Below, in pieces: positions 1 through 64,000 of a stretch of DNA of 64,000 bases (position 1 is the first letter of the stretch; each line of letters opens with the position of its first letter). Source of the DNA: Pseudomonas silvicola. GTDB lineage: Bacteria; Pseudomonadota; Gammaproteobacteria; Pseudomonadales; Pseudomonadaceae. Where the stretch lies: positions 7,152,501-7,216,500 of the forward strand of contig NZ_CP093280.1 of the NCBI RefSeq assembly GCF_026651855.1. The letters run 5' to 3'. A program made the position numbers and the translations under genes. The notes beneath the pieces are model-generated. The model saw only the letters and a program-made list of their open reading frames with translations. It was not told the origin of the DNA and searched no databases.

Positions 1-32
1 GGCGCTGGCTGATCGTCGAGGTGCAGCCATGA
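1..32 (+). CDS. 3' end of an upstream gene (partial)
   Basis: One frame stays open from the window edge and ends with the residues RWLIVEVQP before a TGA that overlaps the ATGA of the next gene. This spacing matches the overlaps seen throughout the operon that follows, so it is probably the last few codons of another glycan-operon gene. Too little is visible to name it. Confidence 0.4.
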   Translation, partial: RWLIVEVQP

Positions 33-958
33 TGCGTTTGCTGGTGACCGGCGGTGCCGGCATGATCGGCCGCCGAGTGACCCGCCAGTGGCGCGCCGCC
101 GGTGGCGAGGTGGCGGTGCTCGACGATCTGTCCAGCGGCTTGCCGATGCCTGAACAGGCCAGCCTGGCGGTACGGGGCGACCTGCGTGACGGCCAGACCC
201 TGAACGCGCTGCTGCGCGACTTTCGTCCCGACGCCGTCCTGCACCTGGCCGCGGTACACCACATTCCCACCTGCGAGGCCCAGCGAGCCCATTGCCTGGA
301 CGTCAACATCGTCGGCACCGAACGGCTGCTGGCCGCTGCCGAACAAGCCGGTATACAGCGGGTAACCATCGCCTCCAGCGGGGCGGTATACGCCTGGCAG
401 GAAGCGCCCTTGCAGGAGCTCGACAGCCCGTTGGCACCTTGCGACAACTACGCCCTGACCAAGCACTGCAACGAACAGCAGCTGCGTTTCTGGGCACAAC
501 GCGGCGCCGGCATCGGCCGGGTGGCACGTATCTTCAATGTCATCGGCCACGACGACCCCAACGGCCACCTGATCCCTGAAGTGCTGAAGCAACTGCGCGA
601 GGGTGGCGAAGGCCTGGTCAGGCTTGGCAACCTCAGCCCCCGGCGCGACTACCTGCACGCCGACGATGCAGCCCGCGGGCTGATCGCCCTGCTGCAGGAC
701 ACGCGCACCGACGTGGCGTTCGATGCCCTGAACCTGTGTTCGGGCCGGGAGCACTCGGTGGAACAACTGGTGGAACAGATCGCCGGCATTCTGGGACAAC
801 CGGTGCGCATCGAAGTGGACCCGGCCCGCAAGCGCCGGGTGGACCGCCCCAGCCAGCTCGGTGACCCGGCACGCACCCTGGCGTTGCTGGGCTGGCAACC
901 GCAGTGGCCGTTCGAGGAGGCGTTGCGGCGGGTACTGTTCCCGGACGCCACGGCGTGA
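29..958 (+). CDS. NAD-dependent epimerase/dehydratase (SDR family)
   Basis: A 309-residue extended short-chain dehydrogenase, probably acting on a nucleotide sugar for the glycan built by this operon. The N-terminus carries the Rossmann nucleotide-binding motif TGGAGMIG (about residues 7-14). A catalytic-type Ser sits in IASSGAVY (about 115-122), followed by a YxxxK motif in NYALTKH (about 140-146). ATG codons lie at positions 29 and 32; the first overlaps the stop of the upstream frame. The 3' end overlaps the next gene by four bases (GTGA). The family includes UDP-glucose 4-epimerases and related dehydratases. The exact substrate cannot be read from sequence. Confidence 0.88.
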   Translation: MMRLLVTGGAGMIGRRVTRQWRAAGGEVAVLDDLSSGLPMPEQASLAVRGDLRDGQTLNALLRDFRPDAVLHLAAVHHIPTCEAQRAHCLDVNIVGTERLLAAAEQAGIQRVTIASSGAVYAWQEAPLQELDSPLAPCDNYALTKHCNEQQLRFWAQRGAGIGRVARIFNVIGHDDPNGHLIPEVLKQLREGGEGLVRLGNLSPRRDYLHADDAARGLIALLQDTRTDVAFDALNLCSGREHSVEQLVEQIAGILGQPVRIEVDPARKRRVDRPSQLGDPARTLALLGWQPQWPFEEALRRVLFPDATA

Positions 959-2301
959 CCACCGCACACCCCGCCGCCGCCCCGCGACGCTTGTGGCTGG
1001 CCGCTGCCTCCAGCTACGGCGTGGGCCAGCTCGCGAACTTCCTGTTCCAACTGCAACTGCTGCACCTGCTGGGCGCGGCGGACTACAGCGCGGTCGGGCT
1101 GGCGCACCTGTTGCTGGTGACCCTGATCTTCCTCGCGGACCTGGGGTACTCGTCGATATTCCTGCGTGAACCCCCACACAGGGACGGTTGGCAAACCCAG
1201 TGGCGTCAGGCCTTGGGCCACAAACTGGTCGCCACCGCGGTGCTCATGGCCGTGGCGGCGCTCGCCGGGCCGTGGCTGTGGGCGGACAACGCCGCCAGCC
1301 GCGGGTACCTGCTGGCCGCGGCGCCTGCCTGCCTGCTCGCCGTGGGCAACTTCTCCTCGCCACTGATTGCCGCAGGCCGGCGCGTGTCAGGGCTGCTGGT
1401 AGCCCAGGTGGCGTGGCCCACGGCCCTGCTGCTGTGGTGCCTGCTGCAGGGGCGCCTGGCACTGAGCACCGCGGCCTGCGCCGGCCTGGCGGTGAGCCTG
1501 GGCTACGGGGTGCAAGCCTGCGTGAGCGTGGTGTGCAGTGGCCGCTTGCGGCTGTGGCTGCCCGCTTGGGGCAGAGGGCAACTGGCGTCGGCTTTGCAGC
1601 TTTCCCTGCTGGGGGTATGCGGCATCCTGCACGATCGCCTCACACCGTTTTTACTGGCACCGTTGGCGCCGGGGTTCCTGCCGTTCTTCCTGATTCTCGG
1701 CCACGTGCTCAATGGCCTGTCGGGCGTGCTGGTGCAAGTGGCCCGCCTGTTGCTGCCAGTGGCCCGTACCGAGCGCGGCCACCAGCACTCCCTGGCCGGC
1801 GCCTCGCTGGTGCTGTGGGCGACTGCCGTTGTGCTCGCCGCAGGTTTGCTGGGCCAAGGCCTGACCGCACCCGGGCAACAGCGCCAATGGCTGGCCCTGG
1901 GCATGATTGTCGTGCTGGCGTGGGGGGTTTCCGCGTCATCGAGTTTTCTCACCACCTTGCTGATCAGCCAGCGCCGAGAGCGCAGCCTGATGCGCCTGCT
2001 GGTGGTTGGCCTGGGCGTCAGCGCGCTGCTGCAAGGCTGCGCGGCGCTGGCGGGTGAGCCGACTGCCCTGCTGTGGGCCAGAAGCGGCGCCATGCTGGCG
2101 ACGCTGGCGGGCCTGGGCGCCTTGCTCGGCCTGCGGCCCACTGCGCGGGGCGTGGTGGCCACGGCGCTGGCATTGCTGGCTTGCCTTGCCGGTGGCCGCG
2201 CCTGGGGCCTGGCGGCCGGCGCGCTACTGGCGGTGCCCGCCTTGGCCGGCGTTCTGCGTCAATGGCCGTGCTGGCAGGAGCGAAACCCATGTGTGGCGTG
2301 A
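955..2301 (+). CDS. Polysaccharide flippase-like membrane protein (Wzx/MATE-like)
   Basis: A 448-residue, very hydrophobic protein with about 12 predicted membrane segments, resembling oligosaccharide flippases that move undecaprenyl-linked repeat units across the inner membrane. The start is taken as a GTG whose last bases overlap the epimerase stop (GTGA). An upstream ATG in the same frame would add 17 residues read from epimerase codons and is less likely. The 3' end overlaps the start of the amidotransferase gene by 13 bases. The family call rests on topology, length and context, because flippases diverge strongly. A different polytopic transporter cannot be excluded. Confidence 0.68.
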   Translation: MTTAHPAAAPRRLWLAAASSYGVGQLANFLFQLQLLHLLGAADYSAVGLAHLLLVTLIFLADLGYSSIFLREPPHRDGWQTQWRQALGHKLVATAVLMAVAALAGPWLWADNAASRGYLLAAAPACLLAVGNFSSPLIAAGRRVSGLLVAQVAWPTALLLWCLLQGRLALSTAACAGLAVSLGYGVQACVSVVCSGRLRLWLPAWGRGQLASALQLSLLGVCGILHDRLTPFLLAPLAPGFLPFFLILGHVLNGLSGVLVQVARLLLPVARTERGHQHSLAGASLVLWATAVVLAAGLLGQGLTAPGQQRQWLALGMIVVLAWGVSASSSFLTTLLISQRRERSLMRLLVVGLGVSALLQGCAALAGEPTALLWARSGAMLATLAGLGALLGLRPTARGVVATALALLACLAGGRAWGLAAGALLAVPALAGVLRQWPCWQERNPCVA

Positions 2302-4130
2302 TCGCCCTGCGCGCGCTGGCGCCCCTGGGCGACCTGCGCCCCCGTGCTCGCCTGGGCTTGAGTGCCCTGGCCCGGCGCGGCCCGGACGCCGAAGGCCTGG
2401 TGCTGGCCGAGCAAGCCCCCGATACCCTGCTGGGCCATCGACGCCTGTCGATTCTGGACACCAGCAGCGCCGCCGAACAGCCGATGCGCTGCCCCGTCAC
2501 CGGCACGGTAATGGTGTTCAACGGCGCCATCTACAACTTTGTCGCCTTGCGCCAACAGCTTCAGGCCCTGGGCTGCCAGTTCGTCACCGACGGTGATACC
2601 GAGGTGTTGCTGCACGGCTGGCGGCTATGGGGCGAAGGCCTGTTTGCCCGCTGCAACGGCATGTGGGCGGTGGTGATCTGGGACGCCGCCAGCGGTGACC
2701 TGGTGTACTGCCGCGACCGCCTCGGCGTCAAACCACTGTACCTGTACCACGATGGCCGCCAGCTGTTGCTGGCCAGCGAAATCGCCGCCATCGCCGCCAT
2801 GCGCGGCGGCTACCCGGCACCTGACCCGGAAAAGGTCTTTGACTTTCTGGTGACCAGTTTTTCCGAGATGGGCACCTCCACCTTCTTCGAAGGCATCCGC
2901 GCCGTGCCCCCGGGCCAACTGTGCCGCATGAGCCGCACGGGCCGCTTCAGCGCTGTGCCCTACCACCATTGGCCACAGCGGGACAGTGCCGCGCCGTTGT
3001 CCAGTGACGATACCCGCGCCCTGGTGGAAGACGCCGTGCGCCTGCGCTTGCAAGCCGATGTACCGGTGGCCAGCCTGTTGTCCGGTGGGCTGGACAGTTC
3101 GATCATCACCAGCGTCGCCCTGGGCGCCAGCCAGCAGCCCCGTCAGCGCCTGGGTGGCGCCTTCACCTACGCCTACGAGGGCGCCGCCCAGGCCGCCTAC
3201 GATGAATCGGCCCGCGCCAGCACCCTCATGCAACTGCGCGGCGCCAGCGACCGCCACCACATCCTGCGGTTTGCCGCCCTGCCCTCGGCCGCTGAACTGA
3301 TGGACCTGGTGAGTGTGCAGGGCGAACCCTTCAGCACGCCTTCGGCCCTGGCCAGCCTGCGCACCTACCGCGCCATCAGCGCCAGGGGCTACAAGGTGGT
3401 GCTGTCCGGCGAAGGCGCCGATGAACTGTTCGGCGGCTATATCGCCCGCTACCACTCACTGGCCGTACGCGATGCCCTGCACACCGGGCAATGGCGCCGC
3501 GCCGCGCGTCTGCTGGGGCATCGCACCTTCGCCCCCGGCCTGCTGCTCAACCGACTGGCCTGGGACCTGCCACTGGGCGTGCTGGGGCCGTTGCTGCGCC
3601 ATCAACGGCCGAGCGTGGGGCTGATGAGCCGCGAACTCTGGCACACCCAGCGCCACCGGCTGGCCGCCTTGCAGGACGACATGCAGGGCGACCTCGACAG
3701 CCGCCTGCGCCAGGACCAATTGCACAGCATCGTGCCCATGGTGCTGCGCCTGGCGGACCGCAACAGCATGAACGCCGGCATCGAACTGCGTAACCCGTTC
3801 ATGGACCACCGCCTGGTGGAGCGCGCGTTCGCCACGCCAGCGGCGGCGCGCGTTGGCGAGAAACGCTCCAAGGCACTGTTGCGCGACGCTTTCACCGGGC
3901 ACCTGCCGGATGCTGTGGTCGCAACCCCCAAGGACACCGGCTTCGGCCATGCCGAACAGTTCCTGGTCGCGCAACTGCCATGGCGTGAATTGCTCGGGGA
4001 CCTGCCAGCGGACCTGGCCCGACTGATCGACACCGAGGGGTTGCGCCGGCAACTGGCGCGCGGGCAGGTGCACAGCACGCTGTGGCTGGCCCTGTCGGTG
4101 GCCTTGTGGTACCGGAGGTTCCATGCCTGA
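2289..4130 (+). CDS. Glutamine-dependent asparagine synthetase-like amidotransferase
   Basis: A 613-residue class II amidotransferase of the AsnB type. Starting at MCGV leaves the nucleophilic Cys at position 2. The glutaminase half keeps FNGAIYN and the GDTE motif. The synthetase half has the PP-loop SGGLDSS (about residues 264-270) and LSGEGADELFGGY. Members found in O-antigen clusters amidate uronic-acid sugars (WbpS-type), and that is the likely role here given the surrounding glycan genes. All key residues appear intact, in contrast to the second AsnB-like gene in this operon, which has lost its glutaminase motifs. It overlaps both neighbours (13 bases upstream, 8 downstream). Confidence 0.9.
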   Translation: MCGVIALRALAPLGDLRPRARLGLSALARRGPDAEGLVLAEQAPDTLLGHRRLSILDTSSAAEQPMRCPVTGTVMVFNGAIYNFVALRQQLQALGCQFVTDGDTEVLLHGWRLWGEGLFARCNGMWAVVIWDAASGDLVYCRDRLGVKPLYLYHDGRQLLLASEIAAIAAMRGGYPAPDPEKVFDFLVTSFSEMGTSTFFEGIRAVPPGQLCRMSRTGRFSAVPYHHWPQRDSAAPLSSDDTRALVEDAVRLRLQADVPVASLLSGGLDSSIITSVALGASQQPRQRLGGAFTYAYEGAAQAAYDESARASTLMQLRGASDRHHILRFAALPSAAELMDLVSVQGEPFSTPSALASLRTYRAISARGYKVVLSGEGADELFGGYIARYHSLAVRDALHTGQWRRAARLLGHRTFAPGLLLNRLAWDLPLGVLGPLLRHQRPSVGLMSRELWHTQRHRLAALQDDMQGDLDSRLRQDQLHSIVPMVLRLADRNSMNAGIELRNPFMDHRLVERAFATPAAARVGEKRSKALLRDAFTGHLPDAVVATPKDTGFGHAEQFLVAQLPWRELLGDLPADLARLIDTEGLRRQLARGQVHSTLWLALSVALWYRRFHA

Positions 4131-5124
4131 ACGGATCAAGGACTGGGGGCTGGCACCCGACCTGGGCCAGTGCCGCCTGTGCGGCAGCAGTGCCGGCCAG
4201 CGTTATTTCTGGGCGGAAGTGTACGCCGGCTCCGGCCAGGCGCTACGCCGTTGCGGCTACTGCGCCGGGGTGTACCTGGCACCCGGCTTCACCGACGCAG
4301 GCCTGACGCGCTTCTACCAGGGCCCCTACCGCCGGCTGTTTCCCGCCGAGGTACCGTGGCGTGACAAGGCCCGCTTCTTTGCCTGGCGCGGTGACCGCGA
4401 CATCGCCCGCCAACGCCTGGGCCTGATCGAACCGGCCTTGGCAGCGGGCGCGCGGCTGTTCGAACTGGGCTCGGGGTTCGGCGCCTTTCTCGGCCAGGCC
4501 GGCCGCTCGCGGCCCGACCTGGCCCTGGTCGCCAGCGAGCCGGACAGCGCCCACCGTGGCGAGCTGCTGGACGGTGCGCCGGTACGCTTCGTCGACAACC
4601 TGCCCGCGGTGCAACCGGCCAGCGTCGACGCGGTGGTGGCCTTCCATGTGCTGGAACACCTGCCCGACCCGCTGGGTTTCTTCCAGCAGGCCGGCGAGGC
4701 CCTGCGCGAAGGTGGCCAACTGTGGGTGGAAGTACCGGACCTGATGGCCGCCTGGAATACCCGGCTGTTCGTGCACCCCGCGCACCTCAGTTATTTCTGC
4801 GCCGATGCCCTGCGGCGCCTGGCCGAGGCGTCGGGGCTGCAGGTGATCAGCTGTGGCCAGCACCCGCTGGCGGCGCTGGAAGGCACGCTGTGGTTGCATG
4901 CCCGGCGCCCTGAACGCCTGGCCGAGACGCCGGTGCGCGCCGCGGCCCAGGCCACCGTCGTGGCCGTGGACCACTGGATCGAACGCGTGGGCTGGGGCCT
5001 GCGCGACCGCCTGAAGAACTTCGGTAAACGCAGGGTCCTGGGCCTGCTGGGCGCTGGCCTGGTGGGCGAGCTGCAACGCTGGCGGCAATACCGCGCGCGC
5101 CTGCGCCAGGAGCGCACGCCATGA
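4123..5124 (+). CDS. Class I SAM-dependent methyltransferase with N-terminal zinc finger
   Basis: A 333-residue protein. Two CxxC pairs near the N-terminus (Cys17/20 and Cys44/47) form a probable zinc-binding module like that of sugar C- or O-methyltransferases. SAM-binding motif I is FELGSGFG (about residues 113-120), and FHVLEHLPDP looks like the motif II/III region of Methyltransf_11/23 enzymes. It starts 8 bases inside the amidotransferase gene and ends overlapping the next start codon (ATGA). Codons from about residue 245 onward lie inside a 643-bp tandem duplication, but this first copy of the gene is complete. The substrate is probably a nucleotide sugar or lipid-linked glycan. Confidence 0.85.
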   Translation: MPERIKDWGLAPDLGQCRLCGSSAGQRYFWAEVYAGSGQALRRCGYCAGVYLAPGFTDAGLTRFYQGPYRRLFPAEVPWRDKARFFAWRGDRDIARQRLGLIEPALAAGARLFELGSGFGAFLGQAGRSRPDLALVASEPDSAHRGELLDGAPVRFVDNLPAVQPASVDAVVAFHVLEHLPDPLGFFQQAGEALREGGQLWVEVPDLMAAWNTRLFVHPAHLSYFCADALRRLAEASGLQVISCGQHPLAALEGTLWLHARRPERLAETPVRAAAQATVVAVDHWIERVGWGLRDRLKNFGKRRVLGLLGAGLVGELQRWRQYRARLRQERTP

Positions 5125-5495
5125 GGTGGCTGGTCTTCGTATTCCTGGTGGTGTGGATACACCTGGGTGACCTGGGCACCGCCTGGCTCTACCACGGCGG
5201 CGCCTGGCCGCAGGCGGGGCATTTGCGTAACCTGCGCGACGTGCTGGCCATCGCCATCGCCGGTCTGTGCCTGGTCAGCGTGCGCCTGCCCACCCGCCTG
5301 TTGGTGCCGGTCCTGGCCTACGGCATCCTGGCGCTGGCTTACCTGGTGCTGGACCGCAGCGCGACCACCAGCGGTATTCTCCTGGGCTCGTTCGGCACCC
5401 TGCTGATTCCGATGCTGTTTTTCCTGGTGGGTTTCTACTGCGTGCGCGACCCTGCCCGCCTGCACCGCTACGGCGGGCTGCTCGCCACCCTGGCC
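4853..5495 (+). repeat. 643-bp tandem direct duplication, copy 1
   Basis: This segment is repeated head to tail in the next 643 bases with no difference seen. It covers the last 90 or so codons of the methyltransferase and the first 125 codons of the following membrane-protein gene. The 13-base sequence GTGGCCAGCACCC occurs at 4853, 5496 and 6139, exactly at the two junctions and the far edge. That is the pattern expected from a duplication arising by recombination or slippage between short homologies. Confidence 0.95.
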
Positions 5496-5657
5496 GTGGC
5501 CAGCACCCGCTGGCGGCGCTGGAAGGCACGCTGTGGTTGCATGCCCGGCGCCCTGAACGCCTGGCCGAGACGCCGGTGCGCGCCGCGGCCCAGGCCACCG
5601 TCGTGGCCGTGGACCACTGGATCGAACGCGTGGGCTGGGGCCTGCGCGACCGCCTGA
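5121..5657 (+). pseudogene. Truncated duplicate of the Wzy-like gene (5' part only)
   Basis: The first 125 codons are identical to those of the full-length gene that starts at 5764. At the duplication junction near 5496 the frame shifts into methyltransferase-derived sequence, giving about 53 unrelated arginine-rich residues before a stop. The fragment keeps the original start codon and its ATGA overlap with the methyltransferase, so it is probably still translated. The product would have only the first few membrane helices and an aberrant tail. It is best read as a by-product of the tandem duplication. Confidence 0.85.
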
Positions 5658-5767
5658 AGAACTTCGGTAAACGCAGGGTCCTGGGCCTGCTGGGCGCTGG
5701 CCTGGTGGGCGAGCTGCAACGCTGGCGGCAATACCGCGCGCGCCTGCGCCAGGAGCGCACGCCATGA
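5496..5767 (+). pseudogene. Duplicated 3' fragment of the methyltransferase gene
   Basis: This stretch repeats the codons for the last 89 or so residues of the methyltransferase, from the QHPLAALEGT segment to the final QERTP, and ends in the same ATGA overlap with the next gene. It has no SAM-binding motif and no evident start of its own. It preserves translational coupling for the intact downstream gene if ribosomes read the upstream frame. Confidence 0.85.
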
Positions 5768-6138
5768 GGTGGCTGGTCTTCGTATTCCTGGTGGTGTGGA
5801 TACACCTGGGTGACCTGGGCACCGCCTGGCTCTACCACGGCGGCGCCTGGCCGCAGGCGGGGCATTTGCGTAACCTGCGCGACGTGCTGGCCATCGCCAT
5901 CGCCGGTCTGTGCCTGGTCAGCGTGCGCCTGCCCACCCGCCTGTTGGTGCCGGTCCTGGCCTACGGCATCCTGGCGCTGGCTTACCTGGTGCTGGACCGC
6001 AGCGCGACCACCAGCGGTATTCTCCTGGGCTCGTTCGGCACCCTGCTGATTCCGATGCTGTTTTTCCTGGTGGGTTTCTACTGCGTGCGCGACCCTGCCC
6101 GCCTGCACCGCTACGGCGGGCTGCTCGCCACCCTGGCC
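5496..6138 (+). repeat. 643-bp tandem direct duplication, copy 2
   Basis: Second copy of the unit. It begins with codons matching the C-terminal part of the methyltransferase (open to a stop at 5767) and then contains the start of the intact Wzy-like gene. The unit length is not a multiple of three, so the first copy of the membrane-protein gene runs out of frame at the junction while this copy reads on correctly. Confidence 0.95.
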
Positions 6139-7053
6139 GTGGCCAGCACCCTGTTCGGGGCCTGGGAGCAGCGGCACACCGGGTTCTGGATCGACACCCT
6201 GGCATTCCCCCAGTACATGCGCGATGTCAAAGGCTTGCTGGTGGGCGCCAACCCTGACACTGGCCTGCCATGGAATTTCTACCCGGACACCGAAGCCCTG
6301 GGCCGCCGCGCCGCAGGCTTGCTGGCCGCGCCGCTCGCCCAGGGCATGTTCCTCGCCGTGGCCGCCATCACCAGCATCGCCTGGCTGGAGCGCCGCAGCC
6401 GCTGGCTGGGCCTGGCACTGTGCGCACTGCTGTTCAGCGGCATCTGGATGTCCGGCACCCGCGGCGCCATGCTGGCCGCAGGCCTGGCGCTGGTGGGCTA
6501 CATGGCCACCAGCAAGACGCTGTTTCGTGATGGCGCCTCGCGGCTGGTATTGACCCTGGGTGCGCTGCTGGCGATTGGCTGCGCCTCCTACGGCATCGTG
6601 CTGGTCAGTATCAATTTCCTCGACGGCTCTACCATTGGCCATTGGGACGCATTGCAAAAGAACATCCATGACCTGCCGCGGGTACTGCTGTGGGGTGCAG
6701 GCCTCGGCCAGCAGGGCGCGATCGCCGCCCAGCAGAGCCGCGCCACCATCGGCGGCGGCGAAGGTGCCATCTTCAGTATCGCCTTCCAGTTGGGCCTGCC
6801 CGCCGCCCTGCTGTTTCTGTGGTTCTACCTCAACTGCACCCTCGCCCTGTGGCGCAGCTACCGGCTGCACCACGACCCCATGGCCTTGGCCACCTTCTGG
6901 CTGGCCATCGGCGTGGCCACCACGCTGATCAGTTCCGAGCATGTCCTGGCCGTGTCCGGCACCGGCGCCTTCTGGCTGCTGTGCGGCGCCACGTTGCGCA
7001 GCCAACGCCCTCTCTCACCTCCTGCCCCTGAGGCCGCCCATGAACACCCCTGA
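5764..7053 (+). CDS. Polytopic membrane protein, O-antigen polymerase (Wzy)-like
   Basis: A 429-residue hydrophobic protein with about 10-11 predicted membrane segments and a larger loop in the middle (about residues 150-185). The segment SGTRGAMLAAGLAL resembles the Wzy_C region of O-antigen ligases and polymerases, and an Arg-containing loop follows later. The likely role is polymerising or transferring glycan repeat units at the periplasmic face. It is the intact copy after the tandem duplication. The start is the same ATG, with the same preceding sequence, as the truncated copy. It overlaps the following glycosyltransferase gene by 14 bases. Confidence 0.7.
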   Translation: MRWLVFVFLVVWIHLGDLGTAWLYHGGAWPQAGHLRNLRDVLAIAIAGLCLVSVRLPTRLLVPVLAYGILALAYLVLDRSATTSGILLGSFGTLLIPMLFFLVGFYCVRDPARLHRYGGLLATLAVASTLFGAWEQRHTGFWIDTLAFPQYMRDVKGLLVGANPDTGLPWNFYPDTEALGRRAAGLLAAPLAQGMFLAVAAITSIAWLERRSRWLGLALCALLFSGIWMSGTRGAMLAAGLALVGYMATSKTLFRDGASRLVLTLGALLAIGCASYGIVLVSINFLDGSTIGHWDALQKNIHDLPRVLLWGAGLGQQGAIAAQQSRATIGGGEGAIFSIAFQLGLPAALLFLWFYLNCTLALWRSYRLHHDPMALATFWLAIGVATTLISSEHVLAVSGTGAFWLLCGATLRSQRPLSPPAPEAAHEHP

Positions 7054-7819
7054 CCGCCTACGAATGGATTTCCTGGGTTGCCCCCTCGACCTGGTTCCCC
7101 CACAGGAGCTGATCGCCGCCGCGCGACGCGCGGTGGAAGGCGGCACGCGCCTGCGCCTGGAGGGGTTGAACGTGGCGAAACTGGTGGATGCGCGCGGTGA
7201 CTCGACCTTGATGGGCGCCCTGGAAGATGCCGAGCGGGTGCATATCGACGGCGCGGGCATTTCCCTGGGCCTGAAATGGCTGGGCGTGCAACCGCCGGTC
7301 CGGCGCGCTGGCATCGACCTGTTGGGCGACCTGTGCGCCATGGCCGTGGGCAGCGGCGCGTCGGTTTACCTGCTGGGCGCCCGCGCCACGGTGGTCGAAC
7401 AGATCGCCCAGTACCTGCTGGCACGCTACCCGGGGCTGAACATCGCCGGCTGGCGTGACGGCTACTTCAGCCCAGCCCAAGAACCCACCGTGATCGAGGC
7501 CATTCGCGCCAGCGGCGCCGACCTGCTGTTCATCGGCATGAGTTCGCCCAGGAAAGAAGTGCTGCTGCAACAGCACTGGCCGCACCTGGGGGTGAAAGTA
7601 GCAATGGGCGTGGGCGGCTCGTTCGATGTGCTGTCGGGGAACCTGCCCCGGGCACCGCGCTGGATGCAGAAAGCGGGCATGGAGTGGCTGTTTCGCATGG
7701 CGCTGGAACCTCGCCGGCTGCTGTGGCGCTATGTGCGAACCAACACGGCCTTCGCATTCCTGTTGATCGTCGCGCGGCTGAAAATGAAGTGGCGCATGGG
7801 CATCCGCGACAATGCGTGA
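7040..7819 (+). CDS. WecG/TagA/CpsF-family glycosyltransferase
   Basis: A 259-residue cytoplasmic enzyme of the family that adds a second sugar (for example ManNAc or ManNAcA) to undecaprenyl-diphosphate-linked GlcNAc. Family features are GLNVAKLVDA near the N-terminus, HIDGAGISLGLKWLG (about residues 74-88, with the conserved acidic residue) and IGMSSPRKEVLLQQHW (about 171-186). The start MNTPDRL is preferred to an upstream in-frame start, which would read through the previous gene's coding sequence. The C-terminal basic stretch is common in membrane-associated members. It overlaps both neighbours, in keeping with translational coupling. Confidence 0.9.
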   Translation: MNTPDRLRMDFLGCPLDLVPPQELIAAARRAVEGGTRLRLEGLNVAKLVDARGDSTLMGALEDAERVHIDGAGISLGLKWLGVQPPVRRAGIDLLGDLCAMAVGSGASVYLLGARATVVEQIAQYLLARYPGLNIAGWRDGYFSPAQEPTVIEAIRASGADLLFIGMSSPRKEVLLQQHWPHLGVKVAMGVGGSFDVLSGNLPRAPRWMQKAGMEWLFRMALEPRRLLWRYVRTNTAFAFLLIVARLKMKWRMGIRDNA

Positions 7820-9062
7820 TACCGCACGCCCCAACGCCGCACTGACCACCCTGTGCGTGTGTGCCTATCTGGCGTTCTCCCTGCAGCAGGTGGTGATCGG
7901 CCACGGGCTGGCCGTTGGCCTGTCGCTGGGCTCCATGCTGCTGCGCGCGTTCGCGCTGTGCACCAGCGCCTGGATGCTCTGGCACCATGGCGTGCCCAAG
8001 GTGCTGCGCGGCCCGGCCTGGGCAATAGCCCTGTGCCTGGTGGTGCTGGTGGTGTCCACCCTGACCTCGCCACGCCTGGGCATTGCCCTGCGCTTCGCCC
8101 CGCGCTATGGCCTGGAGCTGCTGTTGTTATGGAGCATGCTCAACCTCTGCGTGGCCTTTCCCGCCTTCGCCCGCGCCGCCGCGCTGGCGTCGGTGGTGAT
8201 CCTGTGGCTGGGCCTGCTGCTGGGGCTGGCGGTGCACCTGGACGCTCCCGGTGCGCGGCCAGCGGCCCTGCTGTTCTACCCACAGGAAACGCTGGACCGC
8301 TACCTGCCCAGGTCCTCCGGGCTCTATGAGCACCCGGCGCTGTTCGCCGCCACGGCGGTCATGAGCCTGGCCATGGCCCTGCACCTGCGCAACCTGCACG
8401 GGTGCTCGCGCGGCACGCTGCTGCTGGCCCTGGTCGGCTGCCTGCTGGCGCTGTTGGCAAGCGGTGCGCGCAACCCGCTGCTGGGCCTGGGGGTGCTCGC
8501 CCTGGCAGTATCATGGCGTGTGCGTGGGCGCCCGTACGCACGTCGCTTCGCCATCGTCGCGGGCCTGGTGCTGGCCCTGCTCGTGGCCTGGATCACCTTC
8601 GACCGCCTGGCCGAACTGACCAGCGCTACCCACGAAAGCTCCCTGACCGCCTTTACCCTGGGCCGCACCTATATCTGGGCCGCGGCCTGGCAGGCCTGGC
8701 TGAGCCACCCTCTGTTCGGCCTGGGATCGGGAGTATTCCAGTTCCTGTTGCCGGACTTTGCCGGTGGCCGCTTCCCCCGCGGCGAACTGCACGCCCATAA
8801 CCTGTTGCTTGCACTGCTGTCGGAACTGGGCCTGGCCGGTGCGTTCGGTTTCATCGCCCTGGGCCTGGCCCTGTGGCGCCCCTGGCTGGCCCCCGCGACG
8901 CCTGGGCGCGGCTGGGCGCTGGTCACCCTGCTGGTACTGCTTGCGTTTGGCCTGTTTGATTACTATGTGCCGTTTTACTGCTTCGCCTTGCATGCCACCC
9001 TGATGGTCGGGCTGCTCTACGCGCGCCTGGGCCAGCCACAGGCAGGCACACCATGGCCCTGA
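7812..9062 (+). CDS. O-antigen ligase family protein (WaaL/Wzy_C domain)
   Basis: A 416-residue protein with roughly 11-12 membrane helices. It contains the Wzy_C-type motif ASGARNPLLGLGVL (about residues 216-229) and, after a periplasmic loop, GLGSGVFQFLLPD and the characteristic ELHAHNLLLALLSELGLAG (about 322-340). These are typical of enzymes that ligate or polymerise undecaprenyl-linked glycans. It is the second polymerase/ligase-like gene in the operon, so one may polymerise and the other ligate. The start overlaps the upstream gene by 8 bases and the end overlaps the next gene by 10. Confidence 0.82.
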   Translation: MRDTARPNAALTTLCVCAYLAFSLQQVVIGHGLAVGLSLGSMLLRAFALCTSAWMLWHHGVPKVLRGPAWAIALCLVVLVVSTLTSPRLGIALRFAPRYGLELLLLWSMLNLCVAFPAFARAAALASVVILWLGLLLGLAVHLDAPGARPAALLFYPQETLDRYLPRSSGLYEHPALFAATAVMSLAMALHLRNLHGCSRGTLLLALVGCLLALLASGARNPLLGLGVLALAVSWRVRGRPYARRFAIVAGLVLALLVAWITFDRLAELTSATHESSLTAFTLGRTYIWAAAWQAWLSHPLFGLGSGVFQFLLPDFAGGRFPRGELHAHNLLLALLSELGLAGAFGFIALGLALWRPWLAPATPGRGWALVTLLVLLAFGLFDYYVPFYCFALHATLMVGLLYARLGQPQAGTPWP

Positions 9063-10267
9063 TACGCTGGGCGCACCGTGCGCAAGGGCTGGCCACACGC
9101 GGCTTTCCGTTCATGATACGGCGCTCCACGCGTACCCCCATGGGGCGCCTGCGCGCGATGGCCAGGGCTGAGTGGTTCGCCAGGCTGCCGCTCGGCCAAC
9201 GCTGGTTCTTGTGGCTGGGCATGACGGTGGCGTGGCCGCTGGGCGCCCTGCTGCAGACTGCCCGACAGCTACGAATGGACCCGCTGCGCCAGCAGCCACG
9301 GCTGGCCCGACTGCGCCACGGGGCGCGGATGCTGACGATGGCCTTGCTGCATAACGTGCCGCCGCTGGAGTTCAGTGCCTACCGCCTGTGGGAACCCGGG
9401 CGCAGGGCCCTGGCAGGCGACTTTCTGTACTGGCCTGAACTGGGCGTGCTTAATGCCCTCAACCGCCATCGCGGCGCCGTGCAGGACGATGTGCAGGACA
9501 AAGCCCGTTTCGCCGAGCTGTGTACCACCCATGGCCTGCCTTGCATTCCCACCCTCGCCGTATTTACCCAAGGTCGCCAGCCAGTACCGGCAGCCCCCTT
9601 CGTGCCAGACCAGGCCCGCCTGTGGGTCAAGGACCTGGCCGGCAGCCAGGGCAGCGGGGCCGAGCATTGGCAATTGCACGCCGGGCAGTATCAAGACCGC
9701 CAAGGGCGGCGCCTGACACCTGTGGGCCTTGCCGAACGCTGGCAGGGACAAGACTGTATCGTGCAGCCCTGGGTGCCGAACCACCCGGAACTGGCCGCCC
9801 TGTCCAACGGCCCGTTGCTGGCAGTGCGCATCATCACCGGCCTGGACCGCACGGGCCAGGTGCACATCATTGCCACGCTGCTGGCACTGCCCTGGGGCCG
9901 ACCCGGTGAGCGCCAGCCGAAAATCCTGTGCGCCATTGATACAGCCACGGGGCGCCTGACCCGTGCGCTACTGGCGGGCACCACGCCCGTCGCGGTTCAT
10001 CCGGATAGCAACGCGCCCCTCGTCGATACCCTTATCCCCCATTGGCCATCCTGCCTGGAACTGGTTCAACGCGCCCATGCCGGAGCATTCGACCGTTTTG
10101 TATTCCTGGGCTGGGACGTGGCCGTGACCGACGACGGCCCCCTGCTGATCGAGGCCAACACCGGCTGGGGTGCCCTGCATCACCAGAGGCTCGATGGCAG
10201 GCCGCTGGGCGACACCCCATTCGCCACCATTGCCCTGGAGCAGCTGGAGCACGCCGCATGCGATTGA
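9053..10267 (+). CDS. Sugar-transfer-associated ATP-grasp protein
   Basis: A 404-residue protein resembling the ATPgrasp_ST family, ATP-grasp enzymes repeatedly found in polysaccharide clusters. The segments RLWVKDLAGSQGSGA (about residues 187-201), CIVQPWVPNHPEL and, near the C-terminus, FLGWDVAVTDDGPLLIEANTGWG fit the ATP- and metal-binding parts of the fold. ATP-grasp enzymes ligate a carboxylate to an amine or thiol through an acyl phosphate. The substrate of this subfamily is not known. Positioned between a glycan ligase and the lasso-cyclase-like gene, with 10-base overlaps on both sides, it could serve either pathway. The N-terminal 80 residues are basic and may be membrane-associated. 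Confidence 0.75.
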   Translation: MALIRWAHRAQGLATRGFPFMIRRSTRTPMGRLRAMARAEWFARLPLGQRWFLWLGMTVAWPLGALLQTARQLRMDPLRQQPRLARLRHGARMLTMALLHNVPPLEFSAYRLWEPGRRALAGDFLYWPELGVLNALNRHRGAVQDDVQDKARFAELCTTHGLPCIPTLAVFTQGRQPVPAAPFVPDQARLWVKDLAGSQGSGAEHWQLHAGQYQDRQGRRLTPVGLAERWQGQDCIVQPWVPNHPELAALSNGPLLAVRIITGLDRTGQVHIIATLLALPWGRPGERQPKILCAIDTATGRLTRALLAGTTPVAVHPDSNAPLVDTLIPHWPSCLELVQRAHAGAFDRFVFLGWDVAVTDDGPLLIEANTGWGALHHQRLDGRPLGDTPFATIALEQLEHAACD

Positions 10268-12114
10268 TCTGTGGCTTCACCCACATGAATGGCCAGGCAG
10301 CCGAGGCCGAGCGGCTGGAGCGGATGATCCAAGCCATGATCGAGCCAGGCCTGAGCCCCCACATCGCCCGCCATCTCGACGGCCCAACGGCGCTGGCCAT
10401 GCTGGATTTCAGCCAGGTGGCAGGTGAATTGCCGCAAGGCGCCGACGGCCTGGTACTGGCCGCCGACGCACAGATCCACGAGCCACGCGGCGACAGCGAG
10501 GCGTTGCTGCTTGCCGCGCTGCAAACCCAGCGGCCTGAAGCCGTCGGCCAGTTGATCGGTGACTTCGGCGCGGCCGCCTGGCACCCCGGTTCCGGGAGCC
10601 TGATCTGCGTGCGCGATGCCATGGGTGTCCGGCCGTTTTTCTTCATCCACCAGCCCGGCGAGTGCTTCGCCTTTGCTTCATTGCCCAGGGGGCTGCATGC
10701 CGCCGCGTTCATCCCCCGGGCGCTGGATCACGATTATCTGCTGGCTGAACTGGCGGGCCATGGCCTGGGGCCGGAGCGTTCGCTGTTTCAAGGGATCGAA
10801 CGCCTGGCGCCCGGGCAATGGTTACGGGTGTCCCCCCAAGGGGTGGAACGCCGGTGGCACTGGCGGCTGGACCGGACCGAGGGCGGACGCCACCGCGGCA
10901 CCCCGCAACAGGCCGCCGCGCAACTGGCCACGCTGGTCACCGAAGCCGTGCGTTGCCGCCTGCCTGCCACCGGCGACGCCGCCGCACACCTCAGCGGTGG
11001 CCTGGACTCATCTTCGCTGGCGATCATCGCCGCACGCCTGCTGGGCGAAACACAACGCTCGTTGCGGGGGTATTCGTTCCTGCCTTCATACATCGAGGGT
11101 GTGAGGCTTGAAGGTGAAGGCCCCTACGTCGACGCCGCCCTGGGCCAGGCGCCCAACATCCTGTCACAGCCCATTCGCATCACCGATGCGGCCGCCTACA
11201 TCCTGCCGCAGATGGACCCAGACCAACTGGTACCTTGCGACCCTGCGTTTCCGGAAATGCAGGTATGCGCCGATACGGCGCGCCACGGCATCACGACTAT
11301 CCTGTCGGGCTGGGGCGGGGACGAAGGCCCGACCTTCAACGGCAGGGGGGCACTGGCCGAGGCATTCCTGCACGGACGCTGGAGGTACCTGGCTGGGGAG
11401 TTCAAGGCCCTGGCCCGGGTACGCGGCATGAACACGCTGGCCATCCTGCGCGCCGAACTGCTGCCCTACCTGCTGCCTGAGCGCTTTTACCGCTGGTGGG
11501 AACACTGGGGGAAAGGTACGCCTTATGCCCGTCACAGGGCCGCCAAACAGCCCCTGCTCAAGGCAGGGCGGGGAATCGGTCAGCCGTCAGGCGCGTTGAC
11601 GGCCAGTGCCCTGGAAAACCGCTGGCAACTCCTGAATGCCCATCATCTGGCCAAGCGCTGCGAGCATTGGGCGCTGCTGGGGGCCAGGCATGGGGTGGCA
11701 TTTGCCTATCCCCTGCGCGACCGCAGGGTGGTGGAGTTCGCGTGGTCTTTGCCCAGCACGATGTTTCTGCGCGGCGGCTGGAAACGCCGGGTGTTTCGCG
11801 ATGCAATGGCCGCCGTACTGCCGGCGCAGATTCGCTGGCGCCACACCAAGCTCACGCCCTTTCCCGAAGCCCTGTGGCTGCAAACCCTGCAGCGTGAAGC
11901 GCTGCAACGTCACATGGCTGAAATCGCCGACCACGCACAGGCCGCCGCATTGTTTGACCTGGACGCGATCGCGCAGCGCATCGCCAGCCTGCCGCCAGCC
12001 GAGCAGGCCGCGCGGCTTGCCCTCGCCGAAGAGAACAGCCGCATGGCCAGTGCTGGCGCCGGTGTGCCTCTAAGCATCCTGCATGCCACGGTCTACCTCA
12101 AACAGCACCCCTGA
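10258..12114 (+). CDS. Lasso-peptide cyclase-like asparagine synthetase homologue (C protein)
   Basis: A 618-residue AsnB homologue with a degenerate glutaminase half. It has MRLICG instead of Cys at position 2, the NGEIYN motif is missing, and GDSEALL replaces GDTE. The synthetase half is intact: PP-loop HLSGGLDSSS (about residues 244-253) and LSGWGGDEG (about 349-357), with the GWGGDEG form common in lasso cyclases. Such enzymes adenylate an Asp/Glu side chain and let the Gly1 amine close the macrolactam. It overlaps the ATP-grasp gene by 10 bases, so it is transcribed with the glycan operon. It converges on a small precursor gene 16 bases away. The assignment to that precursor is inference. 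Confidence 0.78.
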   Translation: MRLICGFTHMNGQAAEAERLERMIQAMIEPGLSPHIARHLDGPTALAMLDFSQVAGELPQGADGLVLAADAQIHEPRGDSEALLLAALQTQRPEAVGQLIGDFGAAAWHPGSGSLICVRDAMGVRPFFFIHQPGECFAFASLPRGLHAAAFIPRALDHDYLLAELAGHGLGPERSLFQGIERLAPGQWLRVSPQGVERRWHWRLDRTEGGRHRGTPQQAAAQLATLVTEAVRCRLPATGDAAAHLSGGLDSSSLAIIAARLLGETQRSLRGYSFLPSYIEGVRLEGEGPYVDAALGQAPNILSQPIRITDAAAYILPQMDPDQLVPCDPAFPEMQVCADTARHGITTILSGWGGDEGPTFNGRGALAEAFLHGRWRYLAGEFKALARVRGMNTLAILRAELLPYLLPERFYRWWEHWGKGTPYARHRAAKQPLLKAGRGIGQPSGALTASALENRWQLLNAHHLAKRCEHWALLGARHGVAFAYPLRDRRVVEFAWSLPSTMFLRGGWKRRVFRDAMAAVLPAQIRWRHTKLTPFPEALWLQTLQREALQRHMAEIADHAQAAALFDLDAIAQRIASLPPAEQAARLALAEENSRMASAGAGVPLSILHATVYLKQHP

Positions 12115-12130
12115 CGGCAGGCCCCTCGTT

Positions 12131-12295
12131 TCAGGAAGCCGGGCCGGCGCTGAACGTCGTTTCGTTGGGAAAGCCGAACTTGGCGCCCTCGGTCAGGCTT
12201 TGAATGCTCTGGTCCTGCACGGTCGGCGTGACCCATGGCTTCCTGGGGGCGAGGGTTTCGTCTACCACGGTTTCAGCGGGAGTGTCGGAATGCAC
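12131..12295 (-). CDS. Predicted lasso-peptide precursor (A peptide)
   Basis: A 54-residue peptide starting at a GTG that has an AAGGA Shine-Dalgarno (12304-12308) eight bases upstream. The frame is open further upstream, but that extension lacks a comparable site. The 36-residue leader contains RKPWVTPTV, the kind of Lys-Pro-aromatic/Pro recognition motif bound by PqqD-like RRE proteins, and ends in Leu-Thr-Glu. Thr therefore occupies the conserved -2 position. The predicted core GAKFGFPNETTFSAGPAS has Gly at 1 and Glu at 9, which fits a nine-residue macrolactam ring with a nine-residue tail. The C-terminal residue is Ser, a possible kinase target. B1, B2, kinase and cyclase homologues are all nearby. 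Confidence 0.82.
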   Translation of the reverse strand: MHSDTPAETVVDETLAPRKPWVTPTVQDQSIQSLTEGAKFGFPNETTFSAGPAS

Positions 12296-12303
12296 GAGCT
12301 CTA

Positions 12304-12308
12304 TCCTT
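12304..12308 (-). promoter_or_regulatory. Shine-Dalgarno that fixes the precursor GTG start
   Basis: On the minus strand AAGGA lies eight bases before the GTG at 12295. No other in-frame start nearby has a match this good, so it decides the leader length (36 residues). Confidence 0.7.
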
Positions 12309-12319
12309 GGGCAAACACG

Positions 12320-12338
12320 GTCGCGGCCTATCCGCGAC
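12320..12338 (-). promoter_or_regulatory. Stem-loop in the 5' leader of the lasso precursor gene
   Basis: A perfect 7-bp inverted repeat, GTCGCGG and CCGCGAC, with a 5-base loop lies just upstream of the ribosome-binding site of the precursor gene. There is no T-run after it in the minus direction, so it looks more like an mRNA-stabilising or processing hairpin than a terminator. Confidence 0.5.
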
Positions 12339-12418
12339 TGAAGAAGCGCCACGCTAACTGATTGCAATTGGCTATTCAAGCAGGCCGCCGCGGCACGCTG
12401 GCCACGGCGCCCCGCACC

Positions 12419-12997
12419 TCAGGCCGGCGAGGGATAAACCCCCTCCAGGCACACGTAGTAACCCATGGTCAGGAACGGCTGGCGGTTTTCGTGCGCCTGC
12501 ACCTGGTTGTTGACCCCGCCTGCATAAGCGATCGCCTGCGGATGCAACGTGGTGTTGAAATGCTGGCCGGTCAGGTAAGCCGGCATGACCGACCCGGCAT
12601 TGCCATTGAGTACCAGCGGCCGTCCCAGCCACGACGTGCCGGCCGCAGGCGTCGCCAGGGTGGCCTCGGCGACCGTGGCCAGTTTGGCCAGTTGCAGCGT
12701 CAGCGTGTGCACGTGCGCCGGCAACTGCGCCACGCTCAGCGCTACGCCCGCGCTACCATACTGACTACCCAGCGTACGTGACGTCAGGCCCGGGCCAGTA
12801 CCGGTGCCCAGTACTGCGTACGCCTGCAGGTTGGGGATCTGGAAATTCGACGTGCCGTCGCCGCCAAAGGCGATACCCAGTACCGAATACAGTACCGAAT
12901 ACTGCGAAATCGCCAGGGCCCTCCCGTCGCAGAGTATCCAGCCTTGCGGCTCGAAACCAAAGGCGAATGCCCTCACTTCACCAATGAATCCATCCAT
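12419..12997 (-). CDS. Tail-Collar domain protein (type 1, downstream triplet)
   Basis: A 192-residue protein of the phage Tail Collar / 'microcystin-dependent protein' family. It has the family pattern GEVRAFAFGFEPQGWILCDGR at the N-terminus, LYSVLGIAFGG, FQIPNLQ, a central LPAHVH segment and the ending HENRQPFLTMGYYVC near the C-terminus. A Shine-Dalgarno AGGAG precedes the ATG. It is the last of three consecutive collar genes and lies 123 bases upstream of the lasso precursor. Its closest partner in the window is the 191-residue protein at 17479, which shares the ending YPSP. The role of free-standing collar proteins is not established. Confidence 0.88.
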   Translation of the reverse strand: MDGFIGEVRAFAFGFEPQGWILCDGRALAISQYSVLYSVLGIAFGGDGTSNFQIPNLQAYAVLGTGTGPGLTSRTLGSQYGSAGVALSVAQLPAHVHTLTLQLAKLATVAEATLATPAAGTSWLGRPLVLNGNAGSVMPAYLTGQHFNTTLHPQAIAYAGGVNNQVQAHENRQPFLTMGYYVCLEGVYPSPA

Positions 12998-13011
12998 CTG
13001 CTGAACTCCTG

Positions 13012-13554
13012 TTACGGCCGGCTCGGATAAATGCCCGACAGTGAAATGATGTAATTCAACGCAACCACAGGCATGAGGTTCTCGTGCGCCTGATTCTGCC
13101 CGGCAAGGCCCAGGGTACCCGGAATGGTGACGGCGGCAGTCGCCTCACTCGCGGCCTTGCTGCCCTCCACATACAGCACGGCTGGGCTGGCGACAGCAGC
13201 GAAGGTCACGCCTGAACCCGCGGTGGCCGTGGTGCCCGTGGTACCCGCCGTGGTCAGGCTGTGGGTATGAGGTGGCAGGTTGGGCTCAAGCAAGGTCACC
13301 GTTTCGGTACCGCCCAGGCTACCCAGCACCTTGGGGCTCAGGCCAGTACCCGTGCCTTGGCCCACCGGAACGCGGCCGCGCAGGTCGGGCAAGCCGAAGG
13401 TGGTGATGCCATCGCCGCCGTAGACCGTGCCCAGCAAGGAGAACAGCACTTCGTTCTGGGCAATGTTCACCAGGCTTCCATCACACAGATGCCAGTTCAC
13501 GGGCACGCGAGCACCCGCGAACAACCGAACCTCACCAACGTATGGATCAGACAT
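13012..13554 (-). CDS. Tail-Collar domain protein (type 2, downstream triplet)
   Basis: A 180-residue family member beginning MSDPYVGEVRLFAG, with WHLCDGS, LLGTVYGGDG, FGLPDLRGRVPVG and LPPHTHSL. It ends in ALNYIISLSGIYPSRP. The threonine- and alanine-rich central segment (about residues 100-150) is low in complexity, as in other members. A good ribosome-binding site (GGAGGG) lies upstream. It is separated by 14 and 24 bases from its collar neighbours, so the three are one transcription unit. It pairs with the 188-residue protein at 18071, which begins MSDPYIGEIRLFAG. Confidence 0.88.
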   Translation of the reverse strand: MSDPYVGEVRLFAGARVPVNWHLCDGSLVNIAQNEVLFSLLGTVYGGDGITTFGLPDLRGRVPVGQGTGTGLSPKVLGSLGGTETVTLLEPNLPPHTHSLTTAGTTGTTATAGSGVTFAAVASPAVLYVEGSKAASEATAAVTIPGTLGLAGQNQAHENLMPVVALNYIISLSGIYPSRP

Positions 13555-13578
13555 TCATGTTCCCTCCTGTGGAAATGA

Positions 13579-14112
13579 TCATGACCGTGGCGGATAAAGA
13601 CCTTGCACGGCGATGCAGGGGTTGAGCACCTGGTAGGGCTGCAGATTGTTGTGCGGCGTACCGGTGCCACTGGAGGACACGCTGCCGGGGTTGAGGGGCA
13701 CGGGGGACGCGCCTGGCGCGGCGAACGCCGAAGGGGCTGTGATGGAACCGCTGCCCCCCACCGATGCGATCGTGCCCGCCGCCGGGCTTGCCGCCGTGCC
13801 AACCGTGCTGGCCACGTTCAAGGAATGGCTGTGGGGCGGCATCTGCGCCGTGGTCAGCGTTACCGTTTCGACCCCGGCAACCTGGCCGAGGCTGTAGTTG
13901 GGGTCGCTCAGGCTGCGACTGACCACGGTACGGCCACGCAGGTCGGGAAGCTGGAAGGTGGTTGAGCCGTTGCCACCGTAGGAGGTGCCGAGCAAGGCGA
14001 ACAGGGCCTGGTTGGTACTGATCGATAGCGTTCGGCCGTCGCAGGGCAGCCACCCTTGCGGAGCGAAGTCAAAGGGGAACCAACGAATCTCACCCAAAAA
14101 GAAATCTGACAT
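13579..14112 (-). CDS. Tail-Collar domain protein (type 3, downstream triplet)
   Basis: A 177-residue protein beginning MSDFFLGEIRWFPFDFAPQG, with WLPCDGRTL, LLGTSYGGNG, FQLPDLRGRT and MPPHSHSL. It ends in CIAVQGLYPPRS. A strong AAGGAG Shine-Dalgarno lies six bases before the ATG. It is the first gene of the downstream triplet, after a 211-base gap from the B2 gene that probably holds its promoter. Its paralogue in the other triplet is the protein at 18669 (MSDAFLGEIRWFAFGFAPQG), so the two triplets are in the same type order. Confidence 0.88.
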   Translation of the reverse strand: MSDFFLGEIRWFPFDFAPQGWLPCDGRTLSISTNQALFALLGTSYGGNGSTTFQLPDLRGRTVVSRSLSDPNYSLGQVAGVETVTLTTAQMPPHSHSLNVASTVGTAASPAAGTIASVGGSGSITAPSAFAAPGASPVPLNPGSVSSSGTGTPHNNLQPYQVLNPCIAVQGLYPPRS

Positions 14113-14323
14113 GCTTCACTCCTTTCCCTGGAAATGGCTGGACGTGTCGAATGCAGTGAAAACAGCTAGCTGCCATTATGGTGTAGCGGATTTTTGGCCG
14201 CCGTCCAGCGCCATCGTACCGTTGGCGCCCCACCCCCTTCGCGTTGCCATGACGGCCGACACGACCCCACCCGTGCGCAGTACAGCTCGCTGACCAGCCA
14301 GCGCACGCAGAAGACAGCTGCCG
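14113..14323. other. 211-base gap between B2 gene and collar triplet
   Basis: No open frame with a plausible ribosome-binding site was found on either strand. Apart from the AAGGAG site of the downstream collar gene nothing specific is visible. The size suggests a promoter for the downstream collar triplet and precursor gene. Confidence 0.4.
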
Positions 14324-14770
14324 CTAAGGGGGTGGAGTGAAGCCGGCCAGTTCAGTGTAGCCTGGGCGAAACGCCATGCCGATCACCCCTACGCCGCTGG
14401 CTGTGAGCCACGCATGGGCTTTCATCTGTCGGCCTTCGGCGAGGGCCATCCCCAGGTGAAGCGTGGACACGATGCCGCGCCGTTGAAGCATGGCCTTGGC
14501 GGCGAGCGCCTGGGGCAGACACGCAAGACGCAGGGGTAGACGACGCGCAGCACGCTCCACCGCTCGACCCACCTGGGGCAGCAAGGGCATCGCCTGAATG
14601 CCTGGGTCGACCGCCTGCGCGGGGCCACCTGTGGCGCCGCAACGCGCCGCGATCCAGCGAAATGGCAAAACCTTGAGCGCGACTGCTGCCAGCACCAGCC
14701 AGACGGCTGCCTCGGCCGTCAGGCGCCGCGTGGCCCACGGCCCGGCCCGGAAGCTACGCCAACGGCTCAT
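14324..14770 (-). CDS. Lasso-peptide B2 leader protease (transglutaminase-like)
   Basis: A 148-residue protein of the Transglut_core3 family (lasso biosynthesis B2), which cleaves the leader from the precursor. The catalytic-type Cys lies in LRLACLPQALA (Cys84) and the catalytic His in KAHAWLTASGVGVIG (His119). The pattern C..(Q/R)A followed by AHAWL is diagnostic for the family. Start MSRWRS overlaps the end of the B1 gene by 17 bases. A longer in-frame extension reads through B1 coding sequence and is rejected. Residues 20-37 are hydrophobic, a feature of some B2 proteins. The third catalytic residue (Asp) is not clear by eye. Confidence 0.88.
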   Translation of the reverse strand: MSRWRSFRAGPWATRRLTAEAAVWLVLAAVALKVLPFRWIAARCGATGGPAQAVDPGIQAMPLLPQVGRAVERAARRLPLRLACLPQALAAKAMLQRRGIVSTLHLGMALAEGRQMKAHAWLTASGVGVIGMAFRPGYTELAGFTPPP

Positions 14771-15089
14771 CGGCGACACTGACCAACCCACGCTGCTGCA
14801 AGGCCAGGAGAAAAGCCTGCACTTCCTGGCTCGCCACCGCGGGAGCCACCTCGTACTCGGCGACGAGGGATTGCACCAGGCTCTGGACGCTGGTCGGCGT
14901 CGCCAGCAGTTCCCAGATGCGCGCTCCCACCTCATTGAGGTTGAAATAACGGCCCCGTTCGACACTCATCATCAACAGTTCATCGCCCGAGGCTGCCGCC
15001 AACAGGCCGTCGTTGCGCTTGTAAACACCTTGCCAAAGCCGTGCTGCGTCCATCCACTCATTCTCCGTTGGTCTATCGCTGATCCGCAT
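14754..15089 (-). CDS. PqqD-like RiPP recognition element protein (lasso B1)
   Basis: A 111-residue PqqD-family protein that should bind the precursor leader and present it to the B2 protease and cyclase. The core pattern SVERGRYFNLNEVGARIWELL (split around residues 42-62) and AFLLALQQRGLV (about 92-103) match the RRE fold of lasso B1 proteins. The start codon overlaps the sulfotransferase stop (TGATG), giving one-base coupling. The ~25 residues before the RRE core are an extension of unknown role. Binding would be expected at the RKPWVTPTV part of the precursor leader; this is inferred from family behaviour. Confidence 0.9.
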   Translation of the reverse strand: MRISDRPTENEWMDAARLWQGVYKRNDGLLAAASGDELLMMSVERGRYFNLNEVGARIWELLATPTSVQSLVQSLVAEYEVAPAVASQEVQAFLLALQQRGLVSVADEPLA

Positions 15090-15934
15090 CACAGGTAACC
15101 CAGGCGCGTCATGACCTGCCGATTCGCCTCGACAATGCGCGCCTGCTGTTGCGCCGACAAGGCCTCGCGCCACCCTCCCGCGCGTCCCAAGCGGAAAAAC
15201 GGGGCGGTCGACCTGGGCATCCGCTCCTTGAAACCGTTTGCCTGTTCCTGACGTCGCACCTGGTCAAAACTGGCGAAGTCCACGGCACGTTGCAATTCAC
15301 CGGCTGGGGCATCAAGGCCGAGAAAGTGCGCTACCGCCGCGAAAGCACCCGACGTATCGGCCAACAGATCCTCGTAACGCACGCAGTGCACAGGCATGTC
15401 TGCCTGGTCGAGCCAACCCCTGACATGCTCGCTCCAGGATGACCATGCTTCGTCAAACCGCCGGGTGTGACACCCAGGCTCCTGACGGTGGCGCATGTCG
15501 CGGTTCAAGAGCTCGATGGCTTCGTCCACAGACCCGCCCACATGGTGGGCAAGGGAAATGACCACGTCACGAGGGTCGCGTACCACGTAAACCGCCGACA
15601 TACCCGGGGCAGCACCGAAAATACCTTGCCCGGCATCGTTACGGCGGTAGTGGTCATGGGTTTTGGTAAAACCACGCTCCGTCGCCTGGGCGATGATGCA
15701 CTCAGCCCAGCCGGGGCGTAGCCGCTCGGTCTCGCTTCGGGTCAGCAGGCTGGTGTCGATCAGCGTCATGTCCTCGACGACACTTCGCAGCATCAGCCTG
15801 TGGGAGGGCAACTCGATTTGGTTGATCGGGACCGGACGATCCTGAGCGACGATCAAATTGGCTAGCAACAGGCGCATCCAGGTGTTGCCTGACTTCGGAT
15901 ACGAGGCCAGCCAGACCGCGCCTTTACCAGTCAT
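15089..15934 (-). CDS. Sulfotransferase (PAPS-dependent, Sulfotransfer_1)
   Basis: A 281-residue enzyme with the 5'-phosphosulfate loop WLASYPKSGNTWMR (about residues 8-21) and the 3'-phosphate segment YVVRDPRDVVISLAHH (about 115-130). The C-terminal RLGRAGGWREAL resembles the RxGxxGxW motif of the family. It would transfer sulfate from PAPS to a hydroxyl or amine. The start MTGKGAVW is preferred; upstream in-frame starts read through kinase codons. It sits between the kinase (11-base overlap) and B1 (one-base overlap), so it is an integral gene of the lasso unit. The substrate may be the peptide or a glycan. Confidence 0.88.
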   Translation of the reverse strand: MTGKGAVWLASYPKSGNTWMRLLLANLIVAQDRPVPINQIELPSHRLMLRSVVEDMTLIDTSLLTRSETERLRPGWAECIIAQATERGFTKTHDHYRRNDAGQGIFGAAPGMSAVYVVRDPRDVVISLAHHVGGSVDEAIELLNRDMRHRQEPGCHTRRFDEAWSSWSEHVRGWLDQADMPVHCVRYEDLLADTSGAFAAVAHFLGLDAPAGELQRAVDFASFDQVRRQEQANGFKERMPRSTAPFFRLGRAGGWREALSAQQQARIVEANRQVMTRLGYL

Positions 15935-16841
15935 CGCTGCCCTCCAACCGGTCAAGCACCAGGCGGACATTCTCGTGCATGGCCCCAAGTTCGTTGCGCC
16001 GGTCAAAGCGGAACACCCGTACTTGCCCCAACAGCGCGGCTACCTGAAAAAACAGAGGCACGTCACGCCCCATGCGGGCGGCGGCCGTGCGGCGGAAAAT
16101 ATCCTGGCGCAGCAGGGGCGCCGCGTCGGCGCTGGTCAGGCGCGACAGCCCCGGGGGCATGCCCAGCGACGCTTCGCGCAGCACGATGATGGCCTTGAGT
16201 GGCACCTTCGCGGGGACGGCGACGACACCGGGGTCGACATGGTATTTGCGCAGGGTAGCGCGCACCGCCTGGCCCCGGCGATCGTCCAGCGCAAGGTGCT
16301 CGACGGCATCGGACCACAAGCGGTGCTGGCGCCCGTCAGGGGTGATGGCGGGTGTACCATCGGCCTCGAAACGCACCACCGCCATGTCATCGCAGACAAA
16401 GCCGCCACCTGCCGAGCAGAGCGCCGCGGCAAGGGTCGACTTGCCCACCCCGCTTGGCCCGCAAATAGCCACGGCATGACCGTTGAAGGCCACGGCAGAG
16501 GCATGCAGCACCAGCAACTCGCGCTGGTGCAGCAGCGCCCCGAACCCAGTGCTCAGCAGGAAAGGCACCGCCTCGGCGGCGCAGGTATCGCCTTCCGGAG
16601 CGAACTGGATCAGCCGACCCTCGGTTACCTGGCAGCGGACGATGCCGGGCACGCGAAACAGCAGGTTGGCGCCCTCGACATGCCAGTTCAGACCGCTGCC
16701 GACATCCCCTTCGAACGGTAGCGCCACCGCTGCGCGGCGGATGAATACATCGGCCGATTCGACAGGCGCCACCGCCTTGACCACACCGGGAAGTTCTACC
16801 TCGGAACGAACGGCCAGGCCGCAGATAAGATAGTCAGGCAA
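15924..16841 (-). CDS. HPr kinase-like peptide kinase (lasso-associated)
   Basis: A 305-residue P-loop protein of the HPr kinase/phosphorylase-like group found in RiPP clusters. The Walker A motif is GPSGVGKST (about residues 128-136) and a DD pair follows in FVCDDMAVV (about 148-156). LHASAVAFNG before the P-loop is typical of the group. Related enzymes phosphorylate the C-terminal serine of lasso precursors (paeninodin type), and the predicted precursor here ends in Ser. The start is a TTG with AAGG six bases upstream. No ATG in frame fits better. It leads the compact kinase-sulfotransferase-B1-B2 unit. Confidence 0.85.
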   Translation of the reverse strand: MPDYLICGLAVRSEVELPGVVKAVAPVESADVFIRRAAVALPFEGDVGSGLNWHVEGANLLFRVPGIVRCQVTEGRLIQFAPEGDTCAAEAVPFLLSTGFGALLHQRELLVLHASAVAFNGHAVAICGPSGVGKSTLAAALCSAGGGFVCDDMAVVRFEADGTPAITPDGRQHRLWSDAVEHLALDDRRGQAVRATLRKYHVDPGVVAVPAKVPLKAIIVLREASLGMPPGLSRLTSADAAPLLRQDIFRRTAAARMGRDVPLFFQVAALLGQVRVFRFDRRNELGAMHENVRLVLDRLEGSDDW

Positions 16842-16957
16842 GGCAAACCTTCATGGAATGGGCGCTGGAAAATATCAGGGCACGTTAAGCCCACGATCCT
16901 TGTGCAATCGAAGCGCTAGCCTACCTAATTGCCTTTTGCCATACAACAAGGACACCG

Positions 16958-17482
16958 TCAGGCAGGGGGTGCCCAGGCCATGTGCAGGTAGGGTGGCTGT
17001 TGGCCGCTTTCGACGAAGCCCAGGCGTCGGTACAAGCGTTGTGCCGGGTTGGTCGCCGCGACGCTCAGGGTGACGCGCTTGCCCGCTGTCAGCGCTTGCT
17101 CCTGCATTGCGATCAGCAGCGCCGTACCGAGGCCCGCGCCGCGGCATGATGGCATGAGCGACAGGTCGACCACATGAATGTCCGCGTTGCTGCAACGCAG
17201 GTACAAGCGCCCCATGGGCTCCTGCCCCAACACAATGAGCAAGCGTTCCGAGGCCGAACATAACGTGGCGTATTGCAGGCTTTGCAGTTCGAACTGGCTG
17301 CGCAGGAACTGCTCGCGCAGGGCCGGCGGCCACGCGCTCAAGTCCATTTCCTGCTGGCGTACCGAGGCAAACAGGCGCTGCAGAAACGGCTTGTCGTCGG
17401 CGCGCTCTTCTCGAAGCCGCACCCCCCGTGCTGCCCAGGCGTCAGGCAGCACGGGGACCGGCGTGGTGCTTGTCCCACTCAT
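16958..17482 (-). CDS. GNAT-family N-acetyltransferase
   Basis: A 174-residue protein with the acetyl-CoA-binding pattern LMPSCRGAGLGTALLIAMQ (R/Q-x-x-G-x-G/A at about residues 120-128), preceded by an IHVVDLSLMP strand and followed by NPAQRLYRRLGFVE. Its ATG overlaps the stop of the upstream collar gene (ATGA), so it is translated with the collar triplet. A gap of about 116 bases separates it from the kinase gene. The target is unknown. Acetylation of the single Lys in the predicted lasso core is one possibility; small-molecule or N-terminal acetylation is equally open. Confidence 0.87.
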   Translation of the reverse strand: MSGTSTTPVPVLPDAWAARGVRLREERADDKPFLQRLFASVRQQEMDLSAWPPALREQFLRSQFELQSLQYATLCSASERLLIVLGQEPMGRLYLRCSNADIHVVDLSLMPSCRGAGLGTALLIAMQEQALTAGKRVTLSVAATNPAQRLYRRLGFVESGQQPPYLHMAWAPPA

Positions 17483-18054
17483 CCCGGGCTCGGGTACTGC
17501 CCGTCGGCGCAGATGTAATACCCCATCGCCAGGTACGGTTGGCGGTTTTCATGGGGCAGAACCGTACCAGCCGAAGCACCGGTATGGCCGACCGACTGGG
17601 CCAGCTGAGTGTTGAAACTGGCCCCCTGCGCATAAGACGGCACCACATACCCCGAATCGCTGCCTTCCAATATCACCGGGCGGGCCAGCCAGGAGTCCGT
17701 GGCGGGGGCCGCCAAGGCAAATTGCGAGGCGGTTGACAGTGTTGGCAGCTGCACGGTCAGGTCGTGCTGGTGAGGCGGCACCTGGTTCGCGGTCAGGGCC
17801 ACCGAGACGCTTCCGGCCTTGCCCGCCAATGGCCTGTTGGTCAGGCCTGTGCCTGCCCCCACCCCCATCACCGCCTGGCTTCGGAGGTCAGGCAGGTTGA
17901 ACTGGTCGTTACCTGTGCCGCCATAGGTCTGGCCAATCACCGCGAACAGCAACTGATATTGCTGAGCGTGCAACAACTGCCCAGCGCATAGCAGCCAGTT
18001 TTCGGGTGCGTAACCGAACGCAAAGGCTCGAACTTCACCAACGTATGCATCCAT
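17479..18054 (-). CDS. Tail-Collar domain protein (type 1, upstream triplet)
   Basis: A 191-residue collar-family protein: MDAYVGEVRAFAFGYAPENW, LFAVIGQTYGG, FNLPDLRSQAVMG, VPPHQHDL and the ending HENRQPYLAMGYYIC...YPSPG. It matches the type 1 protein of the other triplet along its length, including the segment DSWLARPVILEG against TSWLGRPLVLNG. It is translationally coupled to the GNAT gene. It differs from types 2 and 3 by its longer C-terminal region, which may form the variable tip. Confidence 0.88.
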   Translation of the reverse strand: MDAYVGEVRAFAFGYAPENWLLCAGQLLHAQQYQLLFAVIGQTYGGTGNDQFNLPDLRSQAVMGVGAGTGLTNRPLAGKAGSVSVALTANQVPPHQHDLTVQLPTLSTASQFALAAPATDSWLARPVILEGSDSGYVVPSYAQGASFNTQLAQSVGHTGASAGTVLPHENRQPYLAMGYYICADGQYPSPG

Positions 18055-18070
18055 TCTTCAGCCCATCCCT

Positions 18071-18637
18071 TCAGGGCCTGACCGGGTATAGCCCGACCAG
18101 CGCGATAATGTGGTTCAACGCCATGGTCGGCATCATGTTGTCGTGAGGCTGCGCGGTCGTGCTGGACGCGATGGTTCCTGTCGCGGTTTTGACGGCCTTG
18201 GCCTGCGACGGCACTCCGGCGGCACTCACGTATGAGCGGACTTGCCCGGTGGTGTTGGCGAACGTGACCGCCGTTCCCGGCGTAGACGTAGTGGCCGGCC
18301 CATTGCCCGCGTACAGCGCATGGGTGTGGGGCGGCAGGTGGGGGCCCTCCAGCGTCACGGTCTCGGCGCCGCCGCTACTGCCCAATGTGCGGGGTGTCAG
18401 GCTGGCTGCAGGGTTGGTGTCGGGTACCACGCCTGTTCCCGTGCCGACCGGGACACGCCCGCGAAGGTCAGGCAACGCGAACGACACCGGCGCGGTGCCG
18501 CCGTAGACATTGCCCAACAGGGCGTACAGCGCCTGATACTGAGCAACCGGTAGCACGGTTCCATCACAGACGTGCCAGCCCTGGGGGGCCGTTTTTCCGG
18601 CGAACAGGCGAATCTCACCGATATAGGGGTCGGACAT
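18071..18637 (-). CDS. Tail-Collar domain protein (type 2, upstream triplet)
   Basis: A 188-residue member: MSDPYIGEIRLFAGKTAPQGW, LLGNVYGG, FALPDLRGRVPVGTG, LPPHTHALYAG, ending in LNHIIALVGLYPVRP. Pairs with the 180-residue type 2 protein of the other triplet. Spacing to the flanking collar genes is 16 and 31 bases, so the triplet is one unit. The central part is rich in Thr, Ala and Ser, as expected for a surface-exposed trimeric module. Confidence 0.88.
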   Translation of the reverse strand: MSDPYIGEIRLFAGKTAPQGWHVCDGTVLPVAQYQALYALLGNVYGGTAPVSFALPDLRGRVPVGTGTGVVPDTNPAASLTPRTLGSSGGAETVTLEGPHLPPHTHALYAGNGPATTSTPGTAVTFANTTGQVRSYVSAAGVPSQAKAVKTATGTIASSTTAQPHDNMMPTMALNHIIALVGLYPVRP

Positions 18638-18668
18638 TCATGTTCCCTCATGCGAATTGAACAACAGC

Positions 18669-19205
18669 CTAGACAGAGTTGAGCGGGTAGATGCCCTCAA
18701 CCACCATGCAAGGGGTCAATACCAGGAATGGCTGCATGTTGGCATGTGGGGTCGCGGTACCGGCCAGAGCGACACTACCGGCATTGAGCTGGACCCCCGT
18801 GCCGTTGGCAGCCCCGAAGACGGCGGGGGCCGTGGGGACCTGCGTGCTGGTGCCCAGCGAGGCGATGGCATTGCCGACAGGGCTGGGTGCCGTGCCCACG
18901 AGGCTGCTGGCATTCACCGCATGGGTGTGCGAGGGCATTTGAGGCGTGGTCAAGCTCACCGTTTCCGTACCGGCGAGGGTACCAGCCCGGTCATTGTCAC
19001 CCGTATCGTTGGCCCCCACCAGCGTGCGGCCCCGCAGGTCAGGTAAATTGAAGGAAGTCGTGTTCCCCCCGTACGTGTTCTTTATCAGCGAGTACAACGC
19101 TGGGTAAGCATTGACCGCCAGCGAGCGACCATCGCAGGGCAACCACCCCTGCGGCGCAAAACCAAAAGCAAACCAGCGGATTTCTCCCAGAAACGCGTCT
19201 GACAT
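18669..19205 (-). CDS. Tail-Collar domain protein (type 3, upstream triplet)
   Basis: A 178-residue member: MSDAFLGEIRWFAFGFAPQGW, LPCDGRSLAV, LIKNTYGGNTTSFNLPDLRGRT, MPSHTHAV, ending in CMVVEGIYPLNSV. It is the first gene of the upstream triplet, preceded by an AAGGAG Shine-Dalgarno and a 151-base gap that probably holds the promoter. It pairs with the type 3 protein of the downstream triplet. No phage structural, lysis or integrase genes are nearby, so this is a chromosomal collar locus and not a prophage remnant. Confidence 0.88.
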   Translation of the reverse strand: MSDAFLGEIRWFAFGFAPQGWLPCDGRSLAVNAYPALYSLIKNTYGGNTTSFNLPDLRGRTLVGANDTGDNDRAGTLAGTETVSLTTPQMPSHTHAVNASSLVGTAPSPVGNAIASLGTSTQVPTAPAVFGAANGTGVQLNAGSVALAGTATPHANMQPFLVLTPCMVVEGIYPLNSV

Positions 19206-19356
19206 TTATTGCTCCTTCGAGGGCGTACCTGCCATGTTCGACGTCGAGCGTGTCACCTGAACCCGTCGAGTCGAGGTACTGTTTAATCTTTCCCTCGGTG
19301 CCGCGCAATCCCCCTCCCCCGCTATTTTTCGCGAGTCGAAGGCGTCATGATCTGGG

Positions 19357-20079
19357 TCAATGAGTTGCCAGGAGCAACCGCTGGTCGATGGCGTCGATGA
19401 CCGGCGCGAACAACACCGCAGGCAGCGGCGCCACTGCCTCACGAATGGTGCGCAGAAACGCTGGCGTGGCCGTGCGCGTTGCACGCATGACCCACTTCGC
19501 CGCCTCTTCGGGGTTGCCGCGGCGCACCAGCATGGCGGCGTAGCTGCACTGCCCGCGAAAGTCCCCGGCCAGTGCCGAACGCTGAAACCAGCTGAAGGCC
19601 AGCCCCGCGTCGGCCTCGCCGACCCAGCCTTCCTCATGGAAACGCCCCACCAGGTTCATGGCCTTGGCATGCCCGGCGTCGGCGGCGCGCTGGTACCACG
19701 CCAACGCCTGGGGCATGTCACGGGCCACGCCCCGGCCCTGGCTCAGCAGGTTGGCGTAGTTGTACTGGCCCCAGTCCAGCCCCCGCTCGCCAGCGGCGCG
19801 GTAATGGCGCGCGGCGCCAGGCAGGTCAGGGGCGCAGCCCCAGCCCAGCTCCAGGCAACGGCCGACCATGTTCAAAGCCGCCAGGTGCCCACGCGCTGCC
19901 GCGATGCGGAACCAGCGCAGGGCCAGCACCGGATCGCGCGCGATGCCGTGGCCGTCGAGCAACACCTGGCCCAGGCGCGCCTGGGCCTCCGGGTTACCCG
20001 CGGCGGCCTGGTCCAGCAGCAGGCGGGCAACGGCGCAGGTATCCTGCACCCCGAGGCGCAGGACCGGGTCGGCAAGCAT
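19357..20079 (-). CDS. Sel1-repeat (TPR-like) protein
   Basis: A 240-residue protein made of Sel1-like repeats, seen as repeated AARGHLAALNMVGRCLE, GERGLDWGQYNYANLLSQG and ADAGHAKAMNLVGRFHEEG blocks between about residues 25 and 190. Such repeats form alpha-solenoid scaffolds for protein contacts. No signal peptide is evident. Its ATG overlaps the receptor stop (TGATG), so it is translated with the TonB-dependent receptor upstream. Small Sel1 proteins often follow siderophore-receptor genes in Pseudomonas, but their role is not established. Confidence 0.85.
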   Translation of the reverse strand: MLADPVLRLGVQDTCAVARLLLDQAAAGNPEAQARLGQVLLDGHGIARDPVLALRWFRIAAARGHLAALNMVGRCLELGWGCAPDLPGAARHYRAAGERGLDWGQYNYANLLSQGRGVARDMPQALAWYQRAADAGHAKAMNLVGRFHEEGWVGEADAGLAFSWFQRSALAGDFRGQCSYAAMLVRRGNPEEAAKWVMRATRTATPAFLRTIREAVAPLPAVLFAPVIDAIDQRLLLATH

Positions 20080-22337
20080 CAGAAGCGATACTCGGCGGTA
20101 ACGGTCGCACCGCGGCCATCACCCGGCAGGCCGTAGCCGCGGCTGTTGTACTCGGTGTAGTAACGCTTGTCGAAGAGGTTGGTGACGTTCAGGCGCACAT
20201 CGATGTTCTTGTTGATGGCGTGGGTGAAGGCCAGGTCGTGAACCACGTAGTCGGGCACGGTGGTCTTGAACTGCGACGAGGTGGTGGAGTCCGCGCCGGT
20301 CCCAGTGCCGGTGTAGATGTCGACGGTATCGACGTAGCGCACGCCGTAGCTGAAGGTGTTGTCGCCAGGCAGTTTCCAGGTATTCCACAGGCTGATGGTG
20401 TGCTTGGGTGTGTTGGCGATGCCGATGCCATCCTCTGACGAGTCATTGGCCGCCTTGAGCGTCTTGCTGTTCTGGTAGGCGTAACCGGCGTACACCGACC
20501 ACTTGTCAGTGATGTTGCCCACCACGCCCAGTTCCAGGCCACGCACGCGCTGCTCACCGCCTACGTTCAGGGTAGCGCCGGTGTCATCGTCGGTGTAGGT
20601 CAGGTTGCGCTTGGTCTCGTACAACGCGGCGGTCAGGCTCAGGTTTTCGTTGAGCACGTCCCACTTGGTGCCCAGTTCGATGGTCTTGCCACGCTGGGTA
20701 CTGTCGCCTGTGCTGGTGCCGGTCTGGGCGACCGCCGTCAGGCTGCTGGGCTGGCGGGCGTTGGCGTAGCTGAGGTAGATACTGCCCTCTTCCACCGGCT
20801 TGTAGACCAGGGCGGTGTGCACGCTGGTGAGTTTCTCGGAGGCCGAGGAGGTGCCGTTGTCCACCCAGGCCGCAGTCTGGCTGCTGCGCGAATAGCTGCT
20901 GGTGATGCGCGAGTCGTAATGGTCCTGGCGAGCCGCGAGGTGCAGCTCCCACTGCTCGTCGAACTTCAGTGTGTCGAGGGCGTAGAAGGCCTTGTCGATC
21001 TGCTCGGCGCCGATCTCGGAACTGATGTAGCTGTCAGCGGAATACGGGTACTTCGACCAGTCATTGCTGGCGGAGGTCAGGCTGCCCATCTGCGCGGCGT
21101 CGGCGGCGGTGAGTTTGCCAGTGTCCGACTGCAGCGTCTGCTTGCTGTATTCGATACCGGTGACCAGGGTGTGGCCGATGCCAAAGGTATCGAACCGGAA
21201 CGTCAGGTTGCTCTGGTCGCTCCAGGTGGCGTTGGTCTGGTTGCGCAGCGGCGTGTTGATGTTGCGCCGGTACACGCCTTTGTTGACCTGCACACCCGGC
21301 GCAGGGCTGTTGGCGCCGTAGTAGGTGCCGCCGGGGGTAGTGACGAAATAGTCATGGTCCAGGTGGAAATAGGTCAGCTGGTTGTCGAAGGTGACATTGT
21401 CATTGAAGTCGTGGGCGAACTTCAGGTTCAAGCGGTGGGACTCGTTGTTTTCCTTGTCCAGGTTGCGCCAGCCCCAGTAGCTGCTCCAGCTGCCCAGGCG
21501 TTGCGGGCTGCCACCGTACTGGCCGTCGACAGTCGGGATACCATAATCGGTGTTGCCGTTGTCATGCAGGTACTCGTAGGCGATGGTGAAACGGGTGTCG
21601 GTCCCCAGCCCCAGGGATAGCGATGGCGCGAAACCGTTGCGCTCGCGCTGAATCCAGTCGCGGCCGTTCACACCCCCCTTGTAGCCCACCACGTTGAGGC
21701 GAAAGGCCGCACCGTCTCCCAGGCCATCGATGGTGTGGTTGATGTCCAGGGTCGAGCGCTTGTAGTTGGCGGTGCCAACGCCAACGTCCAGGGTGTCGAA
21801 GTTTTTCAGCTCCGGGCTCTTGGTCACCAGGTTCACCGCGCCACCGATGGCGCCCACACCCCAGCCCGAACCGCTGGAGCCCTTGAGCACTTCCACCTGC
21901 TCGGTGTTGAACAGTTCGGAGTGGGTGTACTTGGCCGGGTCGCGCACGCCGTCACGGTAGATGTTGCCGTCGGCGCTGAAGCCGCGAATGTTGATGCTGT
22001 CCCCTACCCCGCCACCGCCTTCACCGGAGTTGAAGGTGATGCCCGGCACATTGCGCAGCACGTCCTTCAAGTCCTGGGCGTTCTGCTCTTCCAGCACGCG
22101 CTTGGGCACCACGCTGATGCTTTGCGGCGTATCGCGCAGCGCTTCGGTGAATTTGCTGCTCGACAACTTCTCGGTCTGGTACGGCGCGGCGTTGTCCTGG
22201 GTCGCGTCGATGACCGTGGAGCCCAGTTGCAAGGTGTTGGGCACCTGGTCGGCGGCGTAGGTCATGCTGCTCAGGGTGGCGACGGCCATGCCCAGGGTGA
22301 TGTCCAGGCGATGTGGTTGGGCGGATTGACGGCTCAT
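20079..22337 (-). CDS. TonB-dependent siderophore-type outer-membrane receptor
   Basis: A 752-residue receptor with a signal peptide (cleavage probably near residue 29), a short TonB-box region before VIDATQDNAAPY, a plug domain (about 60-165: DTPQSISVVPKRVLEEQ, DVLRNVPGITF, NIRGFSADGNIYRDGVRD, VEVLKGSSG) and a 22-stranded barrel ending in the classic terminal Phe (TAEYRF). The pattern fits catecholate-type siderophore receptors (FiuA/CirA/PirA group). It is divergent from a two-component system and coupled to a Sel1 gene. A weak AT-rich candidate Fur site upstream was not convincing. The ligand could be a siderophore or, given the neighbourhood, a peptide. Confidence 0.9.
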   Translation of the reverse strand: MSRQSAQPHRLDITLGMAVATLSSMTYAADQVPNTLQLGSTVIDATQDNAAPYQTEKLSSSKFTEALRDTPQSISVVPKRVLEEQNAQDLKDVLRNVPGITFNSGEGGGGVGDSINIRGFSADGNIYRDGVRDPAKYTHSELFNTEQVEVLKGSSGSGWGVGAIGGAVNLVTKSPELKNFDTLDVGVGTANYKRSTLDINHTIDGLGDGAAFRLNVVGYKGGVNGRDWIQRERNGFAPSLSLGLGTDTRFTIAYEYLHDNGNTDYGIPTVDGQYGGSPQRLGSWSSYWGWRNLDKENNESHRLNLKFAHDFNDNVTFDNQLTYFHLDHDYFVTTPGGTYYGANSPAPGVQVNKGVYRRNINTPLRNQTNATWSDQSNLTFRFDTFGIGHTLVTGIEYSKQTLQSDTGKLTAADAAQMGSLTSASNDWSKYPYSADSYISSEIGAEQIDKAFYALDTLKFDEQWELHLAARQDHYDSRITSSYSRSSQTAAWVDNGTSSASEKLTSVHTALVYKPVEEGSIYLSYANARQPSSLTAVAQTGTSTGDSTQRGKTIELGTKWDVLNENLSLTAALYETKRNLTYTDDDTGATLNVGGEQRVRGLELGVVGNITDKWSVYAGYAYQNSKTLKAANDSSEDGIGIANTPKHTISLWNTWKLPGDNTFSYGVRYVDTVDIYTGTGTGADSTTSSQFKTTVPDYVVHDLAFTHAINKNIDVRLNVTNLFDKRYYTEYNSRGYGLPGDGRGATVTAEYRF

Positions 22338-22410
22338 GGGGTTCTCGTGCGAGGGGCCAGCAGGTTAAAGTAAACAACAACGATTCGCTTTTGCGCATTG
22401 TGCGATAACC

Positions 22411-22433
22411 CTTCTCAAGATCTTGTTAAGAAG
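22411..22433 (+). promoter_or_regulatory. Candidate operator in the receptor/two-component divergent region
   Basis: An imperfect inverted repeat, CTTCTCAAGATCTTG followed by TTAAGAAG, lies between the divergent receptor and response-regulator genes. Its position suits a binding site for the adjacent OmpR-type regulator. Assignment is by position only. Confidence 0.35.
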
Positions 22434-22470
22434 ATTTCACCTTCGACACACTTATTACATGTGGCCCGCC

Positions 22471-23145
22471 ATGCACATTCTGGTCATCGAAGACGACCTG
22501 GTTATCCTCGACAACATCACCCGTTACCTGACCCGCCGCGGCTACATCGTCGACTGCGCCGAGAACGGCGCGCAGGGCCTGGACCTGGCCCGGACCGGCG
22601 ACTTCGACCTGATCGTGCTAGACCTGATGTTGCCGCGTCTGGACGGCTATAGCCTGTGCCGGCACCTGCGTGAACAGAGCGGGCGGCGCATTCCGGTGAT
22701 CATGGTCACCGCCCGTGACACCCTGGAAAATCGCCTGGAAGGCTTCGAGGCCGGGGCTGACGACTACCTGGTGAAGCCGTTCGCCCTGGCGGAACTGGCG
22801 GCGCGGGTAAACGCGGTGTTGTTACGCGCCAGCCCGGCGCAGAAAGCCGTGCTGCAGGTGGGCGACCTGTGCCTGGACACCACCACCCTGGCCCTGACGC
22901 GCGCCGGCCAGGCACTGAAACTGCCGCCGGCGCCCCTGCGCCTGCTGATGGCCCTGATGCAGGCCAGCCCTGCCGTGGTAGCCCGGCGCAAACTAGAAGA
23001 ACTGTTGTGGAGCGATTCGCCCCCTGACAGTGACAGCCTGCGTACTCATATCCATCAACTGCGTCACGTCGTCGACAAACCGTTTCCCCTGGCGCTGCTG
23101 CGCACCGTGCATGGCATCGGTTACCGGCTGGCCGCCGATGCGTGA
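22471..23145 (+). CDS. OmpR-family response regulator
   Basis: A 224-residue two-domain regulator. The receiver domain has the acidic pocket EDD (residues 8-10), phospho-acceptor Asp51 in IVLDLMLP, and the Lys of LVKPFALAEL near residue 101. A winged-helix DNA-binding domain follows (about 130-224), ending RTVHGIGYRLAADA. The start MHILVIEDD is chosen because it places the receiver strand normally; upstream in-frame codons give an atypical extension. It overlaps the kinase gene by 8 bases and is divergent from the receptor, an arrangement like PfeR/PfeS next to PfeA. Confidence 0.92.
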   Translation: MHILVIEDDLVILDNITRYLTRRGYIVDCAENGAQGLDLARTGDFDLIVLDLMLPRLDGYSLCRHLREQSGRRIPVIMVTARDTLENRLEGFEAGADDYLVKPFALAELAARVNAVLLRASPAQKAVLQVGDLCLDTTTLALTRAGQALKLPPAPLRLLMALMQASPAVVARRKLEELLWSDSPPDSDSLRTHIHQLRHVVDKPFPLALLRTVHGIGYRLAADA

Positions 23146-24412
23146 AGGGCGCCGCCACAGCCTGGGCCGCCGGCTGATTCTGATCTATGGCCTGGTCAGC
23201 CTGCTGACCGGCGCGCTGGTGCTGGGCCTGTCGAATTTCAGCCTCAACCGCCTGGAGATGAGCCTGCAGGAAATCGACATGGGCATCGCCATCGAGCGGG
23301 TACGCGAGGAAGTCGCCAACGGCGGCGAGGGCCGGCCCGGGCGCTTCTTCGTCGGCGCGCCTGGCTCGCAGCGTTTCCCGGCCGACCTGCGGCCACTGGC
23401 ACCCGGCTTCTACAAACTCATGCGCGGCGAGCGGCTGTGGCACGTGCGTGTGCTGGATGAGGACAACCAGCGCTTCCTGTTGATGCGCGACTACACCGAC
23501 TACGAACATACCCAGACCACCCTGGTGATGGTGGGCCTCATCAGCCTCGGCGGCCTGGTGGTACTGGCCGTGCTGTTGGGGCTGGTGACCACCCGGCGCC
23601 TGGTACGGCCCATCGAGCGCCTGGCCGCGCGCATGACCATGCGCGCCAGCCTGCCGCCGTGCAGCCGCCTGGCGACGGACTTCCCCGCGAACGAAATCGG
23701 CACCGTGGCACGCGCCTTCGACGAGACCTATAACCACCTGGAGCTGGCATTGCAGCGAGAGCGACTGTTCACCGCCGACGTCGGCCATGAACTTCGCACC
23801 CCCATGATGGCCGCCCTGAGTGCCTGCGAAGTGCTGCGCGACGAAGAGCCCCTGAGCGCTCCTGCCGACGCGCAACTGCAGCGTATCGAAGCCTCGATAC
23901 AGGACATGCGCCAACGCCTGGACACCTACCTGATGCTCGCCCGCGGCGAAGGCGACTGCCTGGGGTTCCCCCGTGCCAGCCTGGCACAAGCGGTGGACGA
24001 ACAATGGGCGCTGTCACGCGAACGGGCGCAGCGCCTGGGGCTGACGCTGTCGGTTGAGCCAGTGGCCTGTTCGCCCATGGCGCCCGACTACCCGCTGCCA
24101 CTGCTGCGCACGGTGTTGGGCAACCTGGTGCGCAACGCCTTGCAATACGCCGGCACCGGCAGTGAGATTCGGTTGAGGGTCAGTGATAGCTGGGTCGAGG
24201 TGCAGGACAACGGCCCAGGCGTGCCCGCTGACCAGCACGAGGCGATCTTCCTGCCGTTCACGCGCGGCCCGCAACCCAGCGTCGACAACCTCGGGCTGGG
24301 GCTGTCGCTGGTAAAGCGCATATGCCTGAGCCAGGGTTGGCGCATCAGCGTGCAATCGCCGGAGGTCGGCCCTACCTGCTTTCGGCTGGACTGCGCACCA
24401 TCCCCGGAATAG
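23138..24412 (+). CDS. Membrane sensor histidine kinase
   Basis: A 424-residue kinase: membrane segment at about residues 12-32, a periplasmic sensor of about 95 residues, second membrane segment at about 131-152, HAMP-like linker, the H-box FTADVGHELRTPMMA (phospho-His near residue 217), and an ATPase domain with GNLVRNALQYA (N-box), VQDNGPGVP and LGLGLSLVKRI. The partner is the overlapping response regulator. The periplasmic domain would read an extracellular cue, plausibly the ligand of the divergent receptor. No close relative can be named with certainty. Confidence 0.92.
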   Translation: MREGRRHSLGRRLILIYGLVSLLTGALVLGLSNFSLNRLEMSLQEIDMGIAIERVREEVANGGEGRPGRFFVGAPGSQRFPADLRPLAPGFYKLMRGERLWHVRVLDEDNQRFLLMRDYTDYEHTQTTLVMVGLISLGGLVVLAVLLGLVTTRRLVRPIERLAARMTMRASLPPCSRLATDFPANEIGTVARAFDETYNHLELALQRERLFTADVGHELRTPMMAALSACEVLRDEEPLSAPADAQLQRIEASIQDMRQRLDTYLMLARGEGDCLGFPRASLAQAVDEQWALSRERAQRLGLTLSVEPVACSPMAPDYPLPLLRTVLGNLVRNALQYAGTGSEIRLRVSDSWVEVQDNGPGVPADQHEAIFLPFTRGPQPSVDNLGLGLSLVKRICLSQGWRISVQSPEVGPTCFRLDCAPSPE

Positions 24413-24499
24413 AAACAATCATTTCACCTTCTGGATAATTGTTCCTGAAAGAGCTGGGCAGCAGAATGGCCCTGCCACCCCAGCCCTCAGAGAACGACC

Positions 24500-25195
24500 A
24501 TGCGCGACCTGCACCCCACCGTTGCCCCGGCGTTGAGCTTCAACGGCGGTTTCGTCGACACCGTCGGCTTCCTGGCCTTGCAAGGGCTGTTCACCGCCCA
24601 TGTCACCGGCAACTTCGTCACCCTGGGCGTGAGCATGGTTCATGGCACCTCGGGAGCGCTGGCCAAGCTGCTGGCGCTGCCGGTGTTCATCCTGGTGGTA
24701 GGCCTTGCCCACCTGGCCGCCGTCGCCCTCAACCGACGCAACCTGGCTTCACTGCACGTACTGATGGTGGCCCATACCCTGCTGCTGGGGGTATTCATGG
24801 GCTGCGCGGTCTGGCTGGGGCCGTTCAATGACGGCGATTCGGTGGCCGCGCTGGCCACCGGCATGGTCGGCGTGGCGGCCATGGCCATCCAGAATGCGCT
24901 GTCGCGCCAGCACCTCAAGGCCGCGCCGCCCACCACCCTCATGACCGGCAACGTGACCCAGGCGGCCATCGATATCTTTTCGCTCATGAGCCTGCGCGAT
25001 ACCCGGGAACGCGCTGTCGTGCGCGAGCGCCTGGGGCCGATTGGCCGCAACCTGCTGGGATTCACCCTGGGCTGCATCGGCTCGGCGCTGCTGTACCTGG
25101 CAGTGGGGTTGTGGTGCCTGGTGGTGCCGGTGGCGGTGGCCGCCTGGACGTGCGTGATGACCTATGAGGGCCGGGGTGAACTGGCGCAACAGTGA
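24500..25195 (+). CDS. DUF1275 (YoaK) family membrane protein
   Basis: A 231-residue inner-membrane protein with about six hydrophobic segments. Family features include NGGFVDTVGFLAL near the N-terminus, HVTGNFVTLG (about residues 34-43) and the paired internal motif TTLMTGNVTQAAIDI (about 148-162), which gives DUF1275 proteins their internal symmetry. The function of the family is not known. Its stop overlaps the most upstream possible start of the following MFS gene, so the two may be coupled. Confidence 0.88.
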   Translation: MRDLHPTVAPALSFNGGFVDTVGFLALQGLFTAHVTGNFVTLGVSMVHGTSGALAKLLALPVFILVVGLAHLAAVALNRRNLASLHVLMVAHTLLLGVFMGCAVWLGPFNDGDSVAALATGMVGVAAMAIQNALSRQHLKAAPPTTLMTGNVTQAAIDIFSLMSLRDTRERAVVRERLGPIGRNLLGFTLGCIGSALLYLAVGLWCLVVPVAVAAWTCVMTYEGRGELAQQ

Positions 25196-25299
25196 ACTCA
25201 ATGGGCGGCCAACGCCGACCGGAAACGCACGGTGAACCAATGTCGCGCAGCGCCGGTCATTGCTCTACACCCGGCCCATTCCCACCGGAGACCGCCACC

Positions 25300-26547
25300 T
25301 TGCCCACCCCTTCGTCCCGTCGTAACGGCATGGCGCTGGACGCGCTGAACTTCTTTCTGGCTGACGTGCGCGACGGCCTGGGCCCCTACCTCTCCATTTA
25401 CCTGTTGGCGGTGCACCAATGGAACGCCGCGCAGATCGGCTGGGTCATGACCCTGGCCGGCCTGGCCGGGCTGGTGGCGCAAACGCCCGCGGGCGCGCTG
25501 GTGGACGGCACCCTGGCCAAGCGCGCGGTCGTGACAGTGGCGGCGCTGCTGGTGACCGGCAGTTGCCTGGTGCTGCCCTGGACGTCTTCGTTCACCGCCG
25601 TTGCCATGACCCAGGCACTCAGCGCCGTGGCAGCATCAGCCTTCGCACCGGCCATCGCTGCGATTTCCCTGGGGCTGATGGGCCCCCGGGCGTTTACCCG
25701 CCGTACGGGCCGCAACGAAAGCTTCAACCATGCGGGCAACGCCGTCGCGGCGTTGCTGGCCGGGGGCCTGGCGTTCTGGCTGGGCCCGGTGGCCGTGTTC
25801 TACCTGATGGCCTTCATGGCCCTGGCCAGTGTGCTGGCGGTGTGGCAGGTGGACCCCGCCGCCATTGACCATGCCCAGGCCCGCGGGCTGGACGACCCGG
25901 CGGACCAGCACCGTGCCCAACCCTCGGCGATCGATGTGTTGCTGGGTAACCGCCCCCTGTTGTTGCTAGCCCTGTGTTGTGCCCTGTTTCACCTGGCCAA
26001 CGCCGCCATGCTACCGCTGGTGAGCCAGAAGCTTTCGCTGCAGGACCTGACACTCGCCACCCCATTGACCTCTGCCTGCATCATCGCTGCACAGCTCGTG
26101 ATGGTTCCCATGGCCTGGCTGGTGGGTGCTCGCGCTGACCAGTGGGGGCGCAAGCCGTTGCTGCTGGCCGGTTTCCTGATTCTGCCGGTGCGCGGGGTGC
26201 TGTATACCCTGTCCGATGACCCGTATTGGCTGGTGGCTATCCAGATGCTCGACGGCATCGGTGCCGGCCTGTTCGGCGCGCTGTTGCCCTTGATGGTCAA
26301 GGACCTGACCCAGGGCACCGGCCACTTCAACGTCAGCCTCGGCGCGGTGACCACAGCCTTCGGGCTGGGTGCCGCGCTAAGCGGTAGTCTGGCCGGCACC
26401 GTGGTGCAGTGGGCCGGTTACAGCGCAGGTTTTCTGACCCTGGCTGGCGTGGCGGCCGTGGCGCTGCTATTGCTGTGGTTGAAGATGCCGGAGACACTGC
26501 AGCCCCCTACCCGGGTTTCCCCCGCCCCCCTTGCCCGAGCCCGCTGA
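25300..26547 (+). CDS. MFS transporter
   Basis: A protein of about 415 residues with 12 predicted membrane helices and a typical MFS A-like loop, RADQWGRKPLLLAG, between helices 8 and 9. The N-terminal sequence ALDALNFFLADVRDGLGPYLSIYL resembles drug- or metabolite-efflux MFS proteins. The start is uncertain: the TTG at 25300 has a GGAG site nine bases upstream, an ATG lies at 25240, and a GTG overlaps the DUF1275 stop at 25192. The extra 20-36 residues of the longer forms look unstructured. The next gene begins immediately after its stop codon. The substrate is unknown. Confidence 0.82.
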   Translation: MPTPSSRRNGMALDALNFFLADVRDGLGPYLSIYLLAVHQWNAAQIGWVMTLAGLAGLVAQTPAGALVDGTLAKRAVVTVAALLVTGSCLVLPWTSSFTAVAMTQALSAVAASAFAPAIAAISLGLMGPRAFTRRTGRNESFNHAGNAVAALLAGGLAFWLGPVAVFYLMAFMALASVLAVWQVDPAAIDHAQARGLDDPADQHRAQPSAIDVLLGNRPLLLLALCCALFHLANAAMLPLVSQKLSLQDLTLATPLTSACIIAAQLVMVPMAWLVGARADQWGRKPLLLAGFLILPVRGVLYTLSDDPYWLVAIQMLDGIGAGLFGALLPLMVKDLTQGTGHFNVSLGAVTTAFGLGAALSGSLAGTVVQWAGYSAGFLTLAGVAAVALLLLWLKMPETLQPPTRVSPAPLARAR

Positions 26548-27810
26548 ATGCCCTTCACCACAAGCCAATTGATTATCTGGGGGGTGGCGATACTCGCTAC
26601 CCTGGGCATTCTGCTGCGCCCGTGGCGCTCGCCTGAATACGCCTGGGCGGCCGGTGCCGCGGTGCTGCTGACGGCAACCGGGATGATTCCCTGGCCGGAC
26701 TCCCTGCTCGCGGTGGCCAAGGGCGGTGATGTCTATCTGTTCCTCATCGGCATGATGGTGCTGGCTGAACTGGCGAGGCAGAAAGGCCTGTTCGACTGGT
26801 TGGCTATGTATGCGGCACGCCATGCCAAGGGCTCCAGCCAGCGTCTGTTCGACCTGGTCTTTCTGGTAGGCACCCTGGTGACCGTGCTGCTGTCCAACGA
26901 CGCCACAGCGGTGGTGCTGACGCCGGCAGTGTATGCCGCCGCCCGCGCGGCCCGCGCCGAACCCCTGCCGTATCTGTTCGTGTGCGCCTTCATCGCCAAC
27001 GCCGCCAGCTTCGTGCTGCCCATTTCCAACCCGGCCAACCTGGTGGTATTCGGCAGCCACATGCCGCCGCTGCTGACCTGGCTATGGCATTTCAGCCTGC
27101 CGTCCCTGGCGGCCATCGGCATGACCTATGGGGTGTTGCGGTTAACCCAGCGAAAAGCCCTGCGCCAGCCCCTGGCCACCGAGTTCGACGTGCAACCGCT
27201 GAGTACCAGCGCCCGCCTGACCGCCTGGGGCATCGGCCTGACGGCGGTGGTGCTGTTGCTGGCCTCGGCCTTGGACACTCAACTGGGCTTGCCAACGTTC
27301 TGCGCCGGTGTGGCCACCTTGCTGGGCGTGCACCTGCTGGAGCGCAGCAGCCCGGTGCCGGTGCTGCGCCACGTGGCGTGGGGGGTGTTGCCGCTGGTGG
27401 CGGGCTTGTTCGTGCTGGTGGCCGGCCTGACCCAGACCGGCGTGACCGCCTACCTCGCCCATGCCCTGGCCGACCTGGCGCAGCGGGCGCCCGTGCAGGC
27501 GAGCTGGGCCGGTGGACTGTTGGTGGGCATTGCCAGCAACCTGATCAACAACCTGCCCGCGGGGCTGATCGCCGGGTCCATGAACCACATCGCGCCGCTA
27601 CCCACCCAGGCCACCGCGGCGCTGTTGATTGGCGTGGACCTGGGGCCGAACCTGTCGGTCACAGGGTCCTTGGCGACGTTGCTGTGGTTGATCGCGGTGC
27701 GGCGCGAGGGCGGCCATGTCAGTGCCCTGGGCTTCCTGCGCCTGGGCGCGCTGGTCATGCCACCCGCCCTGCTGGCGGCTTTGGCGTTGCTGACCGCCGT
27801 GCCCGCCTGA
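26548..27810 (+). CDS. ArsB/ion-transporter superfamily membrane protein
   Basis: A 420-residue protein with about 11 membrane segments. The motif LLSNDATAVVLTPAVYAA (about residues 112-129) and the C-terminal NLINNLPAGLI/GVDLGPNLSVTGSLATLLW pair (about 330-375) are hallmarks of ArsB-type arsenite permeases in the ion-transporter superfamily. No arsR, arsC or arsH gene is adjacent, so arsenite need not be the substrate. It starts one base after the stop of the MFS gene and is probably cotranscribed with it. Confidence 0.82.
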   Translation: MPFTTSQLIIWGVAILATLGILLRPWRSPEYAWAAGAAVLLTATGMIPWPDSLLAVAKGGDVYLFLIGMMVLAELARQKGLFDWLAMYAARHAKGSSQRLFDLVFLVGTLVTVLLSNDATAVVLTPAVYAAARAARAEPLPYLFVCAFIANAASFVLPISNPANLVVFGSHMPPLLTWLWHFSLPSLAAIGMTYGVLRLTQRKALRQPLATEFDVQPLSTSARLTAWGIGLTAVVLLLASALDTQLGLPTFCAGVATLLGVHLLERSSPVPVLRHVAWGVLPLVAGLFVLVAGLTQTGVTAYLAHALADLAQRAPVQASWAGGLLVGIASNLINNLPAGLIAGSMNHIAPLPTQATAALLIGVDLGPNLSVTGSLATLLWLIAVRREGGHVSALGFLRLGALVMPPALLAALALLTAVPA

Positions 27811-27939
27811 GCGATGCAGCCAGCCTTCGAAAAAAAAGATATACACTCGATTCCGGCCGCGCCGCGCTCGCCGGGTCGCAGAGGGTGCGCGGCGTGACCG
27901 TTCAATGCAGTTCGCCCTTCACTACCGAGCACGCCCGCC

Positions 27940-28854
27940 ATGATGACCTTGCGCCAGATCCGCCACTTCATCGCCGTGGCCGAGACCGGTTCGATCTCGG
28001 CCGCCGCCCAGGCGGTATTCATTTCCCAGTCGACGCTGACCCTGGCCATCCAGCAACTGGAACAGGAAATCGGCGTGACCCTGTTCAACCGCCACGCCAA
28101 GGGCATGACCCTGACCCACCAGGGCCACCAGTTCCTGCGCCAGGCGCACCTGATCCTGGCCACCGTGGACAACGCCAAGCGCAGCCTGCAACAGAGCACC
28201 GACCAGGTGGCGGGCCAATTGGTGATCGGCGTGACCAGCCTGGTGGCCGGGTATTACCTGGCCGACCTGCTGACCCGCTTCCAGCGCGCCTACCCCAACG
28301 TCGAATCGCGGGTGATGGAAGACGAGCGCCCCTACATCGAGCACCTGCTGGTCAGCGGCGAGATCGACGTGGGGGTGCTGATCCTCTCCAACCTGGAGGA
28401 CCGCCACGCGTTGCAGACCGAAGTGCTGACCCACTCGCCCCATCGGCTGTGGCTGCCGGCCCAGCACCCGTTGCTGGAACACGACAGCATCAACCTGGCC
28501 GACGTGGCCCGCGAACCGCTGATCCAGCTGAACGTCGACGAGATGGACCACAACGCCCAGCGCATCTGGACCGGCGCGGGCCTGACACCGCGCATCAGCC
28601 TGCGCACCGCCTCCACCGAGGCCGTGCGCAGCCTGGTGGCGGCCGGCCTGGGGGTGTCGATACAGCCGGACATGACCTACCGGCCCTGGTCGCTGGAGGG
28701 TGACATCATCGAGGCGCGGCCCCTGGCCGACCTCACCCAGACCCTCGACGTGGGCCTGGCCTGGCGCCGTGGCACGGCGCGGCCGGCCCTGGTGGACCCG
28801 TTCCTGACCGTGGCTCGCGAGCAACCCCACAACGGCCGCCGGGTATCGATTTAA
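27940..28854 (+). CDS. LysR-family transcriptional regulator
   Basis: A 304-residue LysR protein. The winged helix-turn-helix (about residues 3-62) reads LRQIRHFIAVAETGSISAAA, QSTLTLAIQQLEQEIGVTLFNR and LTHQGHQFL. The effector-binding domain follows from about residue 92. Two tandem ATG codons begin the gene; the first is used. It lies 135 bases upstream of an aldehyde dehydrogenase gene on the same strand and probably regulates the aminobutyraldehyde/polyamine genes that follow. The effector is unknown. Confidence 0.9.
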   Translation: MMTLRQIRHFIAVAETGSISAAAQAVFISQSTLTLAIQQLEQEIGVTLFNRHAKGMTLTHQGHQFLRQAHLILATVDNAKRSLQQSTDQVAGQLVIGVTSLVAGYYLADLLTRFQRAYPNVESRVMEDERPYIEHLLVSGEIDVGVLILSNLEDRHALQTEVLTHSPHRLWLPAQHPLLEHDSINLADVAREPLIQLNVDEMDHNAQRIWTGAGLTPRISLRTASTEAVRSLVAAGLGVSIQPDMTYRPWSLEGDIIEARPLADLTQTLDVGLAWRRGTARPALVDPFLTVAREQPHNGRRVSI

Positions 28855-28989
28855 TCGAACGCCGCATTCAGTATTTAGAATTTGTCGCCCACCCGCCCGC
28901 GCACTAGTCTCTACCCACCGAGACAATCCGTGCCCGGGCCGTTTCCCAGGAACCTGCCCGTGAGCCCGAAAGAACAGAGACCTCGCAAA

Positions 28990-30450
28990 ATGGCTGGCAC
29001 TTCCCTCCCCGAGCTGTGTACCGCGCTGCTGATCGACGGTGAGCTGGTGGCCGGTAATGGCCGGGTGGAAGCCATCATCAACCCGGCCACCGCCGAAGTA
29101 CTGACCCATATCGCTGAAGCCAGCACCGAGCAAGTGGAAAGCGCCATCCTTGCCGCCCACCACGCCTTTGCCGGCTGGTCGCGCACCACGCCACAACAAC
29201 GCGCCAACCTGCTGCTGGAAATCGCCGACGCCGTGGCCCGCCAGGCCGACCACCTGGCCCGCCTGGAAGCGCTGAACTGCGGCAAGCCTATGCACCTGGC
29301 ACGCCAGGATGACCTCAACGCCACCGTCGATGTGTTCCGTTTCTTCGCTGGCGCCGTACGCTGCCAGACCGGCCAGCTGGCCGGCGAATACGTGCCCGGC
29401 TATACCAGCATGGTGCGCCGTGACCCCATCGGCGTGGTGGCCTCCATCGCACCGTGGAATTACCCGATCATGATGGCCGCGTGGAAGATCGCCCCGGCCC
29501 TGGCCGCCGGCAATACCCTGGTGTTCAAGCCGTCCGAGCACACGCCGCTGTCGATCCTGGCACTGGCGCCGGCCTTGGCGCAAATTCTGCCGCGCGGTGT
29601 GCTGAACATTGTCTGCGGTGGCGGTGAGGGCGTGGGCAGCCACCTGGTGGGCCATGCCAAGGTGCGCATGGTGTCGCTGACCGGCGATATCGTCACCGGG
29701 CAGAAAATCCTCCAGGCGGCGTCCAAGACCCTCAAGCGCACACACCTGGAACTGGGCGGCAAGGCGCCGGTGATCGTCTGCGATGATGCTGACCTGCAGG
29801 CCGTCGTCGAAGGCGTGCGCAACTATGGCTACTACAACGCCGGCCAGGATTGCACCGCCGCCTGCCGCGTGTATGCCCAGGCTGGCATCCATGACCGGCT
29901 GGTCAGCGAACTGGGCGCCGCGGTTGGCAAGCTGCGCTTTGCCAGCAAGCGCGACGCCGACAACGAGCTGGGCCCGCTGATCAGTTCGCGCCAGCGCGAC
30001 CGGGTGGCCAGCTTTGTCGAGCGTGCCCTCAGCCAGCCGCACATCGAGCGTATCAGCGGGGCCGCCGTGCACTCGGGGCCCGGTTTTTTCTACCAGCCGA
30101 CGCTGCTGGCCGGCTGTCGGCAAACCGATGAGATCGTGCAGCGCGAAGTGTTCGGGCCGGTGGTCACCGTCACCCGTTTTGACGACCTGAGCCAGGCGGT
30201 GGACTGGGCCAACGATTCCGAATACGGCCTGGCCTCTTCGGTATGGACCCAGCACCTGGACAAGGCCCTGCAGGTCGCCGCGCGCCTTCAATACGGCTGC
30301 ACCTGGATCAACAGCCATTTCATGCTGGCCAGCGAAATGCCCCACGGTGGCCTGAAACGCTCCGGCTACGGCAAGGACCTGTCCAGCGATTCACTGCACG
30401 ACTACAGCGTGGTGCGCCACATCATGGCCCGCCACGGGGAGCACTTCTGA
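28990..30450 (+). CDS. Gamma-aminobutyraldehyde dehydrogenase-like ALDH (copy 1)
   Basis: A 486-residue NAD(P)-dependent aldehyde dehydrogenase. The cofactor loop is SLTGDIVTG, the general-base Glu lies in LELGGKAPV (about residues 254-262), and the catalytic Cys is in NAGQDCTAA (about residue 288). [16 protein letters not shown] closely matches PatD/Prr enzymes that oxidise 4-aminobutyraldehyde to GABA in putrescine breakdown. The chosen start omits a 36-residue in-frame extension that does not fit the family. A second paralogue lies 3.4 kb downstream, with the transport genes between them. Confidence 0.85.
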   Translation: MAGTSLPELCTALLIDGELVAGNGRVEAIINPATAEVLTHIAEASTEQVESAILAAHHAFAGWSRTTPQQRANLLLEIADAVARQADHLARLEALNCGKPMHLARQDDLNATVDVFRFFAGAVRCQTGQLAGEYVPGYTSMVRRDPIGVVASIAPWNYPIMMAAWKIAPALAAGNTLVFKPSEHTPLSILALAPALAQILPRGVLNIVCGGGEGVGSHLVGHAKVRMVSLTGDIVTGQKILQAASKTLKRTHLELGGKAPVIVCDDADLQAVVEGVRNYGYYNAGQDCTAACRVYAQAGIHDRLVSELGAAVGKLRFASKRDADNELGPLISSRQRDRVASFVERALSQPHIERISGAAVHSGPGFFYQPTLLAGCRQTDEIVQREVFGPVVTVTRFDDLSQAVDWANDSEYGLASSVWTQHLDKALQVAARLQYGCTWINSHFMLASEMPHGGLKRSGYGKDLSSDSLHDYSVVRHIMARHGEHF

Positions 30451-30550
30451 CCACGGAACGCTGCACACCACTACGCTAATAATCAGCCTGCTGAAGGCCG
30501 CTTTACCTGTTCGCTACTGCCCCGACCATAATTTGAAGAAGAGGGTTACC

Positions 30551-31702
30551 ATGCACCAGCACAAGACCGCATTGCTCAGCGCCTTGACCACCGCCTTGCT
30601 GGCCAGCGCCAGCCTGCAGGCCGCCGAACCGCTCAAGGCGGTGGGTGCCGGCGAGGGGCAGCTGGATATCGTTGCCTGGCCGGGCTATATCGAACGGGGC
30701 GAAAGCGACAAGAACTATGACTGGGTGACCGGGTTCGAGAAAGAAACCGGGTGCAAGGTCAACGTCAAGACCGCGGCCACCTCCGACGAGATGGTCAGCC
30801 TGATGGCCAAGGGCGGTTACGACCTGGTGACCGCCTCGGGCGATGCTTCCCTGCGGCTGGTGGCCGGCAAGCGCGTACAGCCGATCAACACGGCGCTGAT
30901 CCCCAACTGGAAGAACCTCGACACGCGTCTCAAGGACGGCCCCTGGTACGTGGTCAATGGCCAGACCTACGGCACCCCTTACCAATGGGGGCCCAATGTT
31001 CTGCTGTACAACACCAACACCTTCAAGACCGCGCCCACCAGCTGGGGCGTGGTGTTCGACGCGCAGAACCTGCCCGACGGCAAGCCCAACAAGGGCCGCG
31101 TGCAAGCCTATGACGGGCCGATCTACATCGCCGACGCGGCGCTGTACCTCAAGAGCGCCAAGCCCGAGCTGGGCATCCAGAACCCCTACGAATTGACCGA
31201 AACCCAGTACAAGGCCGTGCTCGACCTGCTGCGGGCCCAGCACGCCCTGGTGCACCGCTACTGGCATGACGCGACCGTGCAGATGAGCGACGTGAAGAAC
31301 GAGGGTGTGGTGGCGTCCAGCTCCTGGGGCTACATGGTCAACGGCCTGAAAGCCGACAACCAGCCCGTGGCCTCGACCATTCCCAAGGAAGGCGCCACCG
31401 GGTGGGCCGACACCACCATGCTGCACGCCGAAGCGGCGCACCCCAACTGCGCCTACAAGTGGATGGACTGGTCGCTGCAGCCCAAGGTGCAGGGGGACGT
31501 GGCCGCCTGGTTCGGCTCGTTGCCAGCGGTCCCGGCCGCCTGCCAGGGCAGCGAACTGCTGGGGGCCGAAGGCTGCAAGACCAACGGCTTCGACCAGTTC
31601 GACAAGATCGCCTTCTGGAAAACCCCGCAGGCCGAGGGCGGCAAGTTCGTGCCGTACAGCCGCTGGACCCAGGATTACATCGCGATCATGGGCGGCCGCT
31701 GA
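30551..31702 (+). CDS. Polyamine-type ABC transporter substrate-binding protein
   Basis: A 383-residue periplasmic binding protein of the PotD/YdcS type. The signal peptide (about residues 1-26) ends at LQAAEP. LDIVAWPGYIERGE and GYDLVTASGDASLRLVAGKRV fit the spermidine/putrescine-binding fold, as does PYQWGPNVLLYNT. The ATG has a GAGG site six bases upstream. A hairpin follows the gene before the ATPase gene, which is common where the binding protein must be made in excess. Ligand: probably putrescine, GABA precursors or a related amine, inferred from the flanking dehydrogenases. Confidence 0.87.
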   Translation: MHQHKTALLSALTTALLASASLQAAEPLKAVGAGEGQLDIVAWPGYIERGESDKNYDWVTGFEKETGCKVNVKTAATSDEMVSLMAKGGYDLVTASGDASLRLVAGKRVQPINTALIPNWKNLDTRLKDGPWYVVNGQTYGTPYQWGPNVLLYNTNTFKTAPTSWGVVFDAQNLPDGKPNKGRVQAYDGPIYIADAALYLKSAKPELGIQNPYELTETQYKAVLDLLRAQHALVHRYWHDATVQMSDVKNEGVVASSSWGYMVNGLKADNQPVASTIPKEGATGWADTTMLHAEAAHPNCAYKWMDWSLQPKVQGDVAAWFGSLPAVPAACQGSELLGAEGCKTNGFDQFDKIAFWKTPQAEGGKFVPYSRWTQDYIAIMGGR

Positions 31703-31715
31703 GGCGCCCATTCTG

Positions 31716-31742
31716 GTAGCCGCTGCGCAAGGCTGCGGCTAC
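31716..31742 (+). repeat. Intercistronic REP-like hairpin
   Basis: GTAGCCGC and GCGGCTAC form a perfect 8-bp stem around an 11-base loop between the binding-protein and ATPase genes. Such hairpins often protect the upstream message from 3' decay. Confidence 0.7.
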
Positions 31743-31777
31743 GACGGTGTCTGCCGTACCTTTCGGAGTAGCGCATC

Positions 31778-32806
31778 ATGACGCTTGCAGTCCAGTTCAC
31801 CCAGGTTTCCCGCATGTTCGGCGAGGTGAAGGCCGTTGACCGGGTTTCCATCGATATCCAGGACGGCGAGTTCTTTTCCATGCTCGGCCCGTCCGGCTCG
31901 GGCAAGACCACGTGCCTGCGCCTGATCGCCGGGTTCGAGCAGCCCAGCGCCGGCTCGATCCGCATTCATGGCGCCGAGGCGGCCGGGTTGCCGCCCTACC
32001 AGCGTGACGTGAACACCGTGTTCCAGGATTACGCGCTGTTCCCGCACATGAACGTACGTGACAACGTGGCCTACGGCTTGAAAGTCAAGGGTGTGGGCAA
32101 GCAGGAACGCCTTGGCCGCGCCGAGGAGGCGCTGAGCATGGTCGCCCTGGGCGGCTACGGCGAGCGCAAGCCGGTGCAATTGTCGGGCGGCCAGCGCCAG
32201 CGCGTGGCCTTGGCCCGGGCACTGGTCAACCGTCCCCGCGTGTTGCTGCTTGATGAACCCTTGGGGGCCCTGGACCTGAAACTGCGCGAGCAGATGCAGG
32301 GCGAGCTGAAGAAACTGCAGCGCCAGCTGGGCATCACCTTCATTTTCGTCACCCACGACCAGACCGAAGCCCTTTCCATGTCCGACCGGGTGGCGGTGTT
32401 CAACAAAGGCCGCATCGAGCAGGTCGACAGCCCGCGCAACCTGTACATGAAACCGGCCACCACCTTCGTCGCCGAGTTCGTCGGCACCTCCAACGTGCTG
32501 CGCGGCGAGACGGCGCGGCAGCTGACCGGCAGTGAGCTGCCTTTCTCCATCCGCCCGGAACACATCCGCTTCGGCGAAGTGGCCACGCCCCACGAGATAC
32601 AGGTCAACGGCCTGCTGCATGACATTCAGTACCAGGGCAGTTCGACCCGCTACGAACTCAAGCTGGACAACGGCCAGCTCATCGCCATCAGCCAGGCCAA
32701 CAACCAGTGGCAAGAACCGAGCATCGTCCTGCAACCCGGCCAGCGCCTGAATGCGCGCTGGGCCCGGGACGCCATGACCGTGCTGCGTGAAACCGAGGGC
32801 CTGTGA
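31778..32806 (+). CDS. Polyamine-type ABC transporter ATP-binding protein
   Basis: A 342-residue PotA/YdcT-type ATPase: Walker A GPSGSGKTT (about residues 38-46), Q-loop in NTVFQDYALFPHM, signature LSGGQRQRVAL (about 134-144), Walker B VLLLDEPLGALD and switch His in FVTHDQTEAL. A C-terminal TOBE-like domain (about 270-342) is present. Its stop is followed after one base by the permease start, so the two are translated together. Confidence 0.92.
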   Translation: MTLAVQFTQVSRMFGEVKAVDRVSIDIQDGEFFSMLGPSGSGKTTCLRLIAGFEQPSAGSIRIHGAEAAGLPPYQRDVNTVFQDYALFPHMNVRDNVAYGLKVKGVGKQERLGRAEEALSMVALGGYGERKPVQLSGGQRQRVALARALVNRPRVLLLDEPLGALDLKLREQMQGELKKLQRQLGITFIFVTHDQTEALSMSDRVAVFNKGRIEQVDSPRNLYMKPATTFVAEFVGTSNVLRGETARQLTGSELPFSIRPEHIRFGEVATPHEIQVNGLLHDIQYQGSSTRYELKLDNGQLIAISQANNQWQEPSIVLQPGQRLNARWARDAMTVLRETEGL

Positions 32807-32807
32807 C

Positions 32808-33794
32808 ATGAGCCTGGTCCTGGAAAAACCTGCACCAACGGTTGACGTACCGCCCCTTCGGCGGCTGTGGACCCTGCTGTACCGCAAGCCCAACTTGTAC
32901 CTGTCATTGCTGCTGGTGCCGCCGCTGCTGTGGTTCGGCGCCATTTACCTGGGCTCGTTGCTGAACCTGCTGTGGCAGGGCTTCTACACCTTCGACGACT
33001 TCAGCATGACGGTCACCCCTGACCTGACCCTGGCCAACTTCGCCGCGCTGTTCAACCCGTCGAACTTCGACATCATCCAGCGCACCCTGGGCATGGCCGT
33101 GGCGGTATCCATCGCCAGCGCCGTGGTGGCCTTCCCCATCGCCTATTACATGGCGCGCCACACCCAGGGCAAGACCAAGGCGTTCTTCTACATCGCGGTG
33201 ATGATGCCCATGTGGGCCAGCTACATCGTCAAGGCCTACGCCTGGACCCTGCTCCTGGCCAAGGGCGGCGTGGCCCAGTGGTTTGTCCAGCACCTGGGGC
33301 TGGGGCCGGTTCTGCAAGCCGTGCTGGGCCTGCCGGGCATTGGCGGCAGCACGCTGTCCACGTCGACCCTGGGGCGTTTCCTGGTGTTCGTGTACATCTG
33401 GCTGCCGTTCATGATCCTGCCGATCCAGGCGTCCCTGGAACGCTTGCCGCCCTCGCTGCTGCAAGCCTCCGCGGACCTGGGCGCGACACCGCGCCAGACT
33501 TTCCTGCAAGTGGTGCTGCCGCTGTCGGTCCCCGGCATCGCCGCCGGCTCCATCTTCACGTTTTCCCTGACCCTGGGCGACTTCATCGTGCCGCAACTGA
33601 TCGGCCCGCCCGGCTACTTCATCGGCAGCATGGTCTACGCCCAGCAAGGGGCCATCGGCAACATGCCCATGGCCGCGGCGTTCACCCTGGTGCCCATCGT
33701 GCTGATCGCGGTGTACCTGTCCATCGTCAAACGCCTGGGGGCCTTCTACCTGACACGCGGCGGTGAAAGCGTGGCCGGCAGCGGCGGCAAATAA
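32808..33794 (+). CDS. Polyamine-type ABC transporter permease (PotB/YdcU-like)
   Basis: A 328-residue inner-membrane permease with about six helices. The coupling-helix motif is [29 protein letters not shown] (split around residues 220-248), the EAA-type loop that docks on the ATPase. PotB/YdcU-type permeases normally work with a second PotC/YdcV-type permease, but here the dehydrogenase gene follows after only 22 bases and no second permease gene is present. The C-terminal [16 protein letters not shown] tail is longer than I would expect for the family. Confidence 0.88.
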
Positions 33795-33816
33795 CACCTT
33801 CACAGGGGAACAGACC

Positions 33817-35241
33817 ATGCAAACGCAACTGCTGATCAACGGCCACCTGGTCACCGGCGAGGGCCCGGCACAGGCCGTGTTCAACCCGGCCCTGGGCCGC
33901 GTGCTGATCGAAATCAACGAGGCCACCGAAGGCCAGGTGGACGCGGCGGTACGCGCCGCCGATGCTGCCTTCGATGGCTGGTCGCAGACCCCGCCGAAAG
34001 ACCGCGCCCTGCTGCTGCTCAAATTGGCCGATGCCATCGAAACCCACGGCGAAGCGTTGGCCAAGCTGGAGTCGGACAACTGCGGCAAGCCCTACAGCGC
34101 GGCATTGAATGACGAGATTCCGGCCATCGCCGACGTCTTCCGCTTTTTCGCCGGCGCCACCCGCTGCATGAGCGGCTCGGCAGCCGGTGAATACCTGCCG
34201 GGGCACACCTCGATGATCCGCCGGGACCCCGTGGGCGTCATCGCCTCCATCGCGCCGTGGAACTACCCGTTGATGATGGTGGCCTGGAAGATCGCCCCAG
34301 CCCTGGCCGCAGGCAACACGGTGGTGCTCAAGCCGTCCGAGCAAACCCCGTTGACCGCCCTGCACCTGGCGCAACTGGCCAACGATATTTTCCCCGCCGG
34401 GGTGTTGAACCTGGTGTTCGGCCGGGGCCACACCGTGGGCCAACCGCTGGTCACGCACCCCAAGGTGCGCATGGTGTCGCTGACCGGCTCCATCGCCACC
34501 GGCTCGAACATCATTTCCAGCACCAGCGACAGCGTCAAACGCATGCACATGGAACTGGGGGGCAAGGCGCCGGTGATCATTTTCGACGATGCCGACATCG
34601 ACGCAGCCGTGGAAGGCATCCGCACCTTCGGTTTCTACAACGCCGGCCAGGACTGCACCGCGGCGTGCCGTATCTATGCGCAAGCAGGCATTTACGAGCA
34701 GTTCGTGGAAAAGCTCGGCGCCGCGGTCAGCAGCATCAAGCATGGCCTGCAGGACGACCCGACGACCGAACTGGGCCCGCTGATCACCGCGCAGCACCGT
34801 GATCGGGTAGCCGCCTTCGTCGAGCGCGCCGTGGCGCAGCCGCACATCCGGCTGGTCACCGGCGGCAAGGCGGTGGACGGCAATGGCTACTTCTTCCAGC
34901 CCACGGTACTGGCCGACGCCCAGCAGCACGACGAGATCGTGCGCCGCGAGGTGTTCGGGCCGGTGGTGTCGGTGACGCGCTTCGACGACGAAGCGCAGGT
35001 GCTGGGCTGGGCCAATGATTCGGACTATGGGCTGGCTTCCTCGGTATGGACCCGTGACCTGGGCCGCGCCCACCGCTTGAGCGCGCGCCTGCAATACGGC
35101 TGCACCTGGGTAAACACGCATTTCATGCTGGTCAGCGAGATGCCCCATGGTGGGCAGAAGCTGTCGGGGTACGGCAAGGACATGTCCATGTACGGCCTTG
35201 AGGACTACACCACTGTGCGGCATGTCATGTTCAAGCACTGA
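33817..35241 (+). CDS. Gamma-aminobutyraldehyde dehydrogenase (PatD/YdcW-like, copy 2)
   Basis: A 474-residue aldehyde dehydrogenase at the position of ydcW/patD behind the ABC genes. Catalytic Cys in [11 protein letters not shown] (about residue 279), general-base Glu in MELGGKAPV, cofactor loop SLTGSIATG. It is strongly similar to the enzyme encoded at 28990, including [21 protein letters not shown] at the C-terminus. The product would be GABA from 4-aminobutyraldehyde. The ATG at 33817 is preferred to an upstream start that would overlap the permease gene. Confidence 0.9.
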
Positions 35242-35344
35242 TCGCCTCCGGCACCTCATACAACAATGATCCGGGGTGTGCCTTTCGGGCACCACCCCCG
35301 GGCACCCTGCAACCTGAATCTGCCGATTCTTTCGGAGCACACAC

Positions 35345-36856
35345 ATGAGCGTCACCCCTGACATGGCAGCCGTCGACCACGATGCCGAGCAGCTCAGGCA
35401 ACTGGGCTACACCTCCAACTTCAACCGCAGCATGAGCCTGTGGGAAAACTTCGCCCTGGGCTTCACCTACCTGTCGCCCGTGGTGGGCGTGTACACCCTG
35501 TTCGGCCTGTGCCTGGCCGCGGGCGGGCCGCCGATGTTCTGGGCCTACCTGCTGGTGGGGCTGGGCCAGATGCTGGTGTGCCTGATCTTCGGCGAAGTGG
35601 TGTCGCAATTCCCGATTTCCGGCGGCGTGTACCCTTGGGCCAGGCGCCTGGTGGGCAAGCGCTGGGCGTGGATGGTGGGCTGGATCTACTCCATCGCCCT
35701 GTGCGTGACCATCGCCGCCGTGGCCGTGGGCGCAGGGCCTTACCTGGCGGTGATGCTGGGCTTCGAACCGAGCAACACCACCAACATCGTCATCGCCCTG
35801 GTGCTGACCTTGCTGGCCACCCTGGTCAACCTCAGCGGCACCAAGATGCTGGCGCGCATCGCCATGTTCGGCTTCCTGTGCGAATTGCTGGGTGCGTTGA
35901 TCGTCGGTATCTACCTGCTGATCGTCGAACGCCACCAGCCATTCAGCGTACTGTGGAATACCTTCGACATCCGCGTCGACGGCTCCTACCTCCCGGCCTT
36001 CCTGACCGCCTCGCTCGCAGGGATGTTCCTGTACTACGGCTTCGAAGCCTGCGGCGACGTGGCCGAGGAAACCCCCAACCCCAGCAAGCGCATTCCCGTG
36101 GCCATGCGCATGACCATCTACATCGGCGGCATCTCGGCGATGTTCGCCTGCCTGGCCTTGATCCTCGCCGTGCCGGACATGCAGGCGGTCATCAACGGGA
36201 CCGACAAGGACCCGGTGACTACCGTATTGAACAACGCCTTTGGCAGCGTCGGTTCGCGGGTGGTGATGGCCGTGGTGATGGTGTCGTTCATTTCCTGCGT
36301 GATCAGCCTGCAAGCTGCCGCCAGCCGTCTGCTGTACTCGTACGCCCGAGACGAGATGGTCGTCGGCAGCCGGTTGCTCAAGCGCCTGTCGGCCACCACC
36401 CAGGTGCCGGTCAACGCGCTGCTGGTCGCGGGCGTGTTGCCGGCACTGATCATCATTCTTGGTTTCTTCCTGCAGGACGCCGTGGCCACCATCGTCAGCT
36501 TCGCGGCGATCGGCATCTACCTGGCCTTCCAGATGATCGTGCTGGGCGCGCTGTACGCCCGCCTGCGCGGCTGGAAGCCCAGTGGCCAGTTCAACCTGGG
36601 GCGCTGGGGGTTGCTGGTGAACGTCGGGGCACTGGTGTACGGCCTGGGCGCCATCATCAACATGGCCTGGCCGCGCACCCCGGACGCCGCCTGGTACGTG
36701 AACTACGCCATGGTCGTGACCACCGCGGTAGTGATCGCCCTGGGGCTGCTATACATGTGGCTGGCCAAACCCTACGACCACGGCACCGCGCCCGCGGGCG
36801 ACGCCTGGAAAATCGGGCATCAAGGCTCCACAGAAGCAGCACGAGCAACCCTGTAG
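35345..36856 (+). CDS. APC-family amino acid/amine permease
   Basis: A 503-residue transporter with 12 predicted helices. GFTYLSPVVGVYTLFG (helix 1, about residues 38-53) and GFEACGDVAEETPNPSKRIPVAM (about 230-252) are typical of the APC superfamily group that takes up GABA, choline or similar amines. It follows the dehydrogenase after about 100 bases and could import GABA or an amino acid connected with the pathway. An inverted-repeat cluster follows its stop codon. Confidence 0.88.
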   Translation: MSVTPDMAAVDHDAEQLRQLGYTSNFNRSMSLWENFALGFTYLSPVVGVYTLFGLCLAAGGPPMFWAYLLVGLGQMLVCLIFGEVVSQFPISGGVYPWARRLVGKRWAWMVGWIYSIALCVTIAAVAVGAGPYLAVMLGFEPSNTTNIVIALVLTLLATLVNLSGTKMLARIAMFGFLCELLGALIVGIYLLIVERHQPFSVLWNTFDIRVDGSYLPAFLTASLAGMFLYYGFEACGDVAEETPNPSKRIPVAMRMTIYIGGISAMFACLALILAVPDMQAVINGTDKDPVTTVLNNAFGSVGSRVVMAVVMVSFISCVISLQAAASRLLYSYARDEMVVGSRLLKRLSATTQVPVNALLVAGVLPALIIILGFFLQDAVATIVSFAAIGIYLAFQMIVLGALYARLRGWKPSGQFNLGRWGLLVNVGALVYGLGAIINMAWPRTPDAAWYVNYAMVVTTAVVIALGLLYMWLAKPYDHGTAPAGDAWKIGHQGSTEAARATL

Positions 36857-36860
36857 ACCA

Positions 36861-36961
36861 GGCGCCGCGGTAGCCTGAACCACCGCGGTGGCCGCTTCCC
36901 GAGCTTCGCCCGGTCCCACAAAAGCAGCACGCGCAACATATGGGACCGGGCGGCGTGCTGC
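36861..36961. repeat. REP-like cluster with interlocked inverted repeats
   Basis: Three inverted repeats lie between convergent genes. CCGCGGT/ACCGCGG (36865-36871 with 36882-36888) is one. GCCCGGTCCCA/TGGGACCGGGC (36908-36918 with 36941-36951) and GCAGCACGC/GCGTGCTGC (36924-36932 with 36953-36961) interlock, so only one of those two stems can form unless they make a pseudoknot. The GAGCTTCGCCCGGTCCCACA part also occurs, inverted, at 45193-45217, and a related hairpin lies at 39276. Confidence 0.75.
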
Positions 36962-36962
36962 C

Positions 36963-37328
36963 TTAGGGCAGCTCCCGCGCGCTCAACCGAAAGCCGCTCG
37001 AGTCCTCGCTGTAGTCCGCACACTCCCCGCGCCAACCCTGGACCATGCCCTTCACCCTGTCCGTGACCTTGCCGCGGTGGGTCACCCGCAGGCAACTGCG
37101 ATACTCGTAGGGCACCAGCCGCCCCAGGTGCAGCTCGCACCAGCCGCTACCGTCATAAATCCTCGCGCACACATAACCCGGTTGCCTCGGCCGCTTCGGT
37201 GCGTCACCTTCCACTGTCGGCACGCTCACCTCGCGCCAATACAGATAAATATCCCCACAACCACCGAAGTTTTGATCAAAAACGACGTGGCCGGTCACGG
37301 TGACCCGTGTCGATCTAACCCTGGGCAT
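36963..37328 (-). CDS. Hypothetical protein, unrecognised
   Basis: A 121-residue protein that I do not recognise. An AGAGGA ribosome-binding site lies about eight bases before the ATG, which supports translation. The protein has several Cys residues (GGCGDIYLYW, GYVCARIYDGSGWCELHLG, YEYRSCLRV, WRGECADYSED), many aromatic and basic residues, and no membrane segment or signal peptide. It reads like a compact beta-rich domain. It is isolated between an amine permease and opgD, with REP-like repeats at its 3' end and a long non-coding gap upstream. Confidence 0.6.
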   Translation of the reverse strand: MPRVRSTRVTVTGHVVFDQNFGGCGDIYLYWREVSVPTVEGDAPKRPRQPGYVCARIYDGSGWCELHLGRLVPYEYRSCLRVTHRGKVTDRVKGMVQGWRGECADYSEDSSGFRLSARELP

Positions 37329-37647
37329 CAACCTTATCCTCTCTGGTTCGAGTGCCGAAGCAGGGAGTATTCAGGGTCACTCAAGCAGAGAAACGAGGAA
37401 GAATCCGACGTATTTGTAGGAATTTTCCCAAGCGAGACGTCAAGCCGCTCTCGATGCTATCTGGCCCGTTCACCGCGCAGTCCGAATAAACCCGAACCAC
37501 TTTTTTCACCCCTCCTTGCGAACCGACCGCCCACTTTGTTATCTGTTAGGGGTTGGTTGTGTTTGGCCGAGGGCATGTCCAGACCTTTATCTCGATCCAG
37601 CCAGGCTGCCAGGAGGTGGCCCGGATTCTTTGCAGACAGGGTTACTT
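37329..37647. other. 319-base non-coding gap upstream of opgD
   Basis: The gap separates the divergent unrecognised gene and opgD and should hold both promoters. No clear -35/-10 pair, riboswitch or small gene stood out. The frame upstream of opgD is open for 44 codons but would put an unlikely sequence before the Tat signal. Confidence 0.4.
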
Positions 37648-39264
37648 ATGCACCGCAGGCACCTTCTCAAGGCCTCCATGGCGCTCGCCGCCTATACCGG
37701 CCTTTCCGGCACCGGGCTGCTGGCCGCTCAGGCGATGGCAGCCACCGCCGACGGCGATGCCGAGCCATTCAGTTTCGATTTGCTGCAAGCCCAGGCGCGG
37801 CAGTTGGCCACCCAGGGTTATACCGACCGCAAGCAGGTGTTGCCGCCTACCCTGGCTAACATGACACCGCAGCAGTTCAATGCCATTCAGTACGACCCCA
37901 AGCACTCGCTCTGGTACGACAACAAGGGCCAGCTGGACGTGCAGTTCTTCCACGTGGGCATGGGCTTCAAGCTGCCCGTGCGCATGTACAGTGTCGATGC
38001 CGGCAAGCAGCAGGCGCGCGAGGTGCACTTCCACCCGCCGCTGTTCCGCTACGACAACACCGGGGTGGACACCAGGCAGCTCAAGGGCGACCTGGGCTTC
38101 GCCGGCTTCCGCATGTTCAAGGCGCCGGAACTGGACAAGCACGACATCCTGTCTTTCCTGGGCGCCAGCTATTTCCGCGCAGTGGACTCCACCGGCCAGT
38201 ACGGCCTGTCGGCCCGCGGCCTGGCCATCGATACCTATGCCAGGAAGCGCGAGGAATTTCCCGACTTCACCAAGTTCTGGTTCGAAACCCCGGACAAGGA
38301 AAGCACTCGCTTCACCGTCTATGCCTTGCTGGAGTCACCGAGCGCGACGGGCGCCTACAAGTTCGACATCGACTGCCAGGCACAACAGGTAGTGATGGCC
38401 ATCGATGCCCATGTGTTTGCCCGTACCGACATCGAGCAGCTGGGTATCTCGGCGATGACCAGCATGTTCAGCTGTGGCACCCATGAGCGACGCATGTGCG
38501 ACACCATCCACCCGCAAATCCACGATTCGGACCGGCTGGCCATGTGGCGTGGCAACGGCGAGTGGATCTGCCGCCCGCTGAACAACCCGGCCACGCTGCA
38601 GTTCAACGCCTTCGCTGACAACAACCCCAAGGGTTTCGGCCTGGTGCAGACCGACCACGAGTTTTCCAGCTACGAAGACACCGTGGATGGCTACAACAAG
38701 CGCCCCAGCCTATGGGTCGAGCCCACCACCAACTGGGGTGAAGGCGCGGTCAGCCTGATGGAGATCCCGACCACGGGCGAGACCCTGGACAATATCGTGG
38801 CCTTCTGGACGCCCAAGCAACCGGTCAAGGCTGGCGACGCCCTGAACTTCGGCTACAAGCTGTACTGGAGCGCCCTGCCACCGGTGGGTACGCCGCTGGC
38901 GCGGGTGCACGCGACCCGTTCGGGCATGGGCGGCTTTACCGAAGGCTGGGCACCGGGCGAACACTACCCGGACGTCTGGGCCCGACGCTTTGCCGTGGAC
39001 TTCAAGGGCGGTGGCCTGGAACGCTTGCCGGAAGGTACCGGCATCGAGCCGGTGGTGACCGTGTCCAGCGGCAAGGTGCAGGACTTCAACATTCTGGTAC
39101 TGCCGGACAAGGGCTACCGCGTGACGTTCGACTGGCACCCTACCAGTGACAGCGTCGAACCGGTGGAAATGCGCCTGTTCATCCGCACCCAGGACCGCAC
39201 TCTGAGCGAGACCTGGTTGTACCAATACTTCCCGCCTGCGCCGGAAAAACGCAAGTACAGCTGA
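37648..39264 (+). CDS. opgD: Glucan biosynthesis protein D
   Basis: A 538-residue protein of the OpgG/OpgD family, which shapes osmoregulated periplasmic glucans. The N-terminus [20 protein letters not shown] carries a twin-arginine export signal, as OpgD does, so it acts in the periplasm. Family segments include [22 protein letters not shown] (split), [24 protein letters not shown] and [18 protein letters not shown]. This start places the Tat signal at the N-terminus. It stands alone, with a REP-like hairpin just after the stop. Confidence 0.93.
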
Positions 39265-39275
39265 CGGTAGCCCTC

Positions 39276-39304
39276 CGCGGGACCGAGCTTCGCCCGGTCC
39301 CGCG
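39276..39304. terminator. REP-like hairpin between convergent genes
   Basis: CGCGGGACCG and CGGTCCCGCG form a perfect 10-bp stem around AGCTTCGCC between opgD and the convergent reductase gene. No T-run follows, so it may act as a REP element or a factor-assisted bidirectional stop. Confidence 0.6.
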
Positions 39305-39313
39305 ACGGTGCTG

Positions 39314-40420
39314 TCAATCGCGCAGGTCCGACTCGTGGATCGGCTGGTCGCGGTGGGTGGCGCGCTGGTATTGGGCGGGCCAGGTGGCCTGGCGGCCGTT
39401 AAGGTCGTCGTCGGCGTGCAGCGGCCAGTAGGGGTCGCGCAGCAGTTCGCGGGCCAGCAGGATGATGTCGGCCTGGCAGGTGCGCAATATGTGCTCGGCC
39501 TGGGCAGGTTCCGTGATCATGCCGACGGTGCCGGTGGCAATGCCCGCCTCCTTGCGCACGCGCTCGGCGAAGCGGGTCTGGTAACCCGGCCCAGTCGGAA
39601 TCTCGGCATTGGCCGCGGTACCGCCCGACGACACATCCACCAGGTCCGCCCCCAGGGCCTTCAGGCGCTTGGCCAGTTCAACGGTCTCATCCGGGTTCCA
39701 GCCGTCCTCGACCCAGTCGGTGGCCGACACGCGCACGAACACCGGCAATTCTTCGGGCCAGACGGTGCGAATCGCCTCGGTGACCTGCAGCGTCAGGCGA
39801 ATGCGGTTTTCAAACGACCCACCATAGCTGTCCTGACGCTGGTTGCTGATCGGCGACAGGAACTGATGCAACAGGTAGCCATGGGCCGCATGCACTTCCA
39901 CCACCTTGAAGTTGGCCTTCAGTGCCCTCCTTGCCGCCTCGACGAACGCCAGGATGATTTCCTGGATCTGCCCTTCATCCAGCGCGGTGGGCGCGGTGTG
40001 ACGAGGGTCGAACGCGATCTTGGACGGCCCCACCGGCACCCAGCCACCTTCATTCACTGGAATACTGCCGGACTTGCCGAGCCAGGGGCGGTAGGTGCTG
40101 GCCTTGCGCCCCGCATGGGCCAATTGAATCGCCGGCACGGCGCCCTGGGAGGTGATGAAGCGAGTAATGCGTTGCAGTGGCTCGATCTGCTCATCCTTCC
40201 ACAGGCCCAGGTCTTCAGGGGTGATACGGCCGTCAGCGGTCACGGCGGTGGCTTCGGTGAATACCAGGCCAGCACCGCCCACGGCGCGGCTGCCCAGGTG
40301 CACCAGGTGCCAATCGTTGGCCAGGCCATCGACGCTGGAGTATTGGCACATGGGGGAGACAGCGATACGGTTGGGCAGCGTCAGTTGACGCAGGGTATAG
40401 GGTTCAAGCAGCACGCTCAT
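39314..40420 (-). CDS. NADH:flavin oxidoreductase (old yellow enzyme family)
   Basis: A 368-residue FMN-dependent ene-reductase of the YqjM/XenA-like group. RIAVSPMCQYSSVDGLANDWH carries the Cys near the flavin (about residue 25, split), and the catalytic-type His pair region reads VEVHAAHGYLLHQFLSP (about 172-188). YGGSFENRIRL and the C-terminal LARELLRDPYWP are family hallmarks. Such enzymes reduce activated C=C bonds, nitro compounds and nitrate esters. The physiological substrate is not known. It lies upstream of recJ on the same strand with an 87-base gap. Confidence 0.9.
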   Translation of the reverse strand: MSVLLEPYTLRQLTLPNRIAVSPMCQYSSVDGLANDWHLVHLGSRAVGGAGLVFTEATAVTADGRITPEDLGLWKDEQIEPLQRITRFITSQGAVPAIQLAHAGRKASTYRPWLGKSGSIPVNEGGWVPVGPSKIAFDPRHTAPTALDEGQIQEIILAFVEAARRALKANFKVVEVHAAHGYLLHQFLSPISNQRQDSYGGSFENRIRLTLQVTEAIRTVWPEELPVFVRVSATDWVEDGWNPDETVELAKRLKALGADLVDVSSGGTAANAEIPTGPGYQTRFAERVRKEAGIATGTVGMITEPAQAEHILRTCQADIILLARELLRDPYWPLHADDDLNGRQATWPAQYQRATHRDQPIHESDLRD

Positions 40421-40507
40421 GGGGCACCTCTCAAGGCTTGGGGTCGGGCGCAGACAATGTCTAGAGCCTAGTCGACAACCTCACCTTGAGCAGGGTTCAG
40501 CGTTTTT

Positions 40508-42217
40508 TCAACGCGGCTCCATGTGGGCGATCAGCAGCTGCACCGTTTCCTGGCCACGGAACTCGTTGACGTCCAGCTTGTAGGCCAGCTCCACCCAGCG
40601 CACGGTGGGGTTGGGCCACACGTCGCGGTCGATGCCAAAGGCTATGCCATCAAGCTTAACGGAGCCGCACTCGCTCTTGAGCACCACCTTCAGGTGCCGC
40701 TCGCCCACGACTCGTTGCTCGGCCAACTGGAACACGCCGTGAAATAGCGGCTCGGGGAAGTGCTGGCCCCAGGGCCCGGCGTGACGCAGGGCGCGGGCCA
40801 GTTCCAGATGAAACTCTTCCACGGCCAGGCTGCCGTCGGTCAGCAGGCGGCCGGTGAGGTCGTCCTCTTGCAACTGGCGGCGTACTTCTTCGTCGAAGGC
40901 TTGGGCAAACGCCGGGAAGTTGGCTTCGGGCAGGGACAGGCCCGCGGCCATGGCATGGCCACCGAACTTGCTGATCAGTTGCGGCTGGCGCGTCGCCACG
41001 GCGTCCAGCGCATCGCGGATATGGAAGCCGGGTACCGAGCGCGCCGAGCCCTTGAGCATGCCTTCGCCCGCATCGGCAAAGGCAATGGTGGGCCGGTGGT
41101 AGCGCTCCTTGAGCCGCGAGGCCAGGATACCAATCACACCCTGGTGCCAGTCGGCGTCGAACAGGCACAGGCCGAACGGCATATCCTCCAGGGGCAAGTC
41201 CTTGAGCTGGGCCAGGGCCTCGCGCTGCATGCCTTGCTCGATGGACTTGCGGTCCTGGTTCAGCTCGTCCAGTTGCGCGGCCATGGCCTGGGCCAGGCCA
41301 ATGTCGTCACTGAGCAGGCATTCGATGCCCAGGCTCATGTCATCCAGGCGGCCGGCAGCGTTCAGGCGCGGGCCGAGGATGAACCCCAGGTCAGTGGAGG
41401 TGATGCGCCGGTGATCGCGCTTGGCCACCTCCAGAATCGCCTTCAAGCCCGGACGGGCGCGGCCGGCACGAATGCGCTCCAGGCCCTGGTGCACCAGGAT
41501 GCGATTGTTGGCGTCCAGCGGCACCACGTCGGCGACGCTGCCCAAGGCCACCAGGTCGAGCAGCTCGCCGATGTTGGGCTGCGGCTTGCTGTCGTAATGG
41601 CCCAGGCTGCGCAGGCGTGCGCGCAGGGCCATCAGCACATAGAAAATAACCCCGACACCGGCCAGCGACTTGCTGGGAAACTCGCAGCCAGGCTGGTTGG
41701 GATTGACGATGGCATCAGCGGCCGGTAATTCGGGGCCTGGCAAGTGGTGGTCGGTGACCAGTACCTTGAGGCCCGCGGCCTTGGCAGCGGCGACGCCGTC
41801 GACACTGGAAATACCGTTGTCCACGGTCACCAGCAGGTCGGGCTGGCGCTGCAGGGCCACGGCGACGATTTCCGGCGTCAGGCCATAGCCGTATTCGAAC
41901 CGGTTGGGCACCAGGTAGTCGACATGGGCCGCGCCCAACAGGCGCAGGCCCAGCACGCCAACACTGCTGGCGGTGGCGCCATCGGCATCGAAGTCGCCAA
42001 CGATGAGGATGCGCTGGCGCTGGGCCAGGGCGTCCACCAGCAGGTCCACGGCCGCGTCGATGCCTTTGAGCTGCTGGTACGGGATCAGCCGCGCCAGGCT
42101 CTTGTCCAGCTCGGCCTCCGACTGCACCCCGCGCGCTGCGTACAAGCGGGTGAGCAAGGGCGGAAGGTCACCGAGAAACGGCAGGATGGCAGGCAGTTGA
42201 CGCGGTTCGATACGCAT
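40508..42217 (-). CDS. recJ: Single-stranded-DNA-specific exonuclease RecJ
   Basis: A 569-residue 5'-3' exonuclease of the DHH family, used in mismatch and recombination repair. The metal-binding motifs are GDFDADGATA (about residues 73-82), TVDNGIS and VTDHHLPGP (about 152-160). HQGVIGILASRLKERYHRPTIAFA belongs to the DHHA1 region. Length and motifs are normal for the family. The YaeQ gene precedes it on the same strand. Confidence 0.96.
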   Translation of the reverse strand: MRIEPRQLPAILPFLGDLPPLLTRLYAARGVQSEAELDKSLARLIPYQQLKGIDAAVDLLVDALAQRQRILIVGDFDADGATASSVGVLGLRLLGAAHVDYLVPNRFEYGYGLTPEIVAVALQRQPDLLVTVDNGISSVDGVAAAKAAGLKVLVTDHHLPGPELPAADAIVNPNQPGCEFPSKSLAGVGVIFYVLMALRARLRSLGHYDSKPQPNIGELLDLVALGSVADVVPLDANNRILVHQGLERIRAGRARPGLKAILEVAKRDHRRITSTDLGFILGPRLNAAGRLDDMSLGIECLLSDDIGLAQAMAAQLDELNQDRKSIEQGMQREALAQLKDLPLEDMPFGLCLFDADWHQGVIGILASRLKERYHRPTIAFADAGEGMLKGSARSVPGFHIRDALDAVATRQPQLISKFGGHAMAAGLSLPEANFPAFAQAFDEEVRRQLQEDDLTGRLLTDGSLAVEEFHLELARALRHAGPWGQHFPEPLFHGVFQLAEQRVVGERHLKVVLKSECGSVKLDGIAFGIDRDVWPNPTVRWVELAYKLDVNEFRGQETVQLLIAHMEPR

Positions 42218-42261
42218 GGGGCTTCTTATTCAGGGGCAAAAATCGGAACGGGCGGTACGGC

Positions 42262-42804
42262 TCAGCCGCGCTCGCCCATCAGCCATTCCAGTTGCACTTC
42301 GTGCTGGCCGCGGTCGTCGGTGACGAAAAGGGTGCCTTCGCTGATCATCACGTCCCACTTGATGGCGCGCGGCATATCCTTGGCCAATGTTTCCAGGACT
42401 TCCTGGGGCACGGCGGCGATGTTGACGTTCTTCAGGTTCTTCACGGCGTCCACCACCTTGGTCTGCCACACGCGTAGGCTGCCGTAAGCCAGCAGGCTGG
42501 TGCGCTCGGTACGGCGCGAGCACCAGGTCAAGCGGTCGGCGTCAGGCTGGCCCACTTCGATCCAGTGCACCACACGGTCATCCAGGCTTTTTTCCCACAG
42601 CGCCGCTTCGTCTACATCGGACAGGCCGCGGCCAAACGACAACTGCTCGTTGTACCAGAAAGCATACGCCAGCAGGCGCACGGCCATGCGTTCTTCGGTC
42701 TCGGACGGGTGACGGGCAATGGTCAGCTTGACGCTTTCGTAGACCCCTCGGTCGAGATCGGTCAGGTTGAGTTCGAATTTGTAGGTCGTGGAGGGCTGGG
42801 CCAT
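42262..42804 (-). CDS. YaeQ family protein
   Basis: A 180-residue protein matching the YaeQ family: TYKFELNLTDLDRGVYES, RHPSETEERMAVRLLAYAFWY, LWEKSLDDRVVHWIEVGQPDADRL. YaeQ structures resemble PD-(D/E)XK nucleases, and the acidic and basic residues of these segments are kept. E. coli YaeQ was first described as a suppressor of RfaH loss, but the molecular function is unclear. It sits directly upstream of recJ, and that neighbourhood is compatible with a nucleic-acid role. Confidence 0.93.
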   Translation of the reverse strand: MAQPSTTYKFELNLTDLDRGVYESVKLTIARHPSETEERMAVRLLAYAFWYNEQLSFGRGLSDVDEAALWEKSLDDRVVHWIEVGQPDADRLTWCSRRTERTSLLAYGSLRVWQTKVVDAVKNLKNVNIAAVPQEVLETLAKDMPRAIKWDVMISEGTLFVTDDRGQHEVQLEWLMGERG

Positions 42805-42944
42805 GAGGGGCTTCTTGCTGCGAGGAAAAGTCGCACAGTCTAACCGATCGTGGCCTAATCAACTAAGGCCGATAGCCGACAACATTACCGAACAGGCACA
42901 GACCTGTGCTAAACACTGCATTCAGTTGTTCCGGAGCCCGCATC

Positions 42945-43811
42945 ATGGAAGGTCGCCGCCGAGTGTTGACGCTGTTGCTGTGCCTGGCCTTGCCGCTGGT
43001 CGCCCGGGCGGGGGAACCGTTGACCTGGCTGGTGCGCGACCTGCCGCCGCTGACCATCGAAACCGGACCACGCGCCGGCGAAGGCGCGGTGGACCGAGTG
43101 CTGCCATTGCTGATGCAGGCCCTGCCGGACCATGCCCACAGCGTGGTCCGGGTCAATCGGGCGCGGGCCCTGCAGATGCTGCAGGAGCCAGCGCTCAGTT
43201 GCGACCCTGAACTGCTGTGGACAGCCGACCGCAGCCAGACGGCGGTGTACTCCATCCCCATGTTCGCCACCCTGACCAATGGCCTGATCATCCGTCATCA
43301 GGACCGCCATGGTTTCAACGGTTTCATGCACCACGGCGCCCTTGACCTGCCCGCGTTGCTGGCCAGCCCGAACATCAAAGTCGGGCGGGTGGCGGAGCGC
43401 AGCTATGGCGGCGCCATTGACCGGGTATTGGCTGACGCCCCGCCCGCGGCGATCAATGCCCACCACGGCAACGACGCCGTGGCCAGCCTGCTGCAGATGC
43501 AGCAACGGGGCAGGCTGGACGGCGTATTGGGCTACTGGCCGGAAGTGTTGTACCTGGCGCCTCAGGAACAGATCGCCGGCGAAGACCTCGAATTCCTGCC
43601 GATACTGGGTGTGCCGCGCTACCAGAACGTCTACGTGGCCTGCACCAACACCGTCCAGGGCCGAGCGGTGATCCAGCGCCTGAATCAATTGCTGGCCACG
43701 CTGCGTACCACCACTCTGCCGGGCTATTACGCCGAGTGGCTGGACCCAGCCAGCCGGGCGGACTACCTGCGTGACGCCCAGCGGTTCTTTACCGAGGCGG
43801 CTATGCGTTAG
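42945..43811 (+). CDS. Periplasmic solute-binding-like protein (SBP_bac_3-like)
   Basis: A 288-residue protein with a signal peptide (about residues 1-22, ending ARAGEP) and a type II periplasmic-binding fold: LTWLVRDLPPLTIE at the N-terminus, an ASPNIKVGRVAERSYGG segment and a C-terminal VYVACTNTVQGRAVIQRLNQLL. It resembles stand-alone amino-acid-binding-like proteins often found without a transporter in Pseudomonas. No ABC permease is adjacent. A role as a sensor input is possible but not shown. Confidence 0.78.
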   Translation: MEGRRRVLTLLLCLALPLVARAGEPLTWLVRDLPPLTIETGPRAGEGAVDRVLPLLMQALPDHAHSVVRVNRARALQMLQEPALSCDPELLWTADRSQTAVYSIPMFATLTNGLIIRHQDRHGFNGFMHHGALDLPALLASPNIKVGRVAERSYGGAIDRVLADAPPAAINAHHGNDAVASLLQMQQRGRLDGVLGYWPEVLYLAPQEQIAGEDLEFLPILGVPRYQNVYVACTNTVQGRAVIQRLNQLLATLRTTTLPGYYAEWLDPASRADYLRDAQRFFTEAAMR

Positions 43812-43833
43812 GCCAGATCGCAGGCAAAAAGAA

Positions 43834-43863
43834 ACCCCGGGCAGTGGGGAGGCTACCCGGGGT
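43834..43863 (-). terminator. Rho-independent terminator
   Basis: ACCCCGGG/CCCGGGGT stem; read on the minus strand it is followed by TTTCTTTTT. It lies after the DUF1652 gene and also just past the convergent binding-protein gene. Confidence 0.8.
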
Positions 43864-43972
43864 CAAACATGGCCCAACTGCTGGGCCAGTACGACAGGTC
43901 GCAGGCACCGGAGCACAATGCCAGCCCCCCTGCCCTTACCAGATGTGAACGTGGTGCAGGCTGAAGGTTCCG

Positions 43973-44263
43973 CTAATTCATCACCGCGCCCGCGACAGGC
44001 GCTTGGGCACTGGCCGCCATGGCCGCCAACATGCACGGTTGCAGGCGCCCTTCGGCGACCATCAGGTCGCGGTGCAGGCCGTCGACCACGTCGATCAAGG
44101 CACGCGTATCGGCGAACTGGCGGCGGCTGAAATGCCGGTCCAGTACCAGAGCGCCGGTCGAATCGCGCAATATCACCCGGCATTCAAGCGGGCCGCCCAC
44201 ATCGACCACGTCCACGTGGTAGGGCGTCAGTGCTTCAGTCAGCAACTCGTTGATATTTTCCAT
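43973..44263 (-). CDS. DUF1652 domain protein
   Basis: A 96-residue protein with the DUF1652 pattern: MENINELLTEALTPYHVDV, then a beta-rich core ECRVILRDSTGALVLDRHFSRRQ and an AEGRL tail. Small proteins of this kind are abundant in Pseudomonas and often lie near regulatory loci. Function unknown. A strong terminator lies 110 bases downstream. Confidence 0.78.
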   Translation of the reverse strand: MENINELLTEALTPYHVDVVDVGGPLECRVILRDSTGALVLDRHFSRRQFADTRALIDVVDGLHRDLMVAEGRLQPCMLAAMAASAQAPVAGAVMN

Positions 44264-44484
44264 TCGATCACCACTCAGTTGTTCGAAATCAAGGTGTCTA
44301 TCAATGACCCGCCGTAAGGGCAAAAAGTTCTAAACGTGCCCGACGGGGAGTGAAGGTGCGTTTTCAGCTTGCCCGTGGAATATGACAGTTGAAATACCGA
44401 AAAAGCCAGCCCCAAGGGGCGCATGGGAGGCAAGTAATTGCCTCGGGATGTGCCAGACTGACAGCCTCGACACGGAGCCCTATC

Positions 44485-45141
44485 GTGAATACCCCCACGC
44501 CCTTGCGCATTCTGATCGCCGACGACCACCCTATCTTTCGGATCGGGCTACGCGCCGTGCTGCAGCAGGACCCTGACCTGGTGGTGGTGGGTGAGGCCAG
44601 CACGCCTTCGCAACTGACCCAATGGCTGGAGGAAGGCGAGTGCGACCTGTTGATCACCGATTTCATGATGCCCGCCGAGCACCAGAACGACGGCCTGCGG
44701 CTGTTGGAGACGGTTCACCGGCGCTGGCCGACGCTGCCGATCCTGGTGGTGACCATGCTCACCAATGGCGGCCTGTTCCGCTCGATGCTCGAAGCCGGCG
44801 TGCGCGGGGTGCTGGGCAAGGCCAGCCTGGTGAGCGAACTGCCCCAGGCGATCGCGCAACTGCGCCGCAACAAGGTATTCATCGCCGAGTCGGTGAGCCA
44901 GGTACTGCTGCAGGAGGGCGAAACGCGGCCCGACCGCCTGTTCGAACGTGAAGCCCTGTCACCCAGGGAGCTGGAGGTGACCCGGCTGCTGGCCGGGGGC
45001 CTGTCGGTGGGCGAAATAGCCCAGCAGCTCAACCGCAGCAAGCAGACGGTGAGCGCCCAGAAGGTCAGTGCCATGCGCAAGCTGGGGGTGGCCAATGATG
45101 CGGCGCTGTTCATCTACCTTCAGGAACATGGCCTGGCCTGA
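44485..45141 (+). CDS. LuxR-type response regulator (RocA1/SadA-like)
   Basis: A 218-residue NarL/FixJ-type regulator. The receiver domain has ADDHP near the N-terminus and phospho-acceptor Asp59 in LLITDFMMP. The C-terminal LuxR helix-turn-helix reads LSPRELEVTRLLAGGLSVGEIA (about residues 151-172, split) and SKQTVSAQKVSAMRKLG. The start is a GTG with a GGAG site seven bases upstream. It is convergent with an EAL response regulator and an unorthodox kinase, the arrangement of the P. aeruginosa Roc/Sad system that governs fimbriae and biofilm development. Confidence 0.88.
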   Translation: MNTPTPLRILIADDHPIFRIGLRAVLQQDPDLVVVGEASTPSQLTQWLEEGECDLLITDFMMPAEHQNDGLRLLETVHRRWPTLPILVVTMLTNGGLFRSMLEAGVRGVLGKASLVSELPQAIAQLRRNKVFIAESVSQVLLQEGETRPDRLFEREALSPRELEVTRLLAGGLSVGEIAQQLNRSKQTVSAQKVSAMRKLGVANDAALFIYLQEHGLA

Positions 45142-45179
45142 CTTGACGGAAGCCAACCATCCGGAGGCCGATCGGGAGT

Positions 45180-46493
45180 TCATTCATTCCCCTGTGGGAC
45201 CGGGCGAAGCTCGGGAAACAGCCGCCGCGGTTCAGCAGCTGCACTGTGGTGTTCTGTTTCCGAGCTTCCCACGGTTTCACCGGGGCGGGGCCATTGGCTG
45301 GCGTCGTGGGTACTCATCCAGGTACGCAATGCCGGGCCGGCCATGGGCATGGCCACGTAATGGCCTTGCAGTGCAGGCTGGCCCAGGGTTTCCAGCGCCA
45401 GGAAGTCACTGGCGGTTTCCACGCCTTCCACCACCACAGCCAGGCCCATGCGCCGAGCCATGATCAGTGCGCCGGCCACCACTGCCGCCTTGCGGCCGTC
45501 CTCGGCCACGCCACGCACGAACTGGCTGGGTATCTTCACCTCGGAAAACGGCAGGGCCAGCAGCCGTTGCAGGTTGAAATCCCCCATGCCGAAATCATCG
45601 ATGGCCAGCCCGCAGCCCAGCAAACGCAGGCGCAGCAAAGCCTCAAGCGCCACGCTGCTGGTGCAGGCCTGCTGGCTTTCGACGATCTCCAGGGTCAACA
45701 CCGACGCCGGCAGGCCCAAGGGCTGAAGCAAGCCCCTGAGACGCTCCACGAACCCTTCGCTTTCGATCAGCGAGGTGGGCACGTTGACGGCTACCGGCAA
45801 GGCCTCGCCCTGTTCGTCGCGCACTGACGCGCTCAAGGCCAGCGCGCAGTCGAGCATGTGCCAGCTGAGCTGCGGCAGCAAACCGGCGTAGCTCACCAAC
45901 GGCAGAAAGCTGGCCGGCGACAATAGCCCCAGGGCCGGATGCTCCCAGCGCACCAACGCCTCGACACCCAGCAACCGGCCGTCCAGGGCCACCTTGGGCT
46001 GAAAGTACGGTTGCCACTGTTCAAGCAACCGTGGCAGGCGGTCAACCGTCAGTTCGTCCAGCGCCACCAGTTCGTCGACCTCAACCAGCGGCATGGCCCG
46101 CTGCTCGGCGTTTCGGTCATAGCCTTGCAGCAGTTCATGCAGCACCGCCGGGCTGGCAGGTTTCTCCAGCACGCCGAGCACCTGCAGCCCCAGGTGCCGA
46201 GCCAGTTGCCCGACGCCGTCGAGCAGGTCGCGGCCCAGGCTGGAAAGAATGATCAGCGCACGCGCTTGCCGGTGCCGCGCCAGGTGGCGGATCACCTGCA
46301 ATCCGTCACCTTCCTCCAGTTGCAGGTCGCAGATGGCCACGTCCACCGGCCCGCGCCGCTCCAGCGAGCCCAGCGCACCCTCCACGGTGTCGGCGGTCAA
46401 GACGTCGAACACCCCGCTGGCATTGAGCATCTGGTGCAGTGCCATCAGCTGGAACGGGCTGTCTTCAAGAATCAGGACTTTCAGTGCGTGCAT
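45180..46493 (-). CDS. EAL-domain response regulator (RocR/SadR-like)
   Basis: A 437-residue protein with an N-terminal receiver (phospho-acceptor Asp56 in VAICDLQL) and an EAL c-di-GMP phosphodiesterase domain from about residue 150. EAL is intact at 178-180 (VEALVRWEHP). NVPTSLIE, LTLEIVES, AIDDFGMGDFNLQRL, SEVKIPSQFV and VVVEGVET supply the other catalytic-type residues. In the Roc/Sad system such a protein competes for phosphate and lowers c-di-GMP. The final 12 or so codons lie in a REP-like sequence, so the tail FPELRPVPQGNE is probably an accretion. Confidence 0.88.
   Translation of the reverse strand: MHALKVLILEDSPFQLMALHQMLNASGVFDVLTADTVEGALGSLERRGPVDVAICDLQLEEGDGLQVIRHLARHRQARALIILSSLGRDLLDGVGQLARHLGLQVLGVLEKPASPAVLHELLQGYDRNAEQRAMPLVEVDELVALDELTVDRLPRLLEQWQPYFQPKVALDGRLLGVEALVRWEHPALGLLSPASFLPLVSYAGLLPQLSWHMLDCALALSASVRDEQGEALPVAVNVPTSLIESEGFVERLRGLLQPLGLPASVLTLEIVESQQACTSSVALEALLRLRLLGCGLAIDDFGMGDFNLQRLLALPFSEVKIPSQFVRGVAEDGRKAAVVAGALIMARRMGLAVVVEGVETASDFLALETLGQPALQGHYVAMPMAGPALRTWMSTHDASQWPRPGETVGSSETEHHSAAAEPRRLFPELRPVPQGNE
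45193..45234 (-). repeat. REP-like element overlapping the 3' end of the EAL gene
   Basis: The sequence GAGCTTCGCCCGGTCCCACA, read on the minus strand, is identical to that at 36901-36920, and the flank with TGAACC and CCGCGG is also similar. It is therefore a second copy of the same intergenic element, here inside coding sequence. Confidence 0.7.
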
Positions 46494-46568
46494 GTGCCTA
46501 TCTCTCAATCACGCCACTGGGGTGGCGACGCTTGCGGCACACTCTAGGCCTTGTAACAGGCGAGACAC

Positions 46569-46597
46569 ATAGGACAAGTCCTATTCTGAGTAGGACA
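46569..46597. promoter_or_regulatory. Candidate LuxR-type operator
   Basis: ATAGGAC-AA-GTCCTAT is a palindrome with 7-bp arms, followed by another TAGGACAT half-site. It lies between the kinase stop and the EAL gene, 75-105 bases upstream of the EAL start codon. The shape resembles binding sites of NarL/RcsB-type regulators, and the neighbouring RocA-like protein is a natural candidate binder. Confidence 0.4.
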
Positions 46598-49500
46598 TTT
46601 CCCAAAGTTGATGCGCAATATCCTGGGCTAACGCGTCCAGCCGCGCTTTCAGGGCAAGCCATTGCTCACCCAGTGGCGCCGGGGCTTGCGCCCGGGCACT
46701 GGCGTCCAGGGCGGCGCAAGCCTTGGCCATGGGCCCGGCGTCGATCAGGCAGGCCACGCCTTTGAGCCGGTGCAGCGACGCCCGCAACGCCGACCAGTCG
46801 GCCTTGGACACGGCGGTGGCGAGCCCTTCCTGCTCCTGGGCGATGTTGCGCAGCAGTTCTTCGAGCATCCGGCGCATTACCTGCGCATCGGCCTGGGTCA
46901 TGCGCCGCAAGGTGTCCATGTCGAAGGCTGGCGGCACACCCAGGCTAGCCAGCAGCCGGCCCAGCGCTTGCAGCTCCAGGGGTTTGACCAGCAACTGGTT
47001 CATGCCCGCCTCACGGCAGCGCTCGGCCTCCTGTGCCTGGCCATTGGCGCTGCAGCCGAAGATCGGCACCGGCAACCGCCCCGATTCGGCTTCTGACCGG
47101 CGAATGGCCTGCGCCAGGGCATAGCCGCTCATACCCGGCATGCGGCAGTCGGTGATGACCACGTCCACGGGGTGGTCGCGCCACCAGGCCAAGGCCTCTT
47201 CGCCGCTGCTGGCCGTGTGCACGGCGTGGCCGAAAAAGGCGACTTGCTGGCCCACCACCAGGCGGTTGGCCGACAGGTCGTCCACCACCAGTACCCGCAA
47301 CGCCCGCGTGGGTATTTCGGTCGGCGCGTGGGCTATCGCGCTTTCAGGCAAGGCTGCCATGCGTGGCAGGGGCAACAACAGCACCACCTGGGTACCCTGG
47401 CCAACCACGCTGCTCAACTCGATCTTCCCGCCCATGAGGCCGACCAGTTGCTTGCAGATGCTCAGGCCCAACCCCGTGCCCTGCCCGTCCGGTTGGCCAC
47501 CTACCTGCACGAATGGCTTGAAGAGCCGGCGCTGCTGCTCGTGGTCGATACCCACGCCAGTGTCGCGCACTGTCACCTGCAACTGGCTATCGGCCAGGGC
47601 CTGTACATCGATGCCGACCCCGCCCTGCTGGGTGAACTTCAACGCATTGCTGAGCAGGTTGTGCATCACCTGGCGCAAGCGCAGTGGGTCGAAGCGATAG
47701 GTACCTTCGGCGTCGGCGGCGAGGCTGAGCTCCAGAGCAAGCCCGCGTTGGCCTGCCTGGGCAGCGAACAACTGGATGAGCGCTTCGAAGAACGGCCTCA
47801 GCTCGACGGCTTCCGGCAGCAGTTGCACGCTGCCGGACTCGATCTTGGCCAGGTCCAGGCTGTCGCCGATCAGCGCGATCAGGTCACGGGCCGACTGGTA
47901 GGCGACGTCCACGGCGCGCGACGGCTCGCCCCCACGCAAGCGGGTGGTCTCGCGTTCCAGTTCCAGCAGGCCGATGATGGCCGCCATGGGGGTACGGATC
48001 TCATGGCTCATGGTGGCCAGAAAACCGCTCTTGGCCTGGCTGGCCTGCTCGGCTACCTCACGGGCCTTCACCAGTTCGGCTTCCAGCCGTTCACGCTGCA
48101 GGATCTGCGCTTTCAGGCGGCTGCTCCACATCAGCGACACCAGGCCGAACAACAGGGCAGCGGCGAGCGCCCACCACACCCAGGGCGCGATGCGCTGCCA
48201 CACCGGCGCCGGACCATCCACCGCACCCAGCCATTTGATTCTCACGGCACGCAACTCGGCCACCGGGTAGGCTTCCAGGGACTTGTTGAGGATGCTGAGC
48301 AACTGCGGTTCCGCCAGGCGTACCGCAAAACGGTCCGCCGCCCAGCCGCCCTCGATGCTGCGCCCCACCTTGAGTTCACCCTGGGGGTAGCGCGCCACCG
48401 AACGCCAGGCACTGACTTCGCTATCCAGCGTAGCGTCGGCCTCGCCCTGGCGCACCAGGTCACGGGCCTGGTCGTAGGTGTCCACCAGACGCAGCCGGAT
48501 GCGCGGGTATTGCTGGCGCAGTTCGCTCTCAAGCGCATGCTCGCGGGGCAATGCCAGCACCCGCCCGGCCAGGTCGTCCAGCGAAGCGACAGCAGCGCCC
48601 TTGCCGCGCACCACGAGCACCCAGCCCTGCCCTCCGAAGGAATGGCTGAAGCCCAGGAAAGCCTTGCGCTCAGGGCTTTCCGAGAGCGTGGTGCTCATGT
48701 CGGCGGTGCCATTGCGCAGGGCCTGGAGGTTCTGGGCGATGGAGCCTGAGGGGACGAACTCGAACTGCAGGCCAGTCATGGACGACACGGTGGCCAGCAC
48801 GTCGCGGTTGAGGCCCACCCAGTTGCCTTGGCGGTCACGGTACAGATAGGGCGGGTATTCACTGGCAATCACCCGCACCTTGGGGTGTTCCCGTCGCCAT
48901 TGCGCTTCTTCGGTGCTCAATTGCACCCGCGGCTGGGCAATGTCGGACCCCAGCCCCGCGGTCCAGCGCCCGAGAATCTCCCGGCGCAAGGGTTCGTCGA
49001 TACTGGCCAGCGCCCGGTCGAGCATCGACTGCAAAGGGCTGTCGCCACGGCGCACGGCAAAGGCGAAGCCGGCCGCGGGCAAGCGGGCGCTGTCGGCGAT
49101 GCGCAGGCCCATGAACGGCCGCAGGGCACTGTAGGCGCGCACCACCACTTCATTGCCGATGAAACCCTGCACATCCCCCTGGGCCACCGCTTCCAGCCCG
49201 CTGGCCAGGCTCGGGGCGACCACGATCTGGTTGCCAGGGTACGTGTCGTGCAGCACCCCCAGGTCTGTGTAACCATCGAGCACCGCGACCTTGCCGCCCT
49301 GGGGCAGCGTAGCTGCTGCTCCGGTGTCGCGCACCACCAGCACCGCATCGTCGGGCATGTAGGCGCGGGTGAAGGCAAGCCCGGGGACCTGCCGCTCGAA
49401 ACCATTGGCACTGGTGAGTATGTCTATTTCGCGGTTCTGCAAGGCGTCCACGGCTTCCTCGCGACGGGCAAAGCCATGAATCTGCAAGGGAACGCCAAGC

Positions 49501-49793
49501 CTGCTGGCGATCAGGTTGAGGTAGTCGGCACTGATGCCACGGTATCGGTTGCGGTCGACCGTGATGTCCACCGGCTCGTGGTCGGTGATCGATACACCGA
49601 CCCTGAGCACCCCGTGGCGCTGCAACCACTGCTGGTCGCTGGGCGCCAGTGCCAGGGGGCTCAATTGCGTGAAGGCCGGCATCAGCGTGAAAGGCAAGCT
49701 CTGGGCGGCCTGCGCCAGCCCACAGGACGCCAGGCACAGCAACGCCAGCCAGGCGGCCAGCCAGCGTTTCGATGCGTGGTGTGCGTGCTTCAT
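46581..49793 (-). CDS. Unorthodox hybrid sensor kinase (RocS1/SadS, BvgS-like)
   Basis: A 1070-residue sensor: signal peptide (1-30), two tandem periplasmic SBP_bac_3-like domains (about 60-280 and 300-520), one membrane helix (about 537-556), HisKA with phospho-His597 ([10 protein letters not shown]), ATPase domain (N-box [10 protein letters not shown] at about 711-720, [16 protein letters not shown]), receiver with Asp882 ([10 protein letters not shown]) and an Hpt domain with His1008 ([13 protein letters not shown]). The His-Asp-His relay and Venus-flytrap pair match BvgS and RocS1. Partners are the LuxR-type and EAL regulators next door. Between it and thrC lies a good terminator. Confidence 0.92.
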
Positions 49794-49847
49794 GCGCGTG
49801 CCCTTGATACCCCGTTTCCCAGGGTCAAGTTTGACACGTAGAAAAGA

Positions 49848-49872
49848 TAAAGCCCGTCGGAGACGGGCTTTA
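49848..49872 (-). terminator. Rho-independent terminator of thrC
   Basis: A perfect 11-bp stem, TAAAGCCCGTC/GACGGGCTTTA, with a three-base loop follows thrC; on the minus strand a T-rich run (TTTATCTTTT) comes next. Confidence 0.9.
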
Positions 49873-49892
49873 AGTGTTGCAGGACTAGTCCG

Positions 49893-51302
49893 TCACAGCG
49901 GTTTGCCGCGGTTGCCATGCTGGCTGACGAACGCTTGCACGGCCTTCAGGTCGTTGGGCAGCACGGTGCACTTTTCTTCGCGGCTGAGCAGGTCGGTCAG
50001 GTGCGCGGGCAGCTCCAGCGCCTTGCCCACGCCGGCCTTGACCACCGCGTCAGGGAACTTGACCGGGTGCGCGGTGCCCAGTACCACCATGGGAATGTCC
50101 AGGCTGCGGCGGCATTCGCGCGCGGCCTTGACGCCGATGGCGGTGTGCGGGTCCAGCACTTCGCCGGTCTGGGCGAAGACTTCGGCGATGGTCTCGCAGG
50201 TGGCTTCGTCGCTGACCGCCAGGGAGTCGAACAGCTTGCGCGCTTCGGTCCAGCGCTCCTGCTCGACGCTGAAACCGCCCCCTTGCTTGAAGGTGTCCAT
50301 CAGCTCGGCGATGGCTGCGCCGTTGCGACCGTGCAGGTCGAACAGCAGGCGTTCGAAGTTGGACGACACCATGATGTCCATGGACGGCGACAGGGTGGCG
50401 TGCAGGGTTTCCTTGACGTACTGGTTGCCGCTCATGAAGCGGTGCAGGATGTCGTTGCGGTTGGTGGCCACGATCAGCTGGTTGATCGGCAGACCCATGT
50501 TGCGCGCCAGGTAACCGGCGAAAATATCGCCGAAGTTGCCGGTAGGCACCGAGAACGACACCGAGCGCGCCGGGCCGCCCAATTGCAGGGCCGCGTGGAA
50601 GTAGTAGACGATCTGGGCCATGATGCGCGCCCAGTTGATCGAGTTCACCGCGACCAGGCGCGTGCCCTTCAGGAAGCTCTGGTCAGCGAAGCTGTTCTTG
50701 ACCATTTCCTGGCAGTCGTCGAAGTTGCCTTCGATGGCGATGTTGTGAATGTTGTCGCCGAACAGCGTGGTCATCTGCCGACGCTGCACTTCCGATACGC
50801 GCTGGTGCGGGTGCAGGATGAAAATGTCGACGTTTTCGCAGTGCTTGCAGCCTTCGATGGCGGCCGACCCGGTGTCACCACTGGTGGCGCCGATGATCAC
50901 CACACGCTCGCCACGCTTGGCCAGCACATAGTCCAGCAGGCGGCCGAGCAGTTGCAGGGCGAAGTCCTTGAACGCCAGGGTCGGGCCGTGGAACAGCTCC
51001 ATCACCCATTCGTTGCCGTTGAGTTGGCGCAGCGGCGCCACGGCGTTGTGGGCGAACACACCGTAGGTTTCTTCGAGGATCTTCTTGAAGTCGGCGTCCG
51101 GGATGCTGCCGGTGACGAACGGGCGCATGATGCGGAACGCCAGCTCGTGGTACGGCAGGCCGGCCCACGAGGCGATTTCTTCCACGGTGAAACGTGGCAG
51201 GTTTTCCGGCACGTACAGGCCGCCGTCACTGGCCAGGCCAGCCAGCAGCACGTCTTCGAAATTCAGGGCCGGGGCTTTGCCGCGGGTGCTGATATAGCGC
51301 AT
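49893..51302 (-). CDS. thrC: Threonine synthase
   Basis: A 469-residue PLP enzyme that converts O-phosphohomoserine to threonine. The PLP Lys is in LAFKDFALQLLG (about residue 108-110), and a glycine-rich phosphate loop is seen in PTGNFGDIFAGYLA. The N-terminal MRYISTRGKAPALNFEDVLLAGLASDGGLYVP (in two parts) is the long-form type usual in Pseudomonas. It follows hom on the same strand after a 121-base gap. thrB is not here, so homoserine kinase must be elsewhere. Confidence 0.96.
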   Translation of the reverse strand: MRYISTRGKAPALNFEDVLLAGLASDGGLYVPENLPRFTVEEIASWAGLPYHELAFRIMRPFVTGSIPDADFKKILEETYGVFAHNAVAPLRQLNGNEWVMELFHGPTLAFKDFALQLLGRLLDYVLAKRGERVVIIGATSGDTGSAAIEGCKHCENVDIFILHPHQRVSEVQRRQMTTLFGDNIHNIAIEGNFDDCQEMVKNSFADQSFLKGTRLVAVNSINWARIMAQIVYYFHAALQLGGPARSVSFSVPTGNFGDIFAGYLARNMGLPINQLIVATNRNDILHRFMSGNQYVKETLHATLSPSMDIMVSSNFERLLFDLHGRNGAAIAELMDTFKQGGGFSVEQERWTEARKLFDSLAVSDEATCETIAEVFAQTGEVLDPHTAIGVKAARECRRSLDIPMVVLGTAHPVKFPDAVVKAGVGKALELPAHLTDLLSREEKCTVLPNDLKAVQAFVSQHGNRGKPL

Positions 51303-51343
51303 TTTTTCCAACCTTTGGTTCGAGCTTCAAGCTTCAGGCTACA

Positions 51344-51397
51344 CGCTGCAAGTGGGTACGCGCACATTCATGAACGTGCGGTGCCTCGCTTGCAGCG
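51344..51397. repeat. Nested inverted repeats between thrC and hom
   Basis: An outer CGCTGCAAG/CTTGCAGCG stem (51344-51352 with 51389-51397) encloses a near-perfect palindrome CGCACATTCATGAACGTGCG (51361-51380). The pair resembles the REP-type hairpins common between Pseudomonas genes, and the similar GCTGCAAG motif recurs at 62538. Confidence 0.6.
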
Positions 51398-51423
51398 CGC
51401 CGCTCACCGCTTGCCGCTGCCAG

Positions 51424-52728
51424 TTAATTGAGGTGTTCGACGCGGATGCGGACCACTTGGCCGACCACGCCTTCCAGCGCTTCAAGCGCCTTGATGGCGT
51501 CGTTCATGCGCTGTTCCTGCACCCGGTGGGTCAGCAGGATCATGGGCACCAGGCCGTCCTGTTCCTCGACTTCCTTCTGCAGGGCCGACTCGATGTTGAT
51601 ACCGCGCTCGGACAGGATGCTGGCGACCTGGGCGAGCACGCCCGGGTGGTCCTTGGCCTGGATGCGCAGGTAGTAAGCGGTTTCGCACTGGTCGATCGGC
51701 AGGATCGGGTGCGCCGACAGCGAATCGGGCTGGAAGGCCAGGTGCGGCACGCGGTTTTCCGGGTCGCTGGTCATGGCCCGAACCACGTCCACCAGGTCGG
51801 CGATGACCGAGGAAGCGGTAGGCTCCATGCCGGCCCCGGCACCGTAGAACAGGGTTGAACCGGCGGCGTCGCCATTGACCATCACCGCGTTCATCACGCC
51901 ATTGACGTTGGCGATCAGGCGGTCGGCCGGGATCAGCGTCGGGTGCACGCGCAGTTCGATGCCGGCGGCGGTGCTGCGGGCCACGCCCAGGTGCTTGATG
52001 CGATAGCCCAGCGCCTCGGCGTAGTTCACGTCAGCGGTGGTCAGCTGGGTGATGCCCTCGGTGTAGGCCTTGTCGAACTGCAGCGGGATACCGAAGGCGA
52101 TGGACGCCAGGATGGTCAGCTTGTGCGCCGCGTCGATGCCTTCCACGTCGAAGGTCGGGTCGGCTTCGGCGTAACCCAGGGCCTGGGCTTCGGCGAGCAC
52201 GTCTTCGAAGGTGCGGCCCTTCTCGCGCATTTCAGTGAGGATGAAATTGCCGGTGCCGTTGATGATGCCAGCCACCCAGTTGATGCGGTTGGCCGACAGC
52301 CCTTCACGAATGGCCTTGATCACCGGAATGCCACCGGCCACGGCGGCTTCGAACGCCACGATCACGCCCTTCTCCCGGGCCTTGGCGAAGATTTCGTTGC
52401 CGTGCACGGCGATCAGCGCCTTGTTGGCGGTGACCACGTGCTTGCCGTTCTCGATGGCCTTGAGCACCAGTTCGCGGGCCACGGTGTAGCCGCCGATCAA
52501 TTCGATGACGATGTCGATCTCAGGGTTGGTGGCCACTGCGAAGACATCGTTGGTAATGGGGGTACCGGTAATCTGGCAATTCGGGTTCTGCGAACGCATG
52601 GCAATCTGAGCCACCTGGATACCACGCCCGGCACGGCGGGCAATCTCCTCGGCGTTGCGCTGAAGTACGTTGAAGGTGCCGCCACCGACGGTACCTAACC
52701 CACAGATGCCTACTTTGACCGGTTTCAC
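51424..52728 (-). CDS. hom: Homoserine dehydrogenase
   Basis: A 434-residue NAD(P)-dependent enzyme of threonine and methionine synthesis. The Rossmann motif is GICGLGTVGGGT (about residues 6-17), the substrate region is GGIPVIKAIREGL, and an ACT domain (YYLRIQAKDHPGVLAQVASILSE, in parts, about 352-375) gives threonine feedback control. The GTG start has GGGGAG six bases upstream. A terminator upstream separates it from dsbC, so it has its own promoter or relies on read-through. Confidence 0.96.
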   Translation of the reverse strand: MKPVKVGICGLGTVGGGTFNVLQRNAEEIARRAGRGIQVAQIAMRSQNPNCQITGTPITNDVFAVATNPEIDIVIELIGGYTVARELVLKAIENGKHVVTANKALIAVHGNEIFAKAREKGVIVAFEAAVAGGIPVIKAIREGLSANRINWVAGIINGTGNFILTEMREKGRTFEDVLAEAQALGYAEADPTFDVEGIDAAHKLTILASIAFGIPLQFDKAYTEGITQLTTADVNYAEALGYRIKHLGVARSTAAGIELRVHPTLIPADRLIANVNGVMNAVMVNGDAAGSTLFYGAGAGMEPTASSVIADLVDVVRAMTSDPENRVPHLAFQPDSLSAHPILPIDQCETAYYLRIQAKDHPGVLAQVASILSERGINIESALQKEVEEQDGLVPMILLTHRVQEQRMNDAIKALEALEGVVGQVVRIRVEHLN

Positions 52729-52745
52729 TCTGAACTCCCCATAAA

Positions 52746-52768
52746 ACGGCCGACACAGGGTCGGCCGT
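52746..52768 (-). terminator. Rho-independent terminator of dsbC
   Basis: ACGGCCGAC/GTCGGCCGT stem (9 bp, 5-base loop) followed on the minus strand by TTTTAT. It lies between dsbC and hom. Confidence 0.85.
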
Positions 52769-52859
52769 GACAAACCGCCGCACACCCGTGCGGCTTGGTA
52801 TTTACGGCCTGGCGGGCATTCCCGTCAGGCCTTGATCTTGGATGACACGAAGGCGGCCA

Positions 52860-53594
52860 TCAGCCTTTCGCACCCAGGGCCAGCTTGGCGACCTGCGGGG
52901 CCGGCTGGTAGCCAGGAATCATCTGGCCGTCTTCCAGGATGATGGCTGGCGTGCCGTTGACACCGATGGACTGGCCCATGGCGAACTGCTTGCTCACCGG
53001 GTTGGCGCACTTGGGCGCATCGACGCTCTTGCCGTTGATCAGCTTGGTCAGCGAGCCCTGGCGGTCCTTGGAACACCACACGGCCTGCAGCTGCTCGTCA
53101 CCCGGCGAGCCGAGGCCCTGGCGCGGGAAGGCGAGGTAGCGCACCTCGATACCCATCTTGTTCAAGGCCGGCACTTCTTCGTGCAGCTTGTGGCAATACG
53201 GGCAGGTGGTGTCGGTGAACACGGTGATGTGCGACTTGGTTTCGCCGACGGCCGGGAACACCACCATTTCATTGGCCGGAATGGCGTTGATGGTCTTCGC
53301 CACGCCCTGACGTTCGGTGGCTTCGGTGAGGTTCACCGGCTTGCCGTCCTGCACCTGGAACAGGTAGCCCTGCATCACGAATTTGCCGTCTGCGCTGGCG
53401 TAGAGCACGCGGCTGCCCTGCAACTTGACTTCGTACAGGCCGCTGAGCGGGCTGGCGGAGATGCTTTCCACCGGGGTGTCCAGGTGCAGCGTGTCGAGGG
53501 TCTTGCGGATGGCCTGCTCGGCCTTGTCGTCGGCCAGGGCGACGGTGCTGAGCAGCGCGAGGGCGGCAGCAGCGAAAATTCGGGTCACGCGCAT
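52860..53594 (-). CDS. dsbC: Thiol:disulfide interchange protein DsbC
   Basis: A 244-residue periplasmic disulfide isomerase. A signal peptide (about 1-21, ending ALADDK), an N-terminal dimerisation domain, and a thioredoxin fold with the CPYC active site in FTDTTCPYCHKLHEE (about residues 115-130) are clear. The cis-Pro loop reads VNGTPAIIL. The ATG has an AGGAG site. Upstream in-frame codons give a non-family extension and are excluded. xerD lies just upstream on the same strand. Confidence 0.95.
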   Translation of the reverse strand: MRVTRIFAAAALALLSTVALADDKAEQAIRKTLDTLHLDTPVESISASPLSGLYEVKLQGSRVLYASADGKFVMQGYLFQVQDGKPVNLTEATERQGVAKTINAIPANEMVVFPAVGETKSHITVFTDTTCPYCHKLHEEVPALNKMGIEVRYLAFPRQGLGSPGDEQLQAVWCSKDRQGSLTKLINGKSVDAPKCANPVSKQFAMGQSIGVNGTPAIILEDGQMIPGYQPAPQVAKLALGAKG

Positions 53595-53753
53595 GGGAAC
53601 TCCTGAGGCAGCGGACGAAGGGGCCAATCGTGCTGGGTGGGCCGTCCGGAAACGACCCGCATTCGATGCCCGCTTGGGTAACCGGCCAAGCCTACCACAT
53701 TCGCCGGGCGTGTCCGACTGGCAAGGCAACAAGAGATGTGCGGTATTCGCCTC

Positions 53754-54650
53754 TCAGCCGCGTGGGTGGTGGCGGGCGTGCAGGTCTTGCAGGCGGGCCC
53801 GGGCCACGTGGGTGTAGATCTGGGTCGTGGACAGGTCGCTGTGGCCCAGGAGCATCTGCACCACGCGCAGGTCGGCGCCGTGGTTGAGCAAATGGGTAGC
53901 GAAGGCATGGCGCAGGGTGTGGGGTGACAGCGACTTGCCGATGCCGGCCACCGTGGCCTGGTGCTTGATGCGGTGCCAGAAGGTCTGGCGGGTCATCTGC
54001 TCGCCGCGCTGGCTGGGGAACAGCACATCGCTGGGGCGCCCGCCCAGCAGGTCATTGCGGCCGTCCCGCAGGTAGCGTTCCACCCACACCACCGCCTCTT
54101 CGCCCATGGGCACCAGCCGTTCCTTGCTGCCTTTGCCCATCACCCGCAGCACTCCCTGGCGCAGGTTGACCTGGTCGAGCGTCAGGCTGATCAGCTCGGT
54201 CACCCGCAGACCGCAGGCGTACAGCACCTCCAGCATGGCGCGGTCACGCTGGCCGATGGGCTCGCTGAGGTCTGGCGCCTTCAGCAGCGCCTCGACGTCG
54301 GCTTCCGACAGGGATTTGGGCAACGGCCTGCCCAACTGCGGCATGTCCACCTGCAGGGTCGGGTCCACGGCGATCAGCTTTTCGCGCAGCAAATAGCGAT
54401 AGAAGCCTCGTACACCTGAAAGAAACCGCGCCGTGGAGCGTGGCTTGTAGGCCTGGTCGACGCGCCAGGCCAGGTGGTCGAGGATCAGCTCGCGCCCCGC
54501 CTGGGGCAACGCCACACCCTGTTCCTGCAACCAGCCATTGAACAGCGTCAGGTCACTGCGGTAGGCGTCGCGGCTGTTGTCGGACAGCCCCTTTTCCAGC
54601 CACAGGGCGTCGAGGTATTGGTCGATGAGCGGGTGGTCTGCAGCAGGCAT
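53754..54650 (-). CDS. xerD: Site-specific tyrosine recombinase XerD
   Basis: A 298-residue tyrosine recombinase that resolves chromosome dimers at dif with XerC. The catalytic set is Arg in YACGLRVTELI (about residue 149), Lys in GKGSKERLVP, HTLRHAFATHLLNHGADLR (His/Arg at about 246-249) and the nucleophilic Tyr in STTQIYTHV (about 281). The SAM-like N-terminal domain is present. The length and the neighbour dsbC fit the chromosomal housekeeping gene. Confidence 0.95.
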   Translation of the reverse strand: MPAADHPLIDQYLDALWLEKGLSDNSRDAYRSDLTLFNGWLQEQGVALPQAGRELILDHLAWRVDQAYKPRSTARFLSGVRGFYRYLLREKLIAVDPTLQVDMPQLGRPLPKSLSEADVEALLKAPDLSEPIGQRDRAMLEVLYACGLRVTELISLTLDQVNLRQGVLRVMGKGSKERLVPMGEEAVVWVERYLRDGRNDLLGGRPSDVLFPSQRGEQMTRQTFWHRIKHQATVAGIGKSLSPHTLRHAFATHLLNHGADLRVVQMLLGHSDLSTTQIYTHVARARLQDLHARHHPRG

Positions 54651-54686
54651 CAGGGTGAACCGGGCGAGGAAAACCCTAAGTTTACC

Positions 54687-55094
54687 TTACACGCCTGGCA
54701 GCACGGGTATCGGGCGCTTGTCGTCGTCGATGGCGACGAAACTGAACACCCCTTCGATCGCCTTTTCACGGCCGTCGCTGCTCATGCTCTCGACGAACAC
54801 TTCCACCCGCACCTTGAGGCTGGTGTTACCGACCTTGACCACCGTGCCTACCAATTCGACGATAGTGCCGGCAGCAATCGGGTGGTTGAAGTCGATGCGG
54901 TCAGTGGACACGGTGACCAGCGGCAAGCGGCAGAAGCGCGTGGCGGTGATGAACGACACTTCATCCATCCACGCCAGGGCGGTACCGCCGAACAGGGTGT
55001 TGTGGTGGTTGGTGGTGGGCGGGAACACCGCCTTGGTGACGCGGCTGACCGAGAGTTCGGTGCGGCGCTGGATCTCTTGATCGCGTGGGGTCAT
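54687..55094 (-). CDS. Hotdog-fold acyl-CoA thioesterase
   Basis: A 135-residue hotdog-domain protein of the YciA/BFIT group: HHNTLFGGTALAWMDEVSFITATRF carries the conserved N/D helix (about residues 28-52, in two parts), then RIDFNHPIAAGTIVELVGTV. The enzyme hydrolyses acyl-CoA thioesters; chain-length preference cannot be told. The ATG at 55094 is preferred, as a longer frame would run through the terminator hairpin of rplS. Confidence 0.9.
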   Translation of the reverse strand: MTPRDQEIQRRTELSVSRVTKAVFPPTTNHHNTLFGGTALAWMDEVSFITATRFCRLPLVTVSTDRIDFNHPIAAGTIVELVGTVVKVGNTSLKVRVEVFVESMSSDGREKAIEGVFSFVAIDDDKRPIPVLPGV

Positions 55095-55133
55095 GGGTGC
55101 TGCCTGTCTGAAGTTGGCATAAATTTCAGGCAC

Positions 55134-55161
55134 AAAAAAGCAGCCCGCAGGCTGCTTTTTT
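55134..55161. terminator. Bidirectional terminator after rplS
   Basis: AAAAAAGCAGCC/GGCTGCTTTTTT, a perfect stem with a 4-base loop and A/T runs on both sides, directly follows the rpsP-rimM-trmD-rplS operon. Confidence 0.93.
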
Positions 55162-55182
55162 CTTGCATCGGTAAAACGGCTA

Positions 55183-55533
55183 TTAAGCCAGTTTTTCCTT
55201 GATGCGAGCTGCTTTACCCGACAGGTCGCGCAGGTAGTACAGCTTGGCTTTACGCACGTCACCACGACGTTTCACGGCCATGCTGTCGATCTGCGGGCTG
55301 TAGGTCTGGAAAGTACGCTCTACGCCAACGCCGTTGGAGATTTTACGAACAGTGAAAGCACTGTTCACACCACGGTTACGCTTGGCGATGACAACGCCTT
55401 CGAACGCCTGCAGACGAGCGCGGTCGCCTTCCTTCACTTTCACCTGAACGACGATGGTGTCGCCCGGGGCGAAGGCCGGGATTTCTTTGGTCATCTGCTC
55501 GGCTTCGAGTTGCAGAATGATTTTGTTGGTCAT
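55183..55533 (-). CDS. rplS: 50S ribosomal protein L19
   Basis: A 116-residue ribosomal protein: [59 protein letters not shown] and the C-terminal [19 protein letters not shown]. It is the last gene of the rpsP-rimM-trmD-rplS operon and is followed by a strong terminator. Length and sequence are normal. Confidence 0.98.
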
Positions 55534-55576
55534 GCTGTGCTCCTAAGGTAAATCGTTGTGATCTACCATCGATACG

Positions 55577-56329
55577 TTAACTATCGTCCCGCTCACGGAG
55601 GTACTCCGTCAGCAGCTTCTTCTCTTCTCCAGAAAGCGAGCGTCTTTCCAGAAGATCGGCACGTCGTTCGTAGGTCCGCCCAAGGGACTGCTGCAAACGC
55701 CAGCGCCGGATGTGTGCATGATTGCCGCTTAGCAATACGTCGGGAACACGCTGATCCGCATACACCTCCGGTCGGGTGTAGTGCGGGCAATCCAGCAGCC
55801 CATCCGTGAAGGAATCTTCCTCCGCGGAGTCCGCATGCCCTAAAGCTCCGGGCAGCAGTCGTGTAACCGCATCGATCAGGACCATCGCCGGCAGCTCACC
55901 GCCAGACAGAACATAGTCACCAATCGACCACTCTTCATCGACATGAGCCTGAATGAACCGCTCGTCGATGCCTTCATAGCGCCCTGCGATCAGAATCAAC
56001 GACTCCGATTCAGCCAGTTCGCGTACCCCCTGCTGTGTCAGCTGGCGGCCTTGCGGCGACAGGTAAATGACCTTCGCCGACTCCCCCGCTGCGTTCCTGG
56101 CCTCGGCCAGCGCGTCTTCCAGGGGCTTGATCTTCATTACCATGCCCGGACCACCGCCAAACGGCCGATCATCCACCGTGTGGTGACGATCTGTGGTGTA
56201 GTCCCGCGGGTTCCAGCAGGTCAGTTGCAACAACCCCTGTTTCACCGCGCGGCTGGTAATGCCGTACTCGCTGATGGCCGAGAACATCTCGGGGAACAGA
56301 CTGATCACTTCTACGCGCAGGCTCGCCAT
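55577..56329 (-). CDS. trmD: tRNA (guanine-N1)-methyltransferase
   Basis: A 250-residue SPOUT methyltransferase that makes m1G37 in tRNAs. The trefoil-knot SAM site is seen in [15 protein letters not shown] (about residues 112-126) and [14 protein letters not shown] (about 133-146), with GGGPGMVMK (about 58-66) near the N-terminus. It begins three bases after the rimM stop, within the ribosomal operon. Confidence 0.98.
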
Positions 56330-56332
56330 TGC

Positions 56333-56872
56333 CTAGAAGTCCGCGTCCCAATCAACCTTCATCTCACCCGCTGCCAGGTCGATGGCCAACACACACTGCT
56401 CCGTATAGGGCAGCAGGCGCTCGCGATCATCCAGGCTGCCAGCACAAGGCTTGACCACCATCACATCGTTCGAACCGGTCTCCAGCAAGTGATCGATCTT
56501 CCCGAGCAATTGCCCGAGCTGGTCGATGACATGCAGGCCTTCCAGCTGGTACCAGTAGTACTCGCCGTCAGTCAGGTCGGGAAACTGGTTACGCGGCACG
56601 CAGATTTCGTAACCGGAAAGAAGCTGGGCTTCATCACGGTCGTCGAGACCCTTGAGCTTCGTGACCAGGAACTTGCTTTGCAAGCGCCCGCTGACCAGCT
56701 CTACCTGCTTGTTCACACTGCCCTGGCGCTTGAGCGTCCAGGTCTTGTAGTCCAACAGGTTGTCTATCGGATCAGTAAAGGAGTAAACCTTCACTTCGCC
56801 ACGAACGCCGTGAACCGAGAAAATCTTGCCGATAACGATCAAATCATCAGCAGTAGCTGGCGTCGTGTTCAT
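56333..56872 (-). CDS. rimM: 16S rRNA processing protein RimM
   Basis: A 179-residue maturation factor for the 30S subunit with an N-terminal beta-barrel (VIGKIFSVHGVRGEVKVYSFTD) and a C-terminal PRC-barrel domain (EYYWYQLEGLHVI, VKPCAGSLDDRERLLPY). It begins five bases after rpsP and ends three bases before trmD, as in other gammaproteobacteria. Confidence 0.98.
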   Translation of the reverse strand: MNTTPATADDLIVIGKIFSVHGVRGEVKVYSFTDPIDNLLDYKTWTLKRQGSVNKQVELVSGRLQSKFLVTKLKGLDDRDEAQLLSGYEICVPRNQFPDLTDGEYYWYQLEGLHVIDQLGQLLGKIDHLLETGSNDVMVVKPCAGSLDDRERLLPYTEQCVLAIDLAAGEMKVDWDADF

Positions 56873-56877
56873 ATTGC

Positions 56878-57129
56878 TCAGGCCGCGGCCTTGGCAGCTT
56901 CCTTCAGCAACTGAGCAACACGCTCAGAAGGCTGTGCACCAACGCTCAACCAGTGGTTGACGCGCTCTTGGTTCACGGACAGGCGGATTTCCTGACCACG
57001 AGCCACTGGGTTGAAGAAGCCAACGTGCTCTTTGTGCGAGCCGTCACGCGGGTTGCGCGAGTCGGTCACGGTCAGTTGGTAGAATGGGCGCTTTTTGGAG
57101 CCGCCACGGGCAAGACGGATGGTTAGCAT
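56878..57129 (-). CDS. rpsP: 30S ribosomal protein S16
   Basis: An 83-residue ribosomal protein: [59 protein letters not shown]. The start at 57129 gives the standard N-terminus; an upstream in-frame extension is not part of the protein. It is the first gene of the rpsP operon, so the promoter should lie in the 246-base gap toward ffh. Confidence 0.98.
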
Positions 57130-57329
57130 TGAACATCGTTCCTGTAGTCGGTGCTGCAAATCATAATGCACAGCGGGCACACGGGTGCCCGAAAGGCCGC
57201 ATATTCTCAAGGAATATCCGGACTTTTGCAAATGCCTTTTTCCGGCACATACAGTGTGGCTGTTCGATTTGCCTTATATAGCCATCATCACGATGGCCGC
57301 GGGCCCTGCCGAAGCAGGGTTACAGCAGT

Positions 57330-57369
57330 GTTCGCATCACTGCGAACGGCGCAGGCCGGGGCCTGCGCC
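57330..57369 (-). terminator. Hairpin pair after ffh
   Basis: Two inverted repeats follow the ffh stop on the minus strand: GGCGCAGGCC/GGCCTGCGCC (57348-57357 with 57360-57369) and GTTCGCA/TGCGAAC nearer 57330. There is no clear T-run, so they may be REP-like or factor-assisted stops. Confidence 0.5.
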
Positions 57370-57375
57370 AATTCC

Positions 57376-58755
57376 TTACATCTTGGGCATGCCACCGCCG
57401 CCGGGCAGCATGCCGCCCATGCCGCGCATCATCTTGGCCATGCCACCCTTGGTGGAAAATTTCTTCATCATCTTCTGCATCTGCTTGTGCTGCTTGATCA
57501 AGCGGCCAATGTCCTGCACCTGGGTACCGGAACCGATGGCGATACGGCGTTTGCGCGAACCGCTGATCAGGTCAGGGTCGCGGCGCTCGGCCGGGGTCAT
57601 GGAGTTGATGATGGCTTCCATTTGCTTGAACTGCTTTTCAGCGGCGCTCTGGGCGTTGCCCATCTGCGACAGGTTCATGCCGCCGATGCTCGGCAGCTTG
57701 TCCATCAGGCCACCCAGGCCGCCCATGTTCTTCATTTGCTGCAGCTGGTCACGGAAGTCTTCGAGGTCGAAGCCCTTGCCCTTCTTCAGCTTTTTGGCCA
57801 GTTTGTCGGCCTTCTCTTTATCCAGGGTCTGCTCGGCCTGCTCGATCAGGCTGAGCACGTCGCCCATGCCCAGGATCCGCGAGGCGATACGGTCCGGGTG
57901 GAAAGGCTCGAGCGCTTCACTCTTCTCGCCCATGCCGATGAACTTGATCGGCTTGCCGGTGATGGCCCGTACCGACAGCGCGGCACCGCCACGGGCGTCA
58001 CCGTCGACCTTGGTCAGGATCACGCCGGTCAGGGGCAGCGCATCGCCAAAGGCCTTGGCGGTGTTGGCGGCGTCCTGGCCGGTCATGGCGTCGACCACGA
58101 ACAGGGTTTCCACCGGCTTGATGGCCGCGTGCAGGTCCTGGATCTCGCCCATCATCTCGGCGTCGATGTGCAGACGGCCGGCGGTGTCGACGATGACCAC
58201 GTCGATGAACTTGAGCTTGGCTTCGCGGATGGCCGCTTCGGCGATGGCCACCGGCTTCTGGCTGATATCGGACGGGAAGAAGGTCACGCCGATGTCGTTG
58301 GCCAGGGTTTCCAGCTGCTTGATGGCCGCCGGACGGTAGACGTCGGCCGACACCACCATGACGGTCTTCTTCTTGCGCTCCTTGAGGAAGCGCGCCAGCT
58401 TGCCGGCAGTGGTGGTTTTACCCGCACCCTGCAGACCCGCCATCAGCACCACGGCCGGTGGCGCGGCGTTGAGCGCCAGGTCTTCGTTGGCCGCGCCCAT
58501 CAGGCCTTCGAGCTCGATCTGGACGATCTTCACGAACGCCTGACCCGGGGTCAGGCTGCGCGACACTTCAGTGCCGACCGCACGCTCCTTGACCTTGTTG
58601 ACGAAGTCCTTGACCACTGGCAAGGCCACGTCGGCCTCCAGCAACGCCATGCGCACTTCACGCAGGGTGTCTTTGATGTTGTCTTCCGTCAGTTTGGCCT
58701 TGCCAGTGACATGGCGCAGCGTCTGGGAAAGACGTTCGGTAAGGTTTTCAAACAT
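57376..58755 (-). CDS. ffh: Signal recognition particle GTPase Ffh
   Basis: A 459-residue SRP54 protein that targets membrane proteins cotranslationally with 4.5S RNA and FtsY. An N domain is followed by the GTPase: GLQGAGKTTTAGKLA (G1, about residues 107-121), DTAGRLHID (G3), TKVDGDARGG (G4) and GKPIKFIGMGEK. The M domain (about 300-459) is methionine-rich and ends in GGGGMPKM. The start MFENLTERLS is canonical. Confidence 0.98.
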   Translation of the reverse strand: MFENLTERLSQTLRHVTGKAKLTEDNIKDTLREVRMALLEADVALPVVKDFVNKVKERAVGTEVSRSLTPGQAFVKIVQIELEGLMGAANEDLALNAAPPAVVLMAGLQGAGKTTTAGKLARFLKERKKKTVMVVSADVYRPAAIKQLETLANDIGVTFFPSDISQKPVAIAEAAIREAKLKFIDVVIVDTAGRLHIDAEMMGEIQDLHAAIKPVETLFVVDAMTGQDAANTAKAFGDALPLTGVILTKVDGDARGGAALSVRAITGKPIKFIGMGEKSEALEPFHPDRIASRILGMGDVLSLIEQAEQTLDKEKADKLAKKLKKGKGFDLEDFRDQLQQMKNMGGLGGLMDKLPSIGGMNLSQMGNAQSAAEKQFKQMEAIINSMTPAERRDPDLISGSRKRRIAIGSGTQVQDIGRLIKQHKQMQKMMKKFSTKGGMAKMMRGMGGMLPGGGGMPKM

Positions 58756-58945
58756 GCGCGATCCTTTCAGGCTCAATTGAACCGAGGTTAAGCAGCCTGG
58801 CCCGTGATAAAGCAGAGGCGCGGCGAGGGCAGTCGGCGATTATAGCGAAGACTCCGCGCCACGGACACCAGTGCCGCGCCAGTCTTTCTTGTGACAGCGG
58901 TTCTATGCCACACTCAGCGACTTTCGGGCTTGCTCCACAGGACTT

Positions 58946-59758
58946 ATGCTCCCCTTGTCACCCAGTTTGCTACCCAGCCTCGCCGCCGCCTTCCTTTATG
59001 CCGCTGCGACCGTCTACCACGGCACCCGCGTGAACCAGCGGGCCACGGTGGACAAACGCCTTCTCTACCTCGTCGGCACCCTGGCCGTGGTGGCCCAGGG
59101 CATCGCGCTGAAATTCCAGCTGATGACCCCGCTTGGCCTGAGCCTGGACTTCTTCGGCGCCGCCAGTCTGATTTCCGCGGCGGTGATTGCCCTGACGCTG
59201 ATCGCCTGCACGCGCATCCCGGTGGAAAACCTGTTGCTGTTGCTGTTCCCGCTGGGTGCCCTGACCACCCTGGTGGCGCAGTTCATTCCCAAGGGTACCG
59301 TGCCGCTGATCAACGAAGAGCCGGGGATGCTCGCGCATATCCTGTTGTCGATCCTGGCCTACGGCATGTTCACCATCGCGGTGTTCCAGGCGCTGTTGCT
59401 GCTGGTGCAGAACCACCAGCTCAAGCACAAGCACCCGGCCGGCCTGATCAGGAACTTCCCGCCCCTGCAGACCATGGAGAGCCTGCTGTTCGGCTTCCTG
59501 TGGGCCGGCTGGGCGCTGTTGTCGATGTCGCTGATTTCCGGCTGGCTGTTCGTCGAGAACCTGTTTGCCCAGCACCTGGTGCACAAGACCCTGCTGGCGT
59601 GCCTGGCCTGGATCGTGTTCAGCGTGCTGCTATGGGGCCGCAACCGCCTGGGCTGGCGCGGCCACAAGGCCATCCGCTGGACCTTGGCAGGCTTCTGCCT
59701 GCTGATGCTGGCGTATTTCGGCAGCAAGCTGGTCCGCGAATACATTCTGCACATCTGA
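58946..59758 (+). CDS. CcsA/YpjD-like inner-membrane protein
   Basis: A 270-residue protein with about eight membrane helices, of the cytochrome c assembly (CcsA/CcmC-like) family as in E. coli YpjD. His residues in PSLAAAFLYAAATVYHGTRV and in GRNRLGWRGHKAIRWT are candidate haem or structural ligands, but the tryptophan-rich WWD loop of true CcsA is not obvious. It is divergent from ffh and followed after 11 bases by a CorC-type gene. YpjD proteins are usually next to ffh and CorB, so the neighbourhood is conserved, but the function remains open. Confidence 0.87.
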   Translation: MLPLSPSLLPSLAAAFLYAAATVYHGTRVNQRATVDKRLLYLVGTLAVVAQGIALKFQLMTPLGLSLDFFGAASLISAAVIALTLIACTRIPVENLLLLLFPLGALTTLVAQFIPKGTVPLINEEPGMLAHILLSILAYGMFTIAVFQALLLLVQNHQLKHKHPAGLIRNFPPLQTMESLLFGFLWAGWALLSMSLISGWLFVENLFAQHLVHKTLLACLAWIVFSVLLWGRNRLGWRGHKAIRWTLAGFCLLMLAYFGSKLVREYILHI

Positions 59759-59769
59759 CAGGCGAGTAA

Positions 59770-61005
59770 ATGGACAATCTCCCGTTGGGCTCGATGCTGG
59801 GCGTCGTGCTGCTGTCGATGCTCTGGTCGGCCCTGTTCACGGGCGTCGAGACGGCCCGCAACCACCTGGCCGCCCTGCGCACCCGCCGCAAGGTGGGCGA
59901 ACGCCCCAGCCTGGCATTCCCACTGGAAAGCCTGGTGCTGTGCAACACGCTGTGCCGCGTGCTGGCCGTGGTGCTGGGAGTGTTCCTGGCGGTCTACCAC
60001 TGGCACGTCAAAGGCCTGTGGCTGGGCAGCCTGATCATGGCCGCGCTGCTGGTGACCTTCTGCGAATACCTGCCGCGCCTGCTGGCCCGCCGCTACCCCG
60101 AACCCTTCATCGGTCTGGGCAACTCGCTGCTGCGCCTGCCGCTGAAACTGCTCTACCCACTGGTCTGGCCGTTCAGCGGCATCGCCCGCCTGCTGCTCAA
60201 GCCTTTCGCGCCGATCGCCACGCCCATCGCGCGCCAGCATGACGACGAAGACCACGCCGAGCCCGACGGCGACCAGGACGACGAAACCCCGGATGCCCCC
60301 CACCTGCTCGGCGGCCTGCAGGCGCTGAACCGCATCACCGTCAACGACATCCTGGTGCCGCGCAGTGAAGTGGACGGGCTGAACCTGGACGACCCGATCG
60401 AGAAAATCGCCGAACAACTGATCATCAGCCGCCACACGCGCCTGCCGGTGTACCACAACGATATCAACCAGGTGGAAAAGGTCCTCAACACCCGCCAGGT
60501 CAGCCACTTGCTGCCCAACGGCGAGTTGACCATGCAGGCCCTGCTGGCCGCCTGTTACGACGCCTACTTCGTGCCGGAAAGCACCCCGCTGCACCTGCAA
60601 CTGCTGAACTTCCACAAGCAGCAACGGCGCCTGGGCATCGTGGTGGACGAATACGGCGAAGTGCAGGGCATCGTCACGCTGGAAGACATCCTCGAGGAAA
60701 TCGTCGGCGAGTTCGAAGAAGAACACAGCATGGACAACCCCCACGTGCACCCTCAACCCGACGGGCGCTTTGTGGTGGAGGGCGCGGCGTCCATCCGTGA
60801 ACTGAACAAGACCCTGGGCTGGCACTTGCCCAGTGATGGGCCCAAGACCCTCAATGGCCTGGTCACCGAAGCGCTGGAAAGCATTCCTGACTGCGCGGTG
60901 TGCCTGAAGATCGGCCGCTATCGGCTGGAGATTCTGCAGGCCGAGGAAAACCGCGTGACCCGGGTGCTTATCTGGCATACCAGCAGCCTGCCCAAGCTGG
61001 CCTGA
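59770..61005 (+). CDS. CNNM/CorC-family transporter protein (YfjD/CorB-like)
   Basis: A 411-residue protein: an N-terminal DUF21 membrane domain (about residues 1-145, SMLWSALFTGVETARNHLAAL), an acidic linker, a CBS pair (ITVNDILVPRSEVDGL at about 192-207; RLGIVVDEYGEVQGIVTLEDILEEIVGE at about 290-317, in parts) and a C-terminal CorC/HlyC domain. The family is linked to Mg2+/Co2+ handling. A highly acidic segment DDEDHAEPDGDQDDE sits between the membrane and CBS parts. Coupled to the YpjD-like gene. Confidence 0.9.
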   Translation: MDNLPLGSMLGVVLLSMLWSALFTGVETARNHLAALRTRRKVGERPSLAFPLESLVLCNTLCRVLAVVLGVFLAVYHWHVKGLWLGSLIMAALLVTFCEYLPRLLARRYPEPFIGLGNSLLRLPLKLLYPLVWPFSGIARLLLKPFAPIATPIARQHDDEDHAEPDGDQDDETPDAPHLLGGLQALNRITVNDILVPRSEVDGLNLDDPIEKIAEQLIISRHTRLPVYHNDINQVEKVLNTRQVSHLLPNGELTMQALLAACYDAYFVPESTPLHLQLLNFHKQQRRLGIVVDEYGEVQGIVTLEDILEEIVGEFEEEHSMDNPHVHPQPDGRFVVEGAASIRELNKTLGWHLPSDGPKTLNGLVTEALESIPDCAVCLKIGRYRLEILQAEENRVTRVLIWHTSSLPKLA

Positions 61006-61215
61006 AGGGGCGGCGCCTTGTGGGCGCCACCACCGTCGGTCTGGACGCCCACCACCCCCCTTTCTATAATCAAGCCGGCTTACCCAGCCAACTGCCGCCG
61101 CCCCTGCTACCCGCCTGGAGGTGTACCGGCCTTTCCCCTGCGGCCCACCCTGCCCCGCACCCATAATAAATTCGCCCCGCCCCAGCGCGGGAGCATGACT
61201 GCCAGGGATCCTGCA

Positions 61216-62529
61216 ATGAGCACCAGCACCTACGCTGCCAGCGGCACGGACCAGCCGCTCAATTCCACCGCCCGGGTGGCGACCGCCAGTTTCATCGGCA
61301 CGGCCATCGAGTTCTACGACTTCTATGTGTATGCCACGGCCGCGGCCCTGGTGATCGGCCCGGTATTTTTTCCCCAGGGCTCGGCCACCGCGCAAATGCT
61401 ATCGGCCTTCCTCACGTTCGGCATCGCGTTCCTGGCCCGCCCGTTGGGCTCGGCACTGTTCGGCCACTTCGGCGACCGGGTGGGGCGCAAGTCGACCCTG
61501 GTGGCTTCGTTGCTGCTGATGGGGGTGTGCACCACCCTGATTGGCGTGCTTCCAGGCTATGACCAGATCGGCGCCTGGGCGCCGGTCCTGCTGTGCGTGC
61601 TGCGCTTCGGCCAGGGCCTGGGGCTGGGCGGCGAATGGGGTGGCGCGGCGCTGCTGGCCACCGAAAACGCCCCTAAGGGCAAGCGGGCCTGGTTCGGGAT
61701 GTTCCCGCAACTGGGGCCATCCATTGGCTTTCTTGCCGCCAACGGCTTGTTCCTGAGCCTGGCCGTGCTGCTCAGCGACGAGCAATTCCGCGCCTGGGGC
61801 TGGCGGTTGCCTTTCTTGCTGAGCGCCCTGCTGGTGATGGTGGGCCTGTATGTACGCCTGAAGCTGGAGGAAACCCCGGTATTCGCCAAGGCCATGGCCC
61901 AGCACGAGCGGTTGAAACTGCCCCTGGTGGAACTGTTCGCCCAATACTGGCGGCCCATGCTGCTGGGCGCGGCCTCCATGGTGGTGTGCTACGCGCTGTT
62001 CTACATCTCCACGGTGTTTTCCCTGAGCTACGGCGTCGCCACCTTGGGTTACAGCCGTGAAAGCTTCCTGGGCATGCTGTGTTTCGCGGTACTGTTCATG
62101 GCGCTGGCGACACCGATCTCCGCGGCCTTGAGCGACCGCTTCGGGCGCAAGCCGGTGCTGGTACTGGGCGGTGTGCTGGCCATTGTTTCGGGCTTCGCCA
62201 TGGAGCCGTTGCTGACCCAGGGGTCGACCACCAGCGTGGCCCTGTTCCTGAGCATCGAATTGTTTCTGATGGGCTTTACCTTCGCCCCCATGGGCGCCCT
62301 GCTGCCGGAACTGTTCCCCACGCGGGTGCGCTACACCGGGGCTTCGGCGGCCTATAACCTGGGCGGTATCGTCGGCGCGTCGGCCGCGCCGTTCGCGGCG
62401 CAGAAGCTGGTGAGCCTGGGTGGGCTGAGCTGGGTGGGCGGGTATGTATCAGCGGCAGCACTGCTCAGCGTGCTGGCGGTGCTGTGCCTGAAAGAAACGC
62501 GGGATGAGGATTTGAGCCTGGTGGACTGA
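61216..62529 (+). CDS. MHS-family MFS transporter
   Basis: A 437-residue protein of the metabolite:H+ symporter family (ShiA/ProP/KgtP group). ASFIGTAIEFYDFYVYATAAALV (helix 1, in parts, about residues 24-46) and the loop GHFGDRVGRKSTLVASLLLMG (about 79-98) are the hallmarks. A second, symmetric loop SDRFGRKPVLVLGG appears near residue 313. The start MSTSTYAAS is favoured over the longer open frame upstream. Substrate probably a carboxylate or similar small metabolite. Confidence 0.9.
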   Translation: MSTSTYAASGTDQPLNSTARVATASFIGTAIEFYDFYVYATAAALVIGPVFFPQGSATAQMLSAFLTFGIAFLARPLGSALFGHFGDRVGRKSTLVASLLLMGVCTTLIGVLPGYDQIGAWAPVLLCVLRFGQGLGLGGEWGGAALLATENAPKGKRAWFGMFPQLGPSIGFLAANGLFLSLAVLLSDEQFRAWGWRLPFLLSALLVMVGLYVRLKLEETPVFAKAMAQHERLKLPLVELFAQYWRPMLLGAASMVVCYALFYISTVFSLSYGVATLGYSRESFLGMLCFAVLFMALATPISAALSDRFGRKPVLVLGGVLAIVSGFAMEPLLTQGSTTSVALFLSIELFLMGFTFAPMGALLPELFPTRVRYTGASAAYNLGGIVGASAAPFAAQKLVSLGGLSWVGGYVSAAALLSVLAVLCLKETRDEDLSLVD

Positions 62530-62537
62530 GGTTGCAA

Positions 62538-62567
62538 GCTGCAAGCCAAGGATTCCTGGCTTGCAGC
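62538..62567. terminator. Bidirectional hairpin between MHS gene and purT
   Basis: GCTGCAAGCCA/TGGCTTGCAGC, an 11-bp perfect stem with an 8-base loop, lies between the convergent stops. No T-run is seen; similar CTGCAAG repeats occur elsewhere in the window. Confidence 0.65.
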
Positions 62568-62574
62568 GCCACGC

Positions 62575-63756
62575 TTACAACTCGACGTTGACGGCTTGTG
62601 CAGCGCGGGTCGCCTTGGAGCGGGCCGCCTCGATGGACTCGTCACGCGCCAGGGCCACGCCCATGCGGCGTTGGCCGGCCACTTCCGGCTTGCCGAACAG
62701 GCGCAAGGCCGTGTCCGGCTCGCTCAGGGCCGCGCCCAGGTTGGCGAACGCGGTCTGGGTGGAGTTGCCTTCCACCAGGATCACCGCCGAAGCGGACGGG
62801 CCGAACTGGCGCACCAGCGGAATCGGCAGGCCGAGGATGGCGCGGGCGTGCAGGGCGAACTGGGACAGGTCCTGGGAAATCAGGGTCACCAGGCCAGTGT
62901 CGTGAGGGCGCGGCGAGACTTCGCTGAACCACACCTGGTCACCCTTCACGAACAGCTCGACGCCGAACAGGCCACGGCCACCCAGGGCCTCGGTCACAGC
63001 CTTGGCCACGCGCTCCGACTCGGCCAGGGCCACCGGGCTCATGGCCTGGGGCTGCCAGGACTCCTGATAATCGCCCTTCTCCTGGCGGTGGCCCACCGGG
63101 GCCAGGAAGGTGGTACCACCGACGTGGCGCACGGTCAGCAGGGTGATCTCGTAGTCGAAGTCGATGAAGCCTTCGATGATCACCCGGCCCTTGCCGGCAC
63201 GGCCGCCTTCCTGGGCGTAGTCCCAGGCCTTCTGCACGTCGTCGGCGCTCTTGATCAGGCTCTGGCCCTTGCCCGACGAGCTCATCACTGGCTTGACCAC
63301 GCACGGGAAACCCAGGTCCTGCACAGCGTTGCGGTACTCTTCGAAGGTGTCGGCGAAGTGGTACGGCGAGGTCGGCAGGTCCAACTCTTCGGCGGCCAGG
63401 CGGCGGATACCTTCACGGTTCATGGTCAACTGCGCGGCGCGGGCGGTCGGCACCACGGTAAAGCCTTCGGACTCCAGTTCCACCAGGGTAGCGGTGGCGA
63501 TGGCTTCGATTTCCGGCACGATGTAGTGCGGCTTCTCGGCCTCGATCACCGCACGCAGCGCGGCCCCATCGAGCATGTTGATCACATGGCTGCGGTGGGC
63601 GACCTGCATGGCCGGGGCATTGGCATAACGGTCGACGGCGATCACTTCAACGCCCAGGCGTTGCAGCTCGATCACGACTTCCTTGCCCAGCTCGCCGCAG
63701 CCACACAGCAGTACGCGCGTCGCGGTAGGCGACAGTGGAGTTCCGATACGGGTCAT
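62575..63756 (-). CDS. purT: Formate-dependent phosphoribosylglycinamide formyltransferase
   Basis: A 393-residue ATP-grasp enzyme that makes formyl-GAR in purine synthesis from formate and [24 protein letters not shown] (N-terminal fold), [17 protein letters not shown] (ATP loop, about residues 154-170), [18 protein letters not shown] and [17 protein letters not shown] (metal-binding, about 283-299) are characteristic. Length is normal. Convergent with the MHS transporter gene. Confidence 0.97.
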
Positions 63757-63829
63757 TTCAGGTCCTTAAGGGGAACGGGTTATCGCAGGCCACCAGCTGC
63801 GGCCCACCGAAGCGGCCATTTTACATCAA

Positions 63830-64000
63830 TCAGCCGGCCGCCGTGGTGCGACGCGACCGCCAGGCCATGGCCAGCCACACGCAGGTGACCCCGGCGAACT
63901 TGGAGCCCAGGGCAGTGAGGACCACCGCCGGTGCCAGGGCACCGATCATGCCGAAGAAGATGAAGGTATCCAGCGGAATGCTCAGCGCCGAGCTGATCCA
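63830..64000 (-). CDS. VUT-family (YhhQ-like) transporter, 3' end (partial)
   Basis: The last 56 codons of a gene that continues beyond the window. The visible part starts WISSALSIPLDTFIFFGMIG, has a second hydrophobic helix ending VCT-like residues, and closes with a basic tail MAWRSRRTTAAG. The pattern ISS.LSIPLDT.IFF fits the VUT/queuosine-precursor transporter family. The start and full length cannot be seen. Confidence 0.65.
   Translation of the reverse strand, partial: WISSALSIPLDTFIFFGMIGALAPAVVLTALGSKFAGVTCVWLAMAWRSRRTTAAG

Follow-up and report, generated by a model that had tools for sequence, protein, structure and literature searches.

A probable precursor of an HprK-kinase-type lasso-class macrolactam encoded next to tail-collar protein genes in Pseudomonas silvicola

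We analyzed a stretch of 64,000 nucleotides from Pseudomonas silvicola (contig NZ_CP093280.1, positions 7,152,501 to 7,216,500; hereafter the window), in which a short frame, here called A, is located on the minus strand at 12131–12295. Translation from its GTG start codon confirmed a peptide of 54 residues, VHSDTPAETVVDETLAPRKPWVTPTVQDQSIQSLTEGAKFGFPNETTFSAGPAS, with a leader of 36 residues (12188–12295) and a core of 18 residues, GAKFGFPNETTFSAGPAS (12134–12187), followed by the stop codon (12131–12133). An AAGGA sequence is located 8 bases 5' of the GTG. The frame stays open further in the 5' direction, where a TTG at 12379 would yield a product of 82 residues. We favor the GTG because its 36-residue leader fits the leaders of 34–45 residues in related precursors, lengths that themselves depend on the start codons chosen in our analysis. 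The core follows the lasso rules, with Thr(-2), Gly1 and Glu9 all present, and has Phe12 and a 9-residue tail. Recomputed masses agreed with those given in the first-pass annotation, with an [M+H]+ of 1767.834 for the lactam and 1847.80 with a phosphate, a shift of +79.966. The transcript start that it placed near 12340 found no support: a scan by consensus only identified no sigma-70-like site for A within 12000–17600, and in the related locus L014 the start codon of the precursor gene overlaps the stop codon of the adjoining collar gene, Mdp1. No RNA families were matched within the window.

The genes for B1, B2, a kinase and a cyclase homologue had been described as lying beside A. Homology confirmed all four, and all belong to the cluster, but the cyclase gene is convergent with A across a gap of 16 bp and three collar genes (12419–14112) intervene before B2. 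The cyclase C (10258–12114, plus strand) has an asparagine synthase fold and, among NCBIfam models, best matched the lasso cyclase model NF033535, at 212.9 bits against a cut-off of 525. The same model ranked first for the cyclases of six full-length relatives (L014–L019; 198–316 bits), for the leading fragment of the L020 cyclase (141.7 bits) and for three outgroup cyclases, and all of these, like C, scored far below the cut-off. A control, the polysaccharide asparagine synthase of the window (2073–4130), best matched TIGR01536 and begins with MCG, as compared to MRLI.G in C, which has no Cys at position 2. The L020 cyclase gene, from Methylomonas fluvii (9944–11886), is broken across two frames.

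Also on the minus strand are the genes of the transglutaminase-like leader peptidase B2 (14324–14770, open to 14965), the PqqD-type RRE protein B1 (14754–15089), a PAPS-type sulfotransferase (15089–15934, open to 16006) and an HPr-kinase-like peptide kinase (15924–16841). B2 scored above the NF033537 cut-off (75.3 against 33), and its Cys and His were kept in all five aligned sequences. B1, a relative of TbiB1 and TfuB1, matched TbiB1 (5v1u) at 1e-10; its score of 77.9 against the corresponding NCBIfam model is slightly short of the cut-off of 80. All eight kinase sequences aligned have the complete motif (H, GxxGxGKS and DD). The sulfotransferase matches Teg12/StaL-type enzymes and displays YPKSG and RDPRDV, which we take to be PAPS motifs, as do all seven full-length sequences of the eight aligned. 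An ATP-grasp ligase (PF14397; 9053–10267, plus strand) overlaps the start of C. Its predicted model had a pLDDT of only 74.8, and in VIA-align many ATP-grasp families tied as matches to its fold, with RimK, LysX, Ddl and PsnB within about 1.6 Z; the profile of the ligase matched no PDB sequence at E≤1. The window genes scanned included neither an ABC exporter (1 to 25.2 kb) nor a nucleotidyltransferase. The first-pass annotation had overlooked the ATP-grasp ligase and the sulfotransferase, as well as the trio of collar proteins and a conserved C-terminal Ser as candidate kinase site.

The immediate neighbor of A is the gene of Mdp1 (12419–12997), followed by those of Mdp2 (13012–13554) and Mdp3 (13579–14112), all on the minus strand. 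These tail-collar proteins (PF07484) are similar to T4 gp12, with which they share the collar domain and an H-x-H that is invariant in the Mdp proteins aligned; they differ from gp12 in being a free-standing bacterial trio of about 180 residues each, encoded beside RiPP genes. A second, diverged collar trio at 17479–19205 (17479–18054, 18071–18637 and 18669–19205) is located upstream of the kinase gene on the minus strand, together with a GNAT acetyltransferase gene (16958–17482), the whole spanning 16958–19205. GNAT genes accompany collar genes elsewhere too, also where no RiPP genes were detected (a trio in L071 and a single gene in L076). Adjoining the second trio are genes for a Sel1-repeat protein, a TonB-dependent receptor and a two-component system (19357–24412).

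The cluster also adjoins polysaccharide-type genes, with an epimerase, a WecG-type glycosyltransferase and an O-antigen-ligase-type protein encoded upstream. An exact tandem duplication with a period of 643 was observed at 4853–6151, where 4853–5508 is identical to 5496–6151; the 3' part of a methyltransferase gene and the 5' part of a gene for a membrane protein are thereby present twice, and the repeat is either a recent duplication or an assembly artefact. The assembly measures 8.65 Mb, with an estimated contamination of 8%, and exceeds the 20 same-genus genomes listed. In a 16S comparison with named plasmid records, a collection that may omit relatives of the window, the named matches ranking highest among the eight listed were Acinetobacter records at 89%, with five records of the 90–95% band outside that listing, and Pseudomonas was not confirmed by a named match.

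Cyclase and precursor were first met together elsewhere on a plasmid of Hyphomicrobiales UR115. A genome scan with a single cyclase gave 26 pattern matches with no relative among them, and an alignment of two cyclases as query recovered 18 loci from GTDB genomes. A, kinase, sulfotransferase, B1, C and ATP-grasp genes co-occur in seven loci, hereafter the clade: the window, L014 (Methylobacter), L015 (Burkholderiales), L016 (Sphingomonas), L017, L018 (Alphaproteobacteria) and L020 (Methylomonas), of which L017 is the same plasmid as L013. The ATP-grasp ligase pairs with the cyclase in all seven. In three of them (L016–L018) the cluster has no B2 nearby, and each of these genomes encodes one elsewhere. 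In a further locus, L019 (Bryobacteraceae), an 8.5-kb contig carries C, kinase, B1, B2 and a cut sulfotransferase gene, and no precursor was found on it. In L015, an ABC transporter and a PF14907 nucleotidyltransferase (16844–19752) are encoded near the collar trio, as in pseudomycoidin-type clusters.

A tree of 25 cyclases separated the seven sequences linked to an ATP-grasp gene from the rest by a branch (100/99), their hosts being mixed across bacterial classes, and the L019 cyclase adjoined this group (100/100). A search of 143 other near relatives recovered no precursor at E≤0.01. Because the seven cyclases group across classes and the near relatives lack the precursor, we consider it likely, judging from sequence, that the cluster has spread horizontally. 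The cyclase profile gave no match at E≤1e-100 in 397 others of the phylum, and the stretch from C to A gave no nucleotide matches in plasmids.

The precursors themselves are conserved. A hidden Markov model built from six precursors of other bacteria identified the window frame at E=2.2e-11. The score of 39.6 bits compares with 5.3 bits for the next-best match in the window and at best 8.2 bits after the window had been reversed or shuffled by mononucleotide (five shuffles), a margin by which a chance ORF was ruled out. All seven precursors share a WxxPx[IV] leader motif (-16 to -11), an identical distance from W(-16) to T(-2), DQ at -9/-8, Ile(-6), Thr(-2) and a Ser as last residue; none of the cores contains Tyr. 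The first-pass annotation had described RKPWVTPTV in the leader as suited to a PqqD-type RRE. In the leaders of L016, L018 and L020 a second W-x-x-P is located upstream, as if the RRE site had been duplicated. Conservation of Gly1, Glu9 and Thr(-2), which had been proposed as a test, was seen for Thr(-2) in 7/7 and for Glu9 in 6/7 (L014 carries E10/D11 instead), whereas Gly1 was found in only 5/7, with Ser in L018 and Lys in L015. We thus regard Thr(-2) and the terminal Ser as firm rules, being kept in all seven precursors, and Gly1 as not.

Outside the clade, seven of 12 hand-picked candidate precursors terminate in Ser (L021, L022, two in L023, L025, L026 and L027), as compared to five that do not (one in L023, that of L028, two in L031 and that of L086); these candidates were chosen by a motif scan that also gave obvious false matches. 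Small ORFs directly 5' of the kinase gene in outgroup loci included no clear precursor. Short candidate cores like AGGAVSADQDPNQPS, ending in Ser, were observed in the kinase-type clusters L022, L025, L026, L027 and L023, the first four beside collar genes and the last without.

The order Mdp3-Mdp2-Mdp1-A is common to the window, L014 and L015, despite the otherwise different cluster layout of the latter two. Collar genes were found in 6 of the 18 loci from the two-cyclase search, a count in which L025 and L027 both figure although the two contigs, at whose end the locus breaks off, belong to a single MAG. Two of seven kinase loci other than that of the window carry one collar gene each, and no precursor was recognised in these two. 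For comparison, 13 of 228 other genomes in a sample of the class have any collar gene anywhere. In the seven loci with both a collar gene and a precursor, the two are neighbors, from overlapping to 212 bp apart and in differing orientations, the precursors outside the clade having been picked by motif. Against a fixed link, the regions examined around four of the seven clade loci (L016, L017, L018 and L020) are free of collar genes, and kinase and cyclase genes occur together in only 1 of the 10 regions examined around collar matches of the class sample, three further genomes with matches being left out.

Kinase-type lasso clusters are already known, and the ATP-grasp- and collar-linked clade is new among them. 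Reviews describe phosphorylation of the C-terminal Ser of lasso precursors by HprK-type kinases (PMC9266682, PMC8498205). Some lasso clusters of Firmicutes are also reported to include sulfotransferase genes (PMC8498205). As described in reviews, the paeninodin type (PadeA/K/B1/B2/C; SyanA/K) shares with the window discrete B1 and B2, an HprK-like kinase and a C-terminal Ser of the precursor; the window adds an ATP-grasp ligase, a sulfotransferase and the collar trio to an 18-residue core, and no adjacent exporter was found. Pseudomycoidin (psm) likewise has a kinase acting on the C-terminal Ser; a nearby PF14907 nucleotidyltransferase accompanies L015 and L020, unlike the window genes scanned. 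The bsf cluster of Bradymonas has the kinase, B1, B2 and C in a Gram-negative host, but BsfK is reported to modify Ser3, the leader has Ile(-2) and the core ends in Asp, as compared to Thr(-2) and a terminal Ser here (PMC10368454). The lpp RiPP family combines an HprK-like kinase with a discrete RRE; as described, its set comprises A, K, B, S, D and N, with a signal-peptidase-like enzyme and no macrolactam synthase, whereas the window has B2 and C (PMC13381572). A Pseudomonas lasso peptide, pseudomonassin (pdnABCD), is already in print, with a predicted mass of 1740.906 and a main text without the word kinase, whereas the window has a kinase (PMC10609385). An engineered lasso-graspetide chimera, as summarized in its report, joins a lasso cyclase and an ATP-grasp ligase on one peptide; it is a man-made fusion of two pathways, whereas the natural loci pair the cyclase with an ATP-grasp gene of another family (PMC13003496). 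Among the matches listed, no literature linked lasso-type precursors to tail-collar trios or described an ATP-grasp ligase in lasso clusters of natural origin.

Given its B1, B2, HprK-type kinase and lasso-like cyclase, the locus is best read as encoding a lasso-class macrolactam that carries a phosphate on its C-terminal Ser. We conclude that A is probably the precursor of such a macrolactam of the HprK-kinase type, whose tail may be threaded. Of the original lasso-precursor claim, a RiPP precursor with RRE, peptidase, cyclase and kinase stands, based on homology, synteny and motifs, but Gly1 as a rule of the family and a promoter of its own are not supported. Phosphorylation of the C-terminal Ser is likely, by analogy and from the conserved residue. 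Several points count against the lasso reading: the low score of C, the replacement of Gly1 in two of seven precursors, the absence of E9 from L014, tails without a plug, B2 away from the cluster in three loci and no exporter found. To these are added the lpp family, in which the pairing of HprK and RRE is described for a non-lasso RiPP, and the bsf kinase, reported to modify Ser3 instead.

By the mechanism we propose, B1 would bind and present the leader through WxxPxV, as in known families, and the kinase, as in relatives, would phosphorylate Ser18 of the linear precursor before folding. B2 would then cleave after Glu(-1), and C would adenylate Glu9 and close the Gly1–Glu9 lactam, perhaps around the tail. 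Less certainly, the sulfotransferase may sulfate a hydroxyl, one that is not Tyr in any of the seven cores, and the ATP-grasp enzyme may add an amino acid or an amide at a peptide carboxylate. The product would probably act outside the cell, in a surface context formed by the polysaccharide locus and the three collar proteins.

A threaded lasso tail is generally locked by a bulky residue that acts as a steric plug. The tails of L016, L017, L018 and L020 have 7 residues and no such plug (for example ASPGTGS), and the kinase of known systems works before folding, both of which would suit an unthreaded lariat, a Gly1–Glu9 macrolactam with a free phosphorylated tail. This product overlaps with our preferred reading and is a real but clearly lesser possibility, given that the cyclase belongs to the lasso family, that the window core has Phe12 and a 9-residue tail and that a modified Ser could itself act as a plug. 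It is unlikely that the decisive bond is instead formed by the ATP-grasp enzyme, as a graspetide-like cross-link between Glu9 and the Lys found at core residue 1, 2 or 3 of all seven precursors, or as a residue added at a carboxylate. A candidate core in L023 (7307–7474), outside the clade, is also Lys-first and no ATP-grasp gene was detected there, the sister cyclase of L019 has B1 rather than the ATP-grasp gene upstream, and the confidence of the predicted ATP-grasp model is low. To our knowledge, PF14397 is not a graspetide ligase family.

The polysaccharide genes upstream of the cluster raise the alternative that A is a chance frame and that the asparagine synthase homologue, the ATP-grasp ligase and the sulfotransferase serve the adjoining polysaccharide locus. 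L014, L015 and L020 are likewise situated among polysaccharide genes, with matches between L020 and the window for WecG (61%) and a polymerase-like gene (47%); for L014 and L015, none of the window genes tested gave a match. Against this alternative, both the sequence of the precursor and its place in the cluster are conserved in six further loci, and the peptide cluster occurs in L016–L018 despite a single weak match to the polysaccharide genes of the window (the epimerase, in L016). We therefore regard a chance frame as highly improbable.

We offer as speculation, and with considerable doubt, a subclass of lasso-like peptides in which the finished macrolactam is further ligated by the ATP-grasp enzyme, sulfated and presented on the cell surface alongside a gp12-like collar knob that is a heterotrimer. 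The phosphorylated C-terminal Ser might link the peptide to exopolysaccharide. The block of trio and precursor would then be a display or recognition module, not a secreted antibiotic.

The clade adds a rare and probably horizontally spread group to the kinase-type lasso peptides. It brings two further enzymes, an ATP-grasp ligase and a sulfotransferase, to a lasso-type core, and it ties precursors to proteins resembling phage tail tips. Both links are testable leads on the purpose of these phosphorylated peptides.
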